DNA from: Cytophagales bacterium | GTDB lineage: Bacteria; Bacteroidota; Bacteroidia; Cytophagales; Thermoflexibacteraceae | Length of the DNA: 40,189 nt | Assembly: GCA_947457925.1 (NCBI GenBank) | Contig: CANGYA010000012.1 | Span: 1 to 40,189, forward strand | Direction: 5' to 3' | Shown: in pieces, positions 1 through 40,189 of the stretch | Position numbering within the stretch: position 1 is the first letter of the stretch | How the letters are laid out: every line of letters starts with the position of its first letter | Position numbers and translations under genes: made by a program | Notes under the pieces: model-generated | The model's input: only the letters and a program-made list of their open reading frames with translations | What the model was told of the DNA's origin: nothing | The model's database searches: none

Positions 1-930
1 AGTTACTACGCCCAAAGGGTCGTATAACTGAATTTCATCGGGGTTCTGCATGGTCATGGTCAAGGTAGCATTGCCTCGCAGTTGGATAGTAGCCACATAA
101 TCAATCAACTTGATACCATATATGATATTTGAAGCTGCATTGATGTAGTAGGTCTGTGTGGGGTTAGATACCTCTAATTGGTAAATATTCCAACCTTCGG
201 CAAGTGGGTATAACTCTCCACCTGTATAAAACTCCGTATTAGGCTGCTGCGTGCCACCTTGATAGGGTACTAACTCTACTTTGCCTCGTACCCGAACTTT
301 GACTTCATAAAGTCTATCATTTGACAAAGCAAAGTCTGTTAGGCTAATACTTGTTTGTAGAAATGCTGCCCCTCTGCAACTACCTGCGGGCAAATCTATT
401 TCGCCTTGTGGTAGTTTTGGCGTAGCCCAAAAGATATTGGCAAAGGCATCACCTATGGGTGGGGTGGGTTGTGGTTGGGTTACTACAGGTGGTATATTGG
501 TAGCTAATCTATTTAGGTTTTCTGAACCAACTAAACGAAATACGTACTGTTGCCTACTGTCAAAAGTGGCACTGCCAAACTCCTGAGCAAGTTTCAAAGG
601 ATATTGCTTGCTGCCTATAAATATACCGTTTCCGTTGTGCAGTACCACATAGGCAACTATTTCTATGTCCAACCATTCGGCAATAAAGTCTTGTGCAGCT
701 TGGCTGTATTTGGGGTGCATGAGTTCTATGGTGTGCTGCACAAAGTTATTGTGCGGACTTAATAAGCTGCGGTGTGTCCATGTGGCGGTGTCTTGGGTAT
801 AGTAGATAGGCTTAAAAAGCCCACCTGTTACCAAAAGGGGTGCAAGGGGCGTAGTAATATCTTTGGCTTTGGCTAAGTACAACTTCCGAATACCAGAAAG
901 ATTGTCGCCAGAAAATCGGGAGGGTAGCAT
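1..930 (-). CDS. phage tail protein, tail-tube-like N-terminus with extra C-terminal beta domain (partial, runs off left edge)
   Basis: The reading frame is open from an ATG at 930 to the window edge (310 codons seen, no stop), so the C-terminus is missing. The N-terminus carries GDNLSGIRKLYLA, which resembles GRDNISGLKQNLLVA in the protein at 13757-14338. Openings of this kind are common in tail-tube-like proteins of Bacteroidota phages (recalled, not searched). Residues 1-135 form one block, then comes a Pro/Gln/Thr-rich linker near residue 150, then a block rich in beta-type segments ending at the edge. The layout suggests a tube or tail protein with an added surface domain. It is the last gene of the late cluster seen here, downstream of the connector-type genes. 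The role is inferred from motif and position only. Confidence 0.55.
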   Translation of the reverse strand, partial: MLPSRFSGDNLSGIRKLYLAKAKDITTPLAPLLVTGGLFKPIYYTQDTATWTHRSLLSPHNNFVQHTIELMHPKYSQAAQDFIAEWLDIEIVAYVVLHNGNGIFIGSKQYPLKLAQEFGSATFDSRQQYVFRLVGSENLNRLATNIPPVVTQPQPTPPIGDAFANIFWATPKLPQGEIDLPAGSCRGAAFLQTSISLTDFALSNDRLYEVKVRVRGKVELVPYQGGTQQPNTEFYTGGELYPLAEGWNIYQLEVSNPTQTYYINAASNIIYGIKLIDYVATIQLRGNATLTMTMQNPDEIQLYDPLGVVT

Positions 931-939
931 TTTTATTTA

Positions 940-947
940 TAAATTTG
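940..947 (+). promoter_or_regulatory. host-type -7 box (TAAATTTG) for the plus-strand gene at 966
   Basis: TAAATTTG is an exact match to the Bacteroidota TAnnTTTG box and lies 18 bases before the ATG at 966. I see no good TTTG at the -33 position. It suggests that this reversed gene is transcribed independently of the tail operon. Confidence 0.45.
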
Positions 948-965
948 TTTTTTTATTTACCCACT

Positions 966-1352
966 ATGAACATCAATTTTTCCACAAAAGAAATCACTTA
1001 TCCAAATGCAGAACTTGCATTCCCTCGTAGGTTTTCTACTGTATTAGAGTTCTATACAGAGATGAGTTTAGCTTTAAAAAAAGAGGGTAGGGATATTGCA
1101 ACTGAAAGACAAGTGCGTATTAGCTATGTAATTGATACTTGGCAGCAAAAAGAACGGATAATTGAAATATACGACCTTGTAGCTTTAAAAGCCTTGTGTT
1201 TTGATTATATACTGCCTAAACTACCTACCTATCATCATTATTCAGCATTGAGTAGGTGTGCTAACTATTATCAATACAATAGTTATGAAGACTTTCAAGA
1301 TGACGTTGATTTCTTGACTGTCTTAGCACCATTAAGTAGATTGAAACAATAA
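966..1352 (+). CDS. unrecognised 128-residue protein, lone plus-strand gene in the tail region
   Basis: This is the only plus-strand gene among the minus-strand structural genes, placed between the tail-tube-like gene and the connector-type gene at 1355, with which it converges almost end to end. The ATG at 966 is chosen over one at 945 because the -7 box at 940-947 overlaps the upstream ATG. The product is soluble, with many aromatic and charged residues and no signal peptide or membrane segment. Reversed orientation and its own promoter are typical of phage morons, genes expressed from the prophage that often modify the host or block other phages. Function is unknown. Confidence 0.6.
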   Translation: MNINFSTKEITYPNAELAFPRRFSTVLEFYTEMSLALKKEGRDIATERQVRISYVIDTWQQKERIIEIYDLVALKALCFDYILPKLPTYHHYSALSRCANYYQYNSYEDFQDDVDFLTVLAPLSRLKQ

Positions 1353-1354
1353 AG

Positions 1355-1873
1355 TTACAACCAGTTATCGGGGTTGTAGTACATATCATTTTCTACGGAA
1401 TGGTGTAGATTTACAAAAAGCTGTATGCCTACATCTAAGGCTTGCGGTTGCCCATAGACTTCTGCAATGCGTACTGTATTGCGGTCAAAGCCTTCCAAAT
1501 AAGGTACACCCTCGCCTATATTGCATTTGTCTTGGTACATTTTTCCAATAAAATCGTAAGCAATTTGGCGGAGTTGTGCTAATGTAGCTCTTTGTTCTTC
1601 CCAATTATCTCTCTCACAACGCTGCACAATGAACAAAGAGAAGGAAAAAACCTCGTGGGTGTTATCAGCTCGCAAATCTCTTAGTTGGGAGTGATGGTAT
1701 TGCAACAACACGCAAGGCGTTATTGTGTCTATGGTACGGTGTAACAACACTGTATCTTCATTCTCCTCTATGCGGGTAAACTTGGGGTTTTCTTCGGCGT
1801 GTTGAATGGCTTTGTGCTGCTGTGCCAAAGACTTAAAATATTCGTGGTAGTTGGTAATTTTTAATGTATCCAT
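1355..1873 (-). CDS. phage structural protein, possible head-tail connector or tail terminator
   Basis: The 172-residue product has no recognisable catalytic motif. It follows the portal and two connector-region genes and precedes the tail-tube-like gene, the usual place for a tail terminator or neck protein. The C-terminus ends in an acidic and aromatic stretch (YYNPDNWL). A short ACAGGATT-type repeat occupies the junction just upstream of its start. The assignment rests on synteny alone; it could be another neck component. Confidence 0.4.
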   Translation of the reverse strand: MDTLKITNYHEYFKSLAQQHKAIQHAEENPKFTRIEENEDTVLLHRTIDTITPCVLLQYHHSQLRDLRADNTHEVFSFSLFIVQRCERDNWEEQRATLAQLRQIAYDFIGKMYQDKCNIGEGVPYLEGFDRNTVRIAEVYGQPQALDVGIQLFVNLHHSVENDMYYNPDNWL

Positions 1874-1879
1874 GATGAT

Positions 1880-1894
1880 AGGATTAACAGGATT
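1880..1894. repeat. ACAGGATT-type short repeat at a gene junction
   Basis: AGGATTA followed by ACAGGATT lies directly upstream of the start at 1873. The same octamer occurs three times at 3675-3699, in the same position relative to the next gene. Read on the minus strand it is AATCCTGTTAATCCT. Confidence 0.6.
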
Positions 1895-1921
1895 TTGCTC
1901 GCCTTCGGGGTCAGGGGCTAT

Positions 1922-2650
1922 TTAGGAGGTTTTTTTGAGGGCTTCGGCTTGTTGTACTTTGGTTTGTATGTCAAACAAAATGTATTCGGCAGGACTGTGT
2001 AGCACTGCGTCTAATTGTAAGATGTTTTCCGCAACGGCAAGGGCAGTAGTAGTCCATGCGGTTTGTTGTTCTTCTATACTGTTGTTGCTACCACCTTGAC
2101 CATTGAACAACGTAGGAAAAGAGGCTATGAGTATATCAAAATGCTTTCTTACTTCATTCAATATGTTTATGGCTATGTAAGGATTTAATCCTTTTAGTTG
2201 TGCTACTTTGCTGGCTAAGTGCTTGTCATCATATTGCTCTCCTTCGGCATGATAGACTGTAGCAATGATTTGCAAAACTGTTTCTTGGGTTTCTTCCGCA
2301 GATTGGTTTGACAAAGCAAAAAACAAACTATGTAACCGAACAAACTCTATGAAAGAGTATTTTTCGGAATGGACTAAGTAATTTCCATTAGGCTGCATAA
2401 CAAAATTTTTAGCACTGGTGATAAAATCGGTTAGCAACAGCAATTCTTGTAAGTTGTTGAAGGTCATTGCTTCAATCAATAGGCGTTGTAAAATGTTCTT
2501 ACACAAGGCTTTAAGTAGTTTATAGCGTAGTGCTATTGGACTTAGCTGCGTGTAGGTGATTTTTGCGATGCGAATACGTTGTTGTTGGCTCAACTGCTTG
2601 TATTGATTGGGCAATAAAATTTTTATTCCTAAATAGTTAATCCTATTCAT
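1922..2650 (-). CDS. unrecognised 242-residue protein of the phage neck region
   Basis: No motif is recognised. The protein is mostly helical in appearance, rich in Leu, Gln and Ala, with no signal peptide or membrane segment. It lies between the DUF6712-like gene and the connector-type gene, all in the same orientation, so it is probably a head-tail connection or head-completion component. A copy of the dispersed 24-bp palindromic repeat (2670-2693) sits in the 45-base gap between its start and the preceding gene, which is unusual inside an otherwise compact operon. Confidence 0.4.
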   Translation of the reverse strand: MNRINYLGIKILLPNQYKQLSQQQRIRIAKITYTQLSPIALRYKLLKALCKNILQRLLIEAMTFNNLQELLLLTDFITSAKNFVMQPNGNYLVHSEKYSFIEFVRLHSLFFALSNQSAEETQETVLQIIATVYHAEGEQYDDKHLASKVAQLKGLNPYIAINILNEVRKHFDILIASFPTLFNGQGGSNNSIEEQQTAWTTTALAVAENILQLDAVLHSPAEYILFDIQTKVQQAEALKKTS

Positions 2651-2669
2651 TTGCTTACACTTTTAAACG

Positions 2670-2693
2670 CACAGACTAAAGTCTATGCTACAG
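2670..2693 (-). repeat. dispersed 24-bp palindromic repeat, copy 1
   Basis: Begins CACAGACTAAAGTCTATG and ends CTACAG; it contains the AGACT/AGTCT stem. The same 24-mer recurs at 24646, 24819, 24852 and, with changes, at 32786 and 33330, so it is found in both prophage and chromosome. Confidence 0.8.
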
Positions 2694-2695
2694 TA

Positions 2696-3673
2696 TTAAA
2701 AAGAGAATAATTTGTTAGTCCCATCATTCCAATCCATTGGGTTAGTGGGGGTAGGTGTATAGGTTTTCGCCTGTGCAAAGAGGGGGAACGTGGCTAAGTT
2801 ATCAGACAAAAAGTCGATGAGTTCTTTTTGAAAGGCTGCTGCTTCGTTTGCGTATTCATTGGCTACGATTTGCAACTGGTTATTGGTGGCGGTGCTGCGT
2901 TCTTCTGTCGCATCTTGGTTGCTGTAGGCAAAGGTAAGTAAACCATTGCTGTAATTGATAGGCAATTCTTTCAATGCCTTGACCAAACTTGTATAAACTA
3001 ACAAGGGTTGCAAGTAGTCTTGTATCAGTAATAATTCGTCTGCATTGACCGTACCTGCCAACCATTTGCTTTGTAAGTCGGTATAAAGAGCTTCACCAAT
3101 GATTTTTCGGAGGTAAAAATATTGTTCTCTTGGAAAAAACTGGTGCATACGCACATACAAAGCCCTGTTATTGCCCAAATTACAAAACTGGGCAAAGGTT
3201 TTGTAGCTGCGTACAAACAATTTTTGGAGGTCAATACGTTGTTGGTGTGCTTGGTACAAAGGAAATGCAGCTACATTATTCTCGAAAAACTCTAAGGTCA
3301 TTTCTACCAACTGGTAGGCCTGTGCAAAGGCAGCTTCTTTGAGTTCTGTATTTTCCCACTTATATAAACTTACGTCATCTTTTTTTAGCCTCCCTAATTG
3401 GGCATCATTGGCGGTTAGTCCCCAAAAAGGTAGATGATAGATAAAAGTAAATTTCGCAGTTAGGTTTTGTAACAAAGCAAATCCTTCTTGGCGAATAGGG
3501 TTGCTAAAACTGCCTACGGTGTGTTCTGCCAATAAGCTATTTAATTCATCTTTGGGTACGAAATTATAGACAACGTGGAGTAAAGCATTTTGCAAACTGG
3601 GTTGTAAAACCTTTAAAGTCAAGCCGTTGGAAACTTGAACGTATTGGTAAAATTCGGAGATATTACTAAACAT
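2696..3673 (-). CDS. phage neck or head-completion protein (DUF6712-like)
   Basis: The 325-residue product lies immediately downstream of the portal gene. The central part (YLRKIIGEALYTDLQ, then DYLQPLLVYTSLVKAL about 25 residues later) resembles a conserved family seen beside portal genes in Bacteroidota prophages, which I recall as DUF6712. The family is thought to act as a head-tail adaptor, but this is inferred from gene order. No membrane segment or catalytic motif is visible. A triple ACAGGATT repeat occupies the gap upstream of its start. Confidence 0.45.
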   Translation of the reverse strand: MFSNISEFYQYVQVSNGLTLKVLQPSLQNALLHVVYNFVPKDELNSLLAEHTVGSFSNPIRQEGFALLQNLTAKFTFIYHLPFWGLTANDAQLGRLKKDDVSLYKWENTELKEAAFAQAYQLVEMTLEFFENNVAAFPLYQAHQQRIDLQKLFVRSYKTFAQFCNLGNNRALYVRMHQFFPREQYFYLRKIIGEALYTDLQSKWLAGTVNADELLLIQDYLQPLLVYTSLVKALKELPINYSNGLLTFAYSNQDATEERSTATNNQLQIVANEYANEAAAFQKELIDFLSDNLATFPLFAQAKTYTPTPTNPMDWNDGTNKLFSF

Positions 3674-3674
3674 G

Positions 3675-3699
3675 ACAGGATTACAGGATTAACAGGATT
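3675..3699. repeat. triple ACAGGATT repeat
   Basis: ACAGGATT occurs at 3675, 3683 and 3692, abutting the ATG at 3673. A two-unit version is at 1880-1894. Confidence 0.7.
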
Positions 3700-3704
3700 T
3701 TTTA

Positions 3705-5051
3705 CTAATTCTTCGGGGCTGCTTCTCTTTGTGAAGGGCTTACGTTGTCTAGGGTTTGTAACTGGGGCTTTTTGAACCTTATCTTGTAGCCTTTCCAGCC
3801 ATTAAAAGGAAATACTAATTTGTTGAATACCTCAAAGATAATTTTTTCATGTACTAAGGTAGAGTAGTGAAACAAATTGAAATACTCACGCACATCTGAA
3901 CCACTACCACCGCCTAAACCACCTTTGGAGGGTGAAGTACCCATAAGGGGGGCGGGCATATTGAGGGCAAATAGAATTAAACTACTTACTTCTTGGCTGT
4001 CCTCTATGTATGTACCAGAGGTTTCGTTGCGTTTGATAGGGGTAAATTTGATAAGGCTTACTTGTTGGTTCAATTTTTCATCAAACAACATAGGGGCGTA
4101 AATAGGTGTACCTGCGTTTTTTGCCCCAGTGAGCATATCATTAATTTTCGTTTTTACCTCCTTCTTGCGACTTTCTTTCACTTCGGGTTTTTTATCCCAA
4201 TCTTCATAAGTAAGTTTCCAATAACGTGCATCTATTTCTATCAGCATTTCTGCTGAGAATTGGTTGTTCATCAACGCCTTTTTGTACTTGGGAATAGACT
4301 TTGCCCAGTCCAAAGTTTCAGATTTAAATAAACAATGCCATGCCAAATCATTGTAATAGGTATTGACCAAATCGGGTATGTAGGCGGGGTACATGAACAT
4401 TCTTTCACCACCTCTTAGTTTTTGTTGCAAATCTCCTACGGGGTTGTAGGTACGTGAAATCAAAGGATAAGTTTGGGTATAACTGTTTGCTTCTGAGTGA
4501 GCTATTTCCCAGTTGGCGTTTACATAGACTTTTTCTATCACACCATAGCTATTTTGTTTGGAAAAACGGCAATGGGCAGTTTTTTGGATAGACACATTAG
4601 AAATTTTTGTGCCTTCTTTATTGACTACTGCTACAGGAAAAATGTGGTTGAACCACAAGTTATCGTTAGTGGCTTGCATAAGGTATTCGTCCACATTGAC
4701 CATCTCTAAATAGTCGTCAATTTCGGGGTTTACCTGCGGTTCAAATACTTTTTCGTTGCCTACTTTTTTTTCTATACCCAACTCCCAATCTTTGGATAAA
4801 ATTAGTTCTGCTTTGCGGTTAAGGATAGGGGCAACTAAGCCGTTTTCAGTGGCTTGTTCGTAGATTCTTTGGGGTACAAGGTTATCACTGCCCCATGCAG
4901 CTACGTTACCGAAACCGTAGTCTAAGTACGTATCTTTTTTGGGGTTATTAACCGTTTGGTAGGGAACAGGATTGGTAAAATTATCTGCAAAGCTGACAAC
5001 GGCAATAGCCTTGTGGTCATCAAAGAGCCAAAATTCTTGATTTTCTTCCAT
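3705..5051 (-). CDS. phage portal protein (Bacteroidota prophage type)
   Basis: The 448-residue product has the size and character of a portal protein, the dodecameric ring at one capsid vertex through which DNA is packaged. It sits upstream of the neck genes and downstream of a late promoter. Visible features include an N-terminal region with NPKKDTYLDYGFGN, a long helical middle, and a C-terminal block beginning with a Gly-rich loop (GGLGGGSGSD) before VREYFNLFHYSTLVHEKIIF, like the portal clip-to-crown part of related proteins. Its start codon overlaps the stop of the gene upstream (TAATG), implying translational coupling. Assignment is by general resemblance and synteny, not by an alignment. 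Confidence 0.6.
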   Translation of the reverse strand: MEENQEFWLFDDHKAIAVVSFADNFTNPVPYQTVNNPKKDTYLDYGFGNVAAWGSDNLVPQRIYEQATENGLVAPILNRKAELILSKDWELGIEKKVGNEKVFEPQVNPEIDDYLEMVNVDEYLMQATNDNLWFNHIFPVAVVNKEGTKISNVSIQKTAHCRFSKQNSYGVIEKVYVNANWEIAHSEANSYTQTYPLISRTYNPVGDLQQKLRGGERMFMYPAYIPDLVNTYYNDLAWHCLFKSETLDWAKSIPKYKKALMNNQFSAEMLIEIDARYWKLTYEDWDKKPEVKESRKKEVKTKINDMLTGAKNAGTPIYAPMLFDEKLNQQVSLIKFTPIKRNETSGTYIEDSQEVSSLILFALNMPAPLMGTSPSKGGLGGGSGSDVREYFNLFHYSTLVHEKIIFEVFNKLVFPFNGWKGYKIRFKKPQLQTLDNVSPSQREAAPKN

Positions 5052-5410
5052 TAGGGGAAAATGGTAATGTTGTTGATTTTAGAGATAAGCTGGTTATGCA
5101 CTAAGTACACCTCTTGGGTGTGGAGGCAAACAATGAAGTGGCAGTCTAACCTCACCCCCTGCCCCTCTCCATTTGGAGAGGGGATTTGGCTGCTCTCTTT
5201 ACTTCCGTTTGGAGGGGTTAGGGGGCTAATTTTTTTGCGTACTTTGGGGTGATTGCGAAAAAGTACGGCTTTTTCTAAGTGTACTACTTCGCCACCTGTG
5301 TTACGTTCTATGTCTGCCTTAACGAATGTGATTGAGAAAGGGATAGGGTGTTTGTCCTTGTCTGTTTGGCGGAGTAGGCGGAGTGCGTTTTCCCTCTTTA
5401 GATAATTCAT
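5051..5410 (-). CDS. small conserved phage protein interrupted in frame by a palindromic repeat
   Basis: From ATG 5410 the product is 119 residues. The first 60 residues (for example HPIPFSITFVKAD) look like a normal small Bacteroidota-phage protein. Residues 62-86 (SPLTPPNGS to GEGQGV) are the translation of the dispersed CCCCTCTCC repeat, and normal-looking sequence resumes afterwards. The stop overlaps the portal ATG. A longer start at 5482 is possible but would add a Ser/Pro-rich stretch lying wholly within the upstream gene. Function is unknown. Its frame remains open across the insertion, so it may still make protein. Confidence 0.5.
   Translation of the reverse strand: MNYLKRENALRLLRQTDKDKHPIPFSITFVKADIERNTGGEVVHLEKAVLFRNHPKVRKKISPLTPPNGSKESSQIPSPNGEGQGVRLDCHFIVCLHTQEVYLVHNQLISKINNITIFP
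5153..5227. repeat. CCCCTCTCC palindromic repeat inserted within a coding sequence
   Basis: The core at 5162-5183 is CCCCTCTCCA, TT, TGGAGAGGGG. Flanking sequence (ctcaccccctg and ggaggggttaggggg) is typical of the same repeat family. Related cores occur at 13720-13741 and 35692-35709. The inserted block is about 75 bases, a multiple of three. Confidence 0.6.
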
Positions 5411-5636
5411 GGGATAGTAAATTAAGAAGTACCTTATTTTTTTCGGGGGAGATGGGCTTGAAGTGGTATTCGCACACTTCAAAGGTTTTTGTTGCCCTGC
5501 AATAACGGTAGGTTGTGCCTTCGTAGTCGATAAACTGGTAATTGGGCGGGGTGTTGGGCTTTGCCCGCAAATTTTGGTAGGTTTCTGCTATAACCAGCAA
5601 TAGGGCTACAAATATTAAAAATCCGAATGCTTCCAT
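5319..5636 (-). CDS. small membrane-anchored protein, first gene of the portal operon
   Basis: The 105-residue product begins with a strong hydrophobic helix (residues 5-17, FGFLIFVALLLVI) followed by a soluble part, so it is probably a single-pass inner-membrane protein. It starts 20 bases after the phage-type promoter box at 5656-5663, with AAAGGA just before the ATG. Its last 30 residues overlap the next gene in another frame and are Pro-rich, so they may be less meaningful. Function is unknown. Confidence 0.5.
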   Translation of the reverse strand: MEAFGFLIFVALLLVIAETYQNLRAKPNTPPNYQFIDYEGTTYRYCRATKTFEVCEYHFKPISPEKNKVLLNLLSHELSKEGKRTPPTPPNRQGQTPYPFLNHIR

Positions 5637-5655
5637 GTCCTTTACAATTTTTACT

Positions 5656-5691
5656 CAAAGGTAAGGGGTTGAGGAAGGAATGTAAAGGACA
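5656..5691 (-). promoter_or_regulatory. phage late-type promoter P1 (TGTCC-N23-TAnnTTTG)
   Basis: On the minus strand TGTCC (5691-5687) is followed after exactly 23 bases by TACCTTTG (5663-5656), a perfect -7 box. TTT follows the TGTCC, and no TTTG occupies the -33 position. It faces the portal operon. Three other sites have the same geometry. A second TGTCCTTTAC lies inverted at 5636-5645, covering the start codon. Confidence 0.65.
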
Positions 5692-5713
5692 TTTTGGAGG
5701 GGTTAATTTAAAT

Positions 5714-5751
5714 AAATAACCCTACAAAGGTAGGTTTTTGTAGGGTTATTT
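5714..5751 (-). terminator. terminator after the HTH gene
   Basis: A 15-base inverted repeat (AAATAACCCTACAAA with TTTGTAGGGTTATTT) lies directly after the stop at 5753. It separates the HTH/235-residue operon from the late promoter P1. Confidence 0.65.
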
Positions 5752-5752
5752 A

Positions 5753-6058
5753 TTATTCCTCTTTGTAGGGTTTATTTTCTTCCCCAGATTTTAGCATATC
5801 ATCAAAATCATGTGGTTTATCTTGTGTAGGTATAAAATTTTTTTCGCCAAAAAATATATATAAGTTGAGAGCTGATATATATTTTATGAAACTATCAATC
5901 GTATATGAAGTTTCACCTTTTTCAATGGCGTTTAATTGTTGTCTAGACAACCCAGTTTCGTTGATAAGCCTATAAATAGTTATTTGTTTAGACTCTCTAA
6001 ATTTTTTGAGGTTTTCGCCTATGACTTCTCTAACAGAAGGTATTAAATTATTATCCAT
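5753..6058 (-). CDS. XRE-type helix-turn-helix protein, antitoxin-like partner
   Basis: The 101-residue product has a helix-turn-helix domain at residues 13-60 (RLINETGLSRQQLNAIEKGE), followed by a short charged tail. Its ATG lies inside the 3' end of the upstream gene (8-base overlap), so the two are translationally coupled. The order of larger protein first and HTH protein second is the HigBA-like arrangement, in which the HTH partner neutralises the toxin and represses the operon. Equally, it could be a simple two-gene regulator operon. The unit has its own host-type promoter and terminator inside the phage late cluster. Confidence 0.65.
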   Translation of the reverse strand: MDNNLIPSVREVIGENLKKFRESKQITIYRLINETGLSRQQLNAIEKGETSYTIDSFIKYISALNLYIFFGEKNFIPTQDKPHDFDDMLKSGEENKPYKEE

Positions 6059-6758
6059 TTTGCAAGTTGATTAAATTATAGATTTCTTCTTCAACATTTT
6101 TAATAGATTGAGTTTTCAATATGTATTCGTTCCAATGATACCTCACTATACCATGAGCTAAGTTATGCTCTCTCTCAGGTGTAGATGGCAAATCATGGTT
6201 TGATATGCGTATTTTATGTGTATTTTTTTCAAAATACAAGCTACTGTCAGATTTATGATAAATTTTGTAACCTTTTTCTTCTAAAAATTTGGTTACAAAT
6301 CTTTTTGCAGTCAAATACCATGTTGCATCTAATTTAGCTAATGTTAGCCCAATACTAAAACTATTAGAATTATTTGCTTTCAAAACTGCAAGCAAATAAT
6401 TTATCTGTTCCACTTGTTTTTTAGTACCATATTTGATTATTTCTTCCAAAAGGTTTATTTCTTTTCTATATTTTTCTTCATTTGGCATTTGTTCATATAA
6501 ATGATATTGCCTATTTTTCAAATCATCTAAATAAGATATGGTAAAACCAAGTTCTTGATATTTGCTATCTATATACTCTTTTCTTTTTTTCATTACCTCT
6601 TTTTTTTCGTTTTTATAATTTCCTGTAACCATGGGTAATGGGTATAACCTTTCGCAATCAAAAGGTATATGTACGATTAGCTTATTTAGTTTTGTTCTAA
6701 TTTCAACTATTTCTTGATAAGACATAGTTAGTTCTTGTATTGATAATTGCGTTTTCAT
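6051..6758 (-). CDS. unrecognised 235-residue protein coupled to an HTH protein (toxin-like position)
   Basis: I do not recognise a known toxin family. Residues 1-110 are rich in Lys, Glu and Leu and look helical. The C-terminal part (from about residue 150) contains RFVTKFLEEKGYKIY, then KIRISNHDLPSTPERE and HNLAHG; the IRISNHDLP block resembles a short conserved element seen in small Bacteroidota phage and plasmid proteins, of unknown role. The gene is AT-rich compared with the flanking structural genes, has a consensus host promoter (6779-6810), and overlaps the HTH gene by 8 bases. Toxin, immunity factor or regulator are all possible. Confidence 0.55.
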   Translation of the reverse strand: MKTQLSIQELTMSYQEIVEIRTKLNKLIVHIPFDCERLYPLPMVTGNYKNEKKEVMKKRKEYIDSKYQELGFTISYLDDLKNRQYHLYEQMPNEEKYRKEINLLEEIIKYGTKKQVEQINYLLAVLKANNSNSFSIGLTLAKLDATWYLTAKRFVTKFLEEKGYKIYHKSDSSLYFEKNTHKIRISNHDLPSTPEREHNLAHGIVRYHWNEYILKTQSIKNVEEEIYNLINLQNG

Positions 6759-6778
6759 GATTATTAATGTTTGATATG

Positions 6779-6810
6779 CAAATATAGGAATAAATATTAA
6801 TACCTACAAA
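6779..6810 (-). promoter_or_regulatory. consensus Bacteroidota promoter of the 235-residue/HTH operon
   Basis: On the minus strand TTTG (6810-6807), 20 bases, then TATATTTG (6786-6779), all matching the host consensus. It lies 21 bases upstream of the ATG at 6758. This differs clearly from the phage late class. Confidence 0.75.
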
Positions 6811-6848
6811 TATTTGCACCTATTTTTTTTTACGTCTGCACATCAAAT

Positions 6849-6954
6849 AAGTTTTTTGAGTCCGCCTCCAAAAGAGAGATTTTAGTGGGGTGTCCTTTTT
6901 TACAGACACTTACCCCACTAAAATCTCTCTTTTGGAGGTGTACGAAAAAAACTT
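6849..6954. repeat. long inverted repeat, 26-bp perfect arms with nested and outer stems
   Basis: Arms at 6865-6890 and 6913-6938 are perfect reverse complements (starting CCTCCAAAAGAGAGATTTTA). The 22-base centre contains TGTC and GACA, which can extend the stem. Outside the arms, AAGTTTTTT (6849-6857) pairs with AAAAAACTT (6946-6954) across a 7-base mismatch. It lies between the ArdC-like gene and the 235-residue operon. It could be a MITE, a strong terminator or a structured RNA. Confidence 0.8.
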
Positions 6955-7063
6955 GAGCGGCGTGTGCGAACCCACTATAAACCTTTGTTTTTAGGCTTAT
7001 AGGGGTGTTTTAAGGCACTATTTTAGAGTTTTAGGGTAGTTTATGTATTTTAAAACGGTGCTT

Positions 7064-7732
7064 TTATACGTCTTTAAACTTACTTTCAAGAGATGGAAGT
7101 GTTAATTTTTCAATTCCTAATTCTTGTCTTAACTCGTTACTAATGTTTAACAAAGTGTAAGCAAGTTCATAATTTTTTTCTGCATAAGCAGCATTTAGCT
7201 TGCTGGAAGTTTGGTTTAACAATTTTTCAGTAGCTTTTTTCTTTTCATTTTCCAATTCATTGAAAAAGTGCTGCATTTTTTCGCTTTCCTCTTGCCAAAC
7301 TTTTGTCAAAAAAGTTATCGGCTCAACTTGCTGTTCTGAAAAAACGTAACCTATTGGGAAAAAAGCATATTTTTTATTCTCCTCTTGGCTGTCGGGTGTG
7401 GGTTCTTTCTCTTTTTCCACCTTTGCACCGTAACATAATAGCCCTTTTTCTCCTTTTTTCACGTTGAACCCTTCTTTTCTCCAATTTTGGAAAGATTTAA
7501 AGGTTTGCCCTTTGCCTGTGTGCCTGTAATAGTCAAAAATATCGACATTTTTTACTCCTTCGTGTAGCTGTAAGGGTCTGCCTTGTTCCCTTAGAAACTT
7601 TTTGACTTCAGGTATTAACACATTTACAAATTCATCTATTTTTGCCCTTTTTTGTGCCTGTTTTTCGGGTGTGGGCTGTGGCTTTGCAATTTTTTTGCTA
7701 TTGCCTTTGGTTTTTCCTGTGTTTTTTTTCAT
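7064..7732 (-). CDS. ArdC N-terminal-domain protein, probable antirestriction or ssDNA-binding protein
   Basis: The 222-residue product has the hallmarks of the ArdC N-terminal domain: FKSFQNWRKEGFNVKKGEKG near residues 79-98, followed by a hydrophobic FFPIGYVFSEQQVEP segment near 123-137. The family binds single-stranded DNA, and ArdC proteins protect incoming plasmid DNA from restriction. Full ArdC proteins carry a C-terminal metallopeptidase domain; here that part is replaced by a Lys/Glu-rich helical tail of about 80 residues. The N-terminus is very basic (KKNTGKTKGNSKK). It is the second gene of a pair with the 471-residue protein. An antirestriction role is inferred from the family. Confidence 0.65.
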   Translation of the reverse strand: MKKNTGKTKGNSKKIAKPQPTPEKQAQKRAKIDEFVNVLIPEVKKFLREQGRPLQLHEGVKNVDIFDYYRHTGKGQTFKSFQNWRKEGFNVKKGEKGLLCYGAKVEKEKEPTPDSQEENKKYAFFPIGYVFSEQQVEPITFLTKVWQEESEKMQHFFNELENEKKKATEKLLNQTSSKLNAAYAEKNYELAYTLLNISNELRQELGIEKLTLPSLESKFKDV

Positions 7733-7777
7733 TTTTGAATTGAGTTTAAAATTTAGTTTGAAAAAGCTAATTTTAGG

Positions 7778-7807
7778 GGCTGTAGCTGCGAACTACAGCC
7801 TTTTTTT
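7778..7807. other. stem-loop between the 471-residue and ArdC-like genes
   Basis: GGCTGTAG (7778-7785) pairs with CTACAGCC (7793-7800), followed on the plus strand by seven T. On the coding (minus) strand the T-run is on the wrong side for a classical terminator, so it may attenuate, process the mRNA or stop antisense transcription. Confidence 0.5.
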
Positions 7808-7810
7808 GGT

Positions 7811-9226
7811 TTAGAGATTAGCCTCCCTATAGGCTTTAATCTCTATATCTAATTTGTCAATCTTATCAGTCAAATATTTTTGTAAATGCTTTTGTACTTC
7901 AGTAATTAATTCACTGTTATTTGTTTTGAATGAATAACTATCATCTGAAGACAACAAATGAAATTTATTATTATCTGAATCGGGTTGGTTAATGAAATTT
8001 TTTAAGTTTTTTAATCTTTCATTCAACTTGCCTCGTTTATCAAACAGTTGCTTGAGATGCTCGTTAGCCTCTTGTATTTCGGCAACAGTCAATTCTTTAC
8101 GTTTAGGCAAATCATTAGTAGGATTTAAAATGACCTGTGTAACATTTTGCTGAATTACTTGCGTTTTACTAGCTGCCACTTGTTCAGTTGTTACTTGTTC
8201 GTTTACCACTTGTTCAGTTGTTTTCTTGTCGGATTTGACAATAAAAATTTTATCATTGTTTGCATCTGCAACTTTTTTGATTTTTTCCAGTTCTGTTTGT
8301 GGTTGTGGTTGTTCTGTTGCTACCTCTTGCGGTTTTTCTCCTGCAAACTTTAAAGAGAGTTTTTTCATTGGTAACAGTTCTCTAAACCAAGCATATAAAA
8401 AATTTTCTGTAAATTTTTCCTTGTTTTCGGGTGTTACTCCGTTTTTTTCAAAAATTTCTTTGGCTTTTTCTTGAATATGTCTATACATCAAACCATTTTT
8501 CAAGTCCTCGATGTCCGTTTCTTCAATTTCATCAAAAAGCATTAACAAAGAGTTGCGAATTTTTATAGCAAAATTTAAGCTATTTATTTGCTCTACAAAT
8601 TCCCTTTTTTCGGGTGATGTTGCTTGCAAATACTTGAGATAATTTAAAATGTCCTCGTCTGTCAATGATTTGTCGTAGCTGTCAATATTTGCAAATTCAA
8701 CAATATCATTAATAGTTTCTTTGTTAAATAGGCTCACTTTCCCAAAGTTTTGAGGCTTTTCGGGTTCTTCCTGTGTTTTTTCTTTTTCCAAATCTTCCAA
8801 AGATTGTATTTGTATTTTATCTGGACAAGGAACAATTACTTCATTGAGAAATTCAACTAAAACTTTAAATGCGTCAAGTTTATGTATATTGAAATGGTTG
8901 GCAAAATCTAAAACTATAGGTTCTTCTAATAAACCTTGTTGGATTACTTTGTCAAACTTTTGGCTGTTTTCGGGCTTGAAAAAGTAATCATTGAACCTTA
9001 TAGCAAAAAGCTCACGAAAGTTGAAAACTTTTATTTTTTCTTTAACATTGTCTTTGTGCGTTTTAGTTTTTGCTTGTTCAAGCAAGTAATTTAAATAGCT
9101 TTTAAAATCCTCGTTACTTACCTGACTTTTTGAATAATTTAAGGCGTTGCCAAATAGGACGATATTTCTTATTGTGTCCGTACCTAAATTTTTAATGATT
9201 GTTAATTTTTCTTGAGAAATTTTCAT
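7811..9226 (-). CDS. unrecognised 471-residue protein with internal domain duplication
   Basis: Two segments align well: residues 18-48 (from TIRNIVLFGNALNYSKS) and 171-200 (from TINDIVEFANIDSYDKS), both ending in the pattern EDxxxYLxYL, indicating a duplicated helical domain. Residues 300-370 are low-complexity, rich in Gln, Val, Thr and Glu, with three TTEQV repeats. The C-terminus (375-471) is probably coiled coil. There is no signal peptide or catalytic motif. The gene is AT-rich, has its own promoter and structured leader, and is followed by the ArdC-like gene. I cannot assign a function; a mobile-element accessory or defence-related role is only suggested by context. Confidence 0.6.
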   Translation of the reverse strand: MKISQEKLTIIKNLGTDTIRNIVLFGNALNYSKSQVSNEDFKSYLNYLLEQAKTKTHKDNVKEKIKVFNFRELFAIRFNDYFFKPENSQKFDKVIQQGLLEEPIVLDFANHFNIHKLDAFKVLVEFLNEVIVPCPDKIQIQSLEDLEKEKTQEEPEKPQNFGKVSLFNKETINDIVEFANIDSYDKSLTDEDILNYLKYLQATSPEKREFVEQINSLNFAIKIRNSLLMLFDEIEETDIEDLKNGLMYRHIQEKAKEIFEKNGVTPENKEKFTENFLYAWFRELLPMKKLSLKFAGEKPQEVATEQPQPQTELEKIKKVADANNDKIFIVKSDKKTTEQVVNEQVTTEQVAASKTQVIQQNVTQVILNPTNDLPKRKELTVAEIQEANEHLKQLFDKRGKLNERLKNLKNFINQPDSDNNKFHLLSSDDSYSFKTNNSELITEVQKHLQKYLTDKIDKLDIEIKAYREANL

Positions 9227-9263
9227 GGTTTTTGAGTTTAAAATTGTTTAAAAAAAGACATAG

Positions 9264-9315
9264 CAAACAAGGGCAATAACCTGCGAAGTCATTGTTATTT
9301 ATTTCCCCTTGTTTG
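9264..9315 (-). promoter_or_regulatory. structured 5' leader hairpin of the 471-residue gene
   Basis: CAAACAAGGG (9264-9273) pairs with CCCTTGTTTG (9306-9315), and inside it AATAAC (9275-9280) pairs with GTTATT (9294-9299). The promoter at 9322-9352 places this at the very start of the mRNA, about 40 bases ahead of the ATG. Confidence 0.6.
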
Positions 9316-9321
9316 ATGATA

Positions 9322-9352
9322 TAAAGGTAGTAAGATTTTAAAAACTATGCAA
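9322..9352 (-). promoter_or_regulatory. host-type promoter of the 471-residue/ArdC operon
   Basis: On the minus strand TTG (9352-9350), 20 bases, then TACCTTTA (9329-9322), seven of eight matches with the consensus counting the free positions. TGATAATCA palindromes begin 12 bases upstream. Confidence 0.55.
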
Positions 9353-9363
9353 GTCTAAAATAT

Positions 9364-9530
9364 TGATAATCATACAGTTACAAAAATAATTGTATGATTT
9401 TTTATTTTTAAGTAATTGATAATCAATGACTTATTAAAAGTTGAGTATAAATAGATAAATATACAATGTAAGTTATTTTGTTAAAAGCAATTTTTTTAAT
9501 TTTAGGTATTTCTTTGAATAGTGATTATCA
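9364..9530. promoter_or_regulatory. cluster of TGATAATCA palindromes, candidate operators
   Basis: TGATAATCA occurs at 9364-9372 and 9417-9425, and its complement TGATTATCA at 9522-9530. The middle site sits in a 23-base near-palindrome (9410-9432, ten of eleven arm bases match). Similar sites lie at the repressor gene (26111-26119) and behind it (26811-26833). A separate 9-bp inverted repeat (AATCATACA with TGTATGATT) lies at about 9368-9399. Confidence 0.5.
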
Positions 9531-9720
9531 AACATTTTTATTTAACTCTTTCTAAATCAATAACTTACTTTTAAAAAACAAAAAAGCATTTGCAAAAATG
9601 CGTAAGCACTGCCAAGACGCACTGTCTAAAAATTGCAACTGCAAAGCCTTTTTTACCGATATATGACAAAGGGTTTTTATATAACTATTTGATATACAGT
9701 ATTTTATATATATTATCATA
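9531..9720. other. AT-rich intergenic stretch without a gene
   Basis: No credible reading frame on either strand. It includes TTGCAAC at 9633-9639, a motif that recurs at 9724 and 9769, and ordinary AT-rich sequence. Confidence 0.4.
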
Positions 9721-9797
9721 GAGTTGCAACCGCCCCCCTACATAGTGTTGCCAATAACTAAAGCCTTTTTGCAACTCTGCCCCTGCATGGCAACACT
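9721..9797. other. interleaved inverted repeats, possible pseudoknot-forming RNA or binding region
   Basis: GAGTTGCAA (9721-9729) is complementary to TTGCAACTC (9769-9777), and AGTGTTGCC (9744-9752) to GGCAACACT (9789-9797). The order A, B, A', B' cannot fold as two simple hairpins but suits a pseudoknot. The block is C-rich in an AT-rich region. Confidence 0.45.
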
Positions 9798-9820
9798 CCT
9801 TTTCAAGACTACCATTCAAA

Positions 9821-9860
9821 AAAATAGGCTGCTACCTTATGTAAGATAACAGCCTATTTT
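9821..9860 (-). terminator. terminator downstream of the terminase large subunit gene
   Basis: AAAATAGGCTG and CAGCCTATTTT form a long stem with two G-T type positions, flanked by A and T runs on both sides. It lies 39 bases beyond the terL stop. Confidence 0.7.
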
Positions 9861-9898
9861 TAACTATTTATGAATAAATTGCAAACAATCAATATTGC

Positions 9899-11533
9899 TT
9901 ACACACTCTCTATCTGCCAATGCTGGCGTTCAAAGTAGTGATAGAGTACACCTACTATCAGCATATCCATTGCTTCGGTGTAGTGGGTGGCGTGCTGCTG
10001 CGGATAGTTCAAATCCTTTTCCAATGTCTTGTCCTTCTCGTAAGAAGTACCGCCTTTGGTGTTCTTGCGTACTACTACCTTTGCATTAGCTACAGCAATT
10101 TCAAAGTCTTGACACCTGTTACGGTTGTAACGCAATTGGATAGGGCTACCCTCTGGTTCAGATAGGAGTTCAGTAAATAGTTTATACCTGTCCTCGTGAG
10201 TAGTTGCTGCCCCAATGTAGATTTTCTCCACAGCAAATTGGTTATTCGTTAAGCCTGTTGTAATCAGCTCTACATAGTTTTCATTGCTATTACCGTTTTT
10301 ACCTTGATACATCGTGTGGTCATAGTAATAATGTACTAACCTATTGGGGTGCTGGGCGTAGGTACTGCCTAACCATTGCGGTAAAGCACTGGCTAACAAT
10401 GGAGGATTGACATAATGCGTATTGACAATGCGTATCCTACCTTGTAGCACCTGTGCAACAATAATGGTACAAATGGCATTGTTGATGTCGCAAGCAATGT
10501 GCAAGGGTTCGTGTGGCAATACATCATAGTCATCAGTATAACCATGAATACTTTGGTTAAAGGCTCTGTAAAAGGCGTGTTCTGCCTGTTTTGCAGCCAA
10601 ATTCAGTACAGACACTCCAAAGTTATATTGGGACAAAGAGGCTTCAAAGTCTAAGATTTTATCTATACCTAAAACATGGATATTGTCCAATGTAGATGCA
10701 TAACCTACATAAAAAGTTTTTTTCCGTAATTCACTTTGCAAAGTCTTTAAGAAAATGACCTGCTTTTCTTCTTGTCTTGTGAGGTGTTCTTTTTTTACCC
10801 ACAAGATTTCTTTTTTTCTTTCTCCTTTTTCATCTTCTGTTACTACCTCTTTGGGTACATACTCCAACAACATCAAGGCTTTGTAGATGTGCAATAAGTC
10901 TTGTAACCTTTGCAAGTTATCGGGTTGCTTGTAGGGTTGTTCAAAGTGGTACACCCACTCTTGCGAGGGGCTTTGTGGTCTATCTGTAACCAGTAACAAA
11001 GCACCATGCCAAGGGCAATAGCCAAATTTATCTTCATTACCCCTAACAGCTAAGTAAATCTCTTTGAACCTATCTTCTTTGATAAGTCGTGCTTCTTCGA
11101 CTACGAACCAATCCAAGTTACTGCCGTTGTGGGCAGTTTCTGCGGACAAGATGTAAAAACCACTGCCATTATAGAAAGATACATAATGCTCAAAATCTTT
11201 GGCTTTTCGGGGGGCATTAAAACCCTTGTCTTTCCATTTGATAGGTGGTTTTTTGCCTATCACATAGTGTTCACCTTCTACATAGCCAAACTTTTCAAAG
11301 GTTTTGTAGATACCTGAAGTAATCTTGCCTTCGGTGGCATAACTGGGAATCAGCAAGCCCCCTACACTACGAGGCATTGCGAGTAAATAATTGAGCAAAC
11401 TAAAACCTGTAATGCCTTCGGTTTTACCTGTTCCCCTGCCAAAGATACAAAGGGCTATTTTGCAGAGTAAAACATAAAAAACTAACTGGGGCTGGTTGGC
11501 GTGTATCTTTTGCAATTCTTCTGAGTATTCCAT
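9899..11533 (-). CDS. phage terminase, large subunit
   Basis: The 544-residue product is the DNA-packaging motor ATPase and nuclease. The N-terminal ATPase has Walker A GRGTGKT at residues 32-38, a Walker B-like LDWFVVEEA at 140-148 (the usual Asp-Glu is Glu-Glu here) and a coupling motif LLLVTDRP near 173-180. The C-terminal RNase H-like nuclease shows HIACDINNA (first Asp), YYYDHT (second acidic residue) and TEAMDMLIVG near the C-terminus. It lies after the small-subunit candidate and before a terminator. Placement after, rather than before, the capsid genes is unusual. Confidence 0.9.
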   Translation of the reverse strand: MEYSEELQKIHANQPQLVFYVLLCKIALCIFGRGTGKTEGITGFSLLNYLLAMPRSVGGLLIPSYATEGKITSGIYKTFEKFGYVEGEHYVIGKKPPIKWKDKGFNAPRKAKDFEHYVSFYNGSGFYILSAETAHNGSNLDWFVVEEARLIKEDRFKEIYLAVRGNEDKFGYCPWHGALLLVTDRPQSPSQEWVYHFEQPYKQPDNLQRLQDLLHIYKALMLLEYVPKEVVTEDEKGERKKEILWVKKEHLTRQEEKQVIFLKTLQSELRKKTFYVGYASTLDNIHVLGIDKILDFEASLSQYNFGVSVLNLAAKQAEHAFYRAFNQSIHGYTDDYDVLPHEPLHIACDINNAICTIIVAQVLQGRIRIVNTHYVNPPLLASALPQWLGSTYAQHPNRLVHYYYDHTMYQGKNGNSNENYVELITTGLTNNQFAVEKIYIGAATTHEDRYKLFTELLSEPEGSPIQLRYNRNRCQDFEIAVANAKVVVRKNTKGGTSYEKDKTLEKDLNYPQQHATHYTEAMDMLIVGVLYHYFERQHWQIESV

Positions 11534-11590
11534 AGACTAAAAAAAAGCCCCTCTCTTTTTGGGAAAGGGGTTGATTGAGAAAGGTTAGAG

Positions 11591-12175
11591 TTAAATAGCT
11601 TCTGTAAAAGAGGCTTCTTCAATGGTAGGCGGTAATAAGGGCTGTGTACTCCCCAAATGTTGGTATTTCTCTTGTAATTGGCGAACAAATGCCTCAATCG
11701 TGCCTTGTGGCAACTGTTTAGGGTTAATCAATTCGGGTTGGAACAAGACTGTAACGTCTGGTGGTTGCAACTGCTCATAGGTGATAGTTTCTTTATCTCC
11801 GTAGAAAGTCGTAATTGCCGTAATTTCGTTTCTATCACAAGCTGCTAAGGCTTTGCCGTCCATTTTTTGTTGGGCAATGAGCCTTGTGTTTTTGAGGTTC
11901 TCAAAGGCTTTTTCTATGCGAATTTGCCTTTCATCATACACTACAGTTGTTTCATAATACAAGTTGTAGGCTTGATTACGGTTAATACTAAACTTCGTAA
12001 TGAGCTGTTCAATTACTTTGTATTTAGGCAAATAATTGGCTATCAAGTCCCTTGTATAGTTGATGCGTTGCAACTTCTCCTCCAAACAAGGGGATAATTC
12101 CGCATTGGGGAGATTGCCTATTAAATAGTCCCTAATTTGTTCCGCATCTGTTTGTAAGGTGAGTTTTTTAGGCAT
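11591..12175 (-). CDS. probable terminase small subunit
   Basis: The 194-residue product lies directly upstream of terL on the same strand. Residues 45-75 (LPKYKVIEQLITKFSINRNQAYNLYYE, of which the helix-turn-helix-like part is FSINRNQAY) suggest a DNA-binding domain, followed by a helical oligomerisation-type region and a Pro-rich C-terminus. Small subunits recognise the packaging site and are poorly conserved, so this is an assignment by position and the HTH-like segment. The alternative candidate is the 87-residue gene just upstream. Confidence 0.6.
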   Translation of the reverse strand: MPKKLTLQTDAEQIRDYLIGNLPNAELSPCLEEKLQRINYTRDLIANYLPKYKVIEQLITKFSINRNQAYNLYYETTVVYDERQIRIEKAFENLKNTRLIAQQKMDGKALAACDRNEITAITTFYGDKETITYEQLQPPDVTVLFQPELINPKQLPQGTIEAFVRQLQEKYQHLGSTQPLLPPTIEEASFTEAI

Positions 12176-12207
12176 AAAATATTCCTTTTTTATTCCCCCT
12201 TTGGGGG

Positions 12208-12471
12208 TTAGGGGGCTATCAAATCTTGTGTAGTAGCAAACATGAGGTTTTGCAAAGCCAAATTGATAGCTGGGGAGCTGCCTGATTTTGCCAACTGGTG
12301 ATTGGCGGAGAGAATTTCAGCTTTTGCCAATAGCCTGCCTTTTTGTATGGCAGTATCTACATCTGCTACCTCATTACTAAAAATGATTAAAAGTTCAGCT
12401 CTTGTAAAACCATATTTGGCATATTCCGCCATCTTTTCTAAGGTAGCTGCGTCGAATTGGGGCTTGTCCAT
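12208..12471 (-). CDS. small unrecognised protein upstream of the terminase genes
   Basis: The 87-residue product overlaps the end of the PLD-like gene by 34 bases and ends 33 bases before the small-subunit gene. It is helical, with AEYAKYGFTRAELLIIFSNE near residues 15-34, a pattern like a short helix-turn-helix in which a 'YAxxGxTxxELxxxF' element could contact DNA. It may contribute to packaging-site recognition. No firm assignment. Confidence 0.5.
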   Translation of the reverse strand: MDKPQFDAATLEKMAEYAKYGFTRAELLIIFSNEVADVDTAIQKGRLLAKAEILSANHQLAKSGSSPAINLALQNLMFATTQDLIAP

Positions 12472-13049
12472 TGCTGTTCGGTAGAGATGATTTTTTGGTA
12501 AATGAAATTGGCAAACACCTGTGCATTTTCATAATCACAAATGATAGCCCCTGACTCTATCCTTTTGTTTTCATTCATGTTGGCACTGGAATTAATGATG
12601 ATGCCTGTTTGCTGCGTTTCATTGACAAGAATAGTCAATTTGGCGTGTATCTTCGTAAGTCCTATGTGGTCGGCATTGTGTTGCAAGAGTTGGAAACTCT
12701 CGTCTTTATTCTGCCGAATTTTGTACTCCAATAGGGCGTATAGATGCGTCAATACGCCTTGTTTTTTGAGGCTCACCATTTCCCTAATAGCTTCTTCAGA
12801 CATTGCCCAAGTAGTGAAAAACAATTTACATTGTCCTAATTGCATGGCACAATACCGCAATAAATCGGGCATAGACCACTGGTTTTCAGTGATATACAAG
12901 ACTATTTTACCTTGTGTCAATTCCCCTATACAGCTTGCCATTTCTTTGTTGGATTTCAAAAAATGCAACTCCGCTTTACTAGTTAAGGCAGTAAATTGAG
13001 GCTTTTCGCTGTCTTTCTTTTGAATTAAAGAAGGTAAATCAAATAACAT
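12438..13049 (-). CDS. phospholipase D-like (PLD superfamily) protein with degenerate HKD motif
   Basis: From ATG 13049 (5 bases after the upstream stop) the product has 203 residues. A PLD-like core is visible: H135 and K137 in KIHAKLTILVN, followed by INSSANMNENKRIESG, which matches the substrate loop and glycine-rich turn of PLD nucleases. The Asp of HxKxxxxD is absent. Families of this kind act as nucleases or phosphodiesterases, usually as dimers. Its place between head genes and terminase is odd; a structural use of the fold or DNA processing during packaging are both possible. The longer frame from 13100 overlaps the previous gene and is less likely. Confidence 0.6.
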   Translation of the reverse strand: MLFDLPSLIQKKDSEKPQFTALTSKAELHFLKSNKEMASCIGELTQGKIVLYITENQWSMPDLLRYCAMQLGQCKLFFTTWAMSEEAIREMVSLKKQGVLTHLYALLEYKIRQNKDESFQLLQHNADHIGLTKIHAKLTILVNETQQTGIIINSSANMNENKRIESGAIICDYENAQVFANFIYQKIISTEQQWTSPNSTQLP

Positions 13050-13054
13050 ACAAG

Positions 13055-13702
13055 TTAGGGGGTGAGGTATTTTTCTATTTCGTCCAGTTCTTGTTGCCAC
13101 TGGGCTACTTTGTCGGGTTTGTCTTTGTCCCTGCTTTTATTAGCTCGCAAAGTAAACTTCCTCTTAATAAGCTGTTCCTTTGTCCACAAGCTATAATCTT
13201 TTTTGGGCAAAGCTGCTAACACTTTTTTAGGAGAAAAACACCCATGCAACTCGTAGTAAAAGAGTTGTTCGTAACTCTCTTTGATACCCTTGTGCAATGC
13301 CAAAATGCGAAAAGCTGCTACTTTCCGTTTTTCGTTACTATCAAACAGTAGTAGCTGGGCAAACAAAGTATTTTTTTCATCATAACTTTGTTTGATGTGC
13401 ATTGCCAACTTAACTACTTCGGGGTTTTTATGTGCCAAAAACCTTTTAAGTTCATACCTATTAGTTACCGTACTGCTTTGCTGTACGGCTGCACTCACTT
13501 TTTTGGCAAGGGGAGTTGGAGGCGGTGCTGTTGGGGTGGGCAAATTCAACAAAAATTGTTTTAAAATGCCCTCGTAAGGACTTACTACGCCTTTTCGCAA
13601 AGCCTCTTTCACGACATTGTTACTGCCCTGTTGTAAGTAGAGCTGCACAATGTCGTGTTTGTATTGAGTAAAATTTTCTACTAAATCTTTGGGTGTAAGC
13701 AT
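13055..13702 (-). CDS. unrecognised 215-residue protein of the head gene cluster
   Basis: No motif is recognised. Residues 50-75 are Pro/Thr/Ala-rich (a flexible linker), separating a short helical N-terminal part from a basic helical C-terminal part (many Lys, for example KRKFTLRANKSRDKDK). It is followed 5 bases later by the PLD-like gene, so they are probably co-translated. The ATG at 13702 follows a CCCCTCTCC palindromic repeat at 13720-13741. Confidence 0.45.
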   Translation of the reverse strand: MLTPKDLVENFTQYKHDIVQLYLQQGSNNVVKEALRKGVVSPYEGILKQFLLNLPTPTAPPPTPLAKKVSAAVQQSSTVTNRYELKRFLAHKNPEVVKLAMHIKQSYDEKNTLFAQLLLFDSNEKRKVAAFRILALHKGIKESYEQLFYYELHGCFSPKKVLAALPKKDYSLWTKEQLIKRKFTLRANKSRDKDKPDKVAQWQQELDEIEKYLTP

Positions 13703-13719
13703 TTTCCCTACATTTTTAG

Positions 13720-13741
13720 CCCCTCTCCAAATGGAGAGGGG
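13720..13741. repeat. CCCCTCTCC palindromic repeat, second copy
   Basis: CCCCTCTCCA, AA, TGGAGAGGGG, followed by TTGGGGAGAGG and a T-run. Same family as 5153-5227 and 35692-35716. It lies in the gap between two structural genes and could act as a stem-loop in the mRNA. Confidence 0.7.
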
Positions 13742-13756
13742 TTGGGGAGAGGTTTT

Positions 13757-14338
13757 TTACGGAGTAGTTGGCATCAATGCAATACTGCCGTAATAATATT
13801 TCATACGTGCCATGTACGCATTGATTTTCAAGGCAAAACCTTTTCTGTCGCCTGTTGGTGTTTGCGTGGCAAAAGAGTTCATGATTTGTGCAAACAAATC
13901 TTCCTCACCCACTTGATACCAATAGCCTGTTGGCGATTGGTCTAAGGGTTTTGCTAAGACAATACACTCACAATTTTTGAGCATGGACAACATCGCTGCG
14001 ACTTGCGGACTATCACCAGGGTAGAAAGCCTCAATATCTACAGCATTACCTGTTTTGTCCCTTACGGCATTTTCTGCTTGTGTGAGTTTACTCGTGTCAA
14101 AGGTCGAATAGAGCTTTAACCAGCCCTTACCAGCTTTAAACACATGGTTGCCAGTAATTTTGACAATGTTTTCTATGTCTGTCAATGCACCTGTAAAGGT
14201 ATCATCATTGGGGTAGGCATCTGCGGGGGCAATGGTGGTGAACCAATCTACAGGGGCAACTAATAAGTTCTGTTTTAAACCAGAAATATTGTCCCTGCCT
14301 TCTAAGCCCTTGTATTCGGGGCGAAAAACTAAATTCAT
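13757..14338 (-). CDS. phage structural protein, tail-tube-like
   Basis: From ATG 14338 the product has 193 residues. The N-terminal GRDNISGLKQNLLVA resembles the start of the gene at 1-930. The C-terminal part has PTGDRKGFALKINAYMA, a pattern like the closing strand region of tube or spike-type tail proteins. It lies between the major capsid region and the terminase, so it could alternatively be a head decoration protein. The two proteins with related starts suggest duplication of a structural fold. The longer frame from 14383 adds a hydrophobic leader that I consider non-coding. Confidence 0.45.
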   Translation of the reverse strand: MNLVFRPEYKGLEGRDNISGLKQNLLVAPVDWFTTIAPADAYPNDDTFTGALTDIENIVKITGNHVFKAGKGWLKLYSTFDTSKLTQAENAVRDKTGNAVDIEAFYPGDSPQVAAMLSMLKNCECIVLAKPLDQSPTGYWYQVGEEDLFAQIMNSFATQTPTGDRKGFALKINAYMARMKYYYGSIALMPTTP

Positions 14339-14428
14339 ATTCAAGTGGAGGAATAGGTAGGAAATAATAAGGAGAACATACACCCCTACCTAAACAAATA
14401 GGTAGGGTAAATTACTTAGCAAGCCCTT

Positions 14429-14815
14429 TTAACTTTTTGGCAGTGCTGAGAATAATTTAAGCACTTCTAAGGCGTGTGCTACCTCTTTTTGGGCTACTTG
14501 GTCGCCATTTTTTGCTGCTTCTACAACTTCTTTGGTCGTAATGGTTTTACCAGTCAATTTACTGATATAACGAGGCACTGTGTTGTGGTACACTACGCCC
14601 TCATACTCAAAAGTTTTTTCTAAGGGAATGCCCGCAGCTTCGGCTGCTTTTTGGTTTTGTACTTGTGCTTCTAACACTGCAAGAGCTTCTTTGAGTTCTG
14701 CCACTTCTTTTTTAAGGGCTGCGTTTTCTTCCTCTACAGTCATTACAATAGGTGTAGTAGGGTTTTCTAATTCGCCACCAGAAGGTTTTTTAATTTTTGT
14801 TTCTAAAACAGCCAT
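14429..14815 (-). CDS. small coiled-coil protein downstream of the major capsid gene
   Basis: From ATG 14815 the product has 128 residues. Residues 25-60 form a coiled coil (EEENAALKKEVAELKEAL), followed by a compact C-terminal block with FEYEGVVYHNTVPRYISK. It is directly downstream of the major capsid gene, where decoration, head-fibre or scaffold-assisting proteins are common. The name cannot be decided from sequence. The frame from 14887 adds a hydrophobic stretch derived from the intergenic region. Confidence 0.5.
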   Translation of the reverse strand: MAVLETKIKKPSGGELENPTTPIVMTVEEENAALKKEVAELKEALAVLEAQVQNQKAAEAAGIPLEKTFEYEGVVYHNTVPRYISKLTGKTITTKEVVEAAKNGDQVAQKEVAHALEVLKLFSALPKS

Positions 14816-14901
14816 ATAAGCTAATTTAAGGGTAAAAAGAGAAGGAAAGGGGAATAAAAAAATAGTAAAATGCTCCCCTTTGGGCAAAGAGGAGATTTTA
14901 A

Positions 14902-15861
14902 TTAGGGAAGTTCATTGGCAAAGGTTTCTTCGTAATCGTGGAAACCGACACCAGCCCACCAATCGGACTTGATGTCCACACCATCACGCAAAGTAGTTGA
15001 GTCTTTAATAATAAATCCGTCTGTTTTCCGTTTGTAAAGTAGTACGGCATTGCCTTCGGTACTTGTCCAAATTCTTTGACTGCCATTCATTGACGGCAAA
15101 CCAATGACCGAACAATTAGGGAAGTCTTGAATTTTGGCTAAGTCTGTTATTTGGGCGTAGTGCATATTGTACTTTTCTCTACGTCCCATCTGGTAGCGAA
15201 GCTCTAAATCTTCACTCATTCTTAGCCATTTGAGAGCCTTTCTGAACTTGGCGGGCAAAGCTGCATACCACGCCTCTATTTGTTCCACAAAAGTTTTAGG
15301 GTCTGTACTCCATGCTCCCGATGGTACGGTAACAATCAAACTCCCTGTAATACCATCTGCGATAATCTTTCCAAAGCCATTCATTGATTGATTGGCTGCG
15401 TTAGGTGTACCTGAAGTAGGGACTGTATAAACACCTTTATAAATGGCTTTTTCTTCGAAGTCCTCATTCTTTTTTGCCAAAATATGATTTTCCAACAACC
15501 ACTTGACTACAGGCCACTGTTTGCGGTCAAGGTCTTTGGCTGCTAAAAAGCCAGCCCATGATGCCTCAATTACATCGGGGTTCAAGGAGACATCAATTTT
15601 TTGTTTATACAAAATAAATTTATTGGGTGTAATTTCCAAATCGCCTTTGGGTGTGAAGACATCTTGGTAACTTTGTAGCACTTCGCCTAATTCGGAGTTT
15701 GCACCTTCATAGACAGTAGAATCTGTTTCGAGTACTGTCAAGGTATTGGCGGTGGCTTGTTCAGTACGGTACATTTTTTTGCGTAAATCTTTGAGGCTTT
15801 GCGTACCAGGGCGGTACAAAGCCCCATATTCAGCATTCAAGCTGGCAACTGATATGGACAT
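14902..15861 (-). CDS. phage major capsid protein
   Basis: The 319-residue product follows the prohead protease-scaffold gene, the classical order. It has the mixed alpha/beta character and size of capsid proteins, a polar N-terminal arm, and late segments such as NCSVIGLPSMNGSQRIW and VDIKSDWWAGVGFHDYEE, which resemble the A-domain and C-terminal strands of capsid proteins from Bacteroidota phages. It is the shell subunit of the procapsid. The assignment rests on synteny and general resemblance; no membrane segment or enzymatic motif is present. Confidence 0.75.
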   Translation of the reverse strand: MSISVASLNAEYGALYRPGTQSLKDLRKKMYRTEQATANTLTVLETDSTVYEGANSELGEVLQSYQDVFTPKGDLEITPNKFILYKQKIDVSLNPDVIEASWAGFLAAKDLDRKQWPVVKWLLENHILAKKNEDFEEKAIYKGVYTVPTSGTPNAANQSMNGFGKIIADGITGSLIVTVPSGAWSTDPKTFVEQIEAWYAALPAKFRKALKWLRMSEDLELRYQMGRREKYNMHYAQITDLAKIQDFPNCSVIGLPSMNGSQRIWTSTEGNAVLLYKRKTDGFIIKDSTTLRDGVDIKSDWWAGVGFHDYEETFANELP

Positions 15862-15918
15862 AATAAGGTAATTATGGTGGGATAAGAATTTTATACTACG
15901 GAAAACTTGTTGCTAATT

Positions 15919-16860
15919 TTAATAGCCGTACTTTTTGTCGTAGTCTTGGTTGTGTGGCAAGGTGCTTAGGTACGCCTCTAATTCTTCGGGCTTGTCGAAA
16001 TTGTAGCTTTGAGGCGTATTGTCTGCCAAAGGTTTTTCATCTCCTTTTTTCTGCGGATTGCCCTTGATTTTGGCAATTTCTGCGTCTTTACTTTCAAGGT
16101 CGGCTTTGTATTGGGCTAACTCTGTGTCTTTAGCAGCCAACTTATCGTTGTATTCTTTTTGGGCGTGTGCCAAAGAAGTTTCTTTATCAGTTACCTGTTT
16201 TTGAAGTTCCTGCATTTTAGCATGAAAACTCTCCACTTCGTCGGCACTAAAAGTTACTTCATTCTTGTCATTGACATTTGGGCTTTGCTTCATGCCAATA
16301 AATGCACCTACGGCGGCGAGGGCATTCATAAAACTAATTTTCATGGGTAAAAATTGTTTGGGGGTGGGTGTGGAAATGTTGTGTGAAAGGGGGGCTAACT
16401 CCGCAAAGAAACTTTTGAGGTGCTGGTTACTGTCATCAAATTCCAGTTTAACCGCATTGGCATATTCGGGAATACCCACTACCGAAATTTCAAGGATTTC
16501 AGAAGCTAAAATGCTTTTAATGCGTTGTTGTTTTTTGCCTTCGGAATCGGTGTAAGTTTCGGCATCTACCAAAAGGGGTTTGATAGTAATAGAGGCACCA
16601 CTTAGAAAGTTGTTTTGTACTTTTTCGGCTACTTTTGCCCCCAGCTCGTCTGTTTCATCAAAAACAGCATCTGCCAACAACTGATTGCCTACTAATCGGA
16701 TATTTTCCCAACGACCAATCGGCAAATTAGCTGCTTGGTAGAGATGGTTGTAATACATCACAGGGTTTTTGCGAAATCTATCTAACTGAATACCAGTTAG
16801 TACAATGTCATAGCCCCTGCCGTTCACACTACTATCACACACAATAAAAGTGTGTGGCAT
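15919..16860 (-). CDS. prohead protease fused to a scaffold domain
   Basis: The 313-residue product combines two parts. Residues 1-140 are an HK97-type prohead protease: candidate catalytic His39 (YYNHLYQAANLPIGRW), Ser87 or Ser90 (FLSGASITIKP) and Glu in EILEISVVGIPEYANA (121-135). Residues 190-265 are a long coiled coil rich in Lys, Glu and Ala, as in capsid scaffolds, followed by a short acidic C-terminus. The enzyme cleaves scaffold and capsid proteins during head maturation. It is the first gene of the head operon and is preceded by the late-type promoter P2. Confidence 0.85.
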   Translation of the reverse strand: MPHTFIVCDSSVNGRGYDIVLTGIQLDRFRKNPVMYYNHLYQAANLPIGRWENIRLVGNQLLADAVFDETDELGAKVAEKVQNNFLSGASITIKPLLVDAETYTDSEGKKQQRIKSILASEILEISVVGIPEYANAVKLEFDDSNQHLKSFFAELAPLSHNISTPTPKQFLPMKISFMNALAAVGAFIGMKQSPNVNDKNEVTFSADEVESFHAKMQELQKQVTDKETSLAHAQKEYNDKLAAKDTELAQYKADLESKDAEIAKIKGNPQKKGDEKPLADNTPQSYNFDKPEELEAYLSTLPHNQDYDKKYGY

Positions 16861-16880
16861 ATCAGTAGTATTTTACCCTA

Positions 16881-16916
16881 CAAAAATAAAAAACCTATTG
16901 CCTACTTAAAAGGACA
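16881..16916 (-). promoter_or_regulatory. phage late-type promoter P2 (TGTCC-N23-TAnnTTTG)
   Basis: On the minus strand TGTCC (16916-16912), exactly 23 bases, then TATTTTTG (16888-16881). It begins 20 bases upstream of the protease ATG and faces the head operon. Confidence 0.7.
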
Positions 16917-16922
16917 AAAAAA

Positions 16923-17351
16923 TTAGGGCTTTCGCCCTTTTTTTAACTGTTGGTTGTGCCTTGTCCACCTTTTTTGCAAGGTATCTAATTTGAGTTCGTT
17001 GAACTCACAAATATTGTACTGTTGCAAGAAGTTGGCTAAGGCTACTTTGAGCAAGCCCCCTGTTTGCAGATAGGCAGTAATATAGGCAATGAATTTGGTA
17101 TGAAATAAATCTTCCACATACGATTTAATTGCATACAAATAGCGTTGATGGGTGCTATTTACTTCTATTTTCAGCAAGGCAATATTGCTTTTGTTTTTAA
17201 TGTTCTCAAAGTAGGTAGCGTAGTGATGATAGTTATTGACCGCCATTAAAGGGACTCTACGAAAATTGATAACACCATTTTCTTTAGGTAATTCTCTTTC
17301 TGCGAATTTTGCTAAGTAAGTAGCCAAAGGGAGAGCAATTTGTTTTTTCAT
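16923..17351 (-). CDS. unrecognised 142-residue phage protein
   Basis: From ATG 17351 the product has 142 residues, basic, helical and aromatic-rich (for example NYHHYATYFENI and FIAYITAYL), without signal peptide. The C-terminus is strongly basic (RWTRHNQQLKKGRKP), which suggests nucleic-acid binding. It has its own late-type promoter P3 with a duplicated upstream box, and lies between the lysis pair and the head operon. That place would suit a late regulator or a head protein; neither is shown. The frame from 17381 adds ten residues overlapping the promoter box. Confidence 0.55.
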   Translation of the reverse strand: MKKQIALPLATYLAKFAERELPKENGVINFRRVPLMAVNNYHHYATYFENIKNKSNIALLKIEVNSTHQRYLYAIKSYVEDLFHTKFIAYITAYLQTGGLLKVALANFLQQYNICEFNELKLDTLQKRWTRHNQQLKKGRKP

Positions 17352-17378
17352 AAAAAAGTAAGTTGTGATAAGAGAAAA

Positions 17379-17414
17379 CAAAGATAATCAACCTATTAAA
17401 AATAGAAAAGGACA
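17379..17414 (-). promoter_or_regulatory. phage late-type promoter P3 (TGTCC-N23-TAnnTTTG)
   Basis: On the minus strand TGTCC (17414-17410), exactly 23 bases, then TATCTTTG (17386-17379). The 16-mer TGTCGGCAAAATGTCC that includes the box is repeated 46 bases further upstream (17471-17456), giving a second site. Confidence 0.7.
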
Positions 17415-17471
17415 TTTTGCCGACATTTTTTTTAAAAAAACTATCTTTTTTTAAAGGACATTTTGCCGACA
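17410..17471. repeat. 16-bp direct repeat containing the late-promoter box
   Basis: GGACATTTTGCCGACA occurs at 17410-17425 and again at 17456-17471. Ten bases of it (GGACATTTTG) recur at P1. Confidence 0.75.
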
Positions 17472-17489
17472 ACTTTCTTAAAAAACTTT

Positions 17490-18035
17490 TTAAAAAACAA
17501 AAAAAGATGACACCTGTACGGTGTCATCTTGGGGTTGGGGGTGGGCAAAATTGGAGGCTTTGTAAGGTAGGTACACAATCTTTCCGTTTCGCCTGACTGC
17601 CTGTAAGATTTGCTTGCGGGGTTTACGTTTGGTCGTGTAACTGACGTGAACCCAACTAAAATCAAATTCATTGATGAGCTGGTCATACGGAAGGTCAAGG
17701 GCAATGATAGTGTCAAATAGTTTTTTGTTGCCCGCCTTCAAGTCCTTTTCATCAGGAATTGTCATTTCGATATCCGCTGCTTCGCCTCTGATATGTTGGC
17801 TGTTTTTGCTGCCCCCAATCATTGTGTTGAGTGCCAAACACCTATAACCAGAGTTAATGTCTATCGCCTGTCCAACGGCATCTCGTAAGGGTTGCAAGAT
17901 ATTCACACACAACGCCCTTAGATTGTTAATAACTTGAATGGGCGGGGTGAATTGCTGTTGCAAACCGAATCGGGTAGCTGCATTAGACTTCAGGAACTCT
18001 TGCAGCATGAAATTTTTGCTTAATCTTAGAGTCAT
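17490..18035 (-). CDS. phage endolysin, peptidase M15 family
   Basis: The 181-residue product has the zinc-binding signature of M15 D-Ala-D-Ala-type peptidases: SQHIRGEAADIE with His81 and Asp88, and WVHVSY with His130. The first 60 residues contain the usual helical lead-in (LSKNFMLQEFLKS), and NSGYRCLALN precedes the motif. The enzyme cleaves peptidoglycan stem peptides in the periplasm to release phage. No signal peptide is seen, so export needs a holin; the gene starts 12 bases after the candidate holin-like gene. Confidence 0.85.
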   Translation of the reverse strand: MTLRLSKNFMLQEFLKSNAATRFGLQQQFTPPIQVINNLRALCVNILQPLRDAVGQAIDINSGYRCLALNTMIGGSKNSQHIRGEAADIEMTIPDEKDLKAGNKKLFDTIIALDLPYDQLINEFDFSWVHVSYTTKRKPRKQILQAVRRNGKIVYLPYKASNFAHPQPQDDTVQVSSFFVF

Positions 18036-18047
18036 GCGTAAATGAGT

Positions 18048-18521
18048 TTAGGAAATTGCGTGCTTGTCAAAAAAGGTAGGAGCCATTGTGCGGGCTTCTT
18101 CTTGGGTGGGTACTTCGCTTACTTCGCCAATAATGGGCAAGCTAATCGTGGCAGTGGCAATCTCGTCTTCAGGCAAGTTGAGCAAGTCCCTTAATGCCTG
18201 TGCTGCTACTTGCCCTACAAACAACTTGTCGGGGTGGTCTGCAAACTTGTACTTGATTTCGTCCTCGAGTAAGTCTAATGCAGCTTCGCCAATTTCGTGC
18301 TTGTGGGTTTCATAGACCGCAATGAGTTGTGCTTTGTCCTGCGGGTTGTCGTCTGTTAAGACTTTTACCACATCATCACCTAAGGCTTTGAGGGTGTCTA
18401 AACCCTGGTCTTGGTGTGGGGTCAAATCATCTTTCTTGAACTGGGCTGCGATGGCACTGACAACGACTGCCCAAACGACCTTTGCACCCAGTTTTTTAAC
18501 AATGTTCTGAAATAAATTCAT
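18048..18521 (-). CDS. possible holin-like or lysis-accessory protein
   Basis: The 157-residue product has one hydrophobic segment near the N-terminus (KVVWAVVVSAIAAQF, residues 14-28) followed by a long acidic soluble part. It is the first gene after late promoter P4 and immediately precedes the endolysin, the usual place of a holin or lysis regulator. A single weak membrane helix with a large cytoplasmic or periplasmic domain is not a typical holin, so an alternative is a tail-associated or unrelated late protein. Confidence 0.4.
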   Translation of the reverse strand: MNLFQNIVKKLGAKVVWAVVVSAIAAQFKKDDLTPHQDQGLDTLKALGDDVVKVLTDDNPQDKAQLIAVYETHKHEIGEAALDLLEDEIKYKFADHPDKLFVGQVAAQALRDLLNLPEDEIATATISLPIIGEVSEVPTQEEARTMAPTFFDKHAIS

Positions 18522-18557
18522 AGTGGATTACGTTTCGTGAATACTAAAATCACGATA

Positions 18558-18593
18558 CAAAAATACCACAAACACGAAGGAGAGTAAAGGACA
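18558..18593 (-). promoter_or_regulatory. phage late-type promoter P4 (TGTCC-N23-TAnnTTTG)
   Basis: On the minus strand TGTCC (18593-18589), exactly 23 bases, then TATTTTTG (18565-18558). It faces the lysis pair and follows the terminator-like stem-loop at 18602-18638. Confidence 0.7.
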
Positions 18594-18601
18594 AAAAAAC
18601 C

Positions 18602-18638
18602 CCTTGTTAGGACCGGGCGTAAGCCCTGCCTAACAAGG
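18602..18638. terminator. stem-loop with GGGC-GTAA-GCCC apex, copy 1
   Basis: Outer stem CCTTGTTAGG with CCTAACAAGG, inner stem GGGC-GTAA-GCCC, T-runs on both sides. It stands between the Cys-rich gene and promoter P4 and probably works as a terminator. Confidence 0.7.
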
Positions 18639-18663
18639 AGTTTTTTACATGGACTAATTTGTC

Positions 18664-18906
18664 TTATGAAAACTTGTCAACCATTGCCTGATATTCACAC
18701 GAATTGCAATATTCGCCAATACAATCAGTTCCACAGTTTCGGCAACCAGAAAGCCCATCGAAATCATCATCAAGTACAAAATCTTCTTCCTCTGATTCAT
18801 CAGAACAAGTACATTGTGAATGTCCATACTCGCATACTAAGCAGCCTGAAATTTGAGAGCTGCTTCTCTCATTTTTTAAAAATTCTAATTCCTCTTTTGT
18901 GTACAT
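18664..18906 (-). CDS. small Cys-rich, probable zinc-binding protein
   Basis: The 80-residue product has nine cysteines in pairs: CLVC, CTC, then CRNCGTDCIGEYCNSC near the C-terminus, with a Glu/Asp-rich middle. The spacing suits two zinc-binding knuckles. Such small proteins in phages often bind nucleic acid or a host protein. The gene is flanked by two stem-loops of the same family and so seems to be an independent transcription unit. Confidence 0.6.
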   Translation of the reverse strand: MYTKEELEFLKNERSSSQISGCLVCEYGHSQCTCSDESEEEDFVLDDDFDGLSGCRNCGTDCIGEYCNSCEYQAMVDKFS

Positions 18907-18961
18907 TTTTTTATCAAATAAAATTAAACCATCAAACCTTTACCTGCACTTATATTATGTT

Positions 18962-18997
18962 CTAAAAGGACATGGGCGTAAGCCCTGCCTAACAAGG
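18962..18997. terminator. stem-loop with GGGC-GTAA-GCCC apex, chimeric copy
   Basis: The inner GGGC-GTAA-GCCC stem is intact (18974-18985), but the left flank (CTAAAAGGA) matches the copy at 19806 while the right flank (CCTAACAAGG) matches the copy at 18602, so the outer stem no longer pairs. A T-run follows. Confidence 0.6.
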
Positions 18998-19003
18998 GGT
19001 TTT

Positions 19004-19399
19004 TTATCGTTGTTTAGATTTTGCAAAGTCATGATGTACATTTCTCAAGAACAAACCAAACTTGTCTTCTTCGTAATACTTCCTTAAATTCTCCAAATGG
19101 TATTCTGCGAACCATTTGTAGTAGTAGTAGTGCCTTTTGCGAAAAGGGTATATGTTGCGAACAGCAACCTTGTAAGTCATTACAAATCTTGTTTGTCTTG
19201 TTTTCTCGTCAAATCGTGTTGTAAAAGCACAATCTACAACATAACCATAACGAAAACCGTATTTTTTAACTACTACATTCTCTCCTTTGTAATGCCTAAA
19301 ATTGTGATAATTGGCTAAGTATTCACAAAGTTTTCTATCAATTGGGTGAGCAAAATTGTAAAAATTCACCCCAAATTTTTCTCCTGTAAATGCTTTCAT
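19004..19399 (-). CDS. unrecognised basic protein, paralogue of its upstream neighbour
   Basis: The 131-residue product is basic and very rich in Tyr and Phe. A central block (YKGENVVVKKYGFRYGYVVDCAFTT, split here as YKGENVVVKK and GYVVDCAFTT) aligns with YKNEKVLVKT and GIIEECAYTT in the gene just upstream, and a second block, HYYYYKWFAEYHLENL, aligns with KWYYESELIKL. The pattern resembles small SH3-like barrels. Function unknown. The genes are separated by only two bases between stop and start. Confidence 0.55.
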   Translation of the reverse strand: MKAFTGEKFGVNFYNFAHPIDRKLCEYLANYHNFRHYKGENVVVKKYGFRYGYVVDCAFTTRFDEKTRQTRFVMTYKVAVRNIYPFRKRHYYYYKWFAEYHLENLRKYYEEDKFGLFLRNVHHDFAKSKQR

Positions 19400-19401
19400 A
19401 G

Positions 19402-19761
19402 TTATACATGGACTAATTTTATCAATTCACTTTCATAATACCACTTACCAGCAATGTAATAAATGCGAATGATAGCACCTCCTTTGGGTTGCCTTCCTAT
19501 ACTACCTTCTGTGGTGTAAGCACATTCTTCTATGATACCTCTGCGGGGTGGTTTTTTATAGTGGGTTTTGACGAGTACCTTTTCGTTTTTGTAAAAAGGA
19601 AAGTCAAAGGTATTTTTTAATTGCCTCACATATTTTCGTGTCGGTTTGTAGATACATTTGTAGAAATACCTACCAAAATACCAGCCTGTGTATTCAGATG
19701 GTGGGCGGTACTTAGGCTTTCGTTTAATAGAGAGCTTTACTATGATTGGAATTGTATTCAT
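19402..19761 (-). CDS. unrecognised basic protein, SH3-like, paralogue of the next gene
   Basis: The 119-residue product is basic at its N-terminus (KLSIKRKPKYRPPSEY). The second half has EKVLVKTHYKKPPRRGIIEE, then CAYTT and IRIYYIAGKWYYESELIKL, a strand-rich pattern like a SH3-type barrel, shared with the following gene. It lies after the stem-loop at 19806-19843 and before its paralogue. No catalytic motif. Tandem duplication of a small binding module is the best description. Confidence 0.55.
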   Translation of the reverse strand: MNTIPIIVKLSIKRKPKYRPPSEYTGWYFGRYFYKCIYKPTRKYVRQLKNTFDFPFYKNEKVLVKTHYKKPPRRGIIEECAYTTEGSIGRQPKGGAIIRIYYIAGKWYYESELIKLVHV

Positions 19762-19805
19762 ATAGTTGGTACATATAATTATTTTATTGAAAGTTGAATA
19801 GTGAA

Positions 19806-19843
19806 CCCTAAAAGGACCGGGCGTAAGCCCACTCCTTTTAGGG
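19806..19843. terminator. stem-loop with GGGC-GTAA-GCCC apex, copy 3
   Basis: Outer stem CCCTAAAAGGA with TCCTTTTAGGG, inner GGGC-GTAA-GCCC. It follows the stop at 19852. Confidence 0.7.
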
Positions 19844-19851
19844 TGGTTGGG

Positions 19852-20307
19852 TTAAAAGAGAGCTTCACTTAATATGGGTACAATAGGTGGCAACTCTAGC
19901 AATTTTATCGTAATTGTAAGACTTACAAGTTTTTCGTGTGTGTAGTCATATTCAGAATCCTTGTCGTAGTCATCAACTAACTCACGTATTAATGCTAACC
20001 TACCATTCTTATACAAATCAAAAATACTGAAATTCAGTAAAAAATTAGATAGCATTAGCCCTACGTGGTTCAATTCGTTTCTTTGCGTTGCATTCTTCCA
20101 TTGAAAAAAGTTATAGTTTTGACATTCTTTAATTATTAAAAGATTGTCTTGAATATCTACTATATTGTACGCAAAAAATTCAAGTGAAACATCAAATTGT
20201 TTATCACTTATTTGTAAATCAAAACTATAACTTTCTTCATCGGCTAATTCACTTGCCAAAGTGAAAAACTCGTAATTTGATACTTCTATAACGATTTTAT
20301 TTTCCAT
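19852..20307 (-). CDS. unrecognised acidic 151-residue protein
   Basis: The product is acidic, with alternating short strands in the first half (VIEVSNYEFFTLA, FDLQISDKQFDVSLEFF) and helices later. No motif is recognised and there is no signal peptide. It is preceded by the YodC-like small protein and followed by a stem-loop terminator. Given its position among small non-structural genes it may be an accessory protein, perhaps a host-takeover protein, but nothing in the sequence shows this. Confidence 0.5.
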   Translation of the reverse strand: MENKIVIEVSNYEFFTLASELADEESYSFDLQISDKQFDVSLEFFAYNIVDIQDNLLIIKECQNYNFFQWKNATQRNELNHVGLMLSNFLLNFSIFDLYKNGRLALIRELVDDYDKDSEYDYTHEKLVSLTITIKLLELPPIVPILSEALF

Positions 20308-20324
20308 AAGATTAGGGTGGTTAG

Positions 20325-20537
20325 TTAAACAACTTTTTCTAACTGGTCTTGATGCACTCTTTTGGTTTCAATCATACCAGCATTACTGACGTAGTTTACA
20401 AAGAGATAAGGGCTTTCATCACTTTCGTAGTCACTCACAGAAAGTTTTAGAGTAGTATCTGTTTTGAGTGTTACGACATCTCCAATGTTAAATTTTTGGA
20501 AATATCCTCCTTCGGGTGTACCTTTGTTGTGTTTCAT
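20325..20537 (-). CDS. small SH3-like protein resembling YodC/DUF2158
   Basis: The 70-residue product shows FNIGDVVTLKTDT near residues 15-27, a middle strand pair, and KRVHQDQLEKVV at the end. This resembles DUF2158 (YodC-like) proteins, whose pattern is a GDVVxLKSGG start and a closing ExxLE. These are small beta-barrel proteins of unknown role. It is the third SH3-like small gene in this part of the prophage. Confidence 0.55.
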   Translation of the reverse strand: MKHNKGTPEGGYFQKFNIGDVVTLKTDTTLKLSVSDYESDESPYLFVNYVSNAGMIETKRVHQDQLEKVV

Positions 20538-20567
20538 TTTTTATACAAGTTTTAAGGTGGAACATTC

Positions 20568-20602
20568 GCCTTTACAGTTCATACCTGTAAAGGCTTTTTT
20601 TA
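20568..20602 (+). other. stem-loop with plus-strand T-run
   Basis: GCCTTTACAG pairs with CTGTAAAGGC, followed on the plus strand by seven T. It lies between two minus-strand genes, so it would stop antisense transcription or act as a processing hairpin. Confidence 0.5.
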
Positions 20603-20621
20603 TGAATAAAGGGTTACTGAA

Positions 20622-21527
20622 TTACTTTTTATTGGTCATTTTGTCGTAATACTCTTTTAGCTTTTGAGCCTGTGAAGTAGTAGGCGGAACTGCTGTAGCT
20701 ACATGGATACTGGGCGTAGGGGCTACGGTATTGTCTGGTAATACGTTTAATAACAAATTGAATAACAGACTTTTACAGTGCTTATTCCATAAATCATTGA
20801 GTAGCTTCAGATGCCTCTCCATGATAGCCTCATACGCCTTTTTGGGCAATAGCAACTGTACGGTTTTCTCTCCTACAAACTGCAAAGCAAACTTTTTGAG
20901 GTAGTCTGCCAACGATGCCTGTTGTGTGGCTAACTCGTCTAACAAGTCTGCCCAACGTGCCTGTAAGGTAGCTTGTGGGCTAAGGGTAGCTTGTTTGTTC
21001 AACTGTGCCAACAAATCTTTGGCAGTAGTATTAGCACTGCGGTAATGGTTTTGAATTTCTAATTGCCAAACAGCAAATAATTCGTTGATATACACCAAAT
21101 TACCTCTTTCCAAACTGGCTACTGCTTCGGGAGTAAGGCTAAAATTGGCGTACATATATTTGATGTTATCTTCGGTGTACTTTTGCGAAAAAGACACTGT
21201 AAATAGCAATATATCTTTCGTTTTGTCTTGTCCGTCCACCAGGTACACCCTAAAACCTCTTACTAATTCGGCGTACATCTTACCTGCGTGCAAGCCTTTT
21301 TTCTTGGTGGTGGTTAATATGCGTTTGGCAAAAGAGGTTTCTAACCTCTCCCAAAGCTCTTTATTTGTGTTGGGTAGTTTGCCACTATCGTAGCCATGTT
21401 GGGTTCTGTTGCCGTCTAACCACTCAAATTCCCATCTCCAAACACTCCCCTGCCTTGTAAACTTACCAAAACCGTTGCCCATGCGTTGTGCTAATCCTAT
21501 GTTTTGGGTTTGCTTGCCGTTGTTCAT
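20622..21527 (-). CDS. unrecognised 301-residue protein behind a repeat-rich upstream region
   Basis: The ATG at 21527 is chosen because the longer frame (to 21644) runs through the repeat-rich upstream region. The product starts MNNGKQTQNIG and continues with a strand-like region (VWRWEFEWLDG) and, from residue 130, long helices. The C-terminal 40 residues are Pro/Thr-rich followed by a helix. No family is recognised. The upstream region holds an operator-like 23-mer and six GAAACA motifs, which points to a regulator, replication-related or early protein. It is separated from neighbouring genes by more than 300 bases. Confidence 0.5.
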   Translation of the reverse strand: MNNGKQTQNIGLAQRMGNGFGKFTRQGSVWRWEFEWLDGNRTQHGYDSGKLPNTNKELWERLETSFAKRILTTTKKKGLHAGKMYAELVRGFRVYLVDGQDKTKDILLFTVSFSQKYTEDNIKYMYANFSLTPEAVASLERGNLVYINELFAVWQLEIQNHYRSANTTAKDLLAQLNKQATLSPQATLQARWADLLDELATQQASLADYLKKFALQFVGEKTVQLLLPKKAYEAIMERHLKLLNDLWNKHCKSLLFNLLLNVLPDNTVAPTPSIHVATAVPPTTSQAQKLKEYYDKMTNKK

Positions 21528-21864
21528 AATTGTAAATATTTTAAGTAATTGAAAATCAATAAGTTGTAAAATAGCTGCAAATTTTCGTTTGCTTGCGACT
21601 GTTTCGAAACATTTAGGAAACAGGTGAAACAAGTATCGAAACATGAAACACTTGAAACACGAATGATAAACACTTGCCGACTAATTGAAACAGTCTGGCT
21701 GCGTCAAAAAAAAATAAAGGCAATACCGTCCCACCCTCCTAAAATTTGGACTTTTTTAGGGGTGTCAAGCCGTTTTTCGGGCTTCCTGTGTCCTTTTGGC
21801 GGGTTCGGGGCGTGTCCAATTTCGCCCCTACTACGGCTAAAAGCTATGGTTGTAAAGCCCAGTT
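21528..21864. promoter_or_regulatory. regulatory region with operator-like site and GAAACA repeats
   Basis: It has no gene. A 23-base sequence at 21543-21565 (AAGTAATTGA... ending AATAAGTT) resembles the TGATAATCA operator palindromes. GAAACA occurs at 21606, 21617, 21626, 21638, 21645, 21654 and 21687, starts 7 to 12 bases apart except the last. Right of that the sequence becomes GC-richer without obvious features. Confidence 0.5.
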
Positions 21865-22251
21865 TTAGGCACTGGGCGAAGGGAAGTTTTTTGTATGCTG
21901 TGTTTCACTTAACTTCCCAGCCTTGTTAATATGATTTACTCTTTGCAACTCCTCAATCATTGCCGATGAAAGTTCTATTTTCATCGGGTTTACGACACCG
22001 TATTTGATTAATACATTTTGTTCGTAAGCACTGAGTTTGATGGTTTTGGGTTTTATCTTACGTTTTTTATCCAACTTCCACTCACCCTGCATTTTAGTAT
22101 GGTATCTATTGACAAATGCTATTAGAATAAAGTATTCCAATTCTTCTTGGTAATCTAAGAGTTTGTGTAGGCGTTTATAGTCTAACCTGCCTATCCACTC
22201 TAAGAGTACCTGTAAGACAAACTCCGCCTGTTGTGGGTTTTCTATTTTCAT
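21865..22251 (-). CDS. unrecognised 128-residue protein
   Basis: The product is basic and helical. Its start codon overlaps the stop of the membrane-protein gene upstream (ATGA type overlap), so the two are translationally coupled. The middle (WKLDKKRKIKPKTIKLSAYE) is strongly basic, suggesting nucleic-acid contact. The C-terminal 20 residues may be disordered. No family recognised. Confidence 0.5.
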   Translation of the reverse strand: MKIENPQQAEFVLQVLLEWIGRLDYKRLHKLLDYQEELEYFILIAFVNRYHTKMQGEWKLDKKRKIKPKTIKLSAYEQNVLIKYGVVNPMKIELSSAMIEELQRVNHINKAGKLSETQHTKNFPSPSA

Positions 22252-23336
22252 AGCTCTTTCGGGTTAGTGGTTCTGACTGGTTCTAAAACGACTGCGGGTT
22301 TACCGTTGATGTAATAACTCCTATACTTCGGCTTTTCGGTTTTCGGAGGTTCGGCTACCGAACTTTGCACAGAACAAGCCGAAAGAAAACCGAACAAAAA
22401 GACAAATGGCACACCTACCGAATTGAGTTTAATGCCATTCATAATCGTAGTTTCAGAAATACTCTCTACCTGCCCTTCGGAATTGGTCGTAACGGTCTTT
22501 TCCTTTACGGTTTGCAGTTCTAACCACCTGTTATAGAGAGCTGTGGTAAATGCACTTTTATGTGTGCCTCTGCCTACAAGCTGGTCAAGTTTATTGAAGC
22601 TCATCTGATTAGCTACCTGTAGGTAGATGTCTTTGAAGTAGGGTATAAGATTTTCGTACCTTTTGTAAAACTCTTTCGCATCTATTTCCCTAAACTTCGG
22701 GGTGTGGACTATGTGTATTTCGGGAAAATCTTTTTTCGGTGTATTTACCGAAACTACCGAACTTTCCGAACCGAACCCTGCCGAACCTTCGGCTACGGTT
22801 TTTTCTTTCACCTGTGCCACTACTTCAGTAGGGGCGGGGAGTGTCTGGCGGCTCTCTACTTTCATGTATAAAAAGCCTAATGCCTCTATACACACAAAAC
22901 TAATGAGGTTGGCAAACTGGAAACTTCCTTCTATATGTAGCCGTACATCTGTGTCGGCTATGCTCTCACAAGAGAAGTGTATAAATATCATGTTATAGAA
23001 AAATGCCAAAAAGATGACTGCCCAAAACACCCAAACCAAGTTACCTATGAACTGGCGTGATATGCTATTAGAGAATGCCATGATGACTACGGCATACTCT
23101 ATGACTATAGGTACGGCAAAGGCTATCATGCCTCGCAATACGTTGAACAAGTCTTTGCCCCAATATTCCACTATCATTCTTTGGGTAATGCCTAATGTGA
23201 TAAATAGCCCAATAGCTATTCGCAAAATAATACCTGTATTCTTCAAATTTTTAAAGATAGAGAACTGAATTTTTTGCAAAAATTCGCCTATCTCGTTGGT
23301 GTTTAGTTGTATGTTTGCTATATTTGTCCTGTTCAT
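22248..23336 (-). CDS. multi-pass membrane protein with lipoprotein-like C-terminal segment
   Basis: The 362-residue product has four predicted membrane segments in residues 30-160 (IILRIAIGLFITLGI; FAVPIVIEYAVVIMAF; LVWVFWAVIFLAFFYNMIF; LISFVCIEALGFLYM), then a soluble part. An in-frame Met299 at 22442 starts a segment with a hydrophobic stretch ending in LSAC (GVPFVFLFGFLSAC), the lipobox pattern of lipoproteins, followed by a Pro-rich tail. That segment could be translated alone as a 64-residue lipoprotein. Function is unknown; a spanin, superinfection-exclusion or membrane-signalling role are all open. Confidence 0.55.
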   Translation of the reverse strand: MNRTNIANIQLNTNEIGEFLQKIQFSIFKNLKNTGIILRIAIGLFITLGITQRMIVEYWGKDLFNVLRGMIAFAVPIVIEYAVVIMAFSNSISRQFIGNLVWVFWAVIFLAFFYNMIFIHFSCESIADTDVRLHIEGSFQFANLISFVCIEALGFLYMKVESRQTLPAPTEVVAQVKEKTVAEGSAGFGSESSVVSVNTPKKDFPEIHIVHTPKFREIDAKEFYKRYENLIPYFKDIYLQVANQMSFNKLDQLVGRGTHKSAFTTALYNRWLELQTVKEKTVTTNSEGQVESISETTIMNGIKLNSVGVPFVFLFGFLSACSVQSSVAEPPKTEKPKYRSYYINGKPAVVLEPVRTTNPKEL

Positions 23337-23363
23337 AATGACTAATCGTTTAACGGTTGGTAT

Positions 23364-23392
23364 AGCCCCGCTACTTGCCCAGTTGCGGGGCT
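23364..23392 (+). other. GC-rich stem-loop with plus-strand T-rich tail
   Basis: AGCCCCGC pairs with GCGGGGCT, followed on the plus strand by TTGTGTTTTTT. It lies between two minus-strand genes. Confidence 0.5.
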
Positions 23393-23401
23393 TTGTGTTT
23401 T

Positions 23402-23890
23402 TTAAGAATAAGAAATAAAGTCGTCCATTTCACTCACCAAATCTGGGCATTTACTTTTCAAGCATTCGTAATCTTCACTAGTTAGAGCTTTGTAGTTTTC
23501 AACAATTTTCTTGTAGAGAGATATGAGCTTTTCTTTTTCTGCTTTGATGCTTTCTATGACTTCTTCTTCTGTCATTTCATGGTAAATTTTACTCTTTCTT
23601 ATTAACAAGATGTCTGTATATCCTGTGTATTTTGGAAACAACTTATCTCTCATCAATTCGTATATATAAGAGGAAGTAGACTGTTTCAACACTATTCCAA
23701 TAGGTTTATAAATACTATTTGAAAAATGAATGGTCATGGAGTAGTCAGAAAAATCGTCATCTGACTCAAATTCATAACCCTGCTGGATACCAAACCCTTT
23801 AATTTCATTGGGCATTTGTTTTTTGAGTTGTATAACTATCCTTCTTGTCAATAAGGGTAGGTTAGGTATTATCATTGCTTGCTTGCTCAT
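23402..23890 (-). CDS. unrecognised 162-residue protein
   Basis: The product is acidic toward the C-terminus, with a long helix at residues 105-145 (EEVIESIKAEKEKLISLYKK). It overlaps the upstream gene by 29 bases. No signal peptide, membrane segment or known motif. Part of a five-gene co-directional run (24574 to 21865). Confidence 0.5.
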   Translation of the reverse strand: MSKQAMIIPNLPLLTRRIVIQLKKQMPNEIKGFGIQQGYEFESDDDFSDYSMTIHFSNSIYKPIGIVLKQSTSSYIYELMRDKLFPKYTGYTDILLIRKSKIYHEMTEEEVIESIKAEKEKLISLYKKIVENYKALTSEDYECLKSKCPDLVSEMDDFISYS

Positions 23891-24233
23891 GGTTTTTAGT
23901 CTGCGGTTTTAGTGTTCTTGTAAAAATTTCGCTGTACTCTATCTTCACATTTTCCAGTAACGACAGCAATACAGGAAAATACTTTTCTATTACGTCCATT
24001 TCGGGTTCATCTAAGTACACCTCTTTGGTGATACCTGCGTAAACTGTGATAGGACTTTCGTAATTGGGATACTCAAACAACTTCCGATACGTTTTCGGTA
24101 GCATGGTTTTTCTATCAAAATCTTTATAGACGTAGGTGTACTCTTTCACTTCGTAGCCTAATTCTTTCTCTTTTTGAAGACTTGCTCTGAACTCCCCCGA
24201 AAAAATTATTCGTTTCTTACCTCTTTCCATCAC
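23862..24233 (-). CDS. unrecognised 123-residue protein
   Basis: The ATG at 24233 overlaps the stop of the gene upstream (ATGA), indicating coupling. The N-terminus is basic (MMERGKKRIIFSGEF) and the middle contains strand-like segments with many aromatic residues. No family recognised. Confidence 0.5.
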   Translation of the reverse strand: MMERGKKRIIFSGEFRASLQKEKELGYEVKEYTYVYKDFDRKTMLPKTYRKLFEYPNYESPITVYAGITKEVYLDEPEMDVIEKYFPVLLSLLENVKIEYSEIFTRTLKPQTKNHEQASNDNT

Positions 24234-24574
24234 ATACCTCCTTCGGCTACTGCCTCCAAAAAGAACCTCTCTTGCTCTGCCTGTGCTTTGGGTATGCGAG
24301 GTAATGGTGCGGGCAATACCTGTTGCACCGTAATAGCCTCTATACCCTCTATGCGTAAATAGCCTTGTTTGATTTGGGATTTCACCCAGTTTCTGTCATA
24401 AGACCTTCTGCGTAGTTCAGACCCCCAAGCCACTAATCCAATTTGGAGGTAATTCATTATTTTTTCTTCTTCGAATAACTCCAACATATCTGGAGTTATT
24501 TTGACTTCCTTCGTTACACCACAGTTGGGGTAAATAGGATTGTCAAAAATGTACATCACGCTGCCCACGTTCAT
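24230..24574 (-). CDS. unrecognised 114-residue protein, first gene of a five-gene run
   Basis: The product has YPNCGVTKEVKITPDML near the N-terminus and a basic middle (SELRRRSYDRNWVKSQIKQG), followed by a Pro/Ala-rich C-terminus. It may bind nucleic acid but no fold is recognised. It lies just left of the tRNA region. Confidence 0.5.
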   Translation of the reverse strand: MNVGSVMYIFDNPIYPNCGVTKEVKITPDMLELFEEEKIMNYLQIGLVAWGSELRRRSYDRNWVKSQIKQGYLRIEGIEAITVQQVLPAPLPRIPKAQAEQERFFLEAVAEGGM

Positions 24575-24645
24575 AGTATTTTGTGTTTAATAGGTAAAAA
24601 GTTTAAGCAATAGACTACCAGCCCTCCAAAAGAGGGTATTTTTTT

Positions 24646-24669
24646 CTGTAGCATAGACTTTAGTCTGTG
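24646..24669 (+). repeat. dispersed 24-bp palindromic repeat, copy 2
   Basis: Begins CTGTAGCATAGACTTTAG. It lies 74 bases left of the tRNA. Confidence 0.8.
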
Positions 24670-24742
24670 TTTTGGTGGGTGAATATTAACTGTGGGCAAA
24701 ACCCACAGCCAATATGAATGACAATTACACAGTAAGCTTTTG

Positions 24743-24815
24743 TTGCGGGGGGCGGACTCGAACCGCCGACCTTTGGGTTATGAGCCCAATGAGCTAACCA
24801 CTGCTCCACCCCGCT
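24743..24815 (-). tRNA. tRNA-Met (CAU), initiator type
   Basis: Minus-strand cloverleaf of 73 bases: acceptor 3' side CCCCGC, D-arm GAGC/GCTC, anticodon loop CTCATAA, T-arm with TTCGAGT. The three G-C pairs in the anticodon stem (GGG/CCC) and an unpaired first acceptor position (A1 opposite A72) are the hallmarks of an initiator tRNA. CCA is not fully encoded (followed by CA). It lies inside the prophage-like gene array, flanked by copies of the 24-bp repeat, one ending two bases from its 5' end. Confidence 0.9.
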
Positions 24816-24816
24816 G

Positions 24817-24877
24817 TTCTGTAGCATAGACTTTAGTCTGTGCTTGCATTACACAGACTAAAGTCTATGCTACAGAA
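24817..24877. repeat. inverted pair of the 24-bp repeat (copies 3 and 4)
   Basis: Copy at 24819-24842 and its complement at 24852-24875 form a 26-bp hairpin with a 9-base spacer. It sits immediately upstream of the tRNA, where its promoter would be expected. Confidence 0.85.
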
Positions 24878-24884
24878 TACTTTA

Positions 24885-25202
24885 CTACAGTCCTAAGGAC
24901 TTACAACCTATGATATTGCCTTTTGCATCTCTTACGAGTTCTGCGGGAACAAGCAAGTCGACTCTTTCGTACAAGGCATTTTTTACTACTTGCGACACGA
25001 TGTAATACACTCCTGGCTTGTAATCTGGCAACCCTTCTGGTTCTCCAAATTCATTTTGGGAAACAGGCGTACCGTCTTGTAAGGGTTCTAACCTTACTGT
25101 TTTTACGGCAAGGCGAATTTGGTCGCCTCTTTCGTAAGTTTTCACTAAATTGTTGTTCTCATCTACGATGTGAACGTCATGCGGTGTTTTGTTGATAACC
25201 AT
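24885..25202 (-). CDS. small conserved phage-type protein
   Basis: The 105-residue product has NKTPHDVHIVDENNN at the N-terminus, YKPGVYYIVSQVV in the middle, and DLLVPAELVRDAKGNIIGC near the end. I recall this NLTPH...LVPxxLVRDxxGxIxGC pattern from small proteins common in prophages and mobile elements, of unknown function. It supports assigning the DNA on the right side of the tRNA to the same element. Its 3' end lies 7 bases from the repeat hairpin. Confidence 0.6.
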   Translation of the reverse strand: MVINKTPHDVHIVDENNNLVKTYERGDQIRLAVKTVRLEPLQDGTPVSQNEFGEPEGLPDYKPGVYYIVSQVVKNALYERVDLLVPAELVRDAKGNIIGCKSLGL

Positions 25203-25300
25203 AAATATTAAATTAAAAATTAACCTATCTATTTTTTCCCATAAGGTAAAAAGCCTAAATTGCGAAAGTCTAATTTTACATTTTAAAACCTTTTACGCTT
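25203..25300. other. short intergenic region without a gene
   Basis: AT-rich. I see no clear promoter or stem-loop. Confidence 0.3.
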
Positions 25301-25444
25301 ATGGAGAATCTCACTGAAAAAGAACTACTAACCAATCTATTAAAAGAAGTAAAAGTATTAGCTACACAAGTAGCTAAGTTACAAGCTGAACATACACAGC
25401 AACAAGAGTACTTACGTTCTATTTGGCAGTACATAGAGTATTGA
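25301..25444 (+). CDS. small coiled-coil protein (47 residues), plus strand
   Basis: ATG at 25301 to TGA at 25444. The product is a single amphipathic helix (MENLTEKELLTNLLKEVKV, then LATQVAKLQAEH), ending with aromatic residues. The regular heptad spacing of Leu and Val supports a real coding sequence. It lies between two minus-strand genes, so it would have its own promoter. Function unknown. Confidence 0.45.
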   Translation: MENLTEKELLTNLLKEVKVLATQVAKLQAEHTQQQEYLRSIWQYIEY

Positions 25445-25585
25445 ACTCACACACTTCCGCACCGCTATCGTTGATATAAAAAAGTAGCTGAATCATAAAA
25501 CAAACAAACTTTTCAAAAATACCCTGCCACCACCAGTGGCAGGCTAAACCATACATTTATGAACAATTAAACCAAAACCGAAACT
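25445..25585. other. intergenic region with a stem-loop
   Basis: CCTGCCAC (about 25523) pairs with GTGGCAGG. No gene. Confidence 0.4.
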
Positions 25586-25789
25586 CTATGTACATTTCTT
25601 TTTTGCGTTACAAAAATTGCTTTCGCCTTTGCGTTCTTCCCACCGTTTGTCGATAATCCCTTTGTAGTGAGTCATTTCTTCCTGTACTTCGGGGTTCTCT
25701 ACTATCGGTATCCACTTATGCAGCAACTTGGCTATTTTCGCCAGTCCTACTTTTGGTTCTGCGGTCTTTTTCTCTTTGTTTTTCATCAC
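25586..25789 (-). CDS. unrecognised small basic protein
   Basis: The 67-residue product is basic (Lys-rich), with KIAKLLHKWIPIV as a possible amphipathic helix. It overlaps the end of the upstream gene by 74 bases, which is long, so one of the two could be spurious. The pair lies next to the divergent repressor region, where early phage genes are expected. Confidence 0.4.
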   Translation of the reverse strand: MMKNKEKKTAEPKVGLAKIAKLLHKWIPIVENPEVQEEMTHYKGIIDKRWEERKGESNFCNAKKKCT

Positions 25790-25952
25790 TTAGTTCATAT
25801 TGTTTTGTAATTGTACTAAGATTAGAGAGTGCATATACCATCTGCTGCTTTACATACCAAAGAAATGCTTTCCTGTCCGCCCATGATAAATTATGCGTAA
25901 TAGCATAATGCAACTCTTTTAATATTCTGATACTATAGGACTTCTCTTGCAT
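25716..25952 (-). CDS. unrecognised small protein divergent from the repressor
   Basis: The 78-residue product has a helical N-terminal part with AITHNLSWADRKAFLWYVK and a basic C-terminus (EKQREKDRRTKSRTG). It starts 169 bases from the repressor start in the opposite direction, the place of the first early gene in a phage switch. It could be a Cro-like or an anti-repressor-type protein, but no HTH is obvious. Confidence 0.45.
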   Translation of the reverse strand: MQEKSYSIRILKELHYAITHNLSWADRKAFLWYVKQQMVYALSNLSTITKQYELSDEKQREKDRRTKSRTGENSQVAA

Positions 25953-26121
25953 ACTTTTATTGACGTTATTTAAAGTATTACTTGCATACTTATATACAAC
26001 GCTGTATATTTGTATGACTTAATGACATTACAAATGTCAAAAATGAAAATCACTTTTGCAAATAGATAATCATTTATTTTCAAAATTTTTTTATCTTTTT
26101 TACAACTAAATGATAATCAAT
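25953..26121. promoter_or_regulatory. divergent switch region between early gene and repressor
   Basis: Two palindromes stand out: ATATACA-ACGC-TGTATAT (25992-26009) and TGACATT-ACA-AATGTCA (26023-26039). A leftward promoter is possible (TTG, 19 bases, TACTTTAA) overlapping the first palindrome. TGATAATCA (26111-26119) abuts the repressor start. The arrangement is what a two-way lysogeny switch would look like. Confidence 0.55.
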
Positions 26122-26628
26122 ATGTTACTTGGAGAAAAAATAAAGATACTTGCCGAAAAAAGAGGTATTGAAACCCCAGAATTGGCAATCAAAACGGGAA
26201 TTAGCACTACAACCTTGTATCGTATTTATAATAGAGATACTTGCGAAGTTGAACAATTAAAGAAAATAGCATCAATTTTGGGTGTTACACCTTCGTATTT
26301 TTTGGAAGACAATAACGATTTTGAAAATCAAAATCCTGTTTTAGAAGTCAAAAATGACACAATCATTCTCGAAACGAAATTCAATAATGAGTTTTATGAG
26401 AAACTTCTAATAGAAAAAGAAAGGTCTATACAACGTCTTGAAAAGGAGTTAGAAAGGTATCAAAAACGGGAAGACGAGTTTTTTAGTAATATAAAAGACC
26501 TGATTAAGCAAAACGGTAATAGTGGGGGTTCGCTGGGAAAGTTGCTTGAGATAAGAGATAGCCAACCTGCCCCTGCCAAAGTATTTAAAGTTTTGGGCGA
26601 AAGAATGTCTGAAACGGTAGGGAAGTAG
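26122..26628 (+). CDS. XRE-family phage repressor with C-terminal coiled coil
   Basis: The start at 26122 is preferred over 26110 because the TGATAATCA palindrome overlaps the earlier ATG. The product has 168 residues. Residues 5-57 form an HTH domain (RGIETPELAIKTGISTTTL, then LYRIYNRDTCEVEQ and ASILGVTPSYFLED). Residues 90-130 are a coiled coil (EKERSIQRLEKELERYQKRE), probably for oligomerisation. No peptidase domain is present, so it is not a LexA-like self-cleaving repressor; induction would need another route. It is the divergent partner of the early genes and probably the lysogeny repressor. Confidence 0.7.
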   Translation: MLLGEKIKILAEKRGIETPELAIKTGISTTTLYRIYNRDTCEVEQLKKIASILGVTPSYFLEDNNDFENQNPVLEVKNDTIILETKFNNEFYEKLLIEKERSIQRLEKELERYQKREDEFFSNIKDLIKQNGNSGGSLGKLLEIRDSQPAPAKVFKVLGERMSETVGK

Positions 26629-26753
26629 GGCTTTTATCTCCTTGCTGCGGGTATGTCCTGTGGTGTGGCTAATGTTAGCAGTTTGTTAGCAATCGTTGTC
26701 TGTGGGGCTTTGCGGGGCGTTTTCCACGTCCCCTCGCCTCCACTAAAAGAACT

Positions 26754-26779
26754 CTAAATCTCAAAGATTTAGATTTTTT
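26754..26779 (+). terminator. terminator after the repressor
   Basis: CTAAATCT, CAA, AGATTTAG followed by a T-rich run. It lies 126 bases after the repressor stop. Confidence 0.65.
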
Positions 26780-26810
26780 TTGTGCCTATTTTAAATTAAA
26801 GTACAATTAT

Positions 26811-26833
26811 AACTAATTGATAATCAATTAGTT
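26811..26833. promoter_or_regulatory. perfect 23-base palindrome around TGATAATCA
   Basis: AACTAATTGAT, A, ATCAATTAGTT: 11-base arms with no mismatch. It is the best-conserved member of the operator-like family, also found at 9410-9432 (one mismatch), 26111 and 21543. Confidence 0.65.
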
Positions 26834-27039
26834 GATTGTTTTATAGAAAAAATTACATAAATATATTTATATAAAAAATATATTTACTGTTAATAAACTA
26901 TAATAACAACATAGGGGGCGTTTTATTGCACTTATTGAAAATGTTACTTATATAGTCAGTTTTATACTGAGAATGAACAAAAAACTAAATCTCAAACAAA
27001 TTCTCCGTTCTACAGTTGCGGGTGTATAGCACAAAAAAG
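26834..27039. other. AT-rich region, candidate prophage right boundary
   Basis: No gene of significance. An 18-codon frame (from about 26974) starts MNKKLNLKQILRST and ends in TAG; it may be a remnant or chance. The prophage-to-chromosome junction should lie in this interval or nearby, but no repeated attachment core can be recognised from one end. Confidence 0.3.
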
Positions 27040-27060
27040 AACTGCCTTTTCGGGCAGTTT
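27040..27060 (-). terminator. terminator of the MCE gene
   Basis: AACTGCC, TTTTC, GGGCAGTT with A and T runs on both sides, 27 bases beyond the MCE stop. Confidence 0.65.
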
Positions 27061-27086
27061 TACAATTATTTCTTCGGTAAACAAAT

Positions 27087-28028
27087 TTATTTTTTCTCTA
27101 CAACCTTCTCTTTTTTACCAAAAATAGAGAAATGAACATACTTTTTCGGTTGTTCCTTCAAGTCTATGAACAATTTGTCTAAATCTTCTAAGGTTTTGTT
27201 CAAGTTGTTGTAAAGAGAGTCATTGTAAACCAATTTGCCTGCCGAGCCTTTTTGTTGGTTAATGGCTGTCATGGTTTTGTTCAATTCGCCTAATAAAACA
27301 TTGGCTTTGTTAACTGTACCCGCCATTTTAATTGCATTCAAGGAGTCTGCAAAGGTGTTCATCTTGACTAAAATTGGCTCAAGTTTCTTTTGAGAGGCTA
27401 CCAAATCTTTGGAAATGATGGCTGCATTGTCCGTAATTTGTTTAATATTTTGGCGGTTGTCCGCAGCTATTCCATTGAAATTTGCCGTCATGTTTTGCAC
27501 ATTCGTCATAATCTTGCGGACTTCGCCACTCATGCCTTGATATTCGGCTAACAAAGCATTGAGATTACTTGTAATACTGTCTATGCTATTCAACATAGGC
27601 TCGGCTTTGCTACTCAAAATACTCATCATGTCTTGCAGTGTGCCAGCCACAAGGGTATCGCCAGCGGCAATTTCTTTTGTCCCCTTCTTAATGTCCAACA
27701 CGATACATTTTGTCCCCAAAACCCCCGTAGAACCTAAGTAGGCAGTAGTGGCGTTGGTCAGTTGTATATCGTCATTCACAGAGATTGTAACAGCCAGCTT
27801 GTATTGTTTGTTAGGCAACAAGGCTATTTTACTTACTTGCCCTACTCTTAATCCACTGATTTGCACAGGATTAGAAAGAGTCAATCCGTCTAATTTATCA
27901 TATACTATCACGTATTGGTTGGTAGGAGATAAAAAATTCATTCCCTTCAAATAATTGAATCCGTAGTAAAGGATAACAAAACAAGTGATTGCTAAAATGC
28001 CGACCTTAGCTTCTTTTGAGATTTTCAT
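27087..28028 (-). CDS. MCE-domain (MlaD-like) lipid-transport protein
   Basis: From ATG 28028 the product has 313 residues. An N-terminal membrane anchor (VGILAITCFVILYYGFNYL) precedes the MCE domain (residues about 35-120, with LSNPVQISGLRVGQV and TAYLGSTGVLGTKCIVL), followed by a long helical region (120-310). Proteins of this family form periplasmic rings that shuttle phospholipids between the membranes with an MlaFE ABC transporter. No mlaE or mlaF is seen here. The gene has a consensus promoter (28105-28136) and is the first chromosomal gene next to the prophage. Confidence 0.85.
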   Translation of the reverse strand: MKISKEAKVGILAITCFVILYYGFNYLKGMNFLSPTNQYVIVYDKLDGLTLSNPVQISGLRVGQVSKIALLPNKQYKLAVTISVNDDIQLTNATTAYLGSTGVLGTKCIVLDIKKGTKEIAAGDTLVAGTLQDMMSILSSKAEPMLNSIDSITSNLNALLAEYQGMSGEVRKIMTNVQNMTANFNGIAADNRQNIKQITDNAAIISKDLVASQKKLEPILVKMNTFADSLNAIKMAGTVNKANVLLGELNKTMTAINQQKGSAGKLVYNDSLYNNLNKTLEDLDKLFIDLKEQPKKYVHFSIFGKKEKVVEKK

Positions 28029-28104
28029 ATTGTTGTTGCTTCGTGTTTTCTGTGGTGTTCCCTGCAAGATAACGGATAAACGGGGTGCTATGTTGAGGTT
28101 GTGG

Positions 28105-28136
28105 CAAAAATATAGATTTAATATTTGTAAAACAAA
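28105..28136 (-). promoter_or_regulatory. consensus promoter of the MCE gene
   Basis: On the minus strand TTTG, 20 bases, then TATTTTTG. Useful as a host-type reference for the phage-type promoters. Confidence 0.75.
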
Positions 28137-28263
28137 CACGAAGCATTAGTAAGGGAAGTTGTTATCAGTTGTGAATAACAGCCCAATAGGACTAATATAT
28201 GCACAACCTATTTTTCTACTACAACGATTTTTTGTGTATCTTTACTTCAAGACTACAACGGTT

Positions 28264-28917
28264 ATGATAAAAAGACCTTTTGAACAATGGTTGTCGGAAG
28301 ATGTAGAAATTGAGTTTGGGATTCAGCAAGTGAAAAATCTACCTACATTAGCTAACTGGCTTGCAGTAAAAAATGAAAAGCCATTACCTACAGACATAGA
28401 AAATCTACGCAATAGCCTATTTGATAATGTAACAACGTGGAACGAAGATGAATTAAAAATGCTATTCATAGCACCTTTTCTACTACATTTTGGCTTTAAC
28501 AATCCACCTCATTATAGGGTTTTTACACAACGTCTTTTTACTTTACAAACCCCCACTGTGGAGGCATCTGGTAAAATAGAATGGTTTGTAGCTTTGGGTA
28601 AACAAACACCTAAAAAGCCTTTTTTCTTCTTGCAAGAATATAAACCAGAAAAAAATGCGGGCAATGACCCTTTGGGGCATTTATTGATAGCTATGGTAGA
28701 TGTGCAACTACTGAATGATAATCTTACCCAACCTTTATATGGTTGTTATATCATTGGCAGGCTTTGGTTTTTTGTGGTCTTAGAAGGAAAAGAATATTGT
28801 GTAAGCAGAGCCTATGATGCCACCCAAACAGATGACCTAACAGCTATGGTAGAGATTTTATACCGAGTAAAAGAGCATATTCATCAAGAATTAGGCTTGC
28901 CCGAAGTGGTGCGGTAA
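28264..28917 (+). CDS. unrecognised protein with a possible PD-(D/E)XK nuclease-like core
   Basis: From ATG 28264 the product has 217 residues. It contains VALGKQTPKKPFFFLQEYKPEK and then NDPLGHLLIAMVDVQL; the QEYK element with a following DPxGHLL helix resembles the E-x-K half and helix of restriction-endonuclease-fold proteins. The catalytic Asp earlier in the chain is not certain (candidate E in EASGKIEWFV). The rest is not recognised. It stands alone with its own promoter-like TATCTTTA. I recall similar proteins in multiple copies in Cytophagales genomes, but this was not checked. Confidence 0.45.
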   Translation: MIKRPFEQWLSEDVEIEFGIQQVKNLPTLANWLAVKNEKPLPTDIENLRNSLFDNVTTWNEDELKMLFIAPFLLHFGFNNPPHYRVFTQRLFTLQTPTVEASGKIEWFVALGKQTPKKPFFFLQEYKPEKNAGNDPLGHLLIAMVDVQLLNDNLTQPLYGCYIIGRLWFFVVLEGKEYCVSRAYDATQTDDLTAMVEILYRVKEHIHQELGLPEVVR

Positions 28918-28949
28918 AGAAGTTAAGCAAAATATGTTCTATTCAAAAC

Positions 28950-28980
28950 TTGAATCTACAACTTTAAACAAATACCTTTG
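28950..28980 (+). promoter_or_regulatory. consensus promoter of the ExbB-like gene
   Basis: TTG (28950-28952), 20 bases, TACCTTTG (28973-28980), 32 bases before the ATG. Confidence 0.75.
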
Positions 28981-29012
28981 TCTATTGAGCAACTACTAAT
29001 TAACATTTCCTT

Positions 29013-29690
29013 ATGCAATTCTTACAACTATTCCTACAAACTGTTGATGAACCAAGCACCTCAACAGCTTCTTTGAGCCTTTTTGAATTGATTATGAAAG
29101 GGGGGATTATTATGATACCCATTTTCTTATTGTCATTTCTAAGTATCTATATCATGGTAGAAAGGTATGTTTTTATTAAAAAAGCAGCCAAAATAGATAA
29201 ATCTTTTATGGACAAAGTGAAAGATTTGTTGTATAAACATGATTTTCAGGGGGCTATTCAGCTTTGTCATCAAATAGATTCACCTATTGCCAGAGTGGTA
29301 GAAAAAGGGATTAAACGTATCGGAAGCCCTATTACAGACATTAAAGAAGCCATAGAGTCTGTAGGTAGTATAGAAATGTCTAAAATGGAAAACAGACTTT
29401 CTTACTTAGGTTTGGTGGCGGGTACAGCCCCTATGTTGGGTTTTATCGGGACTATCATGGGGATTATCAAGATTTTTTACAATATTTCTTTGTCTGACAA
29501 CATTAGCATTGGTATCATAGCAGGGGGTTTGTACGAAAAAATGATTACAAGTTGTGCAGGGTTGATAGTGGGCGTAGTGGCTTATACAGGGTATCACTAC
29601 CTCAATATGATGATTGATAAATTTGCGGTGCAAATAGAAAGTACCAGCGTAGAGTTTATTGATATTTTGCAAGAACCTATGAAAAAATAG
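29013..29690 (+). CDS. MotA/TolQ/ExbB-family proton channel protein
   Basis: The 225-residue product has the family layout: a first membrane segment (IIMIPIFLLSFLSIYIMVERY), a cytoplasmic loop, and two further segments (YLGLVAGTAPMLGFIGTIMGI with the conserved TAPMLGFIGT, and SCAGLIVGVVAYTGYHYL). It would use the proton gradient to energise outer-membrane transport with ExbD/TonB-type partners. No exbD follows; a terminator stands 31 bases after the stop, so it is an orphan here. The paralogue class (ExbB versus TolQ) cannot be told. Confidence 0.85.
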   Translation: MQFLQLFLQTVDEPSTSTASLSLFELIMKGGIIMIPIFLLSFLSIYIMVERYVFIKKAAKIDKSFMDKVKDLLYKHDFQGAIQLCHQIDSPIARVVEKGIKRIGSPITDIKEAIESVGSIEMSKMENRLSYLGLVAGTAPMLGFIGTIMGIIKIFYNISLSDNISIGIIAGGLYEKMITSCAGLIVGVVAYTGYHYLNMMIDKFAVQIESTSVEFIDILQEPMKK

Positions 29691-29720
29691 TGATTTTGTT
29701 AGCAATAAAGATGTAATATT

Positions 29721-29753
29721 AAAGGTGTAATCTTTCAAAAAGATTACACCTTT
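29721..29753. terminator. bidirectional terminator
   Basis: AAAGGTGTAATCT pairs with AGATTACACCTTT with flanking A and T runs, between the convergent ExbB-like and GHL10 genes. Confidence 0.8.
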
Positions 29754-29778
29754 CTTTATTTACCTTTTTTTTATTTTC

Positions 29779-31389
29779 TTAGGGAGTAACAGATTTATCC
29801 CAAAGGTTTGCCCACTGTGCAAAAGTCTGTAGAAAATCTGCCCATGAACCACTGTCTTTGTATTGAATTTTGGTAGGTGTACTGCCCAAACTTTCGTTAT
29901 TCGCCCTGTCCAAAGCCGTAATCACATAGACATATTCGCCGTTGCCTTGTAAATTTTGGTCAATAAACACCGTTTTTTCTTGGCGGTGAACAGCAATAAT
30001 ATGACTGGGGTTTTCTATGTCAATGACTTCATCTTTGCCAAAACGGTAAATGACATAACCCACAACGTCTTTTACATTTTGACTACTTTTCCAATACAAC
30101 AAAATGCCTTCTTTCGCACAAAAAGCCTCTACTTGTGTAGGTGGCGGTGGCGGTACGTTATCTTTCCAAGTCATTGGAGGCAACAAGGCATAATGTCTGT
30201 TCAAAGAGTTTCGCAAAGAATCTTGAAAACCTAATAAATTGGTAGTCAAAGACTTAGAACTATAAAAAATACTGCCTTGCAAGTTTAATTGTCTGTTTAG
30301 TTGTAACTGCTGCTTTATTTCGCCTTTGTCTGTCCATTTGCTATCTTCTTTGCCACTTAATTTGTAAACGGCATGACCAATATATAAATGCCTACCAAAC
30401 GTATTTTTTGCCCACCATTCCGTTAGGGTTTTGTAAGGCACTTTGTCGGATTGATGACTGAAATAATTTTGCGGAGCTATGTAGTCTATCCAACCCTTTG
30501 ACAACCAGAGCCTTGTGTCTGCAAATAAATGGTCATAGGCTGTCAATCCGCCTGTAGTTGCCGAACCGTTGGCATCTTGGGCTTGGTTTCGCCAAACGGG
30601 GAACGGACTGATGCCAAATTTTAGGTAAGGTTTTGTTTGTTTCAACGTCTGCGAAAGTTGGGCAACAAATTGGTTAATATTTTCTCTCCGCCAATCTGCC
30701 TTGTTACTAAATGTTTTGCCGTATTGCAAAAACTGTTTTTCGTCCTTAATTTCAATATTTTCAGTAGGGTAAGGATAAAAATAATCATCTAAATGTACGC
30801 CGTCTATCTCGTATCTACGGGCTACATCTGCAATGACCTCTGTGATATAGCTTCGCACTTCGGGCAGGGCAGGATTAAATAACTTTGCCTTGCCGTAATC
30901 CATGAACCAAGTCGGTTGTTTTTTGGTAATGTGCGTATCGGGCAGATTTTTTGCCTTTGTGGTGTCCGTTAAAACCCTAAAAGGATTGAACCACGCATGA
31001 AACTCCATACCTCTGGCGTGAGTTTCGGTTATCATAAACGCCAAAGGGTCATAATACGGTTGGGGCATTGTGCCATGTTTGCCTGTGAGCCACTCCGACC
31101 AATGTTCGTAAGGGCTAAAATAAAAGGCATCTGTTTGTGGGCGAATCTGCACAAACACCGCATTCAGTTTACTTTTGGCGTGTTCGTCCAAAATCCGAAT
31201 AAACTCTTGTTGTTGGGCTTGCACAGACAGCTTATTGGAAGAAGGAAAGTCTAAGTTCATGACGCTGGCAATCCACACGCCACGCATTTCTCGTTTAGGA
31301 CTTTTGATTTGAGCCACCATTTGAAGCGGAAAAAGCCCAAAAAACACCGTTATTGTTAGTAATGTGCCTTTGAAAATAGAATTTCTCAT
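29779..31389 (-). CDS. GHL10-type glycoside hydrolase-like protein, secreted
   Basis: From ATG 31389 the product has 536 residues. A signal peptide is clear (about residues 1-27, ending MVAQ). The catalytic-domain start matches the GHL10 (YngK-like, formerly DUF187) family: [17 protein letters not shown], followed by [40 protein letters not shown] and [15 protein letters not shown]. These are TIM-barrel hydrolase-like enzymes acting on glycans, possibly peptidoglycan-related. After a Pro-rich linker near residue 415 comes an FN3-like domain ([17 protein letters not shown] to [11 protein letters not shown]). It acts in the periplasm or on the surface. Confidence 0.85.
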
Positions 31390-31394
31390 TTTTG

Positions 31395-31426
31395 TTTGTT
31401 TGTAAATCATATTCTTTATACTTTTG
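31395..31426 (+). promoter_or_regulatory. consensus promoter of rpsU
   Basis: TTTG (31395-31398), 20 bases, TACTTTTG (31419-31426), 38 bases before the ATG. Confidence 0.7.
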
Positions 31427-31464
31427 CAGTTAAGATAAACGTTTATCCAAAATCTTTTACAAAT

Positions 31465-31662
31465 ATGCTGGTAGTAACTATCAAAGAAAACGAATCATTA
31501 GATAAGGCACTTAAAAGATTCAAGAAAAAATTTGAAAAAACAGGTGTCTTGAGAGAGTTGCGTAGAAGAGCAGCTTACGAAAAACCATCTGTAAGTCGCC
31601 GTAACACAGTTATTCGTGCTGCATACAAGCAAGCATTGAGAGCAGAAGACGAAACAATGTAA
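31465..31662 (+). CDS. rpsU: ribosomal protein bS21
   Basis: The ATG at 31465 gives the expected 65-residue protein. The sequence has the family features: [21 protein letters not shown] cut short here, [20 protein letters not shown], and a basic C-terminus. bS21 is a small-subunit protein that helps mRNA base-pair with the 16S rRNA 3' end; Bacteroidota use it while often lacking strong Shine-Dalgarno sequences. It has its own consensus promoter and terminator. The longer frame from 31396 runs through the promoter and is not used. Confidence 0.95.
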
Positions 31663-31665
31663 AAT

Positions 31666-31698
31666 AAAAATCCATTTCTTAGTCGGGAAATGGATTTT
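31666..31698 (+). terminator. terminator of rpsU
   Basis: AAAAATCCATTTC pairs with GAAATGGATTTTT, followed by more T, directly after the stop. Confidence 0.8.
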
Positions 31699-31754
31699 TT
31701 GTTTTTAATACTATATAGATGTTTTGCATAGGATAGGTTTGCAAACACTATCCT

Positions 31755-32756
31755 ATGCAAATCAATCAATTACCCCCAAAGACTATTTGTATAAAAATGC
31801 AACAACAACTATTTTCCCCCAACGAACAAGCCCAATTACTGAATGCAGACAAACTTCCTGCGGATATTATGAAGGTTATACACCGCGAAAAGTGGCTATT
31901 GATGTGGGTAGCAAAAAAATTTAACGGTTTAGATTTGCCTTTTAGTCAAGGGCTGGATTTGTTGTATCAACTTGCGAAAATTGATGGAAGTTTGGGCTGG
32001 TTGGTTACCTTGTGTGCAGGGGCAAATTATTTCTCAAAAAATTTAGCTCCGCAAATTGCTACCGAAATTTTTAGTACAAGCCATGTGTGTTTGGGCGGTA
32101 GTGGCATGGTAGGCGGAACTGCCGAAGCTATCAACGCACACGAATTTCGTATTAATGGCAAGTGGAAATACGCAACAGGTTCATCACATCTCACACATTT
32201 TACCCTCAATGCCAAAGTGTGTGATGAAATTGTATCCTTTGTTTTGCCCAAAGAAAAAGTAACTATCATTCCCGATTGGACTTCAATGGGAATGCGGGCT
32301 ACCAATACCTTTTCGTTTGAGGTAACAGACGTAGTAGTGTCCCAAAAATATAGTTTTCGGTACGACCAATTTTTTACCCAAGACAATACTTCTGAAATTC
32401 CTTTTGTAGTTTTTGCAGATTTAACTTTATTGGTCAATTATATAGGTATGGCTCAAAGTTTTGCGGAAAAAGTGGGTAGCTCAACCATGCAACTTTATGC
32501 AGAAAATGTACTTACCAAAATAGTAACTATTGCCAAAGAAATTGAGCAACAAATAGCTAATAATCAATCATTTGACCCAAAAAATATACAAGCCATTCAT
32601 AGTTTTGGTGAGGCAACCGTTGAAAAATTATGTGAATATTTTGCTCAAACCTACCCAATGGCTGGTATTGCAGCCAGTCGTACCACTTCGCCTATAAACC
32701 AAGTGTTTAGAGATTTTTTTACAGCAACGCAACACGCAAATTTTAGGAAAAAGTAA
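31755..32756 (+). CDS. acyl-CoA dehydrogenase-like protein
   Basis: The 333-residue product has the fold signature of acyl-CoA dehydrogenase-like flavoproteins: an N-terminal helical part (LPADIMKVIHREKWLLMWVAKKF), a middle beta-domain with INGKWKYATGSSHLTHFTL and VTIIPDWTSMGMRATNTFSFEV, and a C-terminal helical bundle. It resembles the HpaB/DszC-like branch more than a fatty-acid dehydrogenase. It is shorter than the usual 380-400 residues. The start could also be 31797 (Met15), which fits the family N-terminus better; TAGGTTTG at 31733-31740 is a possible -7 box. No operon partner. Confidence 0.75.
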   Translation: MQINQLPPKTICIKMQQQLFSPNEQAQLLNADKLPADIMKVIHREKWLLMWVAKKFNGLDLPFSQGLDLLYQLAKIDGSLGWLVTLCAGANYFSKNLAPQIATEIFSTSHVCLGGSGMVGGTAEAINAHEFRINGKWKYATGSSHLTHFTLNAKVCDEIVSFVLPKEKVTIIPDWTSMGMRATNTFSFEVTDVVVSQKYSFRYDQFFTQDNTSEIPFVVFADLTLLVNYIGMAQSFAEKVGSSTMQLYAENVLTKIVTIAKEIEQQIANNQSFDPKNIQAIHSFGEATVEKLCEYFAQTYPMAGIAASRTTSPINQVFRDFFTATQHANFRKK

Positions 32757-32785
32757 AAGATTAAGAGGTTTTTCAAAAAACTGAA

Positions 32786-32809
32786 TTGTAGCATAGACTT
32801 TAGTCTGTG
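32786..32809 (+). repeat. dispersed 24-bp repeat, variant copy at the left of a composite
   Basis: TTGTAGCATAGACTTTAG and the rest of the 24-mer, with one change at the left end. It is inverted relative to the copy at 33330. Confidence 0.7.
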
Positions 32810-32822
32810 ATGCCTACTCCAA

Positions 32823-33078
32823 TGCTATTAAGCTAAGAAATATCAAATTAACCCCGTAGGGGTGCAATATTTGTAGAAAATAGTGAATCTACTCAACTTC
32901 CAAACCCCGTAGGGGTGGCATATACCACCCCTACGGGGTTTGGGTGGAGTACACTTTACTTTTTGCTATAAATATTTCAGACGCAATGGAATTGTACTAA
33001 CGGACTTAAAATAAATATAATAACTTAATAATCAATTAGTTACAAATTTTTTATTTTTACATTCTTAGCTTAATAGCA
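32823..33078. mobile_element. MITE-like unit 1
   Basis: Bounded by 15-bp terminal inverted repeats TGCTATTAAGCTAAG and CTTAGCTTAATAGCA. Contains a stem with 19-bp arms at 32900-32918/32925-32943 around ACCCCGTAGGGGT. No reading frame. Related to unit 2. Confidence 0.65.
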
Positions 33079-33093
33079 CAGACTAAAGTCCAA

Positions 33094-33331
33094 TGCTATT
33101 AAGCTAAGGAAAGTCTAAATAAGCCCTTTAGGGGTGAAATCTTTGTAGAAAAGATGGGGCTACTACACAAAACCCCGTAGGGGTGAAATCTGATGACACC
33201 CCTACGGGGTTTTATGAAGTGGACTTACTCTTTTGCTACAAAGATACCAAGCCTACGGCTTTATTTAAATTTTTAAATTATTGATTATTAAGTAGTTAAA
33301 AAATAAATTTAATTCCCTTAGCTTAATAGCA
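33094..33331. mobile_element. MITE-like unit 2
   Basis: Same 15-bp terminal inverted repeats and internal AACCCCGTAGGGGTG stem as unit 1, with diverged filler. The two units are separated by a 15-base remnant (CAGACTAAAGTCCAA) of the 24-bp repeat. Confidence 0.65.
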
Positions 33332-33367
33332 CAGACTAGGCGTCCCCGACTAAAGTCTATGCTACAG
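33330..33367 (-). repeat. 24-bp repeat with a 14-bp insertion, right end of composite
   Basis: CACAGACTA, then GGCGTCCCCGACTA, then AAGTCTATGCTACAG. The inserted block duplicates GACTA. Confidence 0.65.
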
Positions 33368-33373
33368 TATTAT

Positions 33374-34246
33374 TTAGCGCAAAACCTTTAAATTTTTTGG
33401 AAAAATTTGATAGTCCAAATCCGCAGGCATTCCCACAGGCTCACCATCTACGTGCAACCAATTCGCAGCTTTACGGCGTATTTTTACGTTTTCTGCCCGT
33501 ATAATTTCTACTTTTCGGCTACGGTGCAAAGAATAAGTGAACAACCGCCAAGAAAAAACCATGCCTTGTAAGGGAGAACGAATCGGATTGACAATACACA
33601 AATCAAAACGACCATCATTAATTTCTGCTTGTGGTGCTATGTAAGCATTATTGCCGTATTGTCCTGCATTGGCTAAAGTAATCAAATGCGACTGCCTTTC
33701 TTGTTTTTTGCCGTCAATTTCCAATTCATACCATTCGGGTTGGTAGGAGAAAAAACATCTAAAACTTGTCATCATGTATGTCCACAAGCCCCTTGTTTTT
33801 TGCAAAGAAAATTCGTGGGCTACCAATGCGTCATAACCCATGCCCGAAGTACAAAAAAATGGCGTTTCATTCACTTTACAAGAGTCTATAGTCAATTCTT
33901 CCGCCTGATTGAGCCGTCTTAATGCAGGAATAATGCCCATTGGAATCCCCAAGTGCCTCGCCAAACCATTGCCCGACCCTGTAGGCACAATATACAGAGC
34001 CGTATCCGAACCTGTAAGTCCTTTGGCTACTTCGTTTACCGTACCATCTCCGCCCACCGCCACAATAACCTCAAAACGGTGTCTGTTCTGAAACGCAATT
34101 TCGGTGGCGTGTCCTGCATATTGCGTATAGTGTACGTCTGGCTCAAACTGCTGCTTATCTACCCAACGTGCAATAGAAAACTCCATGTTTTCTTTTTTGG
34201 TAGTACCAGATTTGGGATTGACAATAAATAATATGCGTCTTTTCAT
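33374..34246 (-). CDS. YegS/DagK-type lipid kinase
   Basis: The 290-residue product has the diacylglycerol-kinase catalytic domain: NPKSGT at the start, VGGDGTVNEVAKGL, and PTGSGNGLARHLGIP (the family PxGTxNDxAR motif in a variant form), and WLHVDGEP in the C-terminal beta domain. It would phosphorylate diacylglycerol or another lipid alcohol at the inner membrane. It is a single gene, divergent from the DUF4231 gene with an intergenic gap of about 100 bases. No signal peptide. Confidence 0.85.
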   Translation of the reverse strand: MKRRILFIVNPKSGTTKKENMEFSIARWVDKQQFEPDVHYTQYAGHATEIAFQNRHRFEVIVAVGGDGTVNEVAKGLTGSDTALYIVPTGSGNGLARHLGIPMGIIPALRRLNQAEELTIDSCKVNETPFFCTSGMGYDALVAHEFSLQKTRGLWTYMMTSFRCFFSYQPEWYELEIDGKKQERQSHLITLANAGQYGNNAYIAPQAEINDGRFDLCIVNPIRSPLQGMVFSWRLFTYSLHRSRKVEIIRAENVKIRRKAANWLHVDGEPVGMPADLDYQIFPKNLKVLR

Positions 34247-34348
34247 ACTTGCGAATATACGTTGAAAGCAAAAAAAAATCGTAAATTTTTGCCTTTTGTT
34301 TGCAAAACTTGTATTTTACTACTCAAATCAAACTTATTCCTTACAATT

Positions 34349-34981
34349 ATGCCCGAACAAACATCTCAAACACAGCCAGACGAAAAAGTACAAGATTGGT
34401 ATGTATCGCCAAGTAGTTTTGACATAGAACGTTACTTGAATAAACGCATACATGGACAATTAGAATATTTTAATGGTAAATCTTCCTCAGAAAAGACAAA
34501 ATACTTTAATTACCAATGGACATTGATTATTTGTTCTTCTCTCACACCTATCTTAGTTTCTGTTTCAGAAAGTAGTATTTTAGGCAGCCGAGATGGTTTG
34601 GTACATAATCTTGTTTATATCATTACCTTAGCTACATCTTTTATTGTAAGTGTGTTGGCAGCAGCCTTAAAGACATTCAAATACCAAGAAAACTGGACTA
34701 CGACAAGGGCTGTTTGTGAAATGATTAACCGTGAAAAATTCTTGTACGAAGCCTGTGTAGGAGACTATGCAGACAAAAAACGCAGGGATGCCTTGTTTGT
34801 AGAACGGATAGAAGGGCTTTTGGCTCGTGAGCAAAACCAATGGTTAGGTACTGCTAATGCCAATTCTACCAAAGATGGTGTAAAAGACGAGGACGGAGAT
34901 GGCGACATAGACGAAAATGACGTTAAACTTGCTAAAAAAACGAAGTCGATTGAATTACCAGAGGATAAAGAAGAAAAATAA
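34349..34981 (+). CDS. DUF4231 membrane protein with a C-terminal EF-hand-like loop
   Basis: From ATG 34349 the product has 210 residues. The middle resembles DUF4231: an N-terminal helical part (RYLNKRIHGQLEYFNGKSS), then two membrane segments (WTLIICSSLTPILVSV and LVYIITLATSFIVSVLAAAL), and the following helix (ENWTTTRAVCEMINREKFLYE). The C-terminus has the loop DEDGDGDIDEND, which matches the 12-residue EF-hand calcium-binding pattern, though without flanking EF helices. Family function is unknown. A terminator at 35007-35044 follows. Confidence 0.7.
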   Translation: MPEQTSQTQPDEKVQDWYVSPSSFDIERYLNKRIHGQLEYFNGKSSSEKTKYFNYQWTLIICSSLTPILVSVSESSILGSRDGLVHNLVYIITLATSFIVSVLAAALKTFKYQENWTTTRAVCEMINREKFLYEACVGDYADKKRRDALFVERIEGLLAREQNQWLGTANANSTKDGVKDEDGDGDIDENDVKLAKKTKSIELPEDKEEK

Positions 34982-35006
34982 ATAAACTCACTTCACTACA
35001 TTTTCA

Positions 35007-35044
35007 ACTTTCCAAGCCTAAACAGTTTGGAAAGTCTTTCTTTT
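35007..35044 (+). terminator. terminator of the DUF4231 gene
   Basis: ACTTTCCAA pairs with TTGGAAAGT, followed by a T-rich run. Confidence 0.7.
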
Positions 35045-35078
35045 AACAATCTAAGCATTTATTCAAACACAAAATAAT

Positions 35079-35603
35079 ATGGCTGTTTTAATTGGACAAA
35101 CCCACCCTGTTGCAAACCAACTAAAGGGTATGCAAAACTATATAGCTCAATTTAATGTGAGTTTTTTTGATGGACTGTACTATTTGCAGCACCCTACGCC
35201 AGCACAAAAAGCTACGTGGAAGTCGGCGGCGTTGTCGTATGGCGTTTATACAGAGGCGAATATTCCGTTTTTGTTGGTAGAGTTTGTCAAAGAAAAATGG
35301 AATTTTGTAGTGCCTCTCAATATTTTGGCTGCAAATGCTGATGATAGGGCGGATTTTATGAGCAGTAAAGATGCTGTGCTTAATTTGTTTATGGTCAATG
35401 CAGACTCTGATATTACGGAGCAAATTCGCACTTTAAAAGTAGATGCGACTTTTGCAGCCAAAGTTCGCCTCACTTGTGCTGAACAACTGAAAAACTACCA
35501 AACGGCTACAGATGTAAACAATGCTGCCCAGCAAATTCTAAAAAATAAAAATTATGCTTTGATGAAGCCTGTGGCGTACATGGTGAATGTATTGACAATA
35601 TGA
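35079..35603 (+). CDS. unrecognised 174-residue protein
   Basis: Soluble product with mixed helices and no signal peptide. The middle has FLLVEFVKEKWNFVVPLNIL and the end is helical (NNAAQQILKNKNYALMKPV). No family recognised. It stands alone between two terminators. Confidence 0.5.
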   Translation: MAVLIGQTHPVANQLKGMQNYIAQFNVSFFDGLYYLQHPTPAQKATWKSAALSYGVYTEANIPFLLVEFVKEKWNFVVPLNILAANADDRADFMSSKDAVLNLFMVNADSDITEQIRTLKVDATFAAKVRLTCAEQLKNYQTATDVNNAAQQILKNKNYALMKPVAYMVNVLTI

Positions 35604-35691
35604 TATATCGTTAATTTAGGGTTTTATCCCTGCAAGTTAGGATAGATTGGTTCTGTTTTTATGACCTCACCCACATCTTCCAACTCAGTTG

Positions 35692-35716
35692 CCTCTCCAT
35701 TTGGAGAGGTTTTTTT
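35692..35716. terminator. CCTCTCCA stem-loop with T-run
   Basis: CCTCTCCA, TT, TGGAGAGG, then seven T. Member of the CCCCTCTCC repeat family, here acting as a terminator-like element between two convergent genes. Confidence 0.65.
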
Positions 35717-35728
35717 GACATTTTAACC

Positions 35729-36349
35729 TCAAAATTGATGTCTAAACCGCAGCCCATTGCCCGTAAACTGCACTTTTTCCAAAACTTCTTGCATTTTTGT
35801 TCCGTTGCTTTGATGCACAAAGACCATAGACAAGTCAAAAAGTAGCAAAAAAGAACCTTGTAACAACAAAGATTTACCGTAACCTGATAACCTTTCGGGA
35901 AGATTGGCGGTGTTATGAGATTTTTCTATTAAATACAAACCTGTCATCATATATGCCACATCAAGCCCTGCATTGATTAGCAAAATTTTTTGTATTTGAT
36001 GATGATTTTTTAGTGTGGCTTGCCATGTAAGTCCTTCTACGTCAAGTGTATAGGCTTGGTACAAACCCATACCCGCCAAACCTACATTGACAATGTTCCA
36101 TGCTGCATTCATTTGGTTGAAATAATAGGCTTCGTTTTGTGGTTGGCTTGCCATCACTATTCCGCCTACCAATAGATTGCCCACTGCCCAACTACCTAAA
36201 ATCCACATACCTGTTTGATTGGTTTGGCGGTAAGTTTTAGCAAAATCTTTGAATTGTGTTTGAAAAGACAGAGAATCTTGGGCTATGACTGTGCTTGTCC
36301 ACCACAGCAAAGCAAAAATAAAGGCAATTTTGACAAATTTAGGTCGCAT
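35729..36349 (-). CDS. membrane protein of the Bacteroidota DUF6992 type
   Basis: The 206-residue product has a signal peptide (MRPKFVKIAFIFALLWWTST, cut after about residue 23, VIAQ) and three further membrane-type segments. The motif MWILGSWAVGNLLVGGIVM followed by NQMNAAWNIVNVGLAGMGL matches the family I recall as DUF6992, of unknown function in Bacteroidota membranes. It reads toward the stem-loop at 35692. Confidence 0.6.
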   Translation of the reverse strand: MRPKFVKIAFIFALLWWTSTVIAQDSLSFQTQFKDFAKTYRQTNQTGMWILGSWAVGNLLVGGIVMASQPQNEAYYFNQMNAAWNIVNVGLAGMGLYQAYTLDVEGLTWQATLKNHHQIQKILLINAGLDVAYMMTGLYLIEKSHNTANLPERLSGYGKSLLLQGSFLLLFDLSMVFVHQSNGTKMQEVLEKVQFTGNGLRFRHQF

Positions 36350-36465
36350 AATCGTTGAAACTTTATATGAAAACTCAATACAAGTTGTTTTGTTTCATAT
36401 AGGCTTTTTTGTTTTTTACTATCGAAATAATCTTGTAAAGCTACCATTTGTAGTTGCAAAACGTC

Positions 36466-36473
36466 TAACTTTG
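36466..36473 (+). promoter_or_regulatory. -7 box of the TPR gene
   Basis: TAACTTTG, exact match, 21 bases before the ATG at 36495. The -33 element is not clear. Confidence 0.5.
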
Positions 36474-36494
36474 AGTCTTTATACTGAAAATTTT

Positions 36495-37232
36495 ATGAAA
36501 CTATTTTTTTACTTATTGACACTATTGTATAGCAGTTTTGTTGTGGCTCAAGACGGCTTGTATTCTTACGAAAAAGCCAATGAATTGGCTGATAAACAGC
36601 AATTTAAAGAGGCTATTCGCCTTTATACTTTTGCGATTGACTCTTTGGAAAAACAAGACAAAGAATTAAATAAAACACACCTTGTCAAAGCCTACAACAA
36701 CAGAGGTATTGCTTATGGACAAACCAAAAACTTATTATTGGCTTTGTTTGATTTTAACAAAGTAATTGAGTTGGACAAGCAACAAGTAGATACCTATTTG
36801 AATAGGGCAAATGTAGAAATGTCTATGGCGATGTTCAAAGAAGCCTTAGCCGATTTCAACAAAGTATTGCAGTTTAAACCGCAAAGTGTAGAAGTGTACT
36901 ATCAACGTGGCATGATGTTACTCTTTGATACACAGCAGTTTGCGGAGGCAGAAAAAGATTTGAAAAAAGCAGCAGAACTACAACCGCAAAATTCAGAAAT
37001 TTTGGCATATCACGCCTTAGCTTTGTTTGAAACAGGTCAAAATGCACAAGCCTTGACACAAGTAAACAAGTCTATAGCTTTGAATAAAGATTTTGCAGAA
37101 GCCTATTATTACCGTTCACAAATCTATCGAGTGATGAACCAAAAAGACAAAGCCCTACAAGACATCAATAAAGCCTTAGCATTAGCTCCCAAAACACCTG
37201 AATATGAGGCTTTACGCAATAAATTGAAATAA
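36495..37232 (+). CDS. secreted TPR-repeat protein
   Basis: From ATG 36495 the product has 245 residues with a signal peptide (MKLFFYLLTLLYSSFVVAQ). Residues 20-245 contain about six tetratricopeptide-like repeats (for example YNNRGIAYGQTKNLLLALFD, and AYYYRSQIYRVMNQKDKALQ), a helical scaffold for protein binding, in the periplasm. The longer frame from 36285 runs through promoter sequence. No partner gene is adjacent. Confidence 0.8.
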   Translation: MKLFFYLLTLLYSSFVVAQDGLYSYEKANELADKQQFKEAIRLYTFAIDSLEKQDKELNKTHLVKAYNNRGIAYGQTKNLLLALFDFNKVIELDKQQVDTYLNRANVEMSMAMFKEALADFNKVLQFKPQSVEVYYQRGMMLLFDTQQFAEAEKDLKKAAELQPQNSEILAYHALALFETGQNAQALTQVNKSIALNKDFAEAYYYRSQIYRVMNQKDKALQDINKALALAPKTPEYEALRNKLK

Positions 37233-37298
37233 ATGTTAAGTTTGACGAACTTTATTTGGTAGTATAATTAAAGTTAGTAGTTTTTTAGATATATCTAC

Positions 37299-37328
37299 TT
37301 GTAAATCCGATACAAAGCCCTAAATTTG
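37299..37328 (+). promoter_or_regulatory. consensus promoter of the PpiD-like gene
   Basis: TTG (37299-37301), 19 bases, TAAATTTG (37321-37328). The -7 box covers the upstream ATG at 37326, which fixes the start at 37356. Confidence 0.7.
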
Positions 37329-37355
37329 CAGCCTAAAAATTTAGACACAAATTTT

Positions 37356-39479
37356 ATGGCTATTGTAAACAAGATTCGGGAAAAAGCAGGCATTGCCGTA
37401 GGTTTTATAGCGGTGAGTATGATACTTTTTATCGTAGGCGGTGATTTACTTTCTCCTAATTCAAAGCTATTAGGTAGCAAAAAGAATGTTGTCGGTGTAA
37501 TAGACGGTAACGAAATCGGATTAGAGGAGTATTCTCGTAAGGTAGAAGAATTGACTGCCAACTATCGTGTGCGACTACAACGTGCACCAAATGACTTTGA
37601 AATGGATTATATCCGCCAAGAGGCGTGGAATGCCATTGTTACTGACCTTATTATGACCAAACAATATGAAAAGTTGGGCTTAATGGTTACGAAAGAGGAA
37701 ATCGTGGATATGTTGCAAGGCAACAACATTCACCCTCAATTAGCTGCGGAGTTCAAAGACGAGCAAGGTAACATTGACAAAAACAGATTGAAACAGTTTT
37801 TTGCCAACTTCAAAAACTTACCGTTGGAGTCGCAAATGCAAGTAAGAGCATTTAAAGACCAATTACCAACGGAGAGATTAAGACAAAAGTACGAAAAGCT
37901 ATTGGGCTACTCTACTTATGTAACTAAATTGGAAGCAGAAAACGAATACCACAACCGTTACAACAAAGTAGATGCAAAATACTTGTATGTACCGTTCAAT
38001 AGCATTGTGGACTCTACCATTCAGGTTACAGACAGCCAAGTAAAAGAATACTTTGATAAGAACAAGAGCAAATATACTAACGAAGATAACCGTGGTATAG
38101 AGTACGTAAGTTTCTCTTTCAAAGCCTCTGGTAATGACTCGGCAGCTATTAAAAAGGAATTGGAAGATTTGATGCCTAAGTTCAAGGAGTTTCAAGATGA
38201 CACTACTTTTGTGCAAGCTAATTCAGATGATAATGCTACTACAGTACGTTCTTATCGTATGAATGAACTACCCAAAGAATTGCAAAGTGTAGAGGCTGCT
38301 AAATTGGTAAAAGGCGAAGTTTTCGGTGTTTTCTTGTCTGAAGGCAGATACAAAATCCATAAAGTAGTAGGTTCAAAAGATGATACAGTGTTTTCTGCAA
38401 GAGCAAGCCACATTTTATTTGAAACAAGAGGCAAATCTGACGCAGAAAAGGCAGAACAAAAGAAAAAAGCTACGGAAGTATTAGACCGTATTAAGAAAAA
38501 CGCATCTGAATTTGAGGCATTGGCAGCTATTTACAATACAGACGCAACTAAAAACAGTGGTGGAGATTTGAATTGGTTTAAGGAAAAACAAATGGTTAAA
38601 CCTTTCAATGATGCCGTAATGAATGCAACTGCCAAAGGTTTAGTACCTACATTGGTAGAAACTGAATTTGGCTACCATATCTTGAAAGTAACAGAAACTA
38701 AGACTAAACAGCAAATCCAAATAGCTACAGTAGCCAAAGACATTGTACCAAGTGAGGCGACAAGAGAAAAGGCTTACGCAGATGCAGCTAACTTTGCCAA
38801 AGCTACTAATTCAGATGAATACTTCAACAATGTAAAGGCAATCAAGGGCTTATTGAGTTTACAAGCCTTGACTATTCCGCCAGATGCGAAGTACATCAAC
38901 AACTTATCAGGTGCAAAAGTACGTGAAGTGGTGCGTTGGACATACAACGAAGAAACAGCGTTGGGCATGGTATCTCCTGTATTTGAGTTAGACGATATGT
39001 ATATCGTGGCTTTATTGAGAGATAAGAAAGACAAGGGCGAGGCGAAATTTGAAGACGTGAAACAGTTGATTACTGCCAAAGTTCGTGAGGAAATGAAAGC
39101 TCAACAAATCATGGATAAGTTAAAAGGCATGACAGGTACATTGGAGGAAATAGCTCAAAAGTACGGACAAGGTGCAACGGTACTTACTCACGAAGACCTC
39201 AACATCAATTCATTATCATTGACAGGTGTAGGTTCTGCTAATCAAACAATCGGCAAAGCTAATGCCTTAGCGAAAGGTGCGAAAACAGCCCCTTACAAAG
39301 ATGACAACGGTGTATTGATATTGGAAATTGTGAATGTAGAGGAAGCTCAAAAAGTAGCCGACCATGCAGCTTACAAGTCTGAATTGGAAAAACAACGTGA
39401 GAATATGTCTAAGTACAACTTCTTGAAAGCTATTAAGAAATTGACTAAGACAGAGGATTATATTGCGAAGTTTTATTAG
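37356..39479 (+). CDS. PpiD/SurA-like peptidyl-prolyl isomerase
   Basis: The 707-residue product is a membrane-anchored periplasmic foldase. An N-terminal membrane segment (GIAVGFIAVSMILFIVGGDLL, residues 14-34 or so) is followed by a SurA-type N-terminal domain, a parvulin domain near residues 345-450 with ASHILFE, GGDLNWFKE and EFGYHILKVTE, and a long C-terminal part. It assists folding of exported proteins. It belongs to the PpiD lineage by anchor and architecture. A bidirectional terminator follows. Confidence 0.85.
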   Translation: MAIVNKIREKAGIAVGFIAVSMILFIVGGDLLSPNSKLLGSKKNVVGVIDGNEIGLEEYSRKVEELTANYRVRLQRAPNDFEMDYIRQEAWNAIVTDLIMTKQYEKLGLMVTKEEIVDMLQGNNIHPQLAAEFKDEQGNIDKNRLKQFFANFKNLPLESQMQVRAFKDQLPTERLRQKYEKLLGYSTYVTKLEAENEYHNRYNKVDAKYLYVPFNSIVDSTIQVTDSQVKEYFDKNKSKYTNEDNRGIEYVSFSFKASGNDSAAIKKELEDLMPKFKEFQDDTTFVQANSDDNATTVRSYRMNELPKELQSVEAAKLVKGEVFGVFLSEGRYKIHKVVGSKDDTVFSARASHILFETRGKSDAEKAEQKKKATEVLDRIKKNASEFEALAAIYNTDATKNSGGDLNWFKEKQMVKPFNDAVMNATAKGLVPTLVETEFGYHILKVTETKTKQQIQIATVAKDIVPSEATREKAYADAANFAKATNSDEYFNNVKAIKGLLSLQALTIPPDAKYINNLSGAKVREVVRWTYNEETALGMVSPVFELDDMYIVALLRDKKDKGEAKFEDVKQLITAKVREEMKAQQIMDKLKGMTGTLEEIAQKYGQGATVLTHEDLNINSLSLTGVGSANQTIGKANALAKGAKTAPYKDDNGVLILEIVNVEEAQKVADHAAYKSELEKQRENMSKYNFLKAIKKLTKTEDYIAKFY

Positions 39480-39497
39480 TAGTCATATTTTATCAAC

Positions 39498-39529
39498 AAA
39501 AAAGGCATCTAAGAATAGATGCCTTTTTT
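39498..39529. terminator. bidirectional terminator
   Basis: AAAAAAGGCATCT pairs with AGATGCCTTTTTT, between the convergent PpiD-like and DMT genes. Confidence 0.85.
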
Positions 39530-39533
39530 GTTT

Positions 39534-39983
39534 TCATTTTTTTACCACCAAATAAGCTCCTGCAATGACCATTGCCATACCTACTATTTTATACGGAGTA
39601 ATAGCTATTTTAGGAAAACCCAACCAACCAAAATTATCCATTAACAAAGTCATGCCTAATTGCCCTGCCACCAACATAACAGTCATGTGGCTTACACCAA
39701 TTTTCGGGGCAGTAATAATAGCCATTGTAACAAAACAAGCCCCCAACAGTCCGCCTGTGAGTTTGTACCATTCTATTTCGCCAAAACTTTGAGGAGAGGG
39801 CAGAGGTTGTTTAAAGACTAATACCAAAAAGCCCAAAATCAATGTACCACCCAAAAAAGAAAGAAAAGCAGCCCCCAAAGGACTGCCTATTGTTTGGCGA
39901 AGCTGTGTATTAACTCCTGCCTGTAGTGCCACAAACACCCCTGAAATAATGGGCAAGAGATAAAAAAGATATTTGCTATTCAT
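39534..39983 (-). CDS. DMT-family transporter (DUF606/YdcZ type)
   Basis: The 149-residue product has about five membrane segments (YLLPIISGVFVALQAGVN, LGAAFLSFLGGTLILGFLV, LTGGLLGACFVTMAIITAP, MTVMLVAGQLGMTLLM, IVGMAMVIAGAYLVV) and the DUF606 features VALQAGVNTQLR and VSHMTVMLVAGQLGM. The family belongs to the drug/metabolite transporter superfamily; substrates are unknown. The half-size form usually works as a dimer. It reads toward the terminator shared with the foldase gene. Confidence 0.8.
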   Translation of the reverse strand: MNSKYLFYLLPIISGVFVALQAGVNTQLRQTIGSPLGAAFLSFLGGTLILGFLVLVFKQPLPSPQSFGEIEWYKLTGGLLGACFVTMAIITAPKIGVSHMTVMLVAGQLGMTLLMDNFGWLGFPKIAITPYKIVGMAMVIAGAYLVVKK

Positions 39984-40102
39984 AGGGTTGTTTTCAAAAT
40001 ATTTATATCAAACGTAATACATTTTTTACCCCCACAAGGGTTTTTAGTATCGTGCTTTAAAAACTTATAGCAAAACTAATTTCTTTCAGAGAAAAAAGTT
40101 GA

Positions 40103-40175
40103 TAGTATTCAAGAAGTTCTCTAAAGATGTCATCTTTTGAAAAGATGACATCTTTAGAGAACTTCTTGAATACTA
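40103..40175. repeat. 73-base perfect palindrome
   Basis: Arms of 36 bases (starting TAGTATTCAAGAAGTTCTC) mirror each other around a single G at 40139. Inside, AAAGATG(T/A)CATCTTT occurs twice and is itself palindromic. No gene in the surrounding 200 bases. Confidence 0.85.
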
Positions 40176-40189
40176 AGTATAACAATTTA

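Follow-up and report, generated by a model that had tools for sequence, protein, structure and literature searches.

The window analysed here, the whole of contig C12 (40,189 bases) from a presumed Bacteroidota draft assembly of 4.86 Mb in 329 contigs that is 96.9% complete, carries an initiator-type methionine tRNA gene among phage genes. This raises the question of whose gene it is: an initiator borne by the phage, a host tRNA captured along with nearby repeats, or a host tRNA marking the site at which the prophage integrated. Our preferred reading, with a probability of roughly 0.72, is that a temperate tailed phage carries the tRNA as an accessory gene, which is expressed with the early operon and adds to or replaces the host initiator pool. 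Its observed grounds are the location of the gene, its intact initiator determinants, the presence of one other initiator gene in the genome and its recurrence in related prophages.

ARAGORN found a single tRNA in the window, a tRNA-Met (CAT):

24742..24815, minus strand: initiator-type tRNA-Met (anticodon CAU), A1·A72, no encoded CCA (ARAGORN, Rfam)

Rfam model RF00005 matched it with 64.9 bits against a cut-off of 29 bits, and it folds into a cloverleaf of -31.9 kcal/mol. The 1:72 pair is mismatched (A1·A72), the A11:U24 pair is present in the sequence, and three G-C pairs at 29-31/39-41 enclose the CAU anticodon (GGGCTCATAACCC). A preliminary description had already assigned initiator features to the gene, and these were borne out by ARAGORN, Rfam, the A1·A72 and A11:U24 pairs, the three G-C pairs and the anticodon. 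The initiator-type identity is well supported; the function we infer. According to the tables of PMC5143459, A11:U24 is present in 4430 of 4438 bacterial initiators (Table 3), C1 in 4108 (our sum from Table 2) and A1·A72 in 39 (Table 2). A second hairpin lies 3' of the tRNA (24680..24715, minus strand; -19.7 kcal/mol, z -5.5) and may be a processing or termination structure.

The surrounding genes were as follows:

3705..5051, minus strand: portal protein (phrog_11226, 4e-9; 43% identity to the prophage of genome G001)
9899..11533, minus strand: putative large terminase (by position; 39% identity to the G001 prophage)
14902..15861, minus strand: putative major capsid protein (named from its place behind the protease; 48 of 291 order genomes have a relative, with 69 matches listed, and so do 37 viral loci)
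15919..16860, minus strand: prohead protease (phrog_80, 1e-7; Pfam Peptidase_S78)
17490..18035, minus strand: endolysin (phrog_894, 6.8e-42)
20622..24574, minus strand: genes downstream of the tRNA, probably early (ORFs without credible family matches)
24885..25202, minus strand: small phage gene directly upstream of the tRNA (phrog_30542, 2.7e-23)
25586..25789, minus strand: small early ORF of 67 aa, overlapping the next (ORF only)
25716..25952, minus strand: small early ORF of 78 aa (ORF; no credible Pfam match)
26110..26628, plus strand: HTH regulator, divergent from the early operon (PF13443, 5e-11)
27087..28139, minus strand: MlaD, the first host gene on the right, marking the right limit of the prophage

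The names capsid (14902-15861) and terminase (9899-11533) come from gene order and related prophages, not from family matches, and are putative; the terminase candidate had no match in PHROGs or Pfam. Proteins related to the protease were found in Porphyromonas and Elizabethkingia phages, and no relative was found when the protease was used as a viral probe. An endonuclease (phrog_16945) is also among the phage genes left of the tRNA. On the other side, the gene at 24885-25202 has viral relatives at 67% and 40% identity; they lie in two viral contigs, with no tRNA in the contig stretch examined, and among the 291 sampled genomes of the order the gene was found in the window's own genome only. 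The HTH regulator is likely the phage repressor. All genes tested from 27087 onward are of host type (MlaD, ExbB-like, GHL10, diacylglycerol kinase and SurA-like). MlaD was present in 13 of 13 genomes of the family, the window's own included, and when five MlaD stretches were compared with the window, MlaD matched in all five, the gene after it (28159-28917) in one (33%), and no other window gene in any, so that the comparison did not yield an empty integration site. With phage genes to either side of the tRNA and the first host gene at 27087, we place the tRNA inside the prophage, the left end of which is outside the window. The preliminary description had seen phage-type genes on both sides; this holds on the left, but on the right they extend no further than about 26.6 kb. 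Two further repeats were noted in the window: 33-nt direct repeats at 18615-18647 and 18974-19006 (97% alike, 359 bases apart), and a perfect 36-nt inverted repeat with a 1-nt gap at 40103-40175, which stops a few bases short of the contig end and may be a terminator or a fold-back from assembly.

The genome has 42 tRNA matches above the Rfam cut-off, and the 30 typed by ARAGORN include one other initiator, at position 45421 of contig C1. A DNA search of the whole assembly with the tRNA part matched contigs C1 and C12 only. The second initiator is flanked by genes for an Era-like GTPase and a DAO oxidoreductase, and because of these neighbours we regard it as the host gene. The count of initiator genes called for in the preliminary description thus gave one beside the prophage copy, with host-type neighbours, and the prophage tRNA is additional to a host gene for the same tRNA. 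The two copies are alike at 64 of 74 positions (86.5%) and differ at the other ten. Three chromosomal initiators compared among themselves showed 90.5-95.9% identity. The 1:72 pair is C1·U72 in the chromosomal copy versus A1·A72 in the prophage copy; in the anticodon loop and the three G-C pairs the copies do not differ.

The 3' ends of tRNA genes are common phage attachment sites. The tRNA might be a host gene marking such a site, with the prophage on its 3' side only; this integration habit and the position of the tRNA, about 2.3 kb from MlaD as the first host gene, speak for this, as do two prophages of genome G019 (contigs C14 and C10) in which host-type genes start shortly past the HTH gene adjoining the tRNA. 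Against it, the 14-nt 3' motif of the tRNA, sought with up to one mismatch, had no other copy in the window, the prophage left end lying beyond it, and at the search sensitivity used the tRNA part matched nothing else in the draft assembly except the chromosomal initiator. The duplicate of the tRNA 3' end that the preliminary description had proposed to look for at the left end of the prophage was therefore not recovered in either, and with no second copy found, the tRNA is not a detectable attachment site. Among the adjacent genes tested there was no integrase match, and among the window genes tested no integrase or transposase match, the only trace being a sub-threshold integrase-domain match at 7811-9226. 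Phage genes also continue past the tRNA, with the gene at 24885-25202 and the HTH gene beyond it, and in related prophages the tRNA lies inside, behind early genes. We consider an attachment-site tRNA highly improbable.

Short repeats surround the tRNA. They share a 22-base core, GTAGCATAGACTTTAGTCTGTG, a short palindrome with a GTAG end:

24648..24669, plus strand: GTAG-type REP, single copy, on the 3' side of the tRNA (exact copy of the core)
24821..24842, plus strand: REP copy 2 (exact copy of the core)
24852..24873, minus strand: REP copy 3 (exact copy of the core)
24817..24877, no strand: paired inverted REPs (BIME-like) with 26-nt arms and a 9-nt spacer, directly before the tRNA 5' end

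The three copies agreed with what had been described before, and so did the inverted pair 2 bases from the tRNA, its left arm starting at 24817 and the tRNA 5' end lying at 24815. The pair occupies the space between the tRNA and the gene at 24885-25202 and would form an RNA hairpin of -44.7 kcal/mol (z -12.5). Across the genome the core was matched 240 times with up to one mismatch (117 forward, 123 reverse) against none for a reversed-pattern control, often as inverted pairs. Other window copies, in host and phage DNA, lie at 2670, 32788 and 33344, the last with 2 mismatches. Within the family, a genome of the same genus had 36 copies and two others 28 and 9, and the remaining 9 of the 13 genomes had none. 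The earlier view that repeats frame the tRNA was right in that they occur far beyond chance, but they are genome-wide and not specific to it.

In their GTAG end, short palindrome, high copy number and inverted pairs, these repeats fit the GTAG REP class, as described for GTAG-type REP and BIME repeats (PMC3733652). For a linked RAYT gene flanked by the repeat, we looked at the genome's three Y1 transposase genes. Copies with 3 or fewer mismatches were absent from the 1.5 kb around each of them; when 5 mismatches were allowed, the 3.3-kb stretches scanned had one site with 4 and one with 5, both near the gene on contig C80, which is preceded by different palindromes. The hairpins are probably later insertions of a host repeat family. 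That flanking repeats captured or moved a host initiator into the prophage, the explanation prompted by REPs on both sides of the tRNA, is hardly credible: the 240 matches include host and phage DNA away from the tRNA, no copy lies within 1.5 kb of the chromosomal initiator (locus L002), the two initiators differ at ten positions, and such tRNAs occur in prophages of other families (G293 and G019) while the REP was not found in 9 of the 13 genomes of the window's own family.

We then come to the recurrence of the tRNA. A strict pattern for initiators with a purine at position 1 was applied to 390 genomes of the order and 275 of the class (265 of them new), 655 distinct genomes in all. It matched once each in 4 of the 390 order genomes, a count that leaves out initiators not fitting the strict pattern, and gave no further match in the class sample. 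All four (4 of 655 genomes) lie in prophages: that of the window and those on G293:C3, G019:C14 and G280:C1. By PHROGs the G293 prophage has HTH repressor, transposase, primase and phosphatase genes, and its capsid and terminase match those of the window at 38% and 26%; the G019:C14 prophage matches at 27% for the capsid, 25% for the terminase and 31% for the nuclease. The window and these two prophages share an arrangement of an HTH regulator, a divergent operon of one to three small genes and then the tRNA, and in both relatives, as in the window, the initiator is A1·A72 and stands beside the HTH repressor. The HTH proteins of the window and G293 are 41% identical over 73 aa, and that of G019:C14 matches HTH_3 and Phage_CI_repr and is followed by a host-type CBS/PALP gene, so the prophage ends there. 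The G280 prophage carries an integrase, tail fibres and a small terminase; its tRNA is placed differently, between integrase and tail fibre, and no window gene matched the G280 stretches. Around the G293 and G280 initiators, ARAGORN found no other tRNA in 45-48 kb, and about 180 bases from the G019:C14 initiator Rfam gave a second, atypical tRNA match of 43 bits.

Among the matches listed, the G293 tRNA was the best match to the window tRNA after the window tRNA itself, with 66 of 74 positions alike. The best matches in the order were C1·U72 in 41 of 57 sequences (53 loci), and the only A·A pairs were those of the G293 and G280 prophages. Initiators in a similar place were also seen in the G019:C10 prophage, with a pyrimidine at position 1 (U1:A72) and an HTH gene by PHROGs, and in the G167:C12 prophage, with C1·C72 by reading and an HTH gene about 2.5 kb away. 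With the viral relatives of the right-hand gene, the separate host initiator and two related prophages with an A1·A72 initiator beside an HTH repressor, the option of a phage-borne initiator, one of three offered at the outset, gained support. Genome G019 has three initiator genes, on C7 (C1·U72), C14 (A1·A72) and C10 (U1:A72), the last two in different prophages. Two G019 prophages also carry a very similar atypical tRNA-like gene (AACCGTATAGCTTAAAAAGTATGGCTTAGAGCG...) at L084:6983-7056, there by Rfam only, and at L425:10792-10868.

The tRNA is not a fixed part of this phage group. From the 69 capsid matches listed we obtained 40 stretches upstream of capsid genes, 5 of them shortened by contig ends. 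An initiator was present in one (G167) and an odd CAU tRNA in another (contig C29 of the window's genome); two had a single odd tRNA each, one had a cluster of four, and 35 had no tRNA. Among the 37 viral capsid stretches, ARAGORN found two tRNAs, one for Arg and one with a CAU anticodon (L377), and prophages of the same kind on G001:C40 and on contig C226 of the window's genome had no tRNA in the parts available. By reading, the viral tRNA (L377:977-1051) has C1·A72 and A11:U24 as in initiators, without the three G-C pairs. Related head genes mark at least two more prophages, or fragments of them, in the window's genome (G000), on C226 (L152) and C29. The latter, a third prophage of the same capsid family, carries the odd CAU tRNA just counted (L436:9662-9735, minus strand), which by reading has G1·A72, U11:A24 and C37; it adjoins a Cro-type HTH gene (9899-10216, minus strand; PF13443), and the divergent gene at 10359-10766 (plus strand) had a weak match (1e-4) to a purpose-built HTH model and no Pfam family. 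Several candidates were set aside: the sole CAU tRNA in 20 stretches around relatives of the protease (L166) is of elongator type, and so, by reading, are extra CAU tRNAs in relatives (L077, L078, L080 and L081) that first looked like initiators.

The survey was extended to phages at large by two pattern scans of IMG/VR, which gave 138 stretches (21 + 117). The initiator was the only tRNA that ARAGORN found within the stretch examined in 91 of the 138. There were 63 distinct lone phage initiators, one of them cut off at position 1; C1 was present in 20 of 62 and U1:A72 in 17 of 62, the latter against 63 of 4438 bacterial initiators (PMC5143459). By Fisher test C1 was rarer (p about 8e-32) and U1:A72 commoner (p about 1e-16) than in bacteria, values that overstate the case because sampling, search patterns and hosts were not the same for the two sets and host DNA may be present on some of the viral contigs; the direction, a departure of phage initiators from C1, is clear. 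Lone initiators in the viral loci L112-L132 and L170-L286 were often U1:A72 and sometimes G1·A72 or G1·U72, pairs that are rare or absent in bacterial initiators. An HTH gene was near the lone initiator in 4 of 9 loci versus 4.4 expected, no excess, in a comparison that is weak because HTH was detected in only 9 of 82 loci.

A1·A72 itself occurs more widely. When 84,980 species were scanned for initiators starting with A1, 82 stretches came up. ARAGORN found 81 initiators in the first 80, with A·A in 58, A·U in 15, A·C in 7 and C·A in a single neighbouring gene, and the last two stretches had one further A1 initiator each. Many of the A1·A72 initiators stood in tRNA clusters of Veillonella and Mycoplasma species, so the pair does not mark prophages outside this order and is compatible with a host initiator in use. 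In ten loci that are presumably Flavobacteriaceae, in part judged by genus (L437, L441, L454, L457, L463, L468, L473, L484, L485 and L499), the initiator varied in its first three or four bases and was almost constant elsewhere, with poor pairing left at the top of the acceptor stem; the pattern looks like that of an element integrating at the 5' end of the initiator gene. An identical A1·A72 initiator was seen in L440 and L450, from MAGs of the same DT isolate series labelled Gilvibacter and Oceanospirillaceae, perhaps one phage binned twice.

On the accessory-gene reading, the tRNA sits in a putative early operon, divergent from the HTH repressor, behind two or three small genes and ahead of the remaining early ones. 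Once the repressor no longer acts, transcription of the early genes would take in the tRNA as well; host tRNA-processing enzymes would release it, and it would receive its CCA, be charged with methionine and be formylated. The product would then supplement or replace the initiator pool supplied by the single chromosomal gene, and phage replication would multiply the initiator gene dose. Transcription, maturation, use in initiation and benefit to the phage are the parts of this scheme that we infer. No convincing promoter was found before the tRNA: where 5.4 sigma-70-like sites were expected there were 4, and none of these was on the minus strand; on the minus strand between 24500 and 27200 there was no full TTTG/TAnnTTTG promoter and one isolated TAnnTTTG at 25521. 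This would agree with read-through from the early operon without proving it. Counting against the accessory-gene reading are the lack of a convincing promoter, the structured REP pair directly before the tRNA, the single initiator in 40 capsid-upstream stretches, the G280 tRNA elsewhere in its prophage, the company of the G019:C14 tRNA and the HTH nearness of lone viral initiators, which is not above chance.

A possible, though on balance doubtful, alternative is that the tRNA serves mainly to restore initiation after the host initiator has been cut by a host nuclease, for example a VapC toxin. Such a counter-defence role was proposed for phage tRNAs by van den Berg et al. 2023 (PMC10264068), who cite VapC toxins that cut initiator tRNA, and the ten differences from the host copy would suit it. 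The anticodon loop and the three G-C pairs, however, are the same as in the host copy, so a cleavage site in the loop is unchanged, there is no escape by way of the loop, and protection would need amount or features outside it; according to the same paper, phages generally avoid encoding tRNA-fMet where the anticodon is the target. It is improbable that the tRNA is instead a decaying passenger or has a role other than initiation, such as a regulatory RNA. Its sporadic distribution, the unusual 1:72 pair, the REP insertion at its 5' end and the general departure of phage initiators from C1 would agree with this, but the cloverleaf and the initiator determinants tested are intact and the 1:72 mismatch is kept though both bases differ from the host copy.

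A bolder extension of the accessory-gene reading, to be taken as speculation and improbable, is that phage initiators form a distinct functional class. The initiator core would be kept and the 1:72 end selected to change (A·A, U:A, G·A or G·U for the host C1), so that these tRNAs would be matured, formylated or protected differently from the host's and would give the phage control of initiation; in one prophage group of this order they would act from a place in the early operon that recurs. The rate of protein synthesis is held to be limited by initiation (PMC5143459), and one chromosomal initiator gene was found here; by bringing an initiator, a phage could raise initiation, or rescue it, during growth. 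In this order some such genes are easily spotted by the purine-1 mark, and the shift from C1 poses a testable question of what phages change in a highly conserved tRNA.

Among the open-licence PubMed Central papers listed, judged by title and opening of the abstract, we found nothing on the function of a prophage-borne initiator tRNA, on its 1:72 pair, on a link between purine-1 and prophages, or on loss of C1 in phage initiators. The rare A1·A72 mismatch of the window tRNA is shared with Veillonella, Mycoplasma and other genomes; many of those genes differ in standing in multi-gene tRNA clusters, often with an encoded CCA, and are host genes judging by these two features. The Cellulophaga phage phi4:1 likewise encodes an initiator-type tRNA, 80.7% identical to the window tRNA, but as one of 23 tRNA features in 6 kb, whereas the tRNA described here is the only one in the window. 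The closest parallels are in Sinorhizobium meliloti, where 25 extra tRNAs are reported in prophages and phage-related sequences, fMet (9) and Met (8) being the commonest (PMC11476347); 15 phiLM21-like prophages have single tRNA genes, four of them fMet (PMC12429752), and a tRNA-fMet lies in prophage NV1.1.1 (PMC10460002). The S. meliloti prophages share with the window an extra initiator gene in a temperate phage with no sign of integration-site use. They differ in being alphaproteobacterial phages, and the available excerpts of these reports do not mention nucleotide 1, the 1:72 pair or a place at the side of a repressor. A prophage-borne tRNA-fMet is therefore already published for Sinorhizobium, and what is unusual here is the 1:72 pair together with the recurring place beside the repressor.
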